From NCBI GenBank assembly GCA_963924555.1, contig OZ004586.1, positions 1,860,001 to 1,924,000 on the forward strand: a stretch of 64,000 nucleotides of DNA, read 5' to 3'. The DNA comes from Crambe crambe (Eukaryota; Porifera; Demospongiae; Poecilosclerida; Crambeidae). The notes below the pieces were generated by a model. It was not told where the DNA came from and ran no database searches. It worked only from the letters and a program-made list of their open reading frames with translations. Both the position numbers and the translations under genes were made by a program. This document shows, one piece after another, positions 1-64,000 of this stretch. Numbering within the stretch: the first letter of the stretch is position 1; the number at the start of each line of letters is the position of its first letter.

Positions 1-417
1 TTGACTAGCTTCATAGTTTCGCCAGATGTATCCTTAACACAAACCTGTTCCATTCATAAGAAATCTAGCTGAGTTCTAATGTGTTTGATCTTTCATTTTA
101 TTCATTGATCATTATTGTCCCATGTCTGTGTTTGTACGTATGAGCTTTTGAATAAATGTGTGTTTTTCATGCCAGTAATAGGCTTTCATGACACTAGTAG
201 TGCCTGCACTCTTCTTCAACAAAACAGTTGTCTTTATTTGCCCATGATCGTTTTATTTCCATATCCAAGAGTCTCTGCTTCCGGTGTTATGCTAGTACAA
301 GGAAATCCTGTCAGGACGTCATCAGTGCACCGCCCCAGGTTGCTATGCAAATATATCTCGGAAATAAACAGATTTCGCGCACGCGTGCGGTTCGACTGAT
401 CCCGGTTATGTACACTA

Positions 418-590
418 CTGCGGTTTTAGGGAATCTTGAAACACTGGTCGTCAACTGTCAAGCAACGACCATAAACTATGCATGCATAGTGCCAGATTTT
501 GGCCTATTGCTCATGCGCAATGACGTTTGCGCATGCCCAGTACACGGTTTTCGCTTGACGGTTGACGATCAATGTTTCCTAAAACCGCAG
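418..590. mobile_element. 173-bp inverted-repeat MITE, putative TA target duplication
   Basis: The ends CTGCGGTTTTAGG and CCTAAAACCGCAG are inverted copies, and similarity continues inward for about 40 bases with mismatches. TA is present on both outer sides (ACTA before, TATA after), as expected for Tc1/mariner-type insertion. No coding capacity. A related end (ggttttagggaatcttg) recurs at about 6140, supporting a dispersed family. Confidence 0.6.
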
Positions 591-1206
591 TATACAATCT
601 ATGGTTTCACTGGGCACCTGCCGCTGCTCTGAGCATGCACGTGGCACTTTGTCTACATAATATATCCTAGTCTGGCGGTGCCGACCCTTTACCTCAAATG
701 GGGGGGGGGAAGGGTCTGGTAACGAATAAAGCCTGAATAGTTAGAGGCTGTAGCAGGGGTAATTATTCTGAGAACAGCTTCAAGATCCAGGCACTCTCCC
801 CTTCTCCTTGGCTGCTATGCTCTTCTACAAACTTATTCTTCAGTCATTTATCAGCCTCCTGTCTCCAAACACACTGAGCCATGGACTAGCAGTAAGCCCC
901 ACCCATCAATTACAAACACACGTGCACGAAAATATTTGTGGTGATGTAATCTGTGATTCGTCTGCACCCAGGTCTTTGTTCGCCTATTGCTAGCTAAGTA
1001 TTACGAGGGTGGGGCATACGCAATTCCGACATTATTTCCAGTCAAAGAAACAAAGATTATCAAAAATGACGGAATTACCCCACACCCCCTGCCTTACCTT
1101 ATAGTTTTGCATGCCAGACGTATTTTTTGCAAGGATCTGGTAACAATCACCAGGTTTCTGTTCTTTCAAAGAATGTGCATCATGTGACTTGTGAGATAAT
1201 AATTTA

Positions 1207-1309
1207 TTTATCTTTTTTTTTAAGCTTTTTTTTATTTATTTTTTTATTGTTGTTGTTTGTTTTTGTTTTTTTGGTTTTGTTTTTGTTTTTTTTTTTGTTG
1301 TTTTTTTTC
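1207..1309. repeat. T-rich low-complexity tract
   Basis: About 100 bases of T runs broken by single G or short GTT steps. It could be a decayed retroposon tail read from the minus strand, but I see no body attached to it. Confidence 0.7.
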
Positions 1310-1802
1310 ACAGTAGCTAGCTAATAACAATTATTCGGGTTGATGATGTGTTGGTCACAACAAATATTGATAAAAAGAACTGAGTAATTTGCCACACAAG
1401 TATACAGTCTAGCTAAAGCTAGCTGAGATGGCTTCGCTGTAGCTTATTCCATGTGCGGCAACCCAGGTGTACTATGGCCGACTCAAGCGCCAAGAAAGCT
1501 CTTGCAGTCCAACTAGTCTATAGCTATTCTGACCTACCTGTTGCAAGACAATCTTTTCCCGAAACAAAGCTCTAAATCTTGCTTGTTTGATAGCCCAACT
1601 TGTTAGCAGCAGCAGAGATTGCTGCACTAACAAAACTCTCTGAGTATAGACAGCCATGGCCGGCTAGATAATTGCTTGAGGCACGTTATTCTGTCGTACA
1701 CCAAGTGTTACCAGACGTAGACGTACCTTCCTCGCAAAAAAAAAGTGCGGCTGGCTAACGAGACTACTTCCTTATGCGCATGGTGCTTTAAAAATTTTAT
1801 TT

Positions 1803-3222
1803 CCGGTGTCGCAGTGAATTTTGTCCCCCCCTTAATAGTGTCCCCCCGGACAATATTCACTAGCGAATAATGTCCCCCGGACAATTTTCACCAGTGAATA
1901 ATGTCCCCTTCGGTGAATAATGTCCCCCAGTTTCACGGAAGATCGATGCCGACGATCGTCTTGCGTGTGCACGCGTTCAGTCGAGGACTCGAGATGGAGG
2001 ACTATGATCAGGTCTACGAGTTTTTATTTTCTGGAAGATATCCTGAAAGCCAATGCACACTTCAAGGTAGCTAGCTATAGCTAGTTGCAATTGGCTAACT
2101 AGCTATAGCTAATATAGCTAGAGACTAGCTAGCTATAATTATTACTTCTCTGTTGTTTTTTTTGAAGATTAAAAGAAGTCTTCTGTTTCATTCCAAATCT
2201 GGAAGAAATGAGTGGAGGCAAAAGTTCCAAGAAGTGTTAAGGAAAAGGAGAGGATAGTTACTCAGAGCTTAATTGTCATGGATCTGTTTTCATTATAAGT
2301 GCAAAATAGTAAAACATAGCTATTCATCGACTCACGATGAAGCCAAAACCAGTAACTATAGCTACACTGTAAAAACAAGAGTGTGTACTTTATACCTCAG
2401 GAATGTTCCCTGTAAACAGATAGGTATGCAGTTCATACCTTACTGTTTACAGAGAACATTCCTTAGATATGCAATACACATTTAGAGTGTATATAATGAT
2501 GTTATTTTTCCCTCTCTCTAGATGAATCCAAATCATTCTAGCAGCTCAAAGAGTTGCTAGGAGGTGGGCACAAGATTGGCACGCAAGAGCTATAAAGGGA
2601 AACAATCATCTTGCATGGGATATAAAATATATCTTTACATGCATTCATTACATTGACCTAACATCAGAAGAAGATCAGAAATCTCAAGGAGTGCAGAGAA
2701 CACAACAACACTGGATAAAATTTGCATCTGATCGTTTGAGCATTATATTATTGGCTGGAGAATGGCTAACAGATGCTGTCATTAACTGTGCCCAAATTCT
2801 TAGTACCCTCATATTGGTGGATTTCAGGAGGTATCTCTTTTGGTGAAGTACTAAATTTTAATATTGAAAGGGGGGGGGGGGGATTCATACAGAAATCATT
2901 GGATCACTATTGTCAAACTACCAAAAAGCATCAATGGTGTGAAGTGGCTCTGTCCAAAATGCAACAGCTGCATGTCATGGATCTAATGTTCCAATTATCA
3001 ATCTATGTTTAAGCTTTTACTTATAGATATAATTGAGCACTTATGGCAGTGCATTTTTGAGGGGAGACAAAATATACTGAGTTGAAAAATGTCCTGGGGG
3101 GACATTATTGACTGAAGGGGGACATTATTCACAGGTAAAAATTGTCCGGGGGGACATTATTCACTAGTGAATATTGTCCGGGGGGACATTATTCACTGGT
3201 GATTTTTGTCCGGGGCACCGGT
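1803..3222. mobile_element. TIR element with tgtcccc subterminal repeats and a protease remnant
   Basis: The left end (1803-1930) and right end (about 3090-3222) are inverted copies. Both carry several copies of a repeat of the form GTGAATAATGTCCCCCCGG followed by ACAAT, and both end in CCGGTG/CACCGG. The interior has coding remnants: a start-like exon at 1993 (MEDYDQVYEFLFSGRYPES) ending at a GT donor, and around 2700-3000 stretches resembling a Ulp1/C48 protease core, with GEWLTDAVINCAQ and NHWITI (the HW of the catalytic His region). Stops and frame changes break it. Ulp1-type proteases occur as cargo in KDZ-type DNA transposons (established); assignment here is inference. No clear target duplication was seen. 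Confidence 0.6.
2359..2490. mobile_element. Small hairpin MITE, TAGCTACACTGTAAAA type
   Basis: Arms GGAATGTTCCCTGTAAACAG and CTGTTTACAGAGAACATTCC flank a short loop, and the outer sequence begins TAGCTACACTGTAAAAAC. A second member with the same terminus lies at 33852-33973. This copy is nested inside the 1803-3222 element. Confidence 0.55.
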
Positions 3223-3882
3223 GTAAACCTCTCGCATGTGCGCGCAGTATTAATCCCACAGGTGCATGATGAATCTATGTTACCTTTGCTCTTGGTATAA
3301 TCATGGCTTTGTGGCTCTCTTGCTGCTTTCTCAAATGACTATAGCTGTTAACTGGCTTACTTTGTAGCCTCTGAAGGCTTTCTTGCTACTTAGCTAGCTA
3401 TATGGCTTTTTTGTTGGGTATACCTTTTCAGACAATCGTTAACTTATCTGTATGCAGTAGCTGTAATTTGTGCCAAGTGAATGCAAACTATAGCTATATA
3501 GCAGCCAAGTAGGGGAAAATATACAACTGTTTTTTTCTGTGCACAAATATTCAATGAGCAGAAAGACATACTAGCTAACTATAATTAAAACTCACCTCTG
3601 AGTCCATGCAAATTCTGTAGCTAGCTATAGTTATCAATAATATCACTGCAATTTCTTCCGTTGTGCACAAACAAGCTTTGATCAACCGTGGCATACAAAC
3701 TACTTGACAGTAATACCTGATGAGTGTGATGAGTTCACATCCTTTTAAGTACTGTAGCTATATATTACTGCATAATCAGGTCATGTGCTTTTGAATATGA
3801 TTTACTATACAAGAGTTAATTATGTCTGACTGGAAATAGCTATAGCTACTCTGCATGCTTCCTAGCCAGCTGTATTCATTTA

Positions 3883-4303
3883 TGTCTACTGCATAAAAAT
3901 GCAGCCAGATGGCTATACATGAATATCCTAGCTGCATATGCTTCAATATTCACAAAACCTTCAATGCCACACATATATATAGCTATAAGTAACTGTATAC
4001 TGCTCAACCATGATCCTTTGCACCCCCCATACCAAGTTACATAGCTACTAAGTAGGAAAAAAGTGTAATGTAACTAATTAAATGAATACTTCCCCGAGTA
4101 CCTCAGTGCTTCACTACCATTATACGTATTCATTATGTGCATGCATGTCCACTGCATAAAAATGCAGCCAGATGGCTATACATGAATATCCTATATAGCT
4201 GCATACTTCAATATTCATGAAACCTTCAATACCACACATAGCCATAACTGTACTGCTCAACCATGATCCTTTGCACCCCCATACCAAGTTACGTAGCTAC
4301 CAA
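3883..4303. repeat. Direct tandem duplication, unit about 260 bp
   Basis: 3883-4052 and 4146-4303 share long near-identical runs (for example gcataaaaatgcagccagat and tgatcctttgcacccccat) in the same orientation with small indels. This is a local duplication of non-coding sequence. Confidence 0.8.
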
Positions 4304-4773
4304 GAAAAAAGAGGAAATATATAATTAAATAAATGCATGTTTCTTCCCCAAGTACCTACCATCACATATCTAAGCAACTTCATGATATTACTCTGTATGC
4401 TTCCTGACCAGCCTTGTATCAGAGAGTACAATAGTACTTTCTAAGTAGGGATGGCACGGATCGCCCCATTGGACTAATACTTAGTATTTTCTTTCATAAC
4501 TCCAGAATACTTCTCTTCTACTATCAATAACTCCTGTCTTCAAGACAGAACACCTTGGATGTGCTAGGACTCAAGTATAAAGACCAGAAGACAACACAGT
4601 TACAGAACCTTCTAAAATCGCCTTTTTCATGGATCTAGCTGGTTGTTCATCATTATCATCATCATCAAACAACGTATTTCAGAAATGGTTCTTATACCAA
4701 TCTACTCAGAAATGACTGCGCTATAATCCTTTACCTTTAACTTGACATGCATGTTCAAAAATAAGTTGTCATT

Positions 4774-5120
4774 CAGTGGCGTAGGAACAGGGGTGGCCAG
4801 GGTGGCCAGGGCCACCCTTAATTTTTGAGGCAATGAGTATTAATAATTAGCAGAGCCCTGCACGCACATAACGCAACCCCAAAAGAAGAAAAGCTGGACT
4901 GGCGACCCAGACTAATAAAAGTGCTTGTGGTAAGAATTACTTCCCACAAACCATAGTCATGTTATTGACACATGGTTGGATGTCATTGAAGCAGAAGAAA
5001 TTATATATAGTCAGTTTTTTTAGGACACCACTGGAATCTTCAGACCCTCAAGGTTAGCATATAGCTTTCTGCGCGGATTATCTAGGCCACCCTAAGGAAA
5101 ACCATCTTCCTACGCCACTG
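4774..5120. mobile_element. hAT-like MITE (CAGTGGCGTAGGA termini)
   Basis: The element starts CAGTGGCGTAGGA and ends TCCTACGCCACTG, a perfect 13-bp terminal inverted repeat of the CAG...CTG kind typical of hAT elements. It is 347 bp and has no transposase. I could not see a clean 8-bp target duplication. Confidence 0.65.
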
Positions 5121-5239
5121 CATGCTAGCTATACAACACGCAATGTTTATTCGAACGGAACGTGAATCCACTGTACCCTGCCCCATGCATGCGCACGTGT
5201 GCCTATTAAAACTAAACAATAGTTATAAAGTAATAACAT

Positions 5240-5930
5240 GCACCATAGTACTAGGGTATGTTCGTGTAACATATTCAATCGGCGAGCGAGCGAAGCAGTT
5301 GGTCAAAGTCATTTGTATTTTGACTTAGCTATTGGGCTAGGGCTAGAGGCTGCATAATGCTTGCTTACCACAAGCACTTAGAAAGCCAAGCGCCTACAAT
5401 CCACTTAGCGCCTCTATGACTAAATTCTGTAGAAAGCAATAAGCTCTAGCTGTTTATTCTAAGTCCTATGGGCATGTTTCATTTGTGGGGTCAAAGGTCA
5501 AACGAACGTATGCGCATGCGTATTATTAATTATGCCCGCTAGCTATTGACGTACCAAATATATATCGCGAATCTCAATTTACATCACTGGTGTACGTGTG
5601 TGGCTCGCTCGCTTCGCTCGCTCGCCTAACTAGGGTATGTTCGTGTAACATATTCAATCGGCGAGCGAGCGAAGCAGTTGGTGAAATCATTTGGGCAAAG
5701 ACATTGCAGTGGTTGTGGCAGCTGCATACACAGGACTGGAGGCTGTATAATGCTTGCTTACCACAAGCACTTAGAAAGCCAAGCACCTACAATCCACTTA
5801 GCGCCTCTATGACTAAATGCTGTAGAAAGCAATAAGCTCTAGCTGCTTATTCTAAGTGCTATGGGCATGTTTCATTTGTGGGGTCAAAGGTCAAACAAAC
5901 GTATGCGCATGCGTATTATTGCAGCGAGCG
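5240..5930. repeat. Direct duplication, two copies of about 290 bp
   Basis: The block from ctagggtatgttcgtgtaac through ttaccacaagcacttagaaa to gtatgcgcatgcgtattatt occurs at about 5250-5530 and again at 5632-5920, about 96% alike by eye, with one short extra segment in the second copy. Parts recur inverted at about 8340-8390 and 8618-8700. Confidence 0.8.
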
Positions 5931-5974
5931 AGCTGACTCTCAGGTCATGACTCATTGAAATTTTAAATATATGT

Positions 5975-6076
5975 AATAGTTATTAACCAAGCGCTAGGTT
6001 TGTAGTTGAATTATAAGCACGAGGGGCGAGTGCTTATAATTCACTACAAACTGCACGCACGCGGTTAATAACTATT
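5975..6076. repeat. Interrupted palindrome
   Basis: AATAGTTATTAACC at the left and GGTTAATAACTATT at the right are inverted copies, with inner arms GAATTATAAGCAC and GTGCTTATAATTC. It looks like a small foldback element. Confidence 0.6.
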
Positions 6077-7429
6077 TTATAGCCCGCGCGAGTGTACTAC
6101 GCATGCTCAGTGCTTCTGTCTCTATAGAGATGTACAGAGGTTTTAGGGAATCTTGCAAAAATTGGTCGTCAGGCCTCGGACTACTACGCATGCGCACTGC
6201 TTGAATTTTTGAAATTATGCTCAGATTTGTTCAGGACTTTAGAGAAGTAAGCTTTGAAGAGCTAGCTAGTGACTGTTCTAGTATAGTTCTAACCTATTAG
6301 CATGCTATTCACCATCTCCGGTGAGATTTTCGAGGCTCAAAAATTGAGCATGCGCGAGAATGCACACTCAGCATTTTGCAAACCTCTGTAGCTACTTTTT
6401 TGGCTACTTACAAGAATATGGCCATCCCACTTCAACACCGTAACTCATACGGTACTGAACTATCTTTCAGTCAATAATCCACCCACTCACTGTGCTTTAG
6501 CTTGCTCACATAAGGTAGGGGCACAGAGTCATAATTAAGGTTGGACGCTGAATGGCAAGTAGGACAGCTAGTGCAGAATACCAGCCATGCTGTTACACAG
6601 CTCGCAAGTTCTGCCTTTTATGCTGGCTGCACTACTCTCTGAAAAGCTTGTTGGGTTTGAAATGTGGAATGTGATCAATGCGCACCGTGTTCAATGAATA
6701 ATATTAAAATTCTTTTCTGAGAGTAGTTAGTATAAGGACAGAACTCTATACTGTCACATACACCTTTCAGTCTAGTCACAACTCCTTAAAAGTGCAATAT
6801 CAACTTTGCAGAATCTATATCTAACTTTTCCCTGTAAATACCACCCCAGGCTACAATTACATGCACTGTATCACATTTATAAATCCATGTAAATCGGTCC
6901 GTTACCATGGCAACGGGCTATAAATATATATTATATATATATCAGAGAGTGCGCTAGCACTCTCTAAGTAGGGATGGCGGGTCAAAGGTCATAAGACTGT
7001 ATAAACTAAAAACTCTTCTTTCTCTTCTACCCTTACTCTACAGGTTCTCAGAAGGCTACAGTGAATTATTACATCTACAAAGAAGAGAGGAGAATGTTCA
7101 AAGACCAAAAATTCATTCGCTAACATGAGAAAAAAACGATGTCTAAAATTGACTTTTGTTCTTTTTCTTTATAATAATAATAATAATAATAATAATAAGA
7201 TCGACGTACCGGCTTACTGGCTATAGTCATCAAAAATCTGCTTTGGCCATCTGTTAGAGCGGCACCTAGAGGCTGATCTTTTGCTATTAGTTTTGACTAA
7301 GGCTCTACTTCACTATTCGAGCACTCGGAACACCTAAATCTTTCGACGCCATTTTGAAGCGCATGTCGGTAGGGGGCGGGGTTATGGGCGGAGCCACGTA
7401 AGCTTCTTAAGTTTAGCTAGCTAAGCTTA

Positions 7430-7819
7430 GGCCACATCAACTTAATTACTTGTTTATCATCCCCTCCCTCTCCTAATTTTTGCTCTTCTGGACTTTTAAT
7501 TTTATTTCTACTGAGCATGCGCATGGTGTGCTCTATTTGAAGTTCAGGTGTGTGATTTTAGTTTTGGTGGCTATTAAATTATGGTTTGTTATTCTCAAAT
7601 ATAATAAAGTGTGCAGGAACTTCAGCTTCTTTTTTTAAAATTAAAATTCAGCTTTTTATGCATATTTCCATGATATCCATGTTTATACTCGTTTGCTTTT
7701 TAGATCCTGTATAAATAGTTGCCATGGAAACCAATAAAAAATAAAAATAAAAGCCTCCCCCCCTCTCCTATTTTTTGAAGAAATTAGGATGATAAACAAG
7801 TAATTAATTTGATGTGGCC
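7430..7819. mobile_element. PIF/Harbinger-like MITE, copy 1
   Basis: Termini are GGCCACATCAACTTAATTAC and the inverted TTAATTTGATGTGGCC. The 3-bp TTA is duplicated directly outside both ends, as expected for PIF/Harbinger insertion (TWA target). A second copy in the opposite orientation with a TAA duplication sits in a GMPPA intron (50147-50490). No coding capacity. Confidence 0.75.
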
Positions 7820-7960
7820 TTAGCTAGGTCTTCAGTTTAATCGTTTAGCTATCTGATGATGTTCCAGTCACTCCTTGCTGAATTACAGTGCTCACCCTCA
7901 ATTCTTTTATACATACACAAACTAATATTCAACTTCAAGAACTAAGAAAAAAGGATAGAA

Positions 7961-8209
7961 ACAAGTGAGTGCAAAAAATTTCTTCTAAATAAAAAGGATA
8001 GCCTAAAATCTAGCTGGGCTATATAATGTACTGCAGCCTCGTATGAATACAATCCCTACTTTTACAACTGCCGTAGCTAGCTATAGGTAGTGGATGTAAA
8101 TGTAGGGATTGTATTCATACGAGGCTGCAGTACATTATATAGCCCAGCTAGATTTTAGGCTATCCCTACTTAACCTTTTTATTTAGAAGAAATTTTTTGC
8201 ACTCACTTG
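7961..8209. repeat. Foldback element with arms of about 100 bp
   Basis: Left arm 7961-8060 and right arm 8102-8209 are near-identical inverted copies (outer ends ACAAGTGAGTGCAAAAAATT and AATTTTTTGCACTCACTTGT), apart from a 10-base insertion in the right arm. The loop is about 41 bases. High arm identity implies a recent origin or arm-to-arm conversion. Confidence 0.85.
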
Positions 8210-9024
8210 TATATCTAGGTCTACACTCCAAAATGCCCCAGGCGTACATACGTGGTACGTAGGTATGTGTCCCGAAATAGTAGCGCTGTGCGTGTGCATA
8301 ATGCGGCATGCTCTAATTGTAATCAAGCTAGATTGTTTTCTACAGCCTAGGCGCTTGGCTTATCTAAGTGCTTGTGGTAAGTATTTACAGCTTTCTATGT
8401 ATGGAGATTCCTGGTTGGAACCACAACTTACATGACTCTTGTCTCTGACAGCAATATCAAGCACTGGAGCCTATCAGCTGCTCACTTGCTCACTGTCAAA
8501 TTAAGGCTCTAGGCTTATTTAAGTATTTTGTTATATATAAACTCAACAGCAAAATCTTTTAAAGAGTTGTAGCACTAACTTGCTTGCTCGCTCGCTGTCA
8601 AAATTAATGTTGCACATTGCCCTAGTTAGGCAAGCGAGCGAAGTGAGTGAGCCACACACTAATGATGTAAATTGAGATTCGCGATATATATATGTATATT
8701 TATTCTTACAGACCACGCCCACTAGTACATTTTCCCCATAGACAAGCCGTTGAATAAATCCTCATATTCAACGTTATATTCAACGGTCTAGACTAGCCTA
8801 GTAACCTTTTTGGCCAACATTTCTGAAGATGATAGGCAAGTTTAATTGAATCTTACAGAGGTTAGTCGGGTAGGGTCCGTAGGCTGCTAGGTTTATCTAA
8901 AGTGCTTCATGGTGAGTATTACAGGTTCTCATAACAGCTTCCTACAGATGTATGTTTACATGACGGCTATAAACACTCCTTAGACTTTAGTTGTGACATA
9001 TGTAGTGCACTGTAAGAATAAATC

Positions 9025-9126
9025 ACTTATTACACTCGTCAGCTGTGAGATATGGCGAGATATTTCACTCGGGCCTTCGGCATGTGAAATATTTCCCCAT
9101 ATCTCATGCTGACTCGTGTAATAAGT
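9025..9126. repeat. Hairpin with arms of about 45 bp
   Basis: ACTTATTACACTCGTCAGC at the left is matched by GCTGACTCGTGTAATAAGT at the right, and inner segments TGTGAGATATGG / CCATATCTCA also pair. No coding content. Confidence 0.75.
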
Positions 9127-9362
9127 CTTATATATATCCCACCTAATACATTTATTCCCATAGAGAAAAGTGCTCTTACTGTCATAAATTCCCTCCCTTA
9201 GGGTAAAATGCGTTATGACTCATAAACGCACTGTTCTCCAGGCTATGAATAACAACATTTTTAGGTTTTCTGAAGCTGACTGTTGCAGATGATAATGAAG
9301 ATAGAGATAATGATCAGATAACATTGTCATTAACTAGCTATTACTAAAGAGTATCTCTGTAT

Positions 9363-9466
9363 TCCCGGACTCTCGGAAAAACTTCCCGGACTCTCGGAAA
9401 AACTTCCCGGACTCTCGGAAAATATCCCGGATTCACGGGATAGCAATCCCGGATTCTCGGAATAGT
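9363..9466. repeat. Minisatellite, 21-bp unit
   Basis: Three near-perfect units of the form cccggactctcggaaaaactt followed by two diverged units (cccggattcacgg, cccggattctcgg). Confidence 0.85.
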
Positions 9467-9519
9467 ATTCTCGCCCAGGATGACACCGAGGGCCACCATA
9501 GGAATGCAATGACGACTGG

Positions 9520-10855
9520 GGGAGTCATTTTCCTATGAAGTGTAATTTGTGTCAAAATTCCATATACACCAAACACTATTGCAATTCCAATTTGCTATGC
9601 GCTAAACAATATTCCACTTCGAGTTCCTCTGTGATAAACCATAGATATTAGACACGGAACAGGATTGGAAACTGCCTACGTCATGTGACGTCACTCCCAT
9701 TAAGCTAATACATTTCGCGCATGCTATCCGCGTTGTAACCATAGAAAATTTAGCCCTATTGTCGCAATACATTTTCTGAGGAAGAGAGGTACAGACTTTG
9801 TGGGACTAGAGCTACGAGTACAAGTGTTTTTCTTGCAATTTTATCCTATAGAAGTTTGGAAGGTAAAGTTTCTTACTGGAATAGACTGAAATAAAGAGTG
9901 TAATAACTGTTTTTGGTGTAGGATATGTTGCTAAAGATTTTATAGGCCTACCAATTTGTGGGACTAGAACAGGACTCATATAAATTTAGAAGTCAAGCGT
10001 TTGGTATCTTTTAGTAGTATAATAGTTTGTCTATTGGATGATATATGTTATATTGATTCATAGCTGTTAGTTGTTTTTTTTTTGATTGCAGTGTTAAACT
10101 ATGGGTTAAATAGTTATTATTATTACATTTCTATTATTTATTTCCATTATCATGTTTTATTATCCACTCCATAAAGCTCTCTGCACAAGAACGGGCATCT
10201 ATAGATGGCTGGAGAGGAAGACTAAACTCTTCATCTTTCAAAACTTGAGATACTGAATCTCTCATAGATTTATACTATCTAGCTAGATCTAGTCTCATAT
10301 TAAATTTTATTATTTTTATAAAAGCACAACATGGAAACACTCTAGTCCAGCTAATATTAAGCTACTAAACTAATATTCGCTCTGATATCTTTTGCAGAAC
10401 TCATTCTTAACTATTATGTGGTAACTATGCATTCATATCTCGCGCCAAAATTTCCCGGCAAACACGGATAGCACGCGCATGGTAGTATTAAGTTTCCAAT
10501 CCTGTTCCGTGTCTAATATCTATGGATAAACACATTCCAATTCCAATTCCTTTTAGGTGAACGCGATTCGAATTCGAATTCGATTTCTAATTCGAATTCG
10601 AATTGCGAAATTTTTTCAACACCGCACGCGCACCAATTAATAATGATTGGAACTGAGATCGAGAATTGGTTCTGCACCATTTTGTGTCGGACGATACCTT
10701 ACCGGTCGCGAGTGCCAGAAGGTACTTTTGCTGATTTAAAACAAAATTGCTGCTATGCTATGACACTGACTATATAGCAGCTGGATCTGTGCTGGGTTAT
10801 AATCAAGTATAGAGCATAGCAAAATTCAGGAGAGCTTGCAAACTTACATGCAGTC
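9520..10855. repeat. Dispersed repeat, inverted paralogue of 16300-16740, split by an insertion
   Basis: 9520-9638 plus 10526-10855 match the reverse complement of about 16300-16740 over several blocks (tgtaatttgtgtcaaa, caatttgctatgcgctaaa, GAATTCGAATTCGATTTC, attaataatgattggaac, aggagagcttgcaaacttac). The 16-kb copy is continuous where this one is broken at 9638/10526, which defines the insertion listed separately. Confidence 0.8.
9639..10525. mobile_element. 887-bp non-autonomous TIR element with empty-site proof
   Basis: Ends are CCATAGATATTAGACACGGA and its inverse; the inverted repeat is perfect for 35 bases, with further weak pairing inside (tgctatccg). ATAAA flanks both sides (9634-9638 and 10526-10530). 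The paralogous site near 16630 has a single ATAAA and no insert. No coding frame of note. A 5-bp duplication does not by itself fix a superfamily. Confidence 0.85.
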
Positions 10856-12465
10856 CTGTTAAAATTTTGTTATGTATGACAACTATGAGAGCTTCCTTCT
10901 CCTCTGTTGCTTGGTGTTACACAAGACTTAGTGTATAGAGTATGTTATGTAAGCCAAAATATTCAAAAGCCAATTTTTCTTGAATAAGGAAAGAGTCCCT
11001 ACGTATTCTGTTCAGTTGTGGTACCATACCTCAGTTACTTTGCATTGCATACTGTATATGAGATGTTGGCACCAGCTAGTCTGGTTTTAATACCATGTGT
11101 TTTTGTTTGTTGTTTTTTTTTGTTTTGTTTTTGTTTTTGGTTTTTGGTTTGCTCTCCCTATTGCAGCATCATTAAGCACTTGATACTCCACCAGTTAACA
11201 GTGCTGGCATGGTGTAGTGTCTCATAAAATAATAGTGCCAGGTGGCACTGGCTATTTCTGGGAATCTCGAATTAGCTGTCCACTTTAATTCTCTATAATC
11301 AAGTTGATGTAATATTATAGCATGCTGGGCCATGGGAGAAATTATTAGTTAAGGTTGTTTAGGAAGATGATGTATGTTGTACTTCTGAGACTGTGCTGTT
11401 ACATGTTACACCCACTTTGCACTTCTGAGACGGTGCTGTCATGTGTTCCACTCTGCTACCAGTAGTAAGATGTCTATTATGATACTCTCCAGCAATTTTA
11501 GGCATTCCAGAAAGAAGGGGTATCAACCATCTAGTGACCAGCCCACCCTAGCAGTGGTCCAGATACCAGGTAGCTAGTAGGCATCTCTGCCAAGTATCTG
11601 CAGACCCAAAGTAGCTACTCTGGTCCATGCACTAGTAATAATAAGCAATTGCACTGATGATCGCCAAAAATATAATGCAGACCCGCTAGCTAACTTTACA
11701 CACACCACTGTTTCAAAATAAGAGTGTTTCCAAGAGTACAACTCAGTTTAAGGAAACTTGTAGGAGGTGTAGATAACCTTGATGGGGTGGGGGGCTAAGG
11801 GTTTGCATGCCAATATGGCTGCATAAGCAGCTGCAGGAGGTGGATGTGCCTCCTCTCACAGAGTGAGCAGGCAAAAAATAATAATAATGTAGCAATCCAT
11901 TCATTTAGCTTCAGATATGTAGAATGTTAATGAATTCATTTGTCATAACAGTTACTGTAGTAGAATGCATCAATAATATTGAAAATTTTATTTAAATTAT
12001 AAAAATGTGGGGGGGGGGGGGCTTTAGCCTCCAAAGCCACCCCTTATCTACATCTATGTGCAAGGACTGATTTTTTGTTACTAGGTAGTTATGCTGGGAG
12101 GACAGTCTTATTATGCTGAACATTCTTGGTGGTATCAAGTTCTCTTAAAGTGAAAACTGAGGAAACATCTTTGAAATAAGTGAATGGCGTAAACCTGAAT
12201 TATACTACAGATACAGTATAGCAATGCTGCATGCATGGCTGACTCTCTTAATTCTATAACTTCATAATTAACCACTATGATAATTAACAAATTAATTATA
12301 ATTCAATACCATTTTCAACAAAAAAACATGCACTAAGCTGAAGGTGCTGCATGATTCCATGGTTTAGCGTGAAGAGTGAAATTGATTTGGGCTTATATTA
12401 TATAGATTCATACACAAACAGAAATACACAATGGCATGTGGCATGGAGGAACACAAGGGATAGAC
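10856..12465. other. Intergenic, no supported gene
   Basis: Short low-complexity tracts (T/G run at 11097-11150, G run at 12007-12020) and A+T-rich sequence. I see no exon with recognisable features. The right part may belong to the transposon whose coding remnant starts at 12466. Confidence 0.5.
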
Positions 12466-14643
12466 CTATATTGCAATCCTCTCCTCAACATGGTGCAAAA
12501 CATCCAAGAAGACATCAACAGCATGATAATTTGACGAGAGAGATCTCTGTAAGTGGTACTGAGTACTTGACTCAGCCAGGTCTTGAGATGAAATTGGTAT
12601 TGCAGTTTCCGGAATGTTGATACCCGCAGTCTGGTCTATTTGAGGGATGGGAGCATCCCAGTCAATCCCGTAGTAAAATAGTTCATCCTCCTATAATTAA
12701 TAAAGGCAATTGAATAATTGAACATCATGAATACACAGTTGACCTCTTCTATTCTGTAGTTGATCAACATTCCTTCAATCCAGAGTTGGTCTGGGCTTCT
12801 ATTTCCAGCTGTACTCATAGGATGGTCAGACCATGCGTTCACGAATAGTTGAATAGCATTATTGATATTTATTATGGTATATATACAAAGTGTAGACAAA
12901 ATAAGTGAACTTCATCATTTGGATCCAATATTCCTATTTCTTCGAGATAATAAAACAAATGGTAGAATATCCCTGTACACCCAATGAATAGATCACGCCA
13001 GAAACGTTCGATACGTTGGTTATGCACGCTAGAACCAACTATAGCACTTCCTCTCCCTGGTCCTCGGAGAGGATGGTTTAGCATAAAACGAACAATCTGT
13101 ACATTTTCGGTACCCAGTCTGTTCTAATTCTTGATGGTATTCCATAAAGTGATATCGCATTGAGGAAGCAAGACAGAACAGTGTCAGAACGATTGTTGTC
13201 AGAGCAAACACAAAATACTGGCAGTCTTGAGTACCATCAATAGCAGTTTGTATAACCAGCCGCCACCTATTGAATTTAATTATAACACATCTACCATAAC
13301 ATTTAATTGTCCAAGGGTCCAAGGTTTATATAAAGTCAATGCTTATACTGGTAGCGGTGCTGTGATCAAGGGTAATCACTATATACACACACTTTCAATT
13401 AAGTTAAGGCAGAAATATTAGCTGCAACAACCAAAGAGGATTTTTTTTTGTTTTTGGTACACATCTGCAAATACACTCGATGGAACAAACCCTAGATCTA
13501 TTTTGGTTATGGATAATGCCAAACTTTAAACTACCACAGATCTCATCCCTTTCGAGAAAGTATTATAAAGTGCCTTTCTGTCAACATTAAACCCAGAAGA
13601 TGGTAATTATGGTAATAAACCTTGCACATGGGCCAACCCTGCATGATAGTACAGTTGATTTACAGTAGTTTGCAGAATAATTGTCAAGCATCAGGCATGC
13701 AGGTATTTATGGCTTGTGGAACAATAAAATGTTTTCATAGCCCTATTGTTCTTAGACACCACAGCCGCTGCCTATCTCTGCCTTATGCATGACAACTGTT
13801 CTGCTAACTACTGTAGTAAGACTTCAACAGTGCTCTCAGAAGTGTCTAAAACCATAGCTATTATAAGAGACCACTACTGAGGAATAAGTGAATAGAATGG
13901 TCACTAGTGCCTGTTTGCTAAATCAACTGTATATAGCTACATGCAGTTGTGTACTACAGAATGAGCATGTACACAACACACCTTATCAACTTATGGTTGC
14001 CATCCACATGCCATAAAGAATTGGGTGCTGCAACAGAATAGGTACGACGCCCACCTTGAAACAATGCCTTCTGGATCAACTCGCATGAGAGATTCCCGAA
14101 TCCTAGTTTGCTGAACTCTGTGTCCCAGGGACAGCAAGTGTCCTTGCATAAGACGATATCCCCAGTGAGGATGTTCATGATTAGCAACTGTAACAATCCT
14201 GTCTAGTTCTGCATCTGATAGAGTACTGTATGATGATCTTACAGAAAGACCAAAGTCACTTAATCTTCTTCTCACTGTACTGCACTGCAGCAGCATAGCT
14301 ATTTGCATAGCTATTTGAGTAGCCGAAAAAGCACGTTCCAAAAAAAACAATAGTTGACCTCTGGGGATATGCAATCGAGTCTCCCTCTATCATTTTGGAA
14401 GGTAAGTGGAGCCAGTGGAGCCAAGTGATAGTCTTGGGTACTCCTGCTTCCTAGAGTTGTGGCGTCTGTTAGTGTAGAAATAACCATATCCATTGCTCTC
14501 AAGTTTTGAGTTACCATCTCTGATGAAAATCTTGTCAGTAAAGCAACCATTCCTCGCTGAACTCTCTCAGAGGTCACCAAAATGGAGTCCATCGCATCTA
14601 GCGTCACTCCATCTTCCGTACATCTGTTTATATGTCTTGCCAA
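12466..14643 (-). pseudogene. IS3-like (IS3EU-type) DDE integrase/transposase, decayed
   Basis: Read from 14643 leftward, pieces in different frames line up with an IS3-like eukaryotic integrase. In order: an N-terminal region; a helix-turn-helix-like part (VRRRLSDFGLSVR); YSVAAPNSLWHVDGNHKLI with the first catalytic Asp; the second Asp in [20 protein letters not shown]; and [14 protein letters not shown] with the catalytic Glu. A C-terminal tail (YYGIDWDAPIPQID) runs to a stop at 12466. An intron of about 700 bases (donor near 13974, acceptor near 13273) splits the codon for the Arg after HKLI; a short intron is likely near 12700. At least four frameshifts (near 14365, 14050, 13215, 13100) disable it. 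The family call is from remembered motifs. It lies head to head with the HECT gene at 14848. Confidence 0.8.
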
Positions 14644-14847
14644 AGAAAACGGATCATATCATTCAAGACTTCCATTCTAGCTTCCATTCTAGCTTCCGGC
14701 TACAGCTGGCCTAGTGCGCCCACGCATGCGCATATGAGCACTAGCTCACTTTTGCTGTGATTCTGCATGCTGTGGAAGGATGTAGTCTGTTTAGTTGGAG
14801 ACCAAAGAGTTAGAGTACCTAGCCAGTATTGCAGTAAGCTTACTAAA

Positions 14848-16003
14848 ATGGATGATGTAGAAGGGCAACTGAGACAATGTTGCAATACCTTATTGCAAAT
14901 AGCCAGAAACATCTGTACCAGAACAACATCCACAACTACGGCGGAGTCAGGTCAGTATATGTGTACTGGAAGCATAGAGAAAAGTATTCAGTTCCTTTCA
15001 ATCTCCGATCTTCCTTGCTGTTCAAAATCAGCAGTGGATAAGGTAATTTGATTCTTTTTGTGGGCCAGCATGCATTCATGAATATTAATTTATCCATTTT
15101 GGGGAAAGCTTTCTCTAGTTTTATCTTCTGAAATTTAGAAACTTGCCTGCAGCAGTCACTGGCTTACTGCTGTTTTTATCATAGCTTCTAGAGGCAGAGG
15201 CAGATGAAGAACTACTACAGTTATGCCAGGAGGAGATGTGTTCTGCGGTGATAGAAGAATGTGGCTGCAGAGTACTGCCAACAGTAAGTTTGCACACATG
15301 GTGTAATTAAGGATGTATACGTGCATACTATGAATACCCCAAAAATAATTTTGGTGGAGTGATTATGCTAGAAAAACAGTAATTAATGTGCACACTTCTG
15401 CTATAGCTACTAACACTTTTTTGCTTCATTGTTTGCCTTTCTAGTTGGCCACAAGGGAAGCCATAATCCAGGATATACTCCTGCATCAGCTTATCACTAA
15501 AAGGCGGATGGCTGTGGAGAATTTGGTTGAAGGCCTTAAGGCTCTGGATTTTTGGAGTGTTATCAGAGCATTTGCAGAGGAGCTGGAAAGTCTCTTCGTG
15601 TATGGCAACTCTGTTCTCAGCACAGAAGAGCTACTGTCGATTATTAGACCTGCCACGAATGTGCCATTCAATATGTTCAGTTGGTTGAGGGAGTATGTAG
15701 AGCAATTGGATGAAAAAGGTAGGAGTACTTACCAGAAAGAACTCTCATCAATCAAGTTATCTGTGTACTATTTTACTTTATATAGGTCGATCAAAATTTC
15801 TACAGTTTTGCACTGGTGCAGGATCAATCCCACCTGTTGGTTTGACCAAGCCTACCATCACTGTGACATTGAACAGTGAATCAAATGGAATTTATGCATC
15901 GACTTGTTTGCAGACCTTGTGTCTGCCAAAATTTGCTTCAAGAAATGATTTTACACTTGCTCTCAACACATCCATATTTGATGAAACTTTCAATGCTATA
16001 TAG
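14848..16003 (+). CDS. Short HECT C-lobe protein, possible transposon passenger
   Basis: Four exons join in frame with GT-AG introns: 14848-14950, 15192-15283, 15445-15718, 15786-16003, giving 228 residues without a stop. The last two exons match the end of a HECT ubiquitin-ligase domain: FCTGAGSIPPVG corresponds to the FVTGxxxLPPGG strand, and YASTCLQTLCLPKF (about residue 196) carries the thioester Cys of the TCxxxLxLP motif. The N-lobe, where E2 binds, is missing, so ligase activity is doubtful; this shape resembles short G2E3-like HECT genes that multiply in animal genomes. Its start is only about 205 bp from the divergent IS3-like transposase start. All exons are intact although the transposase is ruined. 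Function is inference. Confidence 0.7.
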
Positions 16004-16204
16004 TTAAGGGGAAAACGTTCAGTGTATGACTTTGACTTAATCCCTCTATTTTGTGTGTAGTTTTACCCTTCCCAAATTATGTTTCTTGCTCTAATTCTGG
16101 CTATAATAAGAAAATCGTCCTTGCGCATGCTTGTAGCTTTCTCGGCGCGCGCGGTATATAGTCTGACGTAGCCGACCCTTTACCTCCTTTTCTTGGCACA
16201 TACA

Positions 16205-16302
16205 CTGCAGGGTAGAAAAATCTCACAAAAGGCAGAAAATTGTAAAAGCATCAGGCATGACAAAAGTAAACGTGAATAACATTTTTCTACCCTCGACTGC
16301 AG
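16205..16302. mobile_element. Short MITE with CTGCAG...GGGTAGAAAAAT ends
   Basis: CTGCAGGGTAGAAAAAT at the left pairs with ATTTTTCTACCCTCGACTGCAG at the right, with a 4-base difference in the arm. About 98 bp, non-coding. It sits in the spacer between the HECT gene and gene A. Confidence 0.5.
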
Positions 16303-16745
16303 ATGCTTGTAAGTTTGCAGGCTCTCCTGCCACGCTCTTATAGACTACTGCTAAAGCTTAGTTTTTATTATAGCAATACTTTTGTAGAGCCAGCACAGAT
16401 ACAATTATACTGCTAGTCAGTGTCATAGCTATTACCTTTGAGAGACTGGTAAGGTATCGTTCGACACAAAATGCGCTCGTAGCTAGCTAGCTCAGCGGAA
16501 CCAATTCTCGATCTCAGTTCCAATCATTATTAATTGGTGCGGTGTTGAAAAAATTTCGCAGTTCGAATTAGAAATCGAATTCGAATTCGAATCGCGTTCA
16601 TCTAAAAGGAATTGTAATTGGAATGTGTTTATCACAGAGGAACTCGACGTATTTAGCGCATAGCAAATTGGAATTGCAATAGTGTTTGGTGTATATGGAA
16701 ATAATTAATTTGACACAAATTACACTTCATATTTTCCGGTGGGAG
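16300..16745. repeat. Continuous copy of the repeat found interrupted at 9520-10855
   Basis: Inverted relative to the 9.5-kb copy. It provides the empty site for the 887-bp insertion (single ATAAA near 16630). It directly precedes gene A, so it may also contribute 5' flanking sequence to that gene. Confidence 0.8.
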
Positions 16746-16895
16746 TTAGTCAGGTTTCGCGGTTCGACTTTTTTGGTAAGAGGCCATAGTACTGCCTAGG
16801 TACTAGGTCTACATGGGTCACGTTTTGATCACGTTAGCATCTAGCTAGCTAGCTATCTAGTTGTCTATCGCTAGCTAACTAACTGGATTCCCAGT

Positions 16896-19800
16896 ATGGG
16901 AATGCTAAGTGGTTATCAAGTTATCTTAGCACTTTTGATTTTGATGCTGCTCTCCTACAAAGTGACTAAATGTTCAGCTGAAGTGGTATTTATAAACGAT
17001 GATGAAACTCTGGGAAAGTATCTCTGTCCTCCCAGTGGAACCATCTCTCCAAACACCAGCATGGTACTCAACCAATCCACTTTGACGATCAGAGGAAAGC
17101 AATTTTGTCATATCCAAAATACTTCCAATATAAGAATTGCTTCATCACAAAATTTCAGTATAATTCAATGCTCTAATGGATCTGGTGGATTTGGGTTTTT
17201 CAATGTCACTAACCTCACTATCGAATCGATTTCATTTTCTGGCTGTGAGAATGTAATCCCAGCTCCTGCTGTGCATTACATCAATGACTCCGATCACTTT
17301 GTGTACTACAATGCTACAGAGACAATACTTATCCTGAATCACTGCTACAATGTTAAGTTGTATGGACTCCTTTTTGAGTCCACCAATCTAAATATCTTTA
17401 GCATTATTGGAATTAACTTATGTGGGCTGAATGAAATTGGTGAACTACTAACGTCTAAATTGAGTATCAGTATTGCTACTCTCAACTTGTTGTTTTACTA
17501 CACCGACAGTGATATAACCTCAGTCAATTCAGAGTGTGCTTTGTATATAGAGTTTGACGCTTATCCCTGCTGTAAATCAATGCCACCATCCGTTGGAAAT
17601 GTATTTGGAGATAAACCGAACCGTATTCCAGTGCCTCAAGTGAATGGGCTTGCAGTAATGCTAACACAGCAAAGGTTCGATGCAACTATTGATATGATCA
17701 TTACGCCAACTTCTTCACTAAAAGAAATTTTCTTTGCAACAAAAGTCTCAATGATGTTCATTAACGGTGTAACTGATTCTCACATCACTTTTCGAGGATT
17801 AGCTTTTGACTATTGCAAGGATGAAAAAGCGCCGGAGAATGATTACCTTCCACTGCAAATGAATGTGATATTTTATGAAACTCCTTCTTTTAATATTTCA
17901 GTGAATGGTATTAAAAACTCGATGACTATACGAAATACTTCACTTGTTCTCTACTCCTATCGTGGATATATAATATCTGGATATGATAGAGTGCTCTCTA
18001 TAGAGAAGATGTCAGAGAAGATTACACATCAAATAACAATGGATAAGGTATCTTGGTGCGGGAGAGAAGCACAAGTCAGCAATTCTAGCTTCCTGAACCT
18101 TCAGTTCCTAACTCCACATTTGCTACAAGCACGATCACTTCCTGCTAGTGGGCACTTGCATATAGAGATGACTGATATATTCTTGCAGTATGACAGCCAG
18201 TATGAAATCCTTCCACAAACCTCCCTCAGTTTCCTAAATTTTGTCAACATTGAGAATATAACCATGAGTGGTACTAACTACTTTGCAGCAAGTAATGGCG
18301 GGTCGTTTTTGAATGCTGTCTCCAGTAACTTGACCGTTACTGGGAATTTGACTGTCATTGGTGGTGATGGAATTCAAGGTGGGGGTATCAGGCTCGAAAG
18401 ATCCACTTTATATCTGATGGAACCTCTTGAAGCTCAATTTCATAACAACACAGCCATTCAAGGAAGTGCTATAATTATATTCGTCAGTCCTTGCACAACT
18501 GGAGTGCTCGATACAGATACTCCCAAGTCGAAGTTCCTCTGTGAATAGCATATCTGATATTGAAATAGCACTTTACTTCAAAAATAACAGTGACAAAATG
18601 TCTGGCGCTAACATTTCCTTGTTTGCTCCTCAATTTGGTTTTTTCTGCACTGAAATGTCTCCAAATTTCCAATTTCTAAACTCCACTTGGGACACTCTGC
18701 AGGTACAATATGCTTATACCTCGCTCATTGACACAATTTTCAAAGGGATGGATAAATTTGACAAGTATGCATCACTCTCCAATGGTATATGCTCACAGTT
18801 GCCCAGGCAGCCATGGAATTGCGAATATCTCGACGGAATGTATCGATACAAGCCTCTAACTGTTGTAAAATACACATCCAGCTTTCCTGGGGAAAGAGCA
18901 ATTTCGTTATTCCAAAGAAGCAATGAAGAATATACTGTGGCTGAAGTCATGTGCATTTTCCCATACCGAAGAGTCCAATCGGACTACAAGTACCGTAATC
19001 GTATAAATTTTCGGAGGTTTAAAATTTCGTGATTTCCGGAGCTGTTCCTATGATAAAAAATTTCCGCAGGTCTAATTTTCGTAGCAAGCACATGGAAAAT
19101 AATGCATGCGCATAATAGCTATATCATTGCCTGACTGCTGGGGCCGAGTAATGATGGCTATATTCGTGGCTACTACAGAGAAATCTAGATAGTCCCCCCA
19201 AAAGAAGGCTAGGCTGGCGACGCCAGACTAAAATCTAGACTGCTACGGAAGGCGAGACGCTTCGTTGTAGAAGAGAGACAGGTAACGGCCATGATCCCGG
19301 TAATGAAGCATGATACTTTCGTCTCACGGACTATCTGCTCCAGGTTTTTTTCCAGCTGCTATCGATATCGCATCGCACACGCATCGTCGTCATATATGAC
19401 GTCATAGTACTAAGACTTCGTTTATTATTTTCGAGGATTCTGATCGACTACGAAAAAAACGAAAATAAAACCCCATCGAAAATTTATACGATTACGGTAT
19501 CACTTTTTAACGAGAAATGTCTCTACAGTATATCTCACATTCCGTAATAAAGTGAGGAAAACCCCTTATTTTCTCATCATTCTGACAAATACAGATATTC
19601 CAGAGCTTTCCCTCTCACTTTTTAAGGTCCAGTTGAATGACGGTTGCTCTATTGGATTTTTTCTGTCACCTGAGGGCGTTTGTGGATGCTCAGGGCTGAG
19701 GAGCCGTGGATACACATGCAACATCGACACACGAATCTTTTCCAGCCCTCTGGGTTACTGGACAGGCTATGGACTGGACATTAACGCTAGCTTTGCTAAA

Positions 19801-21131
19801 ATCCTCTTTGCCAGGAATTGTCCACCTAACTACTGCGACCCTAATTTCCGTGATTTCACTCTGAATAACTCCATTACCGATCTATCCTGCCTCAACAACC
19901 GCACTGGAATCTTATGTGGTCAGTGCAAGGAGAATTACAGTGCAGTATTTGGATCTGATGTCTGCTATGACAACTGTACTGATCTCTATCTCTTCACTCT
20001 CCCAATGTATGCTATAGCCGGACTCATTCTAGTAGTACTTCTCTTTGCATTACGACTCACTGTAGCCACAGGCACTATCAATGGGATCATATTCTATGCC
20101 AACGTTTAGGCCTACTTATGGATGAATTGACAAGAGATTACTCTGGTACTTACCTGGCATTCTTTCGTATTGTTATCTCACTACTCAATCTGAGCCTTGG
20201 TTTTCCACTCTGCTTCTATAAGGGAATGACTACCACTGCTAGAGTAGGATTCCAGTTTATATTTCCAGTGTATCTATGGAGCATTATCATTGGGATGATC
20301 ATCATATCGAAGTATTCCATAAGGGTTTCCCGCTTGATATCGAAATCCTCAGTGCAAGTCTTGGCTACCCTTTTCTATCTTTCTTTTTCTAAACTCTTAC
20401 AAACAGTGATCGATGTGGTTATGCATTTCACACTTGACTTGGTGATAAGCGATCCCAGTAATTCATCACTTTATACTTCTTTGGAAAGGATTGTATGGCC
20501 CTTTAGTGGTGAAGATTACGGCCATGGTATTCATGCTCTTTATCTAGCTCTTTCTGTTGCTTTCATTGTTTTATTTTTGTTACCTTATGCCATTCTCGTC
20601 ACCTTCTCTTACTGCTTGGTGAGGTTCAAGCTGGTTAACAAATTCAAACCTATCATCGACACTTATGGTGGTCCTTTCAAGGATAAGTTGAAGTTTTGGT
20701 TTGGACTCCGTCTCTGGATTACCATCATTCTCTTCATCATCAGTGGCACTCTGCAGGGAACTAACACTAACACTCTTTTGATCTTCACACTCGTAATTCT
20801 GCATCTTTTTATTCTATTTCAAGCTCTCCTGCACCCTTTCAAAAAACTCTTCATTGAAATACTAGATATATTCTTCATGCTGAACTTCTGGCTTATACTT
20901 GGGTTTTACATAGTTGCTCACTCTATCTTCCTTGGCGTCTACATCTTCTTTCTGAGCTTATCAATTCTTGCACTATTTCTGATACTGATCTTTCATTGCT
21001 GCTATGCAATTTTGAGAAATTCAAGGATCTCGCATCGAATCAAAGCCAGGTTTTTCAAGAGGCATGATATATATGAAGCAGGTAGCCAAAGGCTTGAAGA
21101 GGAGGACAGTTACGGTGCTCAAAGGCATTAA
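16896..21131 (+). pseudogene. Gene A: beta-helix/multi-TM receptor-like gene, interrupted
   Basis: Starts ATG at 16896 with a signal peptide (LALLILMLLSYKVTKCSA). An ectodomain of about 750 residues is rich in Asn-X-Ser/Thr and in short beta-strand repeats of right-handed beta-helix style. Then comes a Cys-rich region (NRTGILCGQCKENYSAVFGS) and about eight or nine hydrophobic helices with conserved GGPFKDK between them, ending at 21131. Single exon. Such proteins are known in sponges, cnidarians and molluscs without an assigned function. Three lesions against paralogue B: a frameshift near 18490-18510; a 505-bp MITE insertion at 18993-19497 inside a Tyr codon region; and a 1-base deletion near 20106 (in-frame TAG at 20107). 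An AATAAA lies at about 21186. Pseudogene status is inferred. Confidence 0.8.
18993..19497. mobile_element. 505-bp Tc1/mariner-like MITE inside gene A
   Basis: The ends CCGTAATCGTATAAATTTTC and its inverse are perfect for 21 bases. TA is duplicated on both sides (18991-18992, 19498-19499). Removing the element plus one TA restores YKYHFLTRNV, which matches FKYHYLTRNV in gene B at the same place. No transposase frame inside. Confidence 0.9.
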
Positions 21132-21606
21132 AATCCACTAATTTAAATGTACATCATTACACTTTTCATTCGATTGTTACAATGGAAATAAATGGATTTA
21201 GTGCCTCATTTTTTGACATCGTGTTCTCTACTCCATTTGGATCATTTTATTCAATAATATCACCATGGTAACTGTTAATTGATTTTAATTATTATTAATA
21301 AATAGTGACACGCCCACCCAATAAGATATTTTGTCTAATATCTCCACTACTGTAGGTGGTAAAGCTCTATAATTTTAGGAGTACTGCACACACATAAAGC
21401 CAAATCATTCCATAGAGTGATTACTTATTATAAAAGTGAGATTGGTTAGTAATAACTACTAGGTGCCAAGTTTGATCGGTAAATGGAGTAGTGTAAGTAC
21501 TCTGTTATAAATATTTACAGTACCCTCAAATTTGCTATGAACGACATTAAAGATATAATAAACAGGTGTATAGAATGAAAACTATTAATATATATATTTG
21601 TATTGA
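21132..21606. other. Gene A 3' flank and transposon flank, nothing else seen
   Basis: Contains the putative poly(A) signal of gene A at about 21186 and A+T-rich sequence. A segment near 21345 (tctccactactgtaggtgg) has weak inverted similarity to 23650 and could be the end of the transposon whose coding part lies between; this is not secure. Confidence 0.4.
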
Positions 21607-23451
21607 TTAATCTGTTTCTGGAACACGACGATGTGATTTGAATTCTTTTGAGTATTTTTTTATAAGTTTTTCTAATGATATCCCAGCCTGATGCCCAAGC
21701 AAGTACCCAAACATATAATTTCGGACTCGTCTGAAATAATTCTGGATATTCACTACTTGAACACTATCCAAACCAGGTACAACATTTCGGCGAAGACCAA
21801 TAATGTTATAGGTACAATAAGCCCTTGTGTATCTCTTGGCTTGGGACCAGCATCGTTCAATTGGGTTTAGTTCGCAGTGGAACTTGGGGATGAATAGGCA
21901 AGGGTGACCTTTGTTATGAAGGAAATATTCTAACTGATTCTTTTCATTTGCAAAGTCAGGATGCTTAAGTAACTCTTCTCTCATATCCTCAACTTTCATC
22001 TTCGAATGATAACATCGCCTTTGTTGCAAAACATCTATCATTCCACGGGGTATGCGAACCCTTTTACCAGTGGGTTTGCGTATAACCTTTGACATCAAAA
22101 TTCGCTTTCCTTGAAATATAGTATCATGCATTATCGGTTGTTTACCACCTTCTTTTGCATTCATGCGATTAACATTTAAAGCATCATCAGCATAAGCCAT
22201 ATGACACTGACTTTGGTCAAAGATCCAAAACAAGCGATAACCTTTTTCTTTGGGATACTTTGCTTCAGCAACTTTCACAGCATTCTTCATTTGGTTCATG
22301 AATTTAGCACTGGTCCAATATCCATCTCGAGCTTCCCCATATTTGAGAAGTGTTCTTGCAGCCATAGGAATATCTGGGTCTGCTTGCTTTGCTATAGCTA
22401 TCATGCTCCGATTTTGTCAAGCAAAGATACCCATCATTTTCAGTAATGAAATCTGATACCATGATACCAGAGCCACGACTTTTTGGCCTGATTACTTGAC
22501 TCTCAGCAGTACCCCACTGCAACCCTTCATCGTCATTGGCATTAAATGTTGATTCGTCATGGAAGATGAAAATATTTTTCCCTCTACGTTCAGGAGGAGG
22601 TGAATCAATATCTGTAGGGAATGCATTCTTTGCTTCATCACTTGGTGCATGTTCTTTGGTTAAAAAAAACCACCAGCAACTAATTTCCGAAGAAATTTTT
22701 TTCGGTTCTTAATTACATCATCTCTTTCATGACCGTCTATGTAGATCCCTTTCTTTTTATCTAATACTTGAAAGCCTAGTTCATGAAGCCATAATCTTGC
22801 TGTTTGAACACTAATTTTTCTTGGGTAGCCAGGCACTAATATACTATTAGGGAGTAGATATTCATTAACCCAGCGACAAAAGCTGATTGAAGTCAGGTTA
22901 GGCTTACCCTTGACTACAGCATTAGCTCTAAAATAATCTGAAGCTGCTTCGTTCAGCTCTTCGTTCTTCCACAAAACACCTTGCCTGCGATACTTTCCTT
23001 GTTGATTATCAGGAAAATTCCCTTCATTTTTGAAGAAAATGTATCTCCATTCACGCACAGTTCGTTCATTTTTACTAATCAAACTGGCAATGCACTGGGC
23101 AGCATCTGTTTGTGAGACCCCACTTACACAAACTAAAGAATAGTGAAGAGTCATTGCAAGAGACATCAAATCATCCTTACTAAGTGTAGATGTCCACTCT
23201 TCAATATGTTCTTGTAAGTAAGTTACTTTCTCCTCATTACTCACTTTGCTTTCTTCCAATATTGAGTCCTGGAGACTCTCTTGCTGGGTGGAGCCCTCAC
23301 TTCGATTCTGTTCCACTGTAGTGTCCTGTTCATCAGTTGTAGAAGTTGAAGGCTGAGCTGAATCACTATCCAGTGGTCTAGCTGACAATTTTTGCTTCTT
23401 TGCCTCTCTAGCCTTGCTCAAATGAATCTTCCTTTTTGTTTTTGGAGGCAT
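21607..23451 (-). pseudogene. DDE_3-type (Tc1/IS630-like) transposase, two frameshifts
   Basis: Reads right to left from ATG at 23451 (MPPKTKRKIHLSKAREAKKQ, a basic start). A Ser/Gln/Glu-rich linker precedes a helix-turn-helix-like part (ISKNERTVREWR) and KKKGIYIDGHERDDV. The catalytic segment shows HDESTFNANDD (first Asp), FDQSQCHMAYADDALN (second Asp) and PKFHCELNPIERCW (third acidic residue, Glu), then a basic tail to TAA at 21607. The motif set fits the fungal/animal IS630-Tc1 branch with HDE...FDQS...HCELNPIE. A change in an A8 run near 22663 and a second frameshift near 22405 split the frame. Both are single-base events, so recent death or sequence error is possible. Confidence 0.8.
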
Positions 23452-23965
23452 ACTTCAGTACTCTCTCTTTCTTGGGCTTTAAATAGAATTTTTTACACGC
23501 GTTAGCCTTAGCAACCAGTAAATATTATGATTTTTTATCTAAATATGCATAATTAGAGCATGCAGAGTAATTTTTTAAATCGTTGTCAAGGTCTAGAAAT
23601 AATGATAGAAATATCAGCGTTATAAAAAAGGTACGCTAAAGCTATAGTGGAGATTTATGCCTTTGTCCACCATATGACAGTGATGAAGACGTACAAGTAT
23701 TCAAAGCAGCAGAGCTGAGACCAAAGATAATGGCTTCTACGTGATAAGATTTTTTTTGGCATGTGTTGTTGATTTATAATTATTATTATTATTGTTATTG
23801 TAAATATTATTATTGTTATTGTTGTTATATCATTGTACTGTAGTTGGTAGTCTTATTATCTTTGTTAGTCTACCCGATGGTTTTTTTTGCTTATTTAGTT
23901 GCTATTATTAGCTGTGTTATGATTGAAACTAAAAATAATCATCATGTATGGCTATGCCATCACTC
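23452..23965. other. A+T-rich spacer, TTA microsatellite
   Basis: Non-coding spacer between the transposase and the GT92 gene. It contains imperfect ATT/GTT runs at about 23770-23830. Nothing else seen. Confidence 0.5.
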
Positions 23966-25291
23966 TTAAGAACATATATTTCTCATAAGCTTGTGAGCAA
24001 ATTTCATTGCTATTTCATCTTCACGAGTATAAATATTTCCACAGTCATGTGGTACTTGATGTCTGTAATGAGCATTAATTCCAATCTCCACAGGGACCTT
24101 ATAAGTCGTATTGTATCCTTTCATAGCCTTGCACATGCGATGAATTCCAGTTTTAAGAATCAGTCTGGGCTTTGATATTGTTTTCGTTCTATACCACAAT
24201 GGTTGTGATTCACAAATAGTCTTTTCAGTTTTAGTTAAGTACTTTGGAACAGTGAAGCCATTACAGTAGTTCGGCATTTTCAATTGAGTTGGAGGATGAT
24301 TCGTGGAGAAAAATGCATGCTGAAACTTGAAGCTTGCATATTTGCCAGCTAGGCTGCTAATGTTCTTGACCATCTCTCCCCAAGTGGAATGGGTCCTAGG
24401 AAGTATCATCTCATCAAGATCTATCAGGGCCAAGTACTCCACTTCATACATGCTCCGATAAAAGCAGTCGCTATTTATCAAGATTTGACCATGGTAGTAC
24501 AGAGAGTCAGCATCGAATGTCCTCCACTGGATTATGCGAACAGTGTCGGGATAACGAGACAAAAGAACACTGGGATCCAATGTCATTGATCCGATGTACA
24601 AAGTGATCAATGAGGCACCCAAAATTTGACTCATTTCTATGAATTCAATTAGAGATTGAAGGAAAATCTGTTTTGTAGTGCTCTGGATGACTGCACCTCC
24701 AAGACACACCCCAAATTTCCCTGCAATATCAGTCTCTTTGCTGATATAGCGATTTCTGACCAAAATTTCTCCTGATGTTGATGTACGTTTATAATTCATG
24801 GAAGTGCTAATCATAACTGAAATGGGAGGCTCGTCATCAACAGAATCGACATCACAATACAAGTGCAAAGTGTTCTCCCAAATGCTTGGAGCTAAACAGT
24901 CTCCAGGATACCTCCAATGACCTGGTGTCCTTGAACACATTATGCTTCCATTAGGGAACTTGAAGACACAGTAGAGATCTGTTTTTTTAGTATTTTTACT
25001 GATGTAACCCATGACGATAACAGCTGGCCTGTGAGGTGCAGGCTTCCTATTATCATAGTAAGCGGAGAAAAAATGATACGAGTCATTCTTTCTATGAATT
25101 GAAGTCCAATGATTCTTTCTATGAATTGAAGTCCAATGAAGTTGCTCCACTGGGTCTGGGGGTTTCTTAGTTGCACTCTGATTCAGTAGTCTGGCATAGC
25201 ACCGCCCACCGACTTGAGTAGTGGTCTGGTGACATACAATACAACGAGTTGTGCCGTTTAGCAGGAAAACTGCTAAATCAATGAATATCAT
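23966..25291 (-). CDS. Glycosyltransferase family 92 (DUF23) protein
   Basis: A single open frame of 441 residues read leftward from 25291. GT92 signs are in order: KFGVCLGGAV, the YYHGQILINSDCFYR block, LALIDLDEMILPR (a DxD-like acidic motif expected to bind metal and sugar nucleotide), a SFKFQHAFF block, and HYRHQVPHDC near the end. GT92 enzymes are Golgi type II membrane proteins that transfer galactose to glycans (established for several animals); the substrate here is unknown. The N-terminus is odd: residues about 13-39 lie in an 80-bp inverted repeat, only a weak hydrophobic stretch (FIDLAVFLL) replaces a clear membrane anchor, and HWTSIHRKN is duplicated by a 27-bp tandem repeat. The true first exon may be elsewhere. 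Confidence 0.75.
   Translation of the reverse strand: MIFIDLAVFLLNGTTRCIVCHQTTTQVGGRCYARLLNQSATKKPPDPVEQLHWTSIHRKNHWTSIHRKNDSYHFFSAYYDNRKPAPHRPAVIVMGYISKNTKKTDLYCVFKFPNGSIMCSRTPGHWRYPGDCLAPSIWENTLHLYCDVDSVDDEPPISVMISTSMNYKRTSTSGEILVRNRYISKETDIAGKFGVCLGGAVIQSTTKQIFLQSLIEFIEMSQILGASLITLYIGSMTLDPSVLLSRYPDTVRIIQWRTFDADSLYYHGQILINSDCFYRSMYEVEYLALIDLDEMILPRTHSTWGEMVKNISSLAGKYASFKFQHAFFSTNHPPTQLKMPNYCNGFTVPKYLTKTEKTICESQPLWYRTKTISKPRLILKTGIHRMCKAMKGYNTTYKVPVEIGINAHYRHQVPHDCGNIYTREDEIAMKFAHKLMRNICS
25084..25137. repeat. 27-bp tandem duplication inside the GT92 coding region
   Basis: Two adjacent copies of the 27-mer containing attctttctatgaattgaag add nine residues in frame (HWTSIHRKN twice). Confidence 0.9.
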
Positions 25292-25567
25292 TAAATGACG
25301 TTTAATGACGTAAAATTACGCAAACACTTGGCGCCTTTTCCTGTAAGTTCGCGCGCTAAAATTGTACTTGCCATGCGTGCCAATTAAATTAAGAATAACT
25401 ATGACAACTGTGATGTCACTGGCTGATTATAATACCGCTTCCTACGACACTTCCTGTTAGTAACGCGCGTGCGCATTAGAATCCGCCGGCACAACTCGTT
25501 GTATTGTATGTCACCAGACCACCTACTCAAGTCGGTGGGCGGTGCTGTGCCAGACTACTGATTCAGA
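25176..25567. repeat. Inverted repeat, 80-bp arms, spanning the GT92 5' end
   Basis: Arms 25176-25255 and 25487-25567 are near-perfect inverted copies (for example CACCGCCCACCGACTTGAGT and its inverse, GACATACAATACAACGAGTT and its inverse). The loop is about 230 bp and contains the apparent GT92 start codon. The left arm is coding. Confidence 0.9.
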
Positions 25568-25709
25568 GAGAGTAGCCTTATGGTCAACACACAGCACATG
25601 ACGATCACCACCATCAGAGACTTCAAACTTTGAGTCTCGCCCATGAATCAATTCGAGCTGGTCATTTAGAGGAAACCTGCAGCTGCAGCAATGTCATTGT
25701 TGTGCCTGT

Positions 25710-28700
25710 TGTAGCGTGCTGAAATGGCTCCGTGCCAGAATGGCTGATTAACCCCGAGACAGCGGAAATACCTAATTCTAAATAACGCACACCTATATAT
25801 AAACATGCGCGCGCTTATTGAGTAATACTTGCATTTAGCTGTTGAACTGGATGCAGTTTACATCACTGTACTAGACTTTAGCTACAGTTAGCTAGTGAGC
25901 CATTCTGGCATGCATTTACTGCTTGATTATTATTGTAGACTTAAGTGGCAGTTTATCAGCCATTCTGGCACTGTGCAGTTATTTAGTGAGCCATTCCGGC
26001 ATATTCACATAGATCTTATTTGTAGACTAGTTATATAGCTAGCTAGTTATATTCAGAGCCATTCTGGCACCATGATGCAGTTATTATTGTAGATTTTTAG
26101 CTAGCCATTCTGGCATGCATTTGGCACACAGTTATCATCATTAAAGTGAGCCATTCTACATGCAGTTCATAGATTCTTATAGTGAGCCAATCTAGCATGA
26201 GCCGATCCATGCGGTATGCAGTTATTATTATAGACTCTATACAGTGAGCCATTCTGGCACACAGTTATTAATATAGACTCTATATAGCGAGCCATTCTGG
26301 CATGCAGTTATTATTATAGACTCTATACAGCGAGCCATTCTGGCATGCAGTTATTAATATAGACTCTATACAGCAAGCCATTCTGGCACGCAGTTATTAA
26401 TATAAACTCTATACAGCGAGCCATTCTGGCATGCAGTTATAAATATAAACTCTATACAGCGAGCCATTCTGGCACGCAGTTATAAATATAGACTCTATAT
26501 AGCGAGCCATTCTGGCATGCAGTTAATAATATAGACTATAGCGAGCCATTCTGGCATGCAGTTAATAATATAGACTATAGCGAGCCATTCTGGCATGCAG
26601 TTGTTATTATAGACTCTATTATAGCGAGCCATTCTGGCACGCAATTTTTATTATAAACTCTATTATAGTGAGCCATTCTGGCATGCAGTTATTAATATAG
26701 ACTCTATATACGAGCCATTCTGGCATGCAGTTATTAATATAGACTCTATACAGCGAGCCATTCTGGCATGCAGTTATTAATATAGTCTCTATATAGCGAG
26801 CCATTCTGGCATGCAGTTATTATAGTAGTGAGCCATTCTGGCACACAGTTAATAATATAGACTATATAGGGAGCCATTCTGGCATGCAGTTATTATTATA
26901 GACTCTATTATAGCGAGCCATTCTGGCACGCAGTTATTAATATAGACTCTATATAGCGAGCCATTCTGGCACGCAGTTATTAATATAGTCTCTATATAGC
27001 GAGCCATTCTGGAACGCAGTTATTAATAGACTCTATACAGCGAGCCATTCTGGCACGCAGTATTATAGTCTCTATATAGCGAGCCATTCTGGCACACAGT
27101 TATTAATAGATTCTATACTGCGAGCCATTCTGGCACGCAGTTATTAATATAGACTCTATATAGCGAGCCATTCTGGCACGCAGTTATAGACTTTATAGGG
27201 CAAGCCATTCTGGCACGCAGTTATTAATATAGATTCTATAGTGTGAGCCATTCTGGCACACAGTTATTAATAAACAATTATTATTATAGACTCTATAATA
27301 GCGAGCCATACTGGCATGCAGTTATTATAGACTCTATATAGCGAGCAATTCTGGCACACAGTATTTAATATAGATAATTCTATATTGTGAGCCATTTTGG
27401 CATGCAGTTATTATTATAGACTCTATTATAGTGAGCCATTCTGGCATGAAGTTATTAATATAGACTCTATATAGCGAGCCATTCTGGCATGCAGTTGATA
27501 ATATAGACTCTATATAGCGAGCCATTCTGGCATGCAGTTATTATTATAGATTCTATATAGCGAGCCATTCTGGCGCGCAGTTATTATTATAGACTCTATT
27601 ATAGTGAGCCATTCTGACATGCAGTTATTAATATAGACTCTACAGCACGCCATTCTGGTGCACAGTTATTATAGTGAGCTATTCTGGCATGCAGTTATTA
27701 ATATAAACTCTATACAGCAAGCCATTCTGGCACGCACTGCGAGCCATTCTGGTACGCAGTTATTAATATAGTCTCTATATAGTCAGCAATTCTGGCATGC
27801 AGTTATTAATGCCATTCTGTGTGCCAGAATGGCTCACTGTATAGAGTCTATATTAATAACTGCATGCCAGAATGGCTCGCTGTATAGAGTCTATTAATAA
27901 CTGCATGCCAGAATGGCTCACAATATAGAGACTAGCTATATTAATAACTACGTGCCAGAATGGCTCGCCCTATAGAGTCTATAACTGCATGCCAGAATGG
28001 CTCGCTGCATAGAGTCTATATTAATAACTGCGTGCCAGAATGGCTCGCTCTATAGAATCTATATTAATAATTGCATGCCAGAATGGCTCGCCCTATAGAG
28101 TCTATATTAATAACTGCATGCCAGAATGGCTCGCTGCATAGAGTCTATTAATAACTGCGTGCCAGAATGGCTTGCTATATAGAGACTATAATAACTGCAT
28201 GCCAGAATGGCTTGCTGTATAGAGTCTATATTAATAACTGCATGCCAGAATGGCTTGCTGTATAGAGTCTATAACTGCGTGCCAGAATGGCTCGCCCTAT
28301 AGAGTCTATAACTGCGTGCCAGAATGGCTCGCTGCATAGAGTCTATATTAATAACTGCGTGCCAGAATGGCTCGCCCTATAGAGTCTATATTAATAATTG
28401 CATGCCAGAATGGCTCGCTATATAGAGACTATATTAATAACTGTGTGCCAGAATGGCTCGCCCTATAGAGTCTATATTAATAATTGCATGCCAGAATGGC
28501 TCGCCCTATAGAGTCTATATTAATAATTGCATGCCAGAATGGCTTGCCCTATAGAGTCTATATTAATAATTGCATGCCGGAATGGCTCGCTATATGGAGA
28601 CTATATTAATAACTGCGTGCCAGAATGGCTCGCCCTATAGAGTCTATATTAATAATTGCATGCCAGAATGGCTCGCCCTATAGAGTCTATATTAATAATT

Positions 28701-29737
28701 GCATGCCAGAATGGCTCGCCCTATAGAGTCTATATTAATAATTGCATGCCAGAATGGCTCCCTATATAGTCTATATTATTAACTGTGTGCCAGAATGGCT
28801 CACTACTATAATAACTGCATGCCAGAATGGCTCGCTATATAGAGTCTATATTTATAACTGCGTGCCAGAATGGCTCGCTGTATAGAGTTTATATTAATAA
28901 CTGCATGCCAGAATGGCTCGCTGTATAGAGTTTATATTAATAACTGCATGCCAGAATGGCTCGCTGTATAGAGTCTATATTAATAACTGCATGCCAGAAT
29001 GGCTCGCTGTATAGAGTTTATATTAATAACTGCGTGCCAGAATGGCTTGCTGTATAGAGTCTATATTAATAACTGCATGCCAGAATGGCTTGCTGTATAG
29101 AGTCTATAATAATAACTGCATGCCAGAATGGCTCGCTATATAGAGTCTATATTAATAACTGTGTGCCAGAATGGCTCACTGTATAGAGTCTATAATAATA
29201 ACTGCATACCGCATGGATCGGCTCATGCTAGATTGGCTCACTATAAGAATCTATGAACTGCATGTAGAATGGCTCACTTTAATGATGATAACTGTGTGCC
29301 AAATGCATGCCAGAATGGCTAGCTAAAAATCTACAATAATAACTGCATCATGGTGCCAGAATGGCTCTGAATATAACTAGCTAGCTATATAACTAGTCTA
29401 CAAATAAGATCTATGTGAATATGCCGGAATGGCTCACTAAATAACTGCACAGTGCCAGAATGGCTGACAAACTGCCACTTAAGTCTACAATAATAATCAA
29501 GCAGTAAATGAATGCCAGAATGGCTCACTAGCTAACTGTAGCTAAAGTCTAGTACAGTGATGTAAACTGCATCCAGAATAATAGTCTTCAATAGCTAAAT
29601 GCAAGTATAATTGTATTACTCAATAAGCGCGCGCATGTTTATATATAGGTGTGCGTTATTTAGAATTAAGTATTTCCGCATTCTCGGGGTTAATCAGCCA
29701 TTCTGGCACGTGCACGGAGCCATTTCAGCACGCTACA
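25710..29737. mobile_element. 4-kb inverted-repeat element made of a 43-bp satellite
   Basis: Left arm (25710 to about 27820) and right arm (about 27822 to 29737) are inverted relative to each other. Each has a unique end of about 190 bp and then dozens of tandem units of about 43 bp. The unit consists of GAGCCATTCTGGC, ATGCAGTTATTAATA and TAGACTCTATATAGC, so it carries small hyphenated palindromes (GCCA-ttc-TGGC, ATAGA-c-TCTAT). I count roughly 90 units in all by eye. The outer ends are TGTAGCGTGC and GCACGCTACA, and CCTGT occurs directly outside both (25705-25709, 29738-29742), consistent with a 5-bp target duplication. The arms switch at a perfect junction near 27811-27832. No coding frame. 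The right end is about 86 bp from the gene B TATA box. Confidence 0.9.
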
Positions 29738-29823
29738 CCTGTTGTTGTTCTCGCTCGGCCCGCCCCCCTAGCTGGCCCTCTTGACCACACCCCCGAGATT
29801 GAGCTCCTCCCACTAATAGTCCT

Positions 29824-29833
29824 TATAAATAAA
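29824..29833 (+). promoter_or_regulatory. TATA box of gene B
   Basis: TATAAATAAA lies 49 bp before the ancestral ATG at 29882. It is the only such box in the 140 bp between the 4-kb element and the gene. Confidence 0.55.
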
Positions 29834-29881
29834 TAGAGCGATGATGATCAATCTGAGCAGCTAGTTTTAGCTGATACAAAC

Positions 29882-32800
29882 ATGGGTTGATTGAATGCTT
29901 ATCGAGTTATCCTAGCTTTTCTAATAGCACTGTTTTCCAGCAAAGTGATTCCATCTTCAGCTGAAACAGTTTTTATAAACGACAACCTCAGCCTGGAAGA
30001 GTACCTATGCCCTCCTAACAGAACTCTCCCTCCTGATACCTATCTCGTGCTCACAGAATCCCGATTGCAGATTGAAAATGCACATGAGTTTTGTCATATT
30101 CAGAATACTTCCAATATAACGATTTCTTCTTCACAAGAGTTGAATGAAAGTACTGAAATCAGGTGCGGCAAAGAAACTCTTGTAGGGTTTGGGTTCTTCA
30201 ATGTCAGCAATCTTACCATGGAGTCAGTTTCATTTGTTGGTTGTAATAATATTATCCCGGATATTGCTGTAAGGTTCATAAATGATACCAATCATTTCAT
30301 GTACTACGATGCAACAGAGACAATGCTAATCTTGAACCACTGCTATGATGTCAAACTTTATGATCTCAAATTTTTTTCATATTTCATCGGCCCAAGCATT
30401 ATTGGAGTGAACTTATGTGGACACAGTGAAATTAGTAAACTAGCATCCTATGCTAATATGCCAATTGATATGTTGTTTTATTACACAGACAGTGAAATGT
30501 CTGTGGATCCTGAATGCAATTTAAACATCGAATTTGATGCTTATATGTGCAATCCATCAGTGCCGCAGTTTTATGAAAGTTTTGTTGATGAAAAACCAAA
30601 TCGTATTCCTATACCTCAAATCAGTGGGTTTGTTCTAATGCTGACTCAGGAAAAGTTTGATGTAAGTATTGATGTTACCATAACACCAGTACAAAATTTA
30701 ATAGGATTTTTTTTTATAACTAAAGCAACATTATTGTTTGTTAACAGCAAAACTAACTCTCACGTCGTTTTCCAAGGGCTCCCATTTGACTATTGCTATA
30801 ATGAAACCATGTCATTGGAAGACGACTATCTTCCATTAGATATCAGCGTGGTGTTTTATGAAACTCCCTCATTTAATACTTCAGTTGATGATACTAATGT
30901 TATAAACTCGATAACTATACAACACACTTCACTTATTTATTACATGTACCTACATCAATCACAAATTATATCTAGTTATGATAAAGTGCTTTTAGTGGAC
31001 AATTTGTCAGAGAAAATTGCTCATCAAATTACACTGGAAAAAGTATCTTGGTGTAGAAGAGAAGTGATAAGTATAGGCAAATTCAAAACTGGTGAATCTC
31101 TTGATACTTTTCAATTTATAGCACCAAATTTACTATATGCGCAAACATCAACCATTAATGGATATTTGAGTATCAAAATATCTGATGTGTTCATGTGGTA
31201 TGACACCCAATATGATGTCTTTCTTCAAACATCCCAAAGTTATCTCAGATTCATCAATATCAAGAACATCACAATCTGTGGAACGAGCTACTTTGCTGCA
31301 AATGGTGGTGGATCCATCATGAGTATCGAATCCAGTAATTTGACCATTACTGGGGATTTGACTGTTGTCGGAGGAGATGGATTTCAAGGTGGAGGAATGA
31401 AATTGGAAAGATCTACTCTACTCCTAAAAGAACCTCTGGAAGCTCGATTCTATAACAACACAGCTTATCAAGGAAGTGCTATTTATGTGTCTATCCCCAC
31501 ACAGAATTCTATGCCAAGTGGTGAATGTTCAATACAGATATTGCCTTATGAGAGGTATCTCCCGGGTAACATAACTGACATCGAAATAGCACTGGATTTC
31601 CAAAATAACATCAATAAGGTATCAAATCAAAGTGTTTCGTTATATGCCCCACTATTCAATTTTCTTTGCCTACAGACATCCTCGAATTTGAACTTCAGTA
31701 ATGATGCTTGGGATGACTTCCAAAGACAATATACAACCCTCATTGATACGATTTTTAATGACACCAAAAAATCTGATAAATTCACATCCCTTTCCAATGG
31801 AATCTGCATGCAGTTTCCAAGACAACAACAGAAGTGCTTATATATTGATGAAGTTCACAGTGGTGGGGCAAATTACTTGGAAACCATTCACAGCTACCCT
31901 GGAGAAAGAGCAATTTCAATAATCCTAGCAAGTGATCAAGAATATGGTTTGATGCAAGTTAGCTGTGGGAAGAATCCCAGACGAAGGGAAAAGTCAGAAT
32001 TCAAGTATCATTATTTGACAAGAAATGTCTCAACCCTGTCTGTCACGTTTCTCAACAAAGCAGAAAGAGTCCTCTGTTTCCTCTTTTATCTTACGAATAC
32101 CGATATTCCTCAGCTTTCATTTCCACTTCTTAAAATAGAACTGAATAACACCTGTCTTTTTGGCTTTTATTTAACTGACAGCATCTGTAAATGTACTCGA
32201 GAAATGCAACGTCTGGGCTACGAATGCAATATTGATTCTCAAATGTATTCCAGTCCACCAGGATACTGGACAGGCTCTAATGCTAACAATAATACTATTT
32301 CATACAATCACATTTGCCCACCTAACTATTGTGACCCGAAATTCCAGGATTTCACTTTGAATGACTCCATTACTGATCTATCCTGCCTCAGCAATCGCAC
32401 TGGAATCTTATGTGGTCAGTGCAAGGAGAATTACAGTGCAGTATTTGGATCTGATGCCTGCTATGACAACTGTACTGATCTCTATCTCCTCACTCTCCTA
32501 ATGTATGCTATAGCCGGACTCATTCTAGCGGTGCTTCTCTTTGCATTACGTCTCACCGTAGCAACAGGGATCATCAATGGAGTTATATTCTATGCCAATA
32601 TTTTGGGCCTACTTATGGATGAATTGACAAGAGATTACTCTGGTGTACACATGGCATTCTTTCGTATTGTTATCTCACTACTCAACCTTAATCTTGGTTT
32701 TCCACTCTGCTTCTATAAGGGAATGACTACTACTGCTAAAGTAGGATTCCAGTTCATATTTCCTGTGTATCTATTGAGCATTATAGTTGGAATGATTATC

Positions 32801-33440
32801 ATATCGAAATAAGGGTATCTAATTTAATATCGAAGTCATCAGTACAAGTCTTGGCTACCCTTTTCTATCTTTCTTTTTCTAAACTCTTACAGACAGTGAT
32901 AGATGTGATCAGTTCCTCCACCATCAACCTGGTTATATATCATCCCTATAACTCGTCACTTTATAACACTTCAGAAAGAGATGTGTGGTTTTATACTGGT
33001 GAAGATTACGGCCATGGTATTCATGCTCTTTATCTAGCTCTTGCTATCGCTTTCATTGTTCTATTTTTGCTTCCTTATGCTATTCTTGTCACCTTCTCTT
33101 ACTACTTAGTGAGGTTCAAGCTGGTTAACAAATTCAAACCCATCATAGATGCTTATGGTGGCCCTTTCAAGGATAAGTGGAGGTTGAGTTCTACATAGTC
33201 TTTCATCATGATTCTGAATTTCTTGCTGGTGCCTATGTGTTCTTCCTGAGCATATCAACTGTTGCGATATTTCTCATCTTAATGCTTCACTTTTGCTATG
33301 TATGTGTATCCTGGAGAAATCCGAAAATACTTCTTTACCAAAAGTTTAGAGGGTATGAAGCCATTGGAGATGAATCTCATGAGGATGCTGATGGAGAAGT
33401 AATCAGGGCAGCAGATAAGAGGATTGATTCGGAATTATAA
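29882..33440 (+). pseudogene. Gene B: paralogue of gene A, with different lesions
   Basis: Same build as gene A: hydrophobic leader (VILAFLIALFSSKVIPSSA), Asn-glycosylation-rich beta-helix-type ectodomain, Cys-rich NRTGILCGQCKENYSAVFGS, then membrane helices. The main frame runs 29891-32812. Lesions: the ATG at 29882 is followed by GGT TGA, an in-frame stop at codon 3, and no other ATG precedes the leader; a 7-base deletion near 32808 (missing gtattcc against gene A) ends the frame; and about 215 bp are deleted near 33180, removing roughly three membrane helices. The final segment (33184-33440) continues in another frame to a conserved cytoplasmic tail. The ectodomain is intact, so decay may be recent. 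None of these lesions is shared with gene A. Confidence 0.8.
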
Positions 33441-33851
33441 CTTAGTATTTTGTGTGTGTGTTATATGCACATTAGTCACATAGATAATTAAAGAGCTGGA
33501 CATGAAATACCATATGTTTTTTCTAATTGTGAAATTTCCTCATTCCCATTGAAAATGTATTAACATAACTCGGCCTACTTCATTTTAAACTTCCATATGA
33601 ATGGTTGTAACGGGCTGTCTACCTCACCAAATGCTTGAGTCTTAGAATTCAAAAACTCACCACAAAACAGGATATGAAAACAAACCAACATTACCACAGA
33701 ATGACTAGCACAAACAATCATTATCTTTTTGCTCAGTGATTGCCAAATTTGATGGCTTAATTGATTTTTAAGCAACCTCCATGTCACCTGTAGGCTAGGC
33801 AGCAGTGCAGAAAAATTATTTACATAAGTATAATAACAGTTACCATGTATA

Positions 33852-33973
33852 TAGCTACACTGTAAAACAAATGTGTAAAAGCAACCCATTTTAAGGTTAT
33901 CTGAGTTCCAATTTGCAACTCAGATAACTTAAAAATGGATTGTTTTTATACATTTGTTTTTATAGTGTAGCTA
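33852..33973. mobile_element. 122-bp near-perfect hairpin MITE, TAGCTACACT family
   Basis: Begins TAGCTACACTGTAAAAC and ends with the inverse (ATAGTGTAGCTA). Arms of about 57 bases pair almost fully, leaving a loop of a few bases. A related copy lies at 2359-2490. Confidence 0.8.
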
Positions 33974-34060
33974 TATATAAGCAATCCATAAGTTCACATG
34001 ATCAATAATTATTTACTGCAGTTAGTTAGCTATGTAAATAAAAGTACATGATGTGAGTAG

Positions 34061-34273
34061 ATTCTACAATACTATTATTATTCTTTATGGTAACTAAATT
34101 AATTGTGATCATGTGAATTATTGTAGAAGCTATTCTACAATACTATTATTATTCTTTATGGTAACTAAATTAATTGTGATCATGTGAATTATTGTAGAAG
34201 CTATTCTACAATACTATTATTATTCTTTATGGTAACTAAATTAATTGTGATCATGTGAATTACCATAAAGAAT
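34061..34273. repeat. Three tandem copies of a 71-bp unit
   Basis: The unit begins attctacaatactattatta and is repeated three times with almost no differences; the third copy diverges at its end (gaattaccataaagaattct). Confidence 0.9.
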
Positions 34274-34696
34274 TCTAGAAGCTATTCACATGATTTTGTA
34301 TAGTGAAAGTCAGTAAACTACAATTTATAGCCTGTCAGGGTTTCATCAGGGCAATGTGAGTGAACATTGAGGGCCCAGAACACTGAAGAGATACATATGG
34401 CTTTTAAAAGATATAGCTAGGTAGCTGGGGCATAAAAACTCGTACAGTATAATCATACACACAGTGAGTTGAAGAGCAATACACAATAAATATTTGTTAT
34501 GGGGATTCTTCTGATTTAGATGCATTCACCATTTGGAATGGATGTAGCCTTGTTAGAACTGAAGGTATAAAATAATTTGAGGATGAGACGGGTAGAAGGA
34601 CTGAAATGTGAACATATTGATTTCAATACCTAGCTATGCCTGCATCAGAGCAAGACTGGAAATTTGTCATCATGCCAGAAGGCTCATGAAATATAT

Positions 34697-34819
34697 TCAT
34701 AAGCTTTCATGGTTGGAGGATTGAGTTCTGTCTGAGAGAGCAACATGAGGAGCAGCCATTGAGGTACCAGAATAAGCAGCAGTACCACCATTGGGTGTGG
34801 TAGAGATAATATTCACACC
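34697..34819 (-). pseudogene. Orphan exon with a subtilase (S8) Ser motif
   Basis: Read leftward after an AG acceptor (CCTAG at 34820-34824), 40 codons translate to GVNIISTTPNGGTAAY followed by SGTSMAAPHVA and a short non-conserved tail ending TGA at 34697. GTSMAAPH is the signature around the catalytic Ser of subtilisin-like proteases. The Asp and His motifs were not found nearby. A possible upstream exon of compatible phase lies at 35030-35138 but has no recognisable S8 motif. It could be a relic, a 3' exon of an unseen gene, or an alternative 3' exon of the ankyrin gene. Confidence 0.5.
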
Positions 34820-35029
34820 CTAGGGAACGAGGAAATAGTATATAGTTACTGGTTAGATCAGCTCATTACTCATTGGGAAAATATGTATATAGAAGAGAGT
34901 GAGGCAAGGATTGAATTGTCTCACATACATGCATCATCAAGTCTTCTAATGCTGAAGTTAATATATTTAGCACTTTTATATTACCTGTCACAGTTTTTGT
35001 CTACCATGTATGTAGCTATGCATAGCTAC

Positions 35030-35138
35030 CTTTGCTTTTTGCTGAATTGATACATCATCGGTCAATGCAGCTTGCAGGTCAGCTGGATGAGAAGTATGTA
35101 TTATACCGTGGCTCCTGTTACCATTTGGGATATTCGGC
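35030..35138 (-). other. Possible exon of unknown gene
   Basis: 109 bases between an AG acceptor and a GT donor read as NGNRSHGIIHTSHPADLQAA and a further 14 codons without stop. The end phase fits the exon at 34819. I do not recognise the protein. Support is splice signals and an open frame only. Confidence 0.3.
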
Positions 35139-35302
35139 CTGTGTTGTTTCTTGCCTCTCACTCTGTACAGGCCTTGTGCTCTCTATAATGCTAAAGATCC
35201 GCCCTAATGCAGCTAGCTAGCTATGCACCACATGTACACAATAAGAATAACAATGTTCAAGGATAAGGAATAAAAATGAAAATCACAAAAACTACATGTA
35301 TA

Positions 35303-37576
35303 CTAAACTATAGTCTCAGAGGTGGTCCTGTGGTTCAAGTGACCATTTTGACTTCTACTGTCAGAGGAAGCAGGGTGAACCTGTTCAGCGGGGCTCCTAT
35401 TATGACTTGAGATCACGGGTGAGGCACTAGATATCGCCCTTATGACCTGCATATCACCTGATGATGATGATGCAGAATTTCCAGGAGATACCACAGATGT
35501 GGGAGAAGATTGGGAATTGGCAGTTGATGGAGTCTCTCCTGAATCCTGTACTTTGTCATTAGCTGCAGAGATTTCAGAACGAAGAGATAGAGAAATAGAA
35601 GAAGATGGAGGAGAAGTAGTCGAAATGGTCCCTGAAACTTGCAGATCATTGTGGTTCAAATTTTCATGTGGGGTGGGAGTCGTAGGGGTAGGCTGAATAG
35701 CAGTGATAGAAGTAGTTGTTGCCATCATCCCATCGTCCACTGCATTCGAGTCACTTGTCGAAACTTGAGGAACATCATTGGCTGCCAAAACCGGTCCATT
35801 ACTCGTGCTTGTAGAAGGTACACTCGCTCTTAACGAAACAGAGGCAGGTACAGGAGTGGTGGACACATCTGTATCTGAGGAATTACCAGTGGAGACAAGA
35901 TGGTTGACCAAAGGGCTGTTGGGCGGACTGACATTCGGAATGACCGTAGTAGCTGCAAGAAGTTAAAAGTTTCAGCCAATCATTACAGAATGAAATAAAT
36001 AATGTTATTGGGCACAATGACATAGCATAGTGGCTTACTAAGCTATATTTGATAGCCTTTAGCTCCAGAATTTGATGTATAATATTATTTGTTTACTGTA
36101 TTAAATGTGAGGGGATTTCCCCACCTCCACTTAATAAAGTTGCAGCCACTCACATCTCCAAGGGGTGAAAGGGAAAAAAGCGGTTCTCCCTATGCAGTCA
36201 GATTTTGAATCCACAAGAGAGACCTCCAGCTTGACACGCTCCATCTCCTGACCACTCTTCCGAGGGAAGACCAGCACAGATTTGTGAGGGGGGTAGGAAA
36301 GCTTGTGACTGTACGAGTCGGTGTCTGTATCATTGGTCAGAGCCACTTGAGTGTAATTCATCTGTATAATTATAAAAGAATTTATGATAATAATGTTAGT
36401 ATGCTACTACACTAGTGCTAATAATTATAATCTATGCGAGTATACTATGCCTGCCAGTATATTATCCAGTAATCTATACTGCCTGTAATTTATGCTCTGT
36501 AAGTCAGTAATCTATGCCAGTATACCTAGTACCTGTCACTTACCTCTTGTTCTCTAGAATTGTCAAGCTCCCAGAAATCTTTGTCATCAAGGCTGACCTT
36601 CAGGTTGACAGTCTTCTCTCTCAAGAGGAAATGAACCTCCTCAAATTTGGAGTGGGACTGCTCAGCTTCTCTCTCCATTATCTATGGACATTGTTGATTC
36701 AGTGTAGTTATAGCCAGCACTTAAGATAATTACACTAATGAACTCAATTTTAGAAGTCCTAATTTAGAGAGGTGCACTAATTAGATTTCCATATATGGAG
36801 TTACAGATCTACCAGTAATTCTTTATTTATTTATTATTTTTATCTATACCTTGTTCACACTCTTGAGATCCAAGCCTATATACATCTTGACAGGTATCTG
36901 GGAGACGATAGAACTCTCTCTCATATCTTTGTACATGCAGAAAAGAGCACACCGCAGAGGCACCAGGGGAGAGGGAACATGTCCGCTACTATGATTCTTG
37001 ATTCCAAGAGCAAAGAGAGACGGACAAGAAATAAGAGTCTTGAAAGTAACTTTCCGATCTTCAAGCTTCATAGATTCGACTTTGACTTTACAGAGTTGCC
37101 TTGGTTGGGGGGATTCGATAGTTGGTGAGTCGACTGAAATTTTTTCGGTGATAACTGATAAGATGTGAAATTTACTCCTATCAATCTGCAGATTGGCAAT
37201 GGAGGCAGCGTGAGGCAGAGAGAGAGTGATCGAGCAAGGCGGGTATCTACATTTACAGCTGACGAAAGTGATTGGACTGATAATGGTGTATTCTGAAGGG
37301 AATTCCATATTGAGATGCATGGCGGCTGCTAAACACACAGTGATGTCTTCCTCTTTCTTCAACTTGCTTACGCCATACATCACTTTATTGTTGCTCTCAT
37401 TTTTTTTCAGCTTATCTCTGAAGTAGCTGGTGGAAAAATGAATTCCGTGATCTTGGCAAGTAAACGATGATTTGGAGGTGGTGATGGATTCATGGCACAC
37501 TGGTTTGATAGTTTGGATATCATCAGGTGGTTGATACCGAGCTACAGGACAATGGGACCGACGCTAATAATGGGAC

Positions 37577-37649
<73 letters not shown>

Positions 37650-40600
37650 CTGTATCCAAAGTCATCAGTATATATTCTTCACTGGTAATACTATCTGCTC
37701 GAAGCTGCAAAATAAAAAAGATGAAAGCTCCCACTAATTTCCACCCATTCTATTTACCCTTTCCTTGCTGACACTCAGGTATTTCATGCTGTCAATGGAG
37801 GAAGTACGACTGGCACTGGATTTCATGCTGAGATTGGAGAGCCTGCGTCCGACGAATGTACCTTTGGGGACTATGGTTTGATGACGATCCCTACCCGTGA
37901 TTGAGCTGCGGCGCTTTATTGGCTAAAAATAAAACAGACAAAAAACAAACAAACAAAATAAATAACAAAATATTACACAATTGGTGACATAAATACCATG
38001 CTTACTTTTGGAGATCGTGATGCTGTACTGTCATTGCTCATTGTTCTGTTTGGTGGTTGTGGTTCATCAGCTGCGTATTATACATAATGCAAAATTTGTG
38101 TGGGGTAAAATTTTCATTGTATATCACACAAACAACTATTCCATAATAATAATAACATGAATTATATGTGATAGTACTTGAGAAAAGGGGTCTTATCCGC
38201 AAAACATTAAAAGCTGTTAAACGCTTGTAAAGTTTACAAGTTACATATAAAATGTACATGAAATGTAAAATTCAATTAAGTATAACTCAGGAACAAAATG
38301 GTGTATAAATTTGATTTAAAAGCCATGTAAATCTCCAGATTAAGAGCTTTAGAATGATACCAATAACTCTGTTTTGAATTTTTGCTCCACAAGACAAGTA
38401 CTATCACATATGATATGGGTTTCTTAGGTCCTTGTAAGCCACTACCTATATCTTATCCTGTACACATAATTATCACACTAATTTCTTACCCACAAAAATT
38501 TCCTACACAGTACTCGTAAAATTCCATGTAACTCAGTAAAATTCCAACCAGCATACATACTAAGCATTGTACCTGTGGATGAGAGAAAATCTGCTGGAGG
38601 TTGTTGTTGGCCCGAGGCAATGATGAAGCAGTTATTGTTTAGACACAGTTTCATCACGTCCAGGGGAGTGAGGTTCTGCTTGTCCTTCAATTCCCAGTCT
38701 GCCCCCAATCGAAACAAAGCTTTGATGCTAGTAGTGCAACCCAGAGCAGCAGCCCTGTGTGCTGGAGTCTCGTCATGCTGACAAGCATAATATTATTGAA
38801 TGAAACTATTATGGGTAGACAGATTAGTATAATTATTATAAATAATCATAACATTCTATTATCATCGGAAAGAAAAATTGTCAAACAAGGTAGAAGAAAT
38901 TGACTGGGAAATGCCCTATTCTGAGCCCTGATATTTCTTGATCCTATAACTCAAACTATTTTCTTATCTCTAGAGTACCACATTATACCAAATACCTTAT
39001 TCCTCTTATTGACAAGACTGGAGATGTTTGCCGACAAACTCTGATTAGCCCACTTCCACAGCTCCAAAGAGTCACTGGAACTGATGAAATGGAGCAAGTT
39101 ATTGCCGTCTACGTCTTCAGCACTGACTGATGCTTCCTGACTGACCAAATACATGGCAGCCCTAAGGCAGCCCATGAGACAGGCAACGTGTAAAGGAGTC
39201 TCTCTACATTCGGATTCTTGGTTTGGCGTGCATTTATTGGAAGTATTGATGTCTGGAGGGTCGAATTCCAGTAACACTTTGATAGCATTGACATTGTCCC
39301 ATTGAGCTGCCAAATGAATTGGAGCATAACCGCTCTGCATAAGCAAGACAAACAGACAATAGAGTCAAGAGCAAATCATTTTACTGAAAATATTGCATTT
39401 TATAGTTGACAGGTTGGATGTACTGCGCACACACAGTGGAAACTGCATGGGTATAATTATAACATATTAAGGACCTAGCCCTAGCCCTACCCCTAGTCCA
39501 TACAGGCTAAATTGCACTTCAGACAGCCATTTTCCTGTTGATCTGACAGAACGAAGCATAGCAGGCGTTTTTTAATCAGTATGAATGCCATCAAATGTCA
39601 TGTTGCATGACTGTGTTGGCAATAGACATACATGCAAAATAAACCTATATACATCTGCAGGACACCTTTACTAAATCAGGACACCTTCTCTACTAAATCA
39701 GGACACCTTCTCTACTAAATCAGGACACCTTCTCTACTAAATCAGGACACCTTCTCTACTAAATCAGGACACCTTTACTAAATCAGGATACCTTCTCTAC
39801 TAAATCAGGATACTTTATTCTGGTCCAAAAGGTGTCCACATTGTGGTGCACCTGTACAAGTTTCACACTTGGCAAGGCTAACACTGCAGTGGTAAAACAA
39901 CCACTGGGAATTGATATCACTTACTTGAGGGGAAGTCATGCATGGAGCTAGTCATGGTATCAGGTTTAAACCACTGGAATGTCATAAACCTATAGGTCTG
40001 ATTTGGCCAAAGAATTGGACAACACTCCCCCTCCCCCAATTTCTACTCTTAATGGGGTGGGGTGGAAGAATGGGGTGGGGTACGTAGGAGAATAGGGTGG
40101 GTGGGGTGGGAGAATGGAGTGGGGTGGAAAATTGGGTAGGGTGGGTGAGATGGGAGAATTGGGTGGGATGGAGTGAAGTGGGTACCATGGGATCTTCTCT
40201 TCAACTATGTATAATAAGGGGGGTTGTTCACTTACAGCATCATAAATGTTTGCATCTGCACCATACTTCAGCAGCAGTGAGATGCAGTCTACATTGCCAT
40301 GGCAACAGGTCTCATGGAGGGGTGTGGTCATACCCTAAAGCACAGCGAAAAAAACGAACAAAAAAACAAAACAAAAACAAATCATCCAAATAATTAGTAT
40401 AATGAATTTCTTATTCTTACTTCATATATTGTCTTGTGGTTGAGAACGTCTTTGGTATCCCTCTCTTGATTGATTCGTTGAAGGGCAGTCTCGAGTCCTT
40501 CCCTGTCCCCACTTCTACATGCTTTCATCACCTCATCCCTATGCATGCATCAATAAAATAAATGCTAGAGGATTGCTGTTTAGGGGTAATGCTACCATAA

Positions 40601-40988
40601 GGGGAGGTCCCAGATAGTGTTGCATGATAATAACATAGCAACAGTATAATTTCTGCTGATCAAGCTATCACCATACACATGTGAACTGGATGTTAACATA
40701 TTCTCATGTGAAGCTGTGAAGCTCTATTCAACAAGATGCAACAAGTGATCATGTGTTCAAAATACTGTGGCAACACTACAATTCGCTAAGCTGTCATCTC
40801 AACATTCCAGTGTGAATTCCTATCTCAACATTCCAAAACTATCAGTTGCTATAACAATTATTGTTCTACAGCAGGTATAACACATTTATGAGAACTTACT
40901 CATCTCTTTTTTCTTTTTTCTTTGCGTCTTCATAGCTGATGAGCTTGGGGCTAGCCGGAGTGATGGTTGGTTTTTCCTTAGAGGCCAT
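35303..40988 (-). CDS. Ankyrin-repeat / ZU5-like scaffold protein, 12 exons
   Basis: Exons (right to left): 40900-40988, 40421-40538, 40236-40334, 38996-39334, 38573-38777, 38006-38070, 37758-37922, 37650-37704, 36850-37541, 36544-36681, 36154-36361, 35303-35952; all GT-AG and in phase, 940 residues. Residues about 35-290 hold ankyrin repeats (TPLHETCCHGNVDCISLLLK, APIHLAAQWDNVNAIKVLLE, TPLHVACLMGCLRAAMYLV, TPAHRAAALGCTTSIKALF). A Ser-rich linker with SRTSSIDS follows. Exon 9 resembles a ZU5 domain (SPITF...LPHAASI, about residues 465-490), followed by a UPA-like part (RCALFCMYKDM). The last exon is a Ser/Thr/Pro-rich tail ending SETIV, a possible PDZ-binding end. No Death domain is seen. A 5' UTR intron is likely (acceptor near 41012, donor near 42036). 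ZU5 and UPA are inferred by eye. Confidence 0.8.
37580..37646. repeat. (CT)n microsatellite in an intron
   Basis: About 33 CT units abut the 5' splice site of exon 8 of the ankyrin/ZU5 gene on the minus strand, so the intron begins GTAAGAGAGAGAG. Confidence 0.95.
39655..39815. repeat. Minisatellite, about 22-bp unit, intronic
   Basis: About seven units of the form tcaggacaccttctctactaaa, some shortened to ctttactaaa. It lies in the large intron between exons 3 and 4 of the ankyrin/ZU5 gene. Confidence 0.9.
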
Positions 40989-42411
40989 TTTCCCCCTTTG
41001 GTTGGTCAACCTGTCAAAAAACACATGTATAAGGATGCTTACCAACAGAGTGGAATTCCACAATTAATACCCTGCACTCTATCTGCAGTGTAACCCCTAA
41101 TATTTAGTCACTGTACTGTTTATTTCAGGAGAATAGGTAGTGGCTTACAAGGACCTAAAAAACCTGATCCTTTCATGTCCTATAGTGTAAACCATAGGAC
41201 AAATCGTATCCACCCACTCCCTGACAACCTGAACAGTATCCTGATACATGATAGTTGTATTAACTCATGGAATTCCACAGTTTCCTCCATGAGATGGTCT
41301 ATTGTACTGTTACAAATGCATTGTTGTAGGTAGTACTAGTGACATAACACTGACCTACGACCCCTAAAGGTTTGCTAGTGTGTGTGACTCTGTGGTGATA
41401 TGATATCGCCATGTAAGATAGATAATGTACTGTGCAGAGAGTTTGAAATTTCCCCATACCTGGAATCAACTGTAATGATTCTCAGCAATTTTTGTCTTCT
41501 GTATTGATTGTCAAGCATATTTTGTATTGACATGTAACACTATAGCTCCACACTGCCATCTTAACTATAATGTAATTGATACAGTTGGTCCCAGTGGGGG
41601 CCCCTGGGAGAAAAAAAAGAGAGTCCACCCTTCTGATCAATTAAATTCCTCATCGCCTCTTCTTCACTGTCAGTTTAAAGTCTGTCCCACACACACACAC
41701 ACACACACACATGTGGGACTACCTTTACCACACAACCACACAATTTTCATGCTGATAGCAGCAATTGATGGTACTTGAAAATAAGGAGCCACCTTGGCTA
41801 CATGTGTCAGCCTAGTAGTCACAATATTAGTGTGCACTAACATAGCTACAGCTTGTTATTTTACAGAATCCACATGAAAGGGTGTAGCTGGTTTCCCTTC
41901 TAACCAGCCACTGTCAATGCCATGTTTGTACAACAAACCAACTGGTCATAACTGACATACATATTCAAAGTGTTCTTAGCTAGCTATCAGCACTCAATGG
42001 TGCAAATAGGTCTTACAGAGAGCAGTAAAGAACTTACTCTTCACTTCCACATAGAGTAGCTCCGGAAGGCTTAGTGGCAGGTTCAACCCCTACAGGCGTT
42101 CTTCCGAGGCCAGCAACACTTCAAGGCGCTAGGCTTGAATGAACAGTCGAGGTGGCATCAATTAGAATATTAGATTCAGGTAAAAGCGCTTCTAGAATCT
42201 AGCTAGCTAGGTTTCACACTAATAATTTGTGTATAGACAAAAGAGAGTCTTTTCCTTTTTGTATTAAAGCGCAACATGAAAAAATAGAGCTAGAGCTAAA
42301 AAGATTTTTATATGAGTCAGCATTATACAAATTAAATAATGACGTCACTAATTAATGTGGTTAATCATCATTAGCGCCTATTATGATTTTTATTTGTCAC
42401 TAACTCGATTA
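40989..42411. promoter_or_regulatory. Shared upstream region of two divergent ankyrin genes
   Basis: Head-to-head spacer of about 1.4 kb between the ankyrin/ZU5 gene (minus) and the ankyrin/coiled-coil gene (plus). Contains a (CA)n run (41690-41711) and a probable non-coding first exon of the minus gene ending at a GT donor near 42036. No TATA box was recognised for either gene. Confidence 0.45.
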
Positions 42412-44820
42412 ATGGAGACTACCGATACGCTGCAGCAAGGGAAATGGGAAGCTGCTTCTGAGGATTCTCAGAGGCAGCAGCAAATCAATAAAAAGGGCTC
42501 GCCAGTTGTGAATGACTTTCTAGTCGCCTCCAGGCGTGGTTTCACAGCTCAAGTACTGGAGGCCTTGAAAGAGGGCGGATCTGCAGCAGCAAACACTACA
42601 GATAGAGTAAGTAAAATGGGGCGGGAATCGAATATCTAGGAGAGTAGGACTCTCGTTGGTGCAGAGCAGTCGATGCATTGTGGAATTTGTGACGAGTAGT
42701 ATAGTCTTTCGCAAGCCATAAGCCCTAGAGACTAACCCCTTCTTTTTGCTATCTTATCATACATATCAAGTTACTTCATAGCTATTCCAGTGCATGTGCA
42801 TTGATAACCATGTGTCATGAAGGTAGCTATGTTTTTCTTATTTAATATACAGCATGGTCGCAACTGTCTTCAATTGGCAGCCATCCACGGACACTTTGAC
42901 ACTGTTCAAAGCATATTACAGGCACGCCTAGTCAATATTGATGCAGTAAACAAGGTATGACTTTATAGTGTTGGCTAGACCATAGCTAGCTAACTCCCAT
43001 GAGAGAGTCCACTTATTATTAGTTATACAGTGATATAATGGACATACTTGGGACCCATCTTTTCGTCCTTTGTAGAGAAGTTGTCCTCTTTTTTTCCCTA
43101 TGATTATCCAATGTTTTGTAAATTGTCCCCTTTCAAAGTGTCCTTTATTGGAGGTTTCACTGTATAACCATTACTGCAGAGGGGACTGACAGCACTCCAT
43201 GATGCCTGCACAGAGGGTCACATCAAAATCTCCCTCCTCCTCCTTGCCATGGGGGCCTCCGTCACTGCACAGACTAAAGATGGCTGGACGTGTCTCATGA
43301 GTGCCTGCTCCAGTGGTAATCTTCAACTGGCAAAGATACTGGTGGCAGCGGGCTGTGATATAGACGTGCACACAAAGGTAGTGGATGAGTCATGTTAAAC
43401 CAACTGGTTAGAATAGCTAGCTATATACTAGTGGTTAGTGAATAAGTGTAGCCAACTACTAGCTAATCAGCTAGCACTTTCATTACTACTAATTAGTCTT
43501 AGTCTAAGACTCCCAATGACAGTAAGTGCTAAATTAAATAGCTATAATTGTAGATAAGTGCCTATAGCTTTCGATGCAGAGGGGAGGAAGGCCATGAGGC
43601 TATATTATTACTCGTTAATTTTATTTTCTCTTCCTTGCTTTCAGCTTGGGTTGACTGCACTGCACATAGCTGCGTGGAAAGGGCATGTTAATGTGGTGGA
43701 AATGCTCCTCCATGAGGGCTGCAACCCACAGGCACAGTCCCAGAATGGGAAGACTGCTCTGCAGCTGGCCCAAGATGAAAACCAGCACCAGTGTACAACA
43801 GTACTCACTGCTGCCATTTCAAAGGTAAACTGACTTGCAATAGTAAGGTAGCTTTCAAAAGATATCTTAGTCTTGCAAGCCAGCCTACTGGTTATAAAAT
43901 AGGTACTGGCTCATGAGACTAGGTCCATATTAATCTTAGCCTGATGACTAGATAATAACGCTGATTACTTTATATAGAGTGCCGAAGATCCTGTCTACAG
44001 GATTTCATCTCTAGAGGGCCAACTCAAGCTTTATCAACACAAGTTATCTGAGAGCCTTCGCAGCTACGAAGCCATGCTGACCAATCAGCAACTGAAGAGT
44101 GAGGAAAGGTTTGCAAAGCTGCAGAAGGAGCATCAGGACGAGATGACCAAAGCTCAACAGCGAATTGAAGAACTGAAAAAGAATATCGAAGGAGAAAAAG
44201 GAGTATTAACTGGACAGATCTCAATGCTCAAAAGGTCATCACTCGAGTCGAATCCACCTGCTCTCAAGCCTAAGTCACCAAGTAAGGTACGAAGACGTAT
44301 GAAGAAAGGTGCATCGTCGAACTCCAATTCCGAACTGATAAATGCCTTAACATCACCTCCTAACCACAAATCTGTCATGGAAGATGATGCAGATGACCAC
44401 CTGAATCGTAGGGATCGACTTAAAAGTGCTTCATATGACAATATAACTATTGATAATGAAGAAAAGTCAGGTGGTAATATTTTACCAAAGACTCCACAAC
44501 TTTCTCCTGGAAATATAAAGAGAAAAAGTGAGAAAAAGACACGAAGAGAGAGTGCAGATCGTATAACTATAACAGCTCTGGTGGCCGAAAGTCTTGTCAA
44601 TCCTGGATCAATGTCTGCCATTCGTAAAGAGCTCAAATCTGATTCCTTCACTCCTAAAATCCAGCGGAAATTCCCACAGAAATCTTCTGGGACACAGAGT
44701 ACTCTTCCATCAGTCAGTCCTAAAGGGTCAGACACAGAAGGAAACGGAAAGCCAATCCTAAACAGAGACATTTTTGATAAGAAAAACTCTTCTTCAAATC
44801 TGCTAGATACAAAGTTTTAG
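42412..44820 (+). CDS. Ankyrin-repeat / coiled-coil protein, 5 exons
   Basis: Exons 42412-42606, 42853-42954, 43180-43377, 43645-43824, 43978-44820; all introns are GT-AG and phase 0, giving 505 residues. Exons 2-4 each carry ankyrin units (NCLQLAAIHGHFDTVQSIL, TALHDACTEGHIKISLLLL, TCLMSACSSGNLQLAKILV, TALHIAAWKGHVNVVEMLL), about residues 65-225. A coiled coil follows (about 235-300, heptads in EERFAKLQKEHQDEMTKAQQ), then a basic Ser/Pro/Lys-rich tail with KSPSKVRRRMKK, which may be phosphorylated or nuclear. Likely an adaptor; no enzymatic motif. It is divergent from the ankyrin/ZU5 gene and convergent with the kinase-Kelch pseudogene 256 bp downstream. I cannot name an orthologue. Confidence 0.85.
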
Positions 44821-45076
44821 TTACCTAAATTCACAGGTACTAAGTCTCTATTATTATATTTAATGGAAAAGATCGTCAATACTAAAAACACTATTTAGCT
44901 CCATGCTGCTGGACTCTGAAACTAGTGAAGACCCTCATCTCTCTACAGACAAAAAAAAAATGTAAACAATTCGGTGTTCAATATACCAGGACCGTCAACT
45001 AGCATAACTAGCTAATTTCCAATATCATGAACAGTTTAATATAAGACAATGTGAGTTAGAACAAAAACAAGAATAA

Positions 45077-47434
45077 TTAGCAGTGTAGTACTTCCAGCAT
45101 CCTGCTGTAATTTGACCCCAGCTCTTGTCCTCCTAATATAACCATCTTATTATGCGAGAGTGCCACACATGTCACTTGACTGCGTGGAGTGGGCATGCTA
45201 CCTACGTATTCCCACTTCTCAGATGATGGTAAGTACACAAAAATGGAGGCATCGTATATGTGAGACCCAAGGCTATCTGTCCCTCCAATGGCCATGGGGT
45301 AGTCTCCAAATGCCACTGCTGTGCAGCAATAAAGGAGCGTATCGGGAAACTGGACCCATTGATTGGTGGTGATGTTTTTGTCAAGTAACAAGCTGAAAAC
45401 GTATTTCTTTGGTCCGGTTTGGCCTTCTGTTTGGCCATTCATTGGTCCTGTGAAATTTGTCCCACCCAGGAGATAGCATCTGTTCTTGATTATGCAAGCA
45501 GTCATCCCAGCGCTGGGTTTAGGAAGAGGGTTTATTGATAGCCACTGAGTTGTATCTAAATCAAGAACTTCTGTGTGAGAAATTGGTTTGTTTTGGTTGG
45601 TGCCTCCTGTAACTAGAAGCCATTTCTTGTCAGCAACAACAGTGCAACCTTGTCTTGGTGTTTGCATTGGTGGAAAGGCAGTTACCCGCCACTGCTGAAG
45701 CTCAGCTGTTTATTTGATTGGTTGCCACTTCTTTCTCAATGTCCCTCCCGCCGACAAGGATGAGCATCTTGTTGATGGTTGCCATTGTGAAGTAGATGAC
45801 AGGAGCTGCAGGAAGGGCTGTCCATTTTCTGACTATGCCATTAATGTCGTACTCGTAAATTGTTCTTTCTGTGATTATTTCCCTGCATTCACCACCACCA
45901 AGGTAGAGCTGTCCTCAAAGAAGACACCTTTGCTGCCAAAAGTGCCAATGGGAAGGAAGTTCAGCATCTCGCTTCCATATGAACGAGGGTTGAGAAGGGA
46001 GGAGGGTGAGGGGGGAGGTGGGGGAGCAGGAACTGGTAAGGGAGTCATGTGAGGACTGGAGGGGGGGATAGAGTTAAGTTATAAGGTGAGGTTTTAATTA
46101 TGCCAGCCTTATAGATCTATAGCTGACTCTAGCTAGTATCAATGATCCAAGACAATAGACATGGCAAATCTGCTTTACCTGTGAGGCATCACTATTGACA
46201 TGCTCTTGCTGCTTCTGGGTGCTAAATTCCTTTCCAGCTGCCAGGAACTGTGTCTTGACACTTGAAATGACCTGCCTCTCCAGGCCCTTGATGGTATCTT
46301 TGAGAGCAGCTATTTCCTGTTCCTTTTCCTTCAGTTCCTCATTATTTCTATCCAGCTGCATCCCTTTAGTCTCAAGCAGGTTGAGGTTATTCTCAAGAAC
46401 CTTTGTAAAAATAAAAGAGAAATTAAGTGCGGAGGAACCTATGAGGCCATGCCCCCTTTGAATGCATGCTGAGAAGGTTGAAGGCTGAGAATCGTAGACG
46501 CCTGGTCCCTCACTTCTTTCTCACTTTGTGTGTACTTTTCCTCCCTCTTCAGTGCAACAAGTCTCTTGCACATTTCATCAGTTGATGGCCTCTCTGTGTC
46601 TCTGTCCTTAACACAGTCAAGAATAATTGGTAGGAGAGGGTGGTCAGGCTGGATAAGATCAATGTCTTTTTTACGACGAAGAGTTTCGGGTACAAATATT
46701 AAGACTCACCCAGTTGGATATCTTGAATCCTCAATTGTTGCTGTGGCATCCTCTGGCGTGGGAAATTTTTTCGTGATTATCTGGATAGAGAGTACTCCAA
46801 GAGAGAAGCAGTCCAGTTTATTGGAGTAGCGAGGTGGTGTGGTCAGGGCCTCTGGAGGCATGTAGACAGTTGCTCCTGGACACAGGGTCAGTGGGGTCAT
46901 GCGAGGGTTCAAGTCAATCAGCTTGGACATGCCAAAGTCTGTTATTTTTGCTCTGCTGCCTTCACCAATCAGAAGGACGTTGTTGCTGGAGAGATCTCTG
47001 TGGATGATAGCATTGGAGTGCAGGTAAGACAAGGCAAGTGCCACATCATGGCAGATAGTGAGCTGGATGTGGTAAGGGAGAGTACCAGTGGATCGCTCCA
47101 GGTATCTTGTAAGACTTTCATCCATCAGCTCCATCAAAAGAGCCAATCTTTTCGATCTGGGATCTCTGTAAGTTCCTAGGTATTGTACAATATTAGGATG
47201 CTGAATCATGCTCAAAAATTGGCACTCTTGCTCAAATCTTTCAGCAAACTTGAATCTTCCAGGGTCACCGCCTTCAAACATTGTTTCATGGAGTAGTTTA
47301 GCAGCACAAGGAAGTTGGCCTAACTTGGCCCTGCAGACCTTGTCATAGGAACCAACACCAAGGACCTTGTCTCCATCATTATTATAAATTTCAAGAGAGC
47401 CATATACATAGAGAATTTGGAGAGGCCATTGCAT
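45077..47434 (-). pseudogene. Tyrosine-kinase-like / coiled-coil / Kelch gene with stops
   Basis: From ATG at 47434 leftward: a kinase domain with LGVGSYDKV (P-loop; the third Gly is Asp), catalytic Lys46 in CAAKLLH, HRDLSSNNV (about 145), DFG (166-168) and MPPEAL; a coiled coil in 46180-46401 (EELKEKEQEIAALKDTIKG); then Kelch-type blades (GCTVVADKKWLLVTGG, RCYLLGGTNFTG, KMVILGGQE) to the stop at 45077. Kinase-Kelch fusions of this type are a large sponge family. Lesions: in-frame TGA at 46706-46708 inside the kinase C-lobe with VPETLRRKKDIDL continuing in frame beyond it; a pair of compensating frameshifts near 45960/45913; TGA at 45702-45704 with a frame change. Divergent from GMPPA, 258 bp apart. 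Confidence 0.75.
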
Positions 47435-47691
47435 TGTTAACACCAGCTAGCTACTTTATAGTGATTCCAAGAATTTATTTTAATTGAAATGGACATGATG
47501 ACATAAAAGTAGGCATGGTCAGCAATTTTCTCCTGCAGTGCATGTTGTAAGATGTCACAAGATTTCAGCTTGAGAGCATCCCAGAAGTCCTATCCAATTC
47601 TACGCACGCGCTATAGGGCTAGCTAGCTGCGCGCGCGGTACCGGCTGAGAAGCCTTTCACCTTTGACGATACTTTACCGAGTATTGGAGCT

Positions 47692-50600
47692 ATGCGTAGA
47701 GCTATGTATCGCAAGCAGAGTAGTGCTCAGTCGCAGGAGCTAGCAGGTGCCCTGAAAGCTGTAATACTCATAGGAGGGCCTCATGTCGGTAAGTTGTAGC
47801 CCTAGACGTGTCCGTCACATCCTCATCATACTCTAAATATAGCACACCCTATCCTCGCTATAGGTACGAGATTTCGTCCCTTGTCGCTGGATGTGCCGCA
47901 GCCTCTATTCCCCATAGCTGGAGTACCCCTCCTCCAACATCACATAGAAGCATGCACGAAGGTATATGAGATGAGAACTAGTCAAATGCAATAGCATAGC
48001 ATCGATTTCTCTATAGCTAGAGGAGATCAAAGAGATCTTGCTGATTGGTGTGTACCAGCAGACCATAGAGATGACACGCTTCATCTTGGACATGCAGAAG
48101 AAATGCAGCATACCAATAAGGTGAGGGTTCGGGTTCTTACCATTGAAATATAATTTTGCTGTGTTGTGTGTTGAGGTATTTGCAGGAGTATTGCCCTCTG
48201 GGGACAGCAGGGGGAATCTACCACTTCAAAAACCAGATCATGAGGGGGAACCCAAGGGGATTCTTTGTGCTCCACTCCGATGTGTGCTGTGACTTCCCTG
48301 TGGTGGAGATGAACAATTTCCAGAAGGATACTGCAGACAAGACAGGGTTCATTATACTTGGCTCTGAGGTATGTTTTCATGGCATAAAAATTGATCATCG
48401 AAATTTATATTGTCTTCTTTCCCAAACCTAAAGGCGAATGAAACACAATCTTTGAATTATGGCTGTATTGCTGAGGACCCATCAACACACCAAGTAAGGG
48501 ATGGTGAATTGACTCAAAGAACCTAGACAAAAGATGGAGACCATACATGTACAATCTTTATTCTTTTCAGGTGCTTCACTATGTGGAGAAGCCCAGCACA
48601 TTTGTCAGTAGCATCGTCAACTCTGGGGCATATTTATTCACGCCCGAAATCTTTGACCACCTGGATGAGGTGTTTCAAGCAAACCATTGCAACGAATTAA
48701 TGTATGTATGTATGTATGTATGTATGTATGTATGTGTGGAGTCACTGGTAGTGAGTGGACTTGTAAGCGGGAGACCGTGAGTTCGAGTCCCACCAGTGAC
48801 ATATGGTGTTTATCCATCCTATTTGCTGTGAATATCCATCTAACACCATGCCACCAGTCCACCCAGCTGAAAATGGGTACCTAGAATTTCCAGGGTGCAT
48901 GGCTATCTCTCCAATACCAGCTGTGGTCCAGGTGGGACTTCGGGTGCCCACACCACTTGCTGAGTAGAGGTAGTCAGTCCTCCTGTGAGTTCCTAGCCCG
49001 GACTCCAGGAGGTTGCTAGCACTGGCTCTTAGTGCCTGCTTAGTGCACAGGCATCCTGGCTTGACCAGGTGCACGTGACCACTCAGCGGCAGCTAGATGA
49101 TTTGCATTGCATTTGCATGTAAGTACATTGTATATCAGTATGTATAGTTTCCCATTTTTATAGTAATGGCTTTGATATTCAAAAGCATAGTTGCATCCTT
49201 CCCCTCACATTAGTTTGAATGATGTTTTCTTTCCAGTCCAGAGATGGCTAGGGACTGTATCGACCTGGAGAGATCAGTCCTCTCCCCACTAGCTGGAACT
49301 GGAAAACTCTATGTTTACACAATGAAGTCTCGATTCTGGTGCCAAGTAAAGACAGCTGGGTAAGAAATGTTTGCAATTGAATTTTACAGATGCAATCACC
49401 ATCACTTTCTCACTTCTTTTAGATCAGCCATCTACGCTAACCGCTTGTACTTGTCTTTGTTGAGTAAGCGTTCTCCTGAACTTCTTGCTTCCAATGGTTC
49501 ACCTGACCAGCCTCGCATCATTGGACATGTCCGGATACACCCCACGGCTCATGTGGACTCCTCTGCTACAGTATGTGCATTGTTTGTTTGTTTGTTTGTT
49601 TGTTGTTGTTTTGCTTTTTGGTAATGTGTGTGCTGGGGCCTAATGTGTATGTGTTTGCTTTAATGTGTGCAGTTGGGGCCTAACGTGTATGTTGGTGCTG
49701 GAGTGACCATTTACCCTGGAGCCAGGGTCAAGGAGGCCATCATCCTCGACAGGGCAGAGATACAGGTATACACAGAAAGATTACTACATCTAAGCCAGTT
49801 GTGTGATCAATATCATTATCTAGGATCACAGCTATGTCTTACATAGCATCATTGGCTGGGACTGTGTGTTGGGGACGTGGTCACGTGTAGAGGGATATCC
49901 CTGTGATCCCAATCCTAATGACCCGCTGGCCAGGGTGACCAGTGAGTCTTTATTCAACGGAGAAGGACGATTAAATCCCTCTATCACCATCTTGGGTCAG
50001 TAGTGTGTGTTAGCAAAAATAATTAGTTGGGCATAGACCTTAGAGCAAGTGAAGCCCTTCAATATCACGACGCATAAAAAAACTTTGTAGCTATGTACCA
50101 TCATATCAATAATGATGTCACTTCTAAAATAAAGGCACCTCTCTAAGGCCACATTACTTGTTCATCATCCCAATTTCTTCAAAAAATAGGAGAGGGGGGC
50201 TTTTATTTTTTATTAGTTTCCATGGCAACTATTTATACAGGATCTAAACATGGATATCATTATGGAAACATGTACAAAAAACTGATAATAAAACAAAAAA
50301 GCTGAAGTTCCTGCACACTATTTGAGAATAACAAACACCATAATTTTAATAGCTGCCAAAACTAAATCACGCCTGAACTTCAAATAGAGCACACCATGCG
50401 CATGCTCAGTAGAAATAAAATTAAAAATCCAAAAGAGCAAAAATTAGGAGAGGGAGGGGATGATAAACAAATAATTAAGTTGATGTGGCCTAATCTGAAG
50501 ATACCTGAAATGATTCAATATAGCGTGCTTTGCAAGAATTCTGCCATAACGCTCCATTAGACCTATTCTAGCTATCTATATAAGAGTGTGATAAGACCAT

Positions 50601-50743
50601 TATAATCATCACATTAATTTTTGTATCAAATATATCTTATAGGTCAGGGAGTCAATGTATTCTCAGAGAAAATGGTGCTGAATTCAATAGTCCTTCCTCA
50701 CAAGGAACTGGCCAATAGCTATAAGAACCAAATCATACTCTGA
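47692..50743 (+). CDS. GMPPA: Mannose-1-phosphate guanylyltransferase alpha (GMPPA)
   Basis: Eleven exons: 47692-47788, 47864-47961, 48017-48120, 48176-48368, 48434-48493, 48571-48701, 49237-49359, 49423-49570, 49673-49765, 49824-49995, 50643-50743; all in phase, 439 residues. Near-identity to animal GMPPA is visible throughout: [19 protein letters not shown] (nucleotidyltransferase loop), [51 protein letters not shown], then a left-handed beta-helix end with [22 protein letters not shown] and [19 protein letters not shown]. In animals GMPPA is the regulatory partner that restrains GMPPB by sensing GDP-mannose (established). The start gives about 18 residues more than the usual MLKAV start; an alternative ATG lies at 47704. 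Introns hold a SINE and a Harbinger MITE. Confidence 0.95.
48702..48736. repeat. (TATG)n microsatellite forming a splice donor
   Basis: Eight or nine GTAT/TATG units begin exactly at the end of GMPPA exon 6; the first units supply the donor GTATGT. Confidence 0.9.
48741..49115 (+). mobile_element. tRNA-derived SINE in GMPPA intron 6
   Basis: 48741-48800 is tRNA-like: complementary ends GTCACTGG / CCAGTGAC, an A-box-like region (TAGTGAGTGG) and a B box GTTCGAGTCCC. The body that follows includes CAGCTGAAAATGGGTACCTA, a block seen in other marine invertebrate SINEs. The end is not sharp (about 49115). The head follows directly on the TATG microsatellite. Confidence 0.7.
50147..50490. mobile_element. 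PIF/Harbinger-like MITE, copy 2, in GMPPA intron 10
   Basis: Inverted relative to copy 1 at 7430-7819 and similar along its whole length. Ends are GGCCACATTACTTG and TTAAGTTGATGTGGCC, with TAA directly outside both ends (TWA target duplication). Confidence 0.8.
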
Positions 50744-51335
50744 AATAATTTGTACCTTGTCTTGTCTCTACTACAGTAGCTATTGTGTTGTGAGAATCCA
50801 CTAGTCTACATAATAAAAATAAAATTCATTGTGATATGATACGATACCAGCTAATATTTCTGTCAGTGTTATCTGGGATCTGTTGCTATAGCTACTAACT
50901 AGGTATAAAATGCTATAGGTAGTCATGTAGTCTGGTTATAGGTACTGTATAATTATCATGAAACTTGTGATACTACTTCTTTCTGTCACGCGACAGAATG
51001 TGTTATGAGTATATTTGCTCATGTAGAATCCATTTAAACTGCATGCTTCTAGAAGATCAAGTTACTCTACTAATTATCACAGTTACTACATTTCTCTGTC
51101 ACTCGACAGAATATGTTATCATGAGTATTTGCTCGTGCAGAAGTCCAGCTAGAAGACCAAGTGTTGGCTTTGTCACACTGCAAAACCTTGTGCCATGAAA
51201 ATATACGTGTGCATGCAGTCATAGAGTATGAATGTAGCTATAAAAAAGGCTGAGTTAGTGTATCACACTAGCTAGTTCCATTTTCTATATCTCGACATCC
51301 TGTGAAAACTGATTTAGCAAGTTTAATTTCAGCCA
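50744..51335. promoter_or_regulatory. Upstream region of collagen copy 1
   Basis: Contains AATAAAAATAAA (about 50812, probable GMPPA poly(A) signal), two copies of the CTGTC-actc-GACAG palindrome (50983-50996, 51096-51109) and a TATAAAAAA box at 51239-51247, about 90 bp before the collagen ATG. Confidence 0.55.
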
Positions 51336-52173
51336 ATGATGATTTTCTCATCGATTTTATTTCTCTCTCTTTTTCCTCTCATTATTCCAGCAGGTTCGTA
51401 CATCTTGGGCAGCTGTTGGCAGCTGTTGCTACTACACATCATTATCTTATTAATGCGTAGGGTCTGCAGTTGGACAGAGTCTGAAGGTGACAGAGCGTAA
51501 TGGGAGCAGTGTGTTTGTGGAGTTACTGAGAGGGAGGGACGGTCTCCCAGGGAGAGATGGGGTACAAGGACCTGTTGGCCCCCCTGGAATTCCTGGGAAA
51601 CAGGGATCCCCTGGACCACGCAGTGGGGGTGCTATCTACACCAGGTGGGGGAAGAGTTCCTGTCCACAAGTGGAAGGCACTCAGATAGTCTACTCTGGAA
51701 TCACTGGAGGCACATTTTATAATCAACCAGGAGGTGGAGCCAATTACCTCTGCATGCCCAAGGACCCAGAGTACAACCCCACCCTCAGATATGGACATTT
51801 AGTGAGAGAACGTGCTATCATGTATGGCACAGAATACCAGAGTCCTTTACAGGGACTGATCGAACATAATGTGCCCTGTGCTGTGTGCCATGTGTCCACT
51901 AGATTAACCGTACTCATGATCCCAGCCAAGGCCAGCTGCCCTCCCACATGGACCAGAGAGTACTATGGTTACCTCATGTCAAATAGTGTACATGCTACCC
52001 ATGGACGTTCGATGTTTGAATGCGTGGATGCTGACCAGGAGTCCTTGCCTGGCACTCAAGTCAATACTAACGGTGCTCTTTTCTACCATGTGGAAGCAGA
52101 CTGCAACACTGGTCTTCCCTGTCTGCCATATGTTGGCAACAAGCAACTCAACTGTGTGGTGTGCACCAATTAA
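51336..52173 (+). CDS. Short-chain collagen C4-like, copy 1
   Basis: Two exons, 51336-51393 and 51461-52173. Exon 1 encodes MMIFSSILFLSLFPLIIPA, a signal peptide; exon 2 gives the mature protein, about 257 residues in total. A Gly-X-Y stretch (GRDGLPGRDGVQGPVGPPG, about 11 triplets) is followed by the conserved Cys-rich domain of sponge short-chain collagens: IYTRWGKSSCP, YSGITGGTFY, GGGANYLCMP, PCAVCHVSTR, MIPAKASCPPTWTREYYGYL, FECVDADQE, LPCLPYVGNKQLNCVVC. Secreted; related C4 proteins are sponge exoskeleton/matrix components (established for freshwater sponges). The splice donor here is GTTCGT, weaker than GTGAGT in the sister genes. Confidence 0.9.
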
Positions 52174-52344
52174 TGACATGAGAAAAATTAGCATCTACTT
52201 ATCATTGTGATTTTATGGGTTGATTTCCATAAAACTATAGCAGATGTAATGTACACCCAATCTTCAAGTCATGGTAAAAAAAAAATTGAATAAATAGCTA
52301 AATAAATAAATTTTCAGTTGCTATAATATTATAGCTATAAACAC

Positions 52345-52706
52345 AGGGGTGGATACGGGGGGGGGGGGGGGGGGGGGGGGGGCGGTGCACCCCTCCTCTC
52401 ATTTCAATTAACTATGCTCAAAAAATAGCTAGTTAGTAGAATGCACTTAGCTATCCTGTTTTTGCCTCTCAAATTGAGTAGAAACATTTCCCCCTTGGCC
52501 TGTCCTTTATGCCCTGGCCTTTTCTTTGAATCTAAGAGAATCAATTTTCCCGGGGGAGCATACCTCTGGACTCCTAGATGGTGCACTTTGTGTGCTGTGT
52601 AGCCTACCTTCTAGTTTCTAGCCCAAATTAAAATTTTTCAATGGAACCCTGGCAGTGGTCTTATGGTGCACATGCCCCTCCTTTTCAAATTCCTGGATCC
52701 ACCCCT
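52345..52706. mobile_element. TIR element with a G26 tract
   Basis: CAGGGGTGGAT at the left and ATCCACCCCTG at the right are inverted ends of hAT-like CAGGGG type; AAACA is found directly outside both ends. A run of 26 G starts at 52357. No coding frame. Confidence 0.55.
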
Positions 52707-52939
52707 GAAACAGTGCAACAGCAGGAAACTGTCATGGCTGGCAACCAGTGTGTCGATTATTGTGAAAGTGAAAATGCTCATTGCCCCTATACTAACATGT
52801 ACATAGCTACATAAACAGAATAAACTCAGGATTGGATCTGTCCTGTAATATTATTCCATCCTTTAACAGCTTAGATACTGTGTGTATTACACATCTATAG
52901 TTATCACTACACCACAGGAGTATTTACCATTCAAGTCTC

Positions 52940-53400
52940 CTACCCCCTTTCTGTCACTCGACAGAATATGTTATCTGCTCGTGCAGAAGTCCATCTTATC
53001 ATAAGAGTATTTACCATTCAAGGTCAACTCTCCTACCCCCTTCTGTAACTCAACAGAATGTTATCATGAGTATTTGCTCATGCAGAAGTCCCAAGAGTAT
53101 TTACCATTCAAGGTCAACTTTCCTACCCTCTTTCTGTCACTCGACAGAATATGTTATCATGAGTATTTGCTCGTGCAGAAGTCCATCTTATCACAAGAGT
53201 ATTTACCATTCAAGGTCAACTCTCCTACCCCATTTCTGTCACTCGACAGAATATGAGTATTTGCTTGTGCAGAAGTCCAGTAAACTGCTTCTTATCACAA
53301 GAGTATTCACCATACAAGGTCGACTATCCTACTCTGATAGCTACTACCCTCTCTCTGTCACTCGACAGAATGGGCTATCTAGATTATTTCCTTGTGCAAA
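52940..53400. repeat. Tandem repeat array upstream of collagen copy 2
   Basis: About five units of roughly 90-120 bp, each with CTGTCACTCGACAG, then AATATGTTATCATGAG, TATTTGCTCGTGCAGAAGTC, and an agtatttaccattcaaggtc block. Palindrome positions: 52951, 53043 (degenerate), 53134, 53236, 53355. Candidate regulatory array for the collagen genes. Confidence 0.8.
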
Positions 53401-53492
53401 AATCTAGTGAACTAATTGTATGTTGGTTTTGTCACACAACAAATTCTTCTGCCATGGAAATGTACGCATGCATCAACTTGTCACAGGAGCAG

Positions 53493-53500
53493 TATAAAAG
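53493..53500 (+). promoter_or_regulatory. TATA box, collagen copy 2
   Basis: TATAAAAG about 112 bp before the ATG. Equivalent boxes occur before the other copies: 51239, 55493, 56710, 59555 and 63415, all as TATAAAA(A)GG or close. Confidence 0.65.
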
Positions 53501-53604
53501 GGACCAAAAGTTAGTCTTAGTGCATATCGTTGTTCCATTGCAAATTTCGACATTTACAAGCGTTTCGTAAAATTACAGCTGATTTAGCCAAACTGCAAGC
53601 AGAA

Positions 53605-54455
53605 ATGATTTGCTCATCAATTTTTTTCAGCTCTCTCCTTCCTCTCCTCATGATTCCAGCAGGTGAGTATATAACAACTGTATCTCAGCAGCTGTTGCCA
53701 TAGAGCTAGTATGAACTATACATTATTAATGTGTAGGGTCCGCAGTTGGACAGAGTTTGAAGGTGACAGAGCGTAATGGGAGCAGTGTGTTCGTGGAGTT
53801 ACTGAGAGGGAGGGACGGTCTCCCAGGGAGAGATGGGGTACAAGGACCTGTTGGCCCCTCTGGAACTCCTGGAAAACAGGGTCCCCCTGGACCACGTAGT
53901 GGGGGTGCCATCTACACCAGGTGGGGGAAGAGCACATGTCCACAAGTGGAAGGCACAGATATTATCTACTCTGGAATCACTGGAGGCACATTTTACAGCA
54001 ACCCAGGAGGTGGAGCTAATTACCTCTGCATGCCCAAGGACCCAGTGTACAGCAACACCCTCAGATACAGAAATAATTTAGGGACAGAGCGCACATTCAT
54101 ACATGGCACAGAGTACCAGTCTCCACTGCAAGGATTAGTCGAACATAACGCACCATGTGCCGTGTGCCACGTGTCCACAAGACCAACCGTACTCATGATC
54201 CCAGCCAAGGCAAGCTGTCCTCCCACATGGACCAGAGAGTACTACGGCTACCTCATGTCAAGTAATAGTCACTATAACGACCAAAAACGTACGATGTTTG
54301 AATGTGTGGATGCTGACCAGGAAGCCTTACATGGCACTCAAGCCAATACTAATGGTGCCGTTTTCTATCACGTTGAAGCAGCTTGCAACACTGGTCTTCC
54401 CTGTCTGCCATATGTCAGCAACAAGCAACTAAACTGTGTGGTGTGCACCAAATAA
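53605..54455 (+). CDS. Short-chain collagen C4-like, copy 2
   Basis: Exons 53605-53662 (signal peptide MICSSIFFSSLLPLLMIPA) and 53737-54455. The mature part has the Gly-X-Y run (PGRDGVQGPVGPSGTPGKQG) and the same Cys-rich domain, with NRNNLGTERTF-type variation before EYQSPLQGLVEHNAPCAVCH and a longer variable loop (SSNSHYNDQKRTMFECVDAD). All Cys of the family are kept. Donor GTGAGT, acceptor TGTAG. Intact. Confidence 0.9.
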
Positions 54456-54893
54456 CGAATGAACTGAGAACAAAAAAATTAATTATAGCAAAATTCATAG
54501 CTAATCTAGCTATCTACTTATCATTGTGTACGGGTGATTTCTATTGTAGCATAAAAAAATGAATTGTACTATATGTACACCCAATGTTCAAATTGTGGCT
54601 CACCACCTAACAATCCTATAGATGTGGTCACTATCTAGTGTCACATGCACTGTCACAGCCATGTGGGTGGGGACTGTTGTAATTAGAGTCTGTGTTTCAT
54701 AGGATATACTTTACAAACTGATAAACCACTTGAGGGAGTTGATGACCGTGTACATGTGGTCATCTCTGTTTGGTTAGAAGAAGGTGCCCTTCAGTTCAGC
54801 TATCTGCTCTGAATCACTTGTCACTCGATAGAATGGGTCATCATGACTATTTGCTTGTGCTTGTCCGACCAGAAGTCCAGTAAACTACTTCTC
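54456..54893. other. 3' flank of copy 2, duplicated after a later copy
   Basis: About 54590-54880 recurs almost unchanged at 59150-59450 and more weakly at 57745-57990, so the duplication unit included gene plus downstream DNA. Nothing coding seen. Confidence 0.6.
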
Positions 54894-55032
54894 GATGTTT
54901 GAATGTGTGGATGCTGACCAAGAGTACTTACATGGCACTCAAGCCAATGTTGAAGCAGCTTGCAACACTGGTCTTCCCTGTCTGCCATACGTTACTAACA
55001 AGCAACTCAACTGTGTGGTGTGCACCAATTAA
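54894..55032 (+). pseudogene. Collagen C4-like C-terminal fragment
   Basis: Encodes only the last 45 residues (MFECVDADQEYLHGTQANV, then CNTGLPCLPY and CVVCTN, stop) with a short internal deletion. No promoter, signal or Gly-X-Y part precedes it. Confidence 0.85.
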
Positions 55033-55619
55033 ATAATGAATGAACTGAGAACAAAATTAATTGCATATCAATTTATGTGATACACCTTATCATAAGAGGA
55101 AATATGGTTACCAGTAGAGGAAATGTGGTTGATGATGAAATCAAACTACTCACTCTGTGGGTGGATGTGTCACTGACCAGTCCAATTAATAACTAGGAAA
55201 TTGTAAGCATATAATATAGCTACGTACATGTCTATGCCACCACCAGGATAGGATGTGGTTGCAGCACTGCTTTGGAGTACAAATGCTGGTGGAGCCTATG
55301 AATTGAACTTCCTTTAGACCACTCACTACATTAGTTACCAACCACATACCTCACTCTATTATCTGTTCTATGCGATGGGATGTGACCAGTAAACTAATAA
55401 TTACTAGAAGTTCTCAAGACCAAAATATATATACACATGCACATGTACATTAAAAGTAGCTATATATTCTAGCTAGCCTGGAGTATAAAAAGGCACAATT
55501 TCTTAGAACAGGTATGGCCAGTGTGAAATGATTCACATAATATTAATTGTTATAGCTGCAAAAACTACTCAACACTCAACACAATTATTAGCTACGAAGC
55601 TGCATGCAAACAATTGAAA
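55033..55619. other. Collagen array spacer
   Basis: Non-coding. Words such as gtggttaccagtagaggaaat and aaccacatacctcactct recur in the spacers at 56340-56480 and 63250-63350, indicating shared ancestry of the intergenic units. Carries the TATA box of copy 3 at 55493. Confidence 0.5.
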
Positions 55620-56061
55620 TGATTTGCTCAACAATTTTGTTCATCTCTCTCCCTCTCCTCATAATTCCTGTATGCTGTTGCCCATAGGTACACATCATTT
55701 TATCTGTAGGGTCTACAGTTGAACAGAGTCTGAAGGTGACAGAGTGTAATGGGAGCAGTGTTTATGGAGTTACTGAGAGGGAGGGATGGTCTCCCAGGGA
55801 GAGATGGGGTACAAGGACCTGTTGGTCCCCCTGGAACTCCAGGGAAACAGGGTCTCCCTGGACCACGCAGTGGGGGTGCCATCTACACCAGGTGGGGGAA
55901 GAGCATGTGTCCACAAGTGGAAGGCACAGATATCATCTACTCTGGAATCACTGGAGGCACGTTTTACACTACCCCAGGAGGTGGAGCCAATTACCTCTGC
56001 ATGTCCAAGGACCCAGAGTACAGCTCCACTCTCAGATACAGAAATAATTTAGGGAGTGGGC
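55620..56061 (+). pseudogene. Short-chain collagen, copy 3, truncated
   Basis: A TATA box at 55493 and a signal-peptide exon (MICSTILFISLPLLIIPV) remain, but the exon runs into a changed splice region (TAG|GTACAC). The second exon (from about 55710) has a 2-base deletion near 55761, and similarity stops near 56061, losing most of the Cys-rich domain. Confidence 0.8.
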
Positions 56062-56828
56062 TAAACCAAGCAGAACTTTTACACTGACATGAACAATTAG
56101 AGTAGCTTGGTGGGAGGCAGTGATGTAGGGATTATTAATGAAGGCAGCATAATTTTGATATTTGTTCACAGAAACTGCTGGACTAAGCCTACATGGGCTT
56201 TTTATTTAGCATAAATTTTTTTTCCTTTCACTTGTTAAACTAGTAATTAAACTAGCTACTTCCAGAAGTTGTAAGAGTGCTTTCTTAAATATGCATATAC
56301 AAGTATAACATACATGGGGTCATGCAGGATCATTTGCATGGTGCTAACACCAGCACAGGAAAATAATGTGGTTACATGCAGCACTGTTGTGGAGCAAACG
56401 TCAGTAGTGAAGCCAAACTTCTGACATTAATGATGAATTAAGGCTATATACTTTTATCCCACTCACTGCATTATAGTTACTAACCGCATCCTCTATTGCT
56501 TAGCATCATAAAGCATTATTATGTGTCAGGTGTATTATTACACAGATGCAAGCATGCAACATCTGTTACAGCCATTCATTATGCAGGAAGGATATGACCA
56601 GACAATAAGAGTGCTTTGTCAGTATGAAGGTGTATGCAACATCTGTTCCAGCCACTCATTCTGCAGGATGGATATGACCAGAAGTCCTTCAGCTAGCCTT
56701 GTGGAACAGTATAAAAAGGACAATTGCTTAGAAATAGCTATATATAGTCAGTGTGAAGTGATTCACAGACTGTTAGAGCTACATCTCCTGCAGTACATAC
56801 TCAACAAAGTTAACTGCAACCAGTTGAA
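56062..56828. other. Collagen array spacer and copy 4 promoter
   Basis: Non-coding. Holds a direct duplication of about 48 bp (gcaacatctgttacagccat near 56548 and gcaacatctgttccagccac near 56636) and a TATAAAAA box at 56710, about 112 bp before the copy 4 ATG. Confidence 0.55.
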
Positions 56829-57644
56829 ATGAGTTTCTCTTCGATTTTGCTAGTCTCTCTCCTTCCTCTCCTCATAATTTCAGCAGGTGAGTTGCTAACA
56901 TATCTCAGCAGATGTTGTCATAGTTTATTTGCAGGGTCTGCAGTTGGACAGAGTCTGAAGGTGACAGAGCGTAATGGGAGCAGTGTGTTTGTGGAGTTAC
57001 TGAGAGGAAGGGATGGTTTCCCAGGGAGAGATGGGGTACAAGGACCTGTTGGCCCCCCTGGAACTCCAGGGAAACAGGGTCCCCCTGAACCACGCAGTGG
57101 GGGTGCCATCTACACCAGGTGGGGGAAGAGCACATGTCCACAATTGGAGGGGACTGATATAGTCTACTCTGGAATCACTGGAGGCACATTTTACACTAAC
57201 TCAGGAGGTGGAGCCAACTATGTCTGCATGCCCAGGGACCCAGAGTACAGCACCACTCTCAGATATAGCAGTAATTTAGGGCATGAACGTGCATTTATGC
57301 AAGGCACAGAGTACCAGAGTACTCTACAGGGAGCATATCAACATAATGCACCCTGTGCTGTGTGCCATGTGTCCATAAGACCAACCGTACTCATGATCCC
57401 AGCCAAGGCCAGCTGTCCTCCCACATGGACCAGAGAGTACTATGGCTATCTCATGTCAGATGCTAGGGCCCATAAACGTACTATGTTTGAATGTGTGGAT
57501 GCTGACCAGGAAGTCTTGCATGGCACTCAAGCCAATACTAATGGTGCTCTTTTCTACCATGTTGAAGCAGCTTGCAACACTGGTCTTCCCTGTCTGCCAT
57601 ACGTCAACAACAAGCAACTCAACTGTGTGGTGTGCACCAAGTAA
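56829..57644 (+). CDS. Short-chain collagen C4-like, copy 4
   Basis: Exons 56829-56886 (MSFSSILLVSLLPLLIISA) and 56935-57644. Same architecture. One collagen triplet has lost its Gly (GPPEPRSGG, expected GPP-GPR). The 48-bp intron is a multiple of three and has no stop, so unspliced RNA would still give a full-length protein with 16 extra residues after the signal. The Cys-rich domain is complete. Confidence 0.9.
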   Translation: MSFSSILLVSLLPLLIISAGELLTYLSRCCHSLFAGSAVGQSLKVTERNGSSVFVELLRGRDGFPGRDGVQGPVGPPGTPGKQGPPEPRSGGAIYTRWGKSTCPQLEGTDIVYSGITGGTFYTNSGGGANYVCMPRDPEYSTTLRYSSNLGHERAFMQGTEYQSTLQGAYQHNAPCAVCHVSIRPTVLMIPAKASCPPTWTREYYGYLMSDARAHKRTMFECVDADQEVLHGTQANTNGALFYHVEAACNTGLPCLPYVNNKQLNCVVCTK

Positions 57645-58089
57645 CGAATGAACTGAGAACAAAATTATAAATTACCTAAACAATTCTAGCTTGATTGTGT
57701 AGCTACGAATATAATATCTGTTGTAGCATTTTTTATACTAAATGTATATACCCAGTGTTCAAGTCATGGCTTATCAGTCATCAGACGTTGTCATTAATAT
57801 CACATGCACTGTCATAGCCATGCATGGGTGGGCCTGCTGTAATTAGAGCTTGTGGTTCATAAGATATATGGACTGATGAAGCCACTTGAGGGAGTTGATA
57901 AGTTTAAGACTGTGTACATGTGGTCATATCTATTGGTTAGAAGAAGGGCACTGAATTTACCCCTCAGCTCACCTGTCTGCTCTAAATCAGGGGGACCAGA
58001 AAAATGCACAAAAATTGTGATCAAATGATTGTGACTAAAAGAAATTCTGGATGACATAGCTACACATAGCTATGTAGATATTGCGATTC
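57645..58089. other. Collagen array spacer
   Basis: Downstream flank of copy 4, partly similar to 54590-54880 (for example cacttgagggagttgat). No gene seen. Confidence 0.5.
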
Positions 58090-58412
58090 CCGATAGCATA
58101 CATACGTGGGGATGCCATCTACAGTAGGTGGGGGGAGAGCACATGTCCACAAGTGGAAAGCACTGAAGTAGTCCACTCTTGAATCACTGCATGGAGCTAT
58201 ATTATTCACCAGGAGGTGGAGCTAATTACCTCTGCATGCCCAAGGAAGCTGTCCTCCCCACATGGACCAGAGAGTACTATGGCTATCTCATGATAAGTAG
58301 TAAGTCCTACCTCATCATCATTATTTAATATATCAAGTAATGACGACCAGAAACGTATGATATTTGAATGTGTGGATGTTGACCAGAATGTCTTGCATGA
58401 CACTCAATAATG
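58090..58412 (+). pseudogene. Collagen C4-like relic, copy 5a
   Basis: Pieces of the Cys-rich domain coding sequence (ctgcatgcccaagg, acatggaccagagagtacta, tttgaatgtgtggatg) with large internal deletions, frame changes and a stop in place of the end. Confidence 0.8.
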
Positions 58413-58569
58413 GGTGCCAGAGGAAAGGGGATGTATTATTGTCAAAGAAAAGGGCTGACAAACGAACACTTGATCTTCTAGAAGCAGTTTACTGCATGAG
58501 CAAATATTCATTCTGTCAAGAGGTAGTAGTTATAGGTGCTCTTGTGGTATAGTGTGGTATAGTACAGTT

Positions 58570-59029
58570 TTTCACTAACTCAGGAGGTGGAGCCAATTAT
58601 GTCTGCATGCCCAAGGACCCAGAGTACAGTCCCACTCTCAGATACAGAAATAATTTAGGGGCAGACCGCACATTCATACAAGGCACAGAATACCAACTTC
58701 CAATGCAAGGATCACATGACCATAACGCACCATGTGCTGTGTGCCATGTGTCCACTAGATCAACCATACTCATGATCCCAGCCAAGGCCAGCTGTCTTCC
58801 CACATGGACCAAGAGAGTACTATGGCTACCTCATGTCAAGTAATAGTCAATATAATAACCAAAAACATACGATGTTTGAATGTGTGGATGCTGACCAGGA
58901 AGTCTTACATAGCCAATACTGAAGGTACTGTTCTCTACCACGTTGAAGCAGCTTGCAACACTGGTCTTCCCTGTCTGCCATACATCAGCAACAAGCAACT
59001 AAACTGTGTGGTGTGCACCCAAGTAATGA
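58570..59029 (+). pseudogene. Collagen C4-like relic, copy 5b
   Basis: Begins inside the Cys-rich domain (GGGANYVCMPKDPEYSPTLR). An extra A in the WTREYYG codons near 58811 shifts the frame, and a deletion near 58912 shifts it again. It lacks promoter, signal exon and collagen part. Its 3' flank duplicates that of copy 2. Confidence 0.8.
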
Positions 59030-59676
59030 ACTGAGAACAAAATTATAGCTAATTCGAATGAAATTCATAGCTAATCTAGCATCTACTTATCATGTACGGG
59101 TGATTTCCATTGTAGCATTAAAAAATGAATTGTACTATGTACATCCAATGTTCGAATTGTGGCTCATCACCTAACAATCCTATAAAATTAATGTGGTCAC
59201 TATCTAATGTCACATGCACTGTCACAGCCATGGGTGGGTGGGACTGTTGTAATTAGAGTCTGTGGTTCATAGGATATACTTTACAAACTGATAAACCACT
59301 TGAGGGAGTTGATGACTGTGTACATGTGGTCATCTCTGTTTGGTTAGAAGAAGGTGCCCTTCAGTTCAACTATCTGCTCTGAATCTCTTGTCACTTGACA
59401 GAATGGGTCATCATGACTATTTGCTTGTGCTTGTCTGACCAGACGTCCTTCTAGAAGATCAAGAGTGCTTGATAAGCTTGGTTTGTCACACGACAAATTC
59501 TTCTGCTGTACAACATGCAGCATGCAGGTTCAAGTCACAGCATGCAATGAGCAGTATAAAAAGGGAGAGTTTAGCGCTCTTACTACAGTCAGTGCTTATA
59601 ACTGTATGCAAATCGTTCCATCGGGAATTACATACATCAGCTCTTACTTTGCCAGCTAGATCAGCAGCTGATCGGG

Positions 59677-60666
59677 ATGATTTGCTCACCAATATTGTGG
59701 ATCTTTCTTCTTCCTCTCCTCATCTGCAACATAACTCCAGCAAGTGAGTCAATGCTTAAGTGACAGAAATCAAACACCATACTGTTTATATAGGCTTTTC
59801 TCTAATAGGGTTTATATTCTGAACTTCAGTCATGTATCCTATAGCTAATGGTTGGACCATCTCTAACCATCTTTACACGCACCAACTAAATTTCAGCCTG
59901 GCCTCACTATTACAAATACAAGATATTGTGACCATGCACTCTGTATAAACTTGTAGTTGGACAGCTGAAGGTAACAGAGCGTAATGGGAGCAGTGTGTTT
60001 GTGGAGTTACTGAGAGGGAGGGACGGTCTCCCAGGGAGGGATGGGGTACAAGGACCTGTCGGCCCCCCTGGACCTGTTGGAACCCCTGGGAAACAGGGAC
60101 CCCCTGGACCACGCAGTGGGGGTGCCACTTACACCAGGTGGGGAAAGAGTACATGTCCACAAGTGGAGGGTACTGAGTTAGTCTACTCTGGAATCACTGG
60201 AGGTACATACTACGCCAGTCCAGGTGGAGCCAATCACCTCTGCATGCCCAAGAACCCAGAATATAGCCCCGCCCTCAGATACAGAAATAATTTAGGGAGC
60301 GAACGTGCATTCATACAAGGCACAGAGTACCAATCTCCACTGCAAGGACTTGATAATCATAACGCACCATGTGCAGTCTGCCATGTGTCCACTAGATCAA
60401 CCATACTCATGATCCCAGCCAAGGCCAGCTGTCCTTCCACATGGACCAGAGAGTACTACGGCTACCTCATGACAGAAAAAGGTGAAGGTCGTCACAGACG
60501 TTCAATGTTTGAGTGTGTGGATGCAGACCAAGAGGTTTTGCCTGGTACTCAGGTGAACATTGATGCTGCTCTTCTCTATCACGTTGAAGCAACTTGCAAC
60601 ACTGGTCTTCCCTGTCTGCCATACGTCAGCAACAAGCAACTAAACTGTGTGGTGTGCACTAAATAA
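59677..60666 (+). CDS. Short-chain collagen C4-like, copy 6
   Basis: Exons 59677-59743 (MICSPILWIFLLPLLICNI, then TPA) and 59957-60666. It differs from its sisters: a signal exon of 67 rather than 58 nt, a longer intron (213 bp), a mature start IGQLKVTERNG (shorter than GSAVGQSLK), and two more triplets in the collagen part (GPPGPVGTPGKQGPPG). The Cys-rich domain is complete with all Cys. TATA box at 59555. Intact, the most diverged of the full copies. Confidence 0.9.
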
Positions 60667-61215
60667 TGAACTATGAAGAACAAGAAATAGTAGCTAGCTA
60701 GGTCTATGTAATAACATGGTTCCATTACATAAATAAATTTGGACAAGCATGCACTTGTTATGCCTGACCTCAGGAATGTCATAATTATGTGAGTGGGTAA
60801 TAGGAAATGAACTACACATATCCACTACCCTATTGGCACTATTTGTTTGAGAGTGGTTATTAATAGAAATCATAGCTAGAGATGTGTCCATAGACATAAC
60901 CACTCTGATAAATAAACGAGTTTGTCTCCTTTTATAGGAGTAGTGAAGTGCTCAGTAAGTGACCAATGAGATAAAGTATCTACATAATAATGATATTAAA
61001 CTATGAGAGTTATGATGTCCGAAAAACTAAAGTTTACTTCTCCATGCAGGTCAACTTTCCAAGTAGTACCTGACAATTGGAACTAGTAACATAACTAGCT
61101 ACATCAGCTCTTTTCCAAGATTTCAGCAGCTGATTTGCTCATTGATTGTTGTGCATCTTTCTTCGTCCTCTCCTCATGCGAGTATGTGGATCAGCTGCAA
61201 TGTCATGACCACCAA
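60667..61215. other. Collagen array spacer
   Basis: Non-coding. The cctgacctcaggaatgtcat motif recurs at about 61914, so this flank was duplicated with copies 6 and 7. A remnant of the signal exon may lie near 61135 (gatttgctcattgattgttg). Confidence 0.45.
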
Positions 61216-61782
61216 CAAACTTGTAGTTGGACAGAATCGGAAGGTGTCAGAGAGGAATGGTAGCAGTAATTGTTGAGAGGGAGGGATGGTCTTCCAGGGA
61301 GAGATGGGATACAAGGACCTGTCGGCCCCCCTGGACCTGCTAGAATTCCTGGGAAACAGCCCCCCCCCCCCCCCCCCCCCCCCGGCACTGAAATAGTCTT
61401 TTCTAATTAATTGCTGAAGGAACATTTGCATGCCCAAGGAGCCAGAATACAGCCCTACCCTAGATACAGAAATGATTTAGGTACTGCAGTCTGCCATGTG
61501 TCCACTAGATCAACTGTACTCATGATCCCAGCCAAGGTCAGCTGTCCTCCCACATGGACCAGAGAGTACTACGGCTTCTACCTCATGACATGTAGTGGTT
61601 ATTATAATACCCACAGGCGTACAACATTTGAGCGTGTGGATGCAGACCAAGAGGTTTTGCCTGGTACTCAAGAAGCTAACATTGATGGTGCTCTTTTCTA
61701 TCATGCTGAAGCAGCTTGCAATAGGGGTCTTCCCTATCTGCCATACACTGAGAACAAGCAACTAAACCACCAAGTACTATAA
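61216..61782 (+). pseudogene. Short-chain collagen, copy 7, with a C24 run
   Basis: Begins like copy 6 (ttgtagttggacag) and keeps the Gly-X-Y coding region, with a deletion near 61270. A run of 24 C (61360-61383) then replaces the end of the collagen part and start of the Cys-rich domain. The remainder has lost several Cys (FERVDAD for FECVDAD, CNRGLPYLPY for CNTGLPCLPY) and the final CVVC. Confidence 0.85.
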
Positions 61783-63414
61783 TAAAAATAATAATTATGT
61801 AACTAAAGGTACAATAAAATTAGCAAAATACGTAACTACTTCGAGTAGAAGAAATTTTCTATTAATTTTATGGCTTTATTATCACAACCCTAGTACCACA
61901 TGCACTCGTTTGCCTGACCTCAGGAATGTCATATTATATAGCTTGGGCATGAGTGAGTTAATAGAAAATGTGACAACATGCGGTACAGTGAGTCTGAGAT
62001 ACTCCAATGTCACATGTTGCAGCACATGGTAACATCCTCTATGATCTGAGGAGCTGCAATGCAAGTAAGAGTGGTGGTGGCATAGTAGCAATACTAGTGG
62101 GACATCAGATGGATGCACTGACATGTTCCTAGTGGTCCCCTCGTAGCAGTTAGCTATACTCTTCAGGATAGGATCATGCAGCCTCGAATCCAGCCTCCTT
62201 TTTCCATTTTGGGGGCAGGTAAAAAAAGGAAAAAAGAGGCTGGGTTCGAGGGTCACTAATGGAAGTACAAGTATAAGTTCCATGTATGCAATAATTCCTC
62301 TAATTGTGTTATGTAGCTAGCATAAATTCTAAAATTAATCTATATTCCATATCCAAAGGTCATGCATCCCTCAGGCTAATGGGACATGTACCAGTTGCTA
62401 TTTATGGCATTATTATATGTGCCAAAAGGACACATTTACTGGAGATTACAGCAAGTTTCCTCACGTTTGCCACTGCTAGAACTAGAGCCTTTAACTTTTG
62501 TGCTCAAAGAAATCACCCACGTCTATGTACACTGTGGCTCAGTAGAATAAAAGGTTTGTGTCAACTGTGGTTTTAAGACCTCTGGCTTTGCAAGGCAAAG
62601 GTGAGGAAACTTGCTGTAGGCAAGTCATGAACTTTCATTGACATGTAATCATGTATCATTGTCAAGAACAAAGGCAATGTGGTTTGCAGCACTATAGAGT
62701 GCCATCACCACCAGAGCAACGTGGTTTGCAGCACTATAGAGTACCATCACCAGCAGAGTGATGTGGTTTACAGCACCAGCAAAGTGACGTGGTTTGCAGC
62801 ACTATAGAGTGCCATCACCAGCAGAGCAACGTGATTTGCAGCACTATAGAGCTGAGCAAAGTGGTTTGCTGCACCCGGTGTCATTACTGAAATGGACTTC
62901 TGGTCATGCAGAGTAAGTGGATTATCATTAGCCAAAACAGATGTTCTGTTAAGGTCATGGAGTAGATATGTGGTCACTCGGATTCAAGTTTGTGATTTCC
63001 TCTACTGGTGGAAGTTCTAGGAGTATTTTTATCACATGCTGTTAACATGAAGATGGTACCCATGCACTTCTAAAAAGATTTCTGGTTGTATTCCATTCTG
63101 GTTTGATTGGAACAGATGTTTTAAGCTTATAGGTATGTGGTTAGTAACTAATGCAGTGGATTAAAGTTGATGTCAGCAGTTTTGGCTCCACGTTGTTTAT
63201 CTAAGACTCTTGTTATGCACTCAGATGAAAATATATACAGGTGCACATGTCCACATCACCAGCAGAGGAAAATAATGTGGTTACGAAAGACATTAAAATT
63301 TAATGCTGCTACATTAGTTACCAACCACATAGCTACCTACTCTAATAGGACATCTGTTCCAGTTAAAATAAATGAATAATAGCTTTATATGCTATAGCCA
63401 AGTGGAGGCTGGAG
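61783..63414. other. Spacer upstream of copy 8, tandem repeat inside
   Basis: Non-coding apart from weak relics. Contains a 42-bp tandem repeat (62686-62875) and spacer words shared with 55080-55390. Confidence 0.5.
62686..62875. repeat. Tandem repeat, unit about 42 bp
   Basis: Four to five diverged units of the form gtggtttgcagcactataga followed by gtgccatcaccagcagagca. Confidence 0.85.
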
Positions 63415-63482
63415 TATAAAAGGAAACAGTTAGTGTGAGGTGATTCACATACTGAAATAGCTAGCTAGCTACATCTCCTGCA

Positions 63483-64000
63483 ATGATTTCCTCATCAATT
63501 TCGTTCGTTACTCTCCTTCCTCTCCTCATAATTCCAGCAGGTGAGTAGCTAGCTATTATCTCAGCAGCTGTTGTCATAGCAATGCTTTATGCACAGGATC
63601 TGCAATTGGACAGAGTCTGAAGGTGACAGAGCGTAATGGGAGCAGTGTGTTTGTGGAGTTACTGAGAGGGAGGGATGGTCTCCCAGGGAGAGATGGGATG
63701 CAAGGACCTGTTGGCCCCCCTGGACTACGCAGTGGGGGTGCCATCTACACCAGGTGGGGGAAGAGCACATGTCCACAAGCGGAAGGCACTCAGATAGTCT
63801 ACTCTGGAATCACTGGAGGGACATTTTACAGTAACTCAGGAGGTGGAGCTAATTATCTCTGCATGCCCAAGGACCCAGAGTACAACCCCACCCTCAGATA
63901 CAGAAATAATTTAGGGAATGACCGCACATTCATACAAGGCACAGAATACCAACTTCCACTGCAAGGACTAAATGATCATAACGTACCATGTGCCGTGTGC
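63483..64000 (+). CDS. Short-chain collagen C4-like, copy 8, cut by window end
   Basis: TATA box at 63415, signal exon 63483-63540 (MISSSISFVTLLPLLIIPA), second exon from 63597 and still open at 64000. The collagen part is shorter: GMQGPVGPPGLRSGG, lacking the TPGKQG triplets of copies 1-6. The Cys-rich domain is visible to PCAVC. Confidence 0.85.

Follow-up and report, generated by a model that had tools for sequence, protein, structure and literature searches.

Features of the window and layout of the element

The stretch of DNA that was analysed (hereafter, the window) comprises 64,000 nucleotides of the genome of the sponge Crambe crambe (contig OZ004586.1, positions 1,860,001 to 1,924,000), and positions given without a contig refer to it. 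Between a GT92 gene and a receptor-like reading frame lies an element of 4028 bp, the parts and neighbours of which are as follows.

21607–23454, minus strand: two adjacent frames resembling a transposase gene; the downstream frame matched DDE_3 weakly (E 3.7e-05), under the curated cut-off
23966–25315: GT92 gene (Pfam match)
25705–25709: target-site duplication CCTGT, left copy; a single copy at the empty paralogous site
25710–29737, no strand: whole element, 4028 bp, interpreted as a non-autonomous foldback-type transposon with paired satellite arms
25710–25751, plus strand: left terminal segment, two tandem copies of TGC(T/C)(G/A)(A/G)AATGGCT(C/G)
25897–27797, plus strand: left arm, 43 units with a 43-bp period, GCCA-TTC-TGGC in plus orientation
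27798–27821, no strand: centre, the point at which unit orientation switches
27822–29526, minus strand: right arm, comprising 39 minus-oriented units
29690–29737, minus strand: right terminal segment, exceeding its left counterpart by six bases
29738–29742: target-site duplication CCTGT, right copy; a single copy at the empty paralogous site
29891–32812, plus strand: receptor-like frame of 973 aa, stop to stop, starting 154 bp from the element

The two arms were highly complementary (98% across 694 nt between 25847–26540 and 28883–29576), and Tandem Repeats Finder reported arrays with a period of 43 at 26218–27671 and 27822–29207 (34.2 and 33.0 copies, respectively). Unit orientation switched only once, near 27800, where approximately 24 bp separate the innermost units. 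The outermost 42 bp comprised two unit core motifs in the orientation opposite to that of the neighbouring arm. The arm counts listed above include diverged units and, with the two oppositely oriented units at each tip, yield a total of 82–86; the inverted arrays described in an earlier sequence-only reading were thus recovered, with slightly fewer units than the approximately 90 it had estimated. The termini (TGTAGCGTGC/GCACGCTACA) and the flanking CCTGT duplication, which is exactly 5 bp in length, were as that reading had claimed. No stop-to-stop frame of at least 180 aa was found inside the element.

The GT92 gene on the left was supported by its Pfam match, and the length of the receptor-like frame, 973 aa against 1192–1294 aa in its ten best relatives, was consistent with the proposed decay of that gene. 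The receptor gene had also been credited with a TATA box within 90 bp of the element; a TATA-like string occurs at 29824, 86 bp away, and the exact string is absent from the empty paralogue.

Other repetitive features were observed elsewhere in the window. Runs of a 31–32 bp repeat (consensus GGGGGACATTATTCACTGGTGAATATTGTCCG) at 1812–3215 are inverted around approximately 1.2 kb, forming a smaller foldback-like structure with no noted resemblance to the element at 25710–29737. A perfect 71-bp tandem repeat of 2.8 copies, with roughly inverted unit start and end, was located at 34061–34262. A row of four similar short-chain collagen-like frames extends over 51454–60666, the first of which had a sub-cut-off match to the Pfam Collagen family.

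Copies, target-site duplications and empty sites

A 19-base pattern from the element ends was searched against the 119 contigs (143 Mb) of the host genome with up to three mismatches, giving 49 matches compared with two for a reversed control pattern. At 0–1 mismatches, 14 of the 30 matching places formed seven facing pairs, and paired copies other than the one in the window do therefore exist, a point on which the earlier proposal depended. Two of these pairs represent a single insertion that was duplicated together with its flanks; the 88-bp copy on contig C10 has the same flanks as the 88-bp copy on C13 and was left out of the count. The six independent insertions were those in the window (4.0 kb) and on C1 (8.8 kb), C5 (8.7 kb), C6 (8.4 kb) and C13 (18.7 kb), together with the 88-bp mini-element. 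A terminal segment of approximately 42 bp was common to the paired copies. In the five kilobase-sized copies, the arms consisted of oppositely oriented 43-bp satellite arrays, and the mini-element contained scarcely more than the two terminal segments.

Each of the six insertions was flanked by an exact target-site duplication, of 5 bp in five cases (CCTGT, CAAGT, CCACT, CCCTC and ACCTC) and of 6 bp in the C6 copy alone (TACGTG). Furthermore, for all six, a paralogous site that lacks the element and has one copy of the target was recovered. With gaps excluded, identity to the empty site was 100% for C6 (over a 112-bp stretch), 99.4% and 98.9% for C13, and 98.9% for C5, where indels lie by the junction. 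The values for C1, the window element and the 88-bp copy were 98.4%, 93.5% and 90.6%, respectively. The empty site of the window element (C9:1834739–1835062) lies approximately 51 kb upstream on the same contig and has one CCTGT; its identity was 82% when gaps were counted. Since the target duplications match the empty sites, we rejected the possibility that the inverted arm is an assembly artefact. These observations strongly support the mobility of the family, each copy having entered whole and duplicated 5 bp (6 bp in one case) of its target, in agreement with the transposition as one body that had been proposed for the window element. Both properties of foldback-type elements were found, namely long inverted termini built of tandem repeats (in the five kilobase-sized copies) and insertion as a unit with a duplication.

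Three short relict pairs with 2–3 mismatches were left out of the duplication count:

C9:6322484–6322558: imperfect duplication, AATGC/AATGT
C12:1899023–1899091: irregular ends (judged by eye)
C5:7660800–7660840: no duplication recognised (by eye)

The 43-bp arrays gain and lose units in the manner of satellite DNA, which might suggest that the arms are an ordinary satellite arising from a local inverted duplication, with termini and CCTGT matching by coincidence. The same ends with exact duplications at six independent places contradict this explanation, as do the empty-site alignments. In addition, the satellite matches listed, which are part of a total of 397, fell within family copies save at two places:

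C18:3925903–3926575: satellite beside decayed integrase and end pieces
C6:6723532–6723868: satellite approximately 1.6 kb from an end-related piece

We consider a purely local satellite origin extremely improbable.

A gene-bearing relative and its integrase

The transposase-bearing relative that the sequence-only reading had recommended seeking was present on C13, and further integrase sequences of more than 50% identity to its enzyme were located on three other contigs:

C13:2249332–2268064: gene-bearing relative, 18.7 kb, each arm containing an array of 43-bp units and the core measuring approximately 10 kb
C5: near-identical integrase copy with two stops, preceded by a left end and an array of at least 188 units
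C18:3947208–3950739: decayed integrase cluster, mostly 76–90% identity with one piece at 60%; arrays and a right end lie beyond it
C18:3927962–3928847: older decayed integrase cluster, 51–57% identity; arrays and end pieces lie before it
C16: two short integrase fragments

The arms of the C13 copy hold arrays of approximately 4 kb (94 left and 85 right copies; 99 and 89 units when counted by motif). Its two ends were exactly identical only over the outermost 113 bp and then diverged up to the arrays. The core contained one unbroken integrase frame of 855 aa from stop to stop (P0001) and no further stop-to-stop frame of at least 120 aa. In Pfam, P0001 matched the rve integrase core (E 5.8e-14) and no second domain. 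Among 31 aligned relatives, D281 and E317, separated by 35 residues, were invariant, and D216 was nearly invariant. Both sequence and structure searches of the PDB with P0001 retrieved retroviral integrases, that of foamy virus (PFV) first, and Ty3 ranked high by structure. The fold model was of modest quality (mean pLDDT 67, pTM 0.42); its target-normalised TM-scores were 0.37–0.39 against complete PFV integrases and at most 0.76 against the integrase cores.

P0001 also contains FPFY, a YPYY-type motif; this form was unmatched in seven of the eight relatives checked, and the match in the eighth was far from the expected place. A GPY/F-like stretch was recognised by eye only. For an H2C2 domain, P0001 gave no Pfam match, and the second His was not found by eye. 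Located 3′ of the integrase, on the same strand and in Ulp1 order, are three short open Ulp1-like pieces (WLND, HWMLMV...D and QTNSNDCGVF), which may be either exons joined by splicing or remnants. Two of them aligned with PF02902 (positions 79–121, E 0.0033; positions 163–176, E 0.12), both under the curated cut-off; the first piece (WLND) had no PF02902 match, and tblastn with four Ulp1 relatives as queries gave only chance-level matches.

Relatives of the enzyme and competing explanations

Of the 43 homologues of P0001, eight list Josephin and four list Ulp1 (one lists both), and a reverse-transcriptase domain occurred only in the four weakest. A tree with a midpoint root and long branches flagged covered 42 of the 44 proteins; a region filter excluded P0002 and P0019. 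P0001 grouped with three Josephin-bearing proteins (92/84) within a group of 15 (100/99), and the homologues bearing a reverse transcriptase formed a separate group (100/99) apart from P0001.

The integrase relatives that list Josephin were P0003, P0004, P0005, P0007, P0010, P0012, P0014 and P0032. When five relatives were rescanned for Josephin, an ataxin-3-type deubiquitinase domain, four exceeded the cut-off and P0014 fell just under it. No description of a combined integrase and Josephin was found in the literature searched; in the portion of PMC9741609 available, Josephins are named merely as a class of deubiquitinase, and Helitrons carry other deubiquitinases. The listing of PF02099 by eight of the 43 relatives made a Josephin deubiquitinase a candidate component of the element itself. 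This candidate was rejected: a profile built from five of these relatives found no match in seven stretches (two on C13, two on C5, and one each on C18, C6 and in the window), and the C13 core thus yielded no Josephin.

At four places (C13, C5 and two on C18), integrase sequence adjoins 43-bp arrays or family ends. All integrase matches other than those listed above had less than 35% identity to the C13 integrase, and most of these lie in long frames and appear retrotransposon-like. Integrases of the rve type are common in this genome (150 scored of 586 first-look candidates, mostly in retrotransposon-sized frames), and an rve frame inside an element is therefore no proof by itself that it moves that element. 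This abundance leaves room for the alternative that the foldback element is moved by an unrelated transposase, for example a Mutator-like one, with the C13 integrase as a captured passenger. Three observations argue against such capture. The 5–6 bp duplications and TGTNR termini suit integrase-type elements rather than the 8–10 bp duplications of Tetris as given in the available portion of its description; the integrase accompanies arrays or ends at two near-identical and two diverged places; and the C13 core offers no other stop-to-stop frame of at least 120 aa. A passenger integrase is, in our view, unlikely.

Polintons carry polymerase B. The 18.7-kb size and rve integrase of the C13 copy are reminiscent of a Polinton/Maverick, and the TG..CA ends are reminiscent of LTR elements, from which a relic with inverted long repeats might be imagined. 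However, the core has a single frame of at least 120 aa, and Pfam scans of this frame and seven others (among 24 core frames of at least 60 aa) detected no polymerase, capsid or reverse transcriptase. The repeats are inverted, and the reverse-transcriptase-bearing homologues stand apart in the tree described above (100/99, under a midpoint root and with long branches flagged). The 5-bp duplication at five of the six insertions also differs from the 6 bp of Polintons, as stated in the portion of the literature available. Descent from either type of element thus appears very improbable.

The element at 25710–29737 is best read as a non-autonomous foldback-type element that a Ginger-like integrase mobilises. 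Overall, we assign a probability of roughly 85% to the interpretation that the window holds a non-autonomous representative of a family of foldback-type DNA transposons, the likely autonomous member of which encodes a Ginger-like integrase of the retrovirus type.

Derivatives, subfamilies and change in the arrays

The 8.4-kb C6 copy is a deletion derivative, namely the C13 element minus most of its core. Read in the opposite orientation, its ends agreed with those of C13 without mismatch over 508 and 647 bases, and its middle matched 760 bp of the C13 core, in the corresponding orientation, at 99.7% identity. The arrays of the two copies differed in steps of 43, 129 and 218 bp together with a few changes of 1–10 bp, from which we infer that arm length shifts mainly through the gain or loss of whole units.

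The window element belongs to a sister subfamily with copies on C1, C5 and C8, the ends of which were 97–99% alike, compared with 82–85% to the left end and 73–75% to the right end of C13. No integrase-bearing copy with the ends of this subfamily was found. Comparisons bearing on homogenisation of the two arms of one copy differed with the length considered. Over the outer 330 bp, the left end of the window element had 98.0% identity to its own right end and 99.4% to the right end of C1. Over 700 bp, its identity was 99.0% to its own right end, 98.7% to the right end of C5, 97.5% to the left end of C1 and 89.1% to the right end of C1, where array length differs.

Conservation of the palindromic motif was not clearly above that of the remainder of the unit. 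It was near-uniform in one test, and the motif was 2 to 12 points ahead in a second, the anchor of which counts units on both strands. An apparent nested insertion of approximately 1.6 kb (L010:214–1787), which includes a 57-bp tandem repeat, interrupts the left arm of the C5 copy after 118 bp.

Comparison with known transposons

The sequence-only reading knew of no named family of this design. This did not hold, since the Foldback-type families Tetris and Galileo, as described in the available parts of their literature, also have long inverted repeats built of tandem repeats. The architecture is already known from the Foldback type (Foldback, Galileo, Tetris), and the unusual part is the enzyme class.

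According to the portion of the Ginger description available (Bao et al. 2010; PMC2836005), Ginger1 uses a Gypsy-like integrase as transposase without a reverse transcriptase, carries H2C2 zinc finger, YPYY and GPY/F motifs and has a C-terminal OTU or Ulp1 domain. The C13 copy resembles it in its enzyme (the window copy being geneless) and in the TGTNR 5′ end (here TGTAG). FPFY in P0001 may correspond to the YPYY motif, and the sub-cut-off Ulp1-like pieces downstream may correspond to the Ulp1 domain. The same text gives Ginger1 4-bp duplications (CCGG/CCGT), TIRs of approximately 40–270 bp and a size of 2.6–7 kb, whereas the present family has duplications of 5 or 6 bp, kilobase satellite arms and a size of 18.7 kb. 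The lengths of the duplication, of the TIRs and of the whole element all speak against membership in Ginger1. Ginger2 and TDD-4/TDD-5 share the integrase-type enzyme and TGTNR ends, and TDD-4/TDD-5 also share the 5-bp duplication, seen here at five of six insertions with one 6-bp exception. In contrast, Ginger2 is without YPYY and GPY/F and has TIRs of 45–297 bp, and satellite arms are not mentioned for it in the portion of PMC2836005 available. The label Ginger-like is thus a provisional one that rests on these features, the tree having been built from sequences other than TDD-4 or any named Ginger.

Among foldback elements, Galileo (PMC3573991, PMC3688188, available parts) has similar foldback-like TIRs, the tandem repeats of which carry extra transposase binding sites; its arm length tracks repeat number, and some copies consist of two TIRs only. 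It differs in its P-superfamily transposase with a THAP domain, its 7-bp duplication, its maximum of three repeats of approximately 210 bp and its TIRs of up to approximately 1.25 kb. Tetris (PMC4079207, available part) is likewise a foldback element, with TIR tandem repeats that resemble its terminal domain in sequence and seed satellite DNA, but its repeats are 220 bp, its duplications are 8–10 bp and its authors assign it to Mutator. According to the same sources, no autonomous copy of Tetris and no functional transposase of Galileo had been found. The open-access literature searched, including the available part of PMC12628747, yielded no foldback element that carries such an integrase as the one described here.

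Proposed mechanism and significance

In the mechanism that we propose, the integrase would bring the two ends of an element together, cut beside TGTAG...CTACA and join the ends to staggered sites 5 bp apart. Gene-less copies, such as that in the window, would be mobilised by it in trans. The palindromic GCCA-N3-TGGC, which the ends share with the satellite unit, is a putative site bound by the element's own protein, and the arms may act as multi-site recognition arrays, by analogy with Galileo, whose tandem repeats hold binding sites. The 88-bp copy suggests that the arrays are dispensable for movement, unless its arms were lost after insertion. The sequence-only reading had further proposed that the inverted arms would yield a very long hairpin RNA if transcribed and could extrude a cruciform as DNA.

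The family could also constitute a separate lineage among integrase-class DNA transposons, one whose terminal repeats lastingly include satellite arrays built from the recognition site of the element itself. Arguments for this view are that arrays accompany integrase copies down to 51–57% protein identity, that near-identical copies differ in them mostly by whole units and that one arm holds at least 188 units. We consider the odds of such a lineage to be even.

The enzyme moving some foldback elements is either unknown or lacking in working form, as in Tetris and Galileo according to the portions of their descriptions available. In a single genome, the present family provides a candidate autonomous copy, a deletion derivative, copies dominated by their arms, an 88-bp minimal copy and empty sites. 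The question of why transposon ends become satellites is therefore directly testable with this set. Our results indicate that integrase-type transposons, relatives of retroviral integrases, gain the foldback form. If the lineage with lasting arrays is real, the family would represent a foldback element whose integrase frame is unbroken, as well as an integrase-driven source of satellite DNA.
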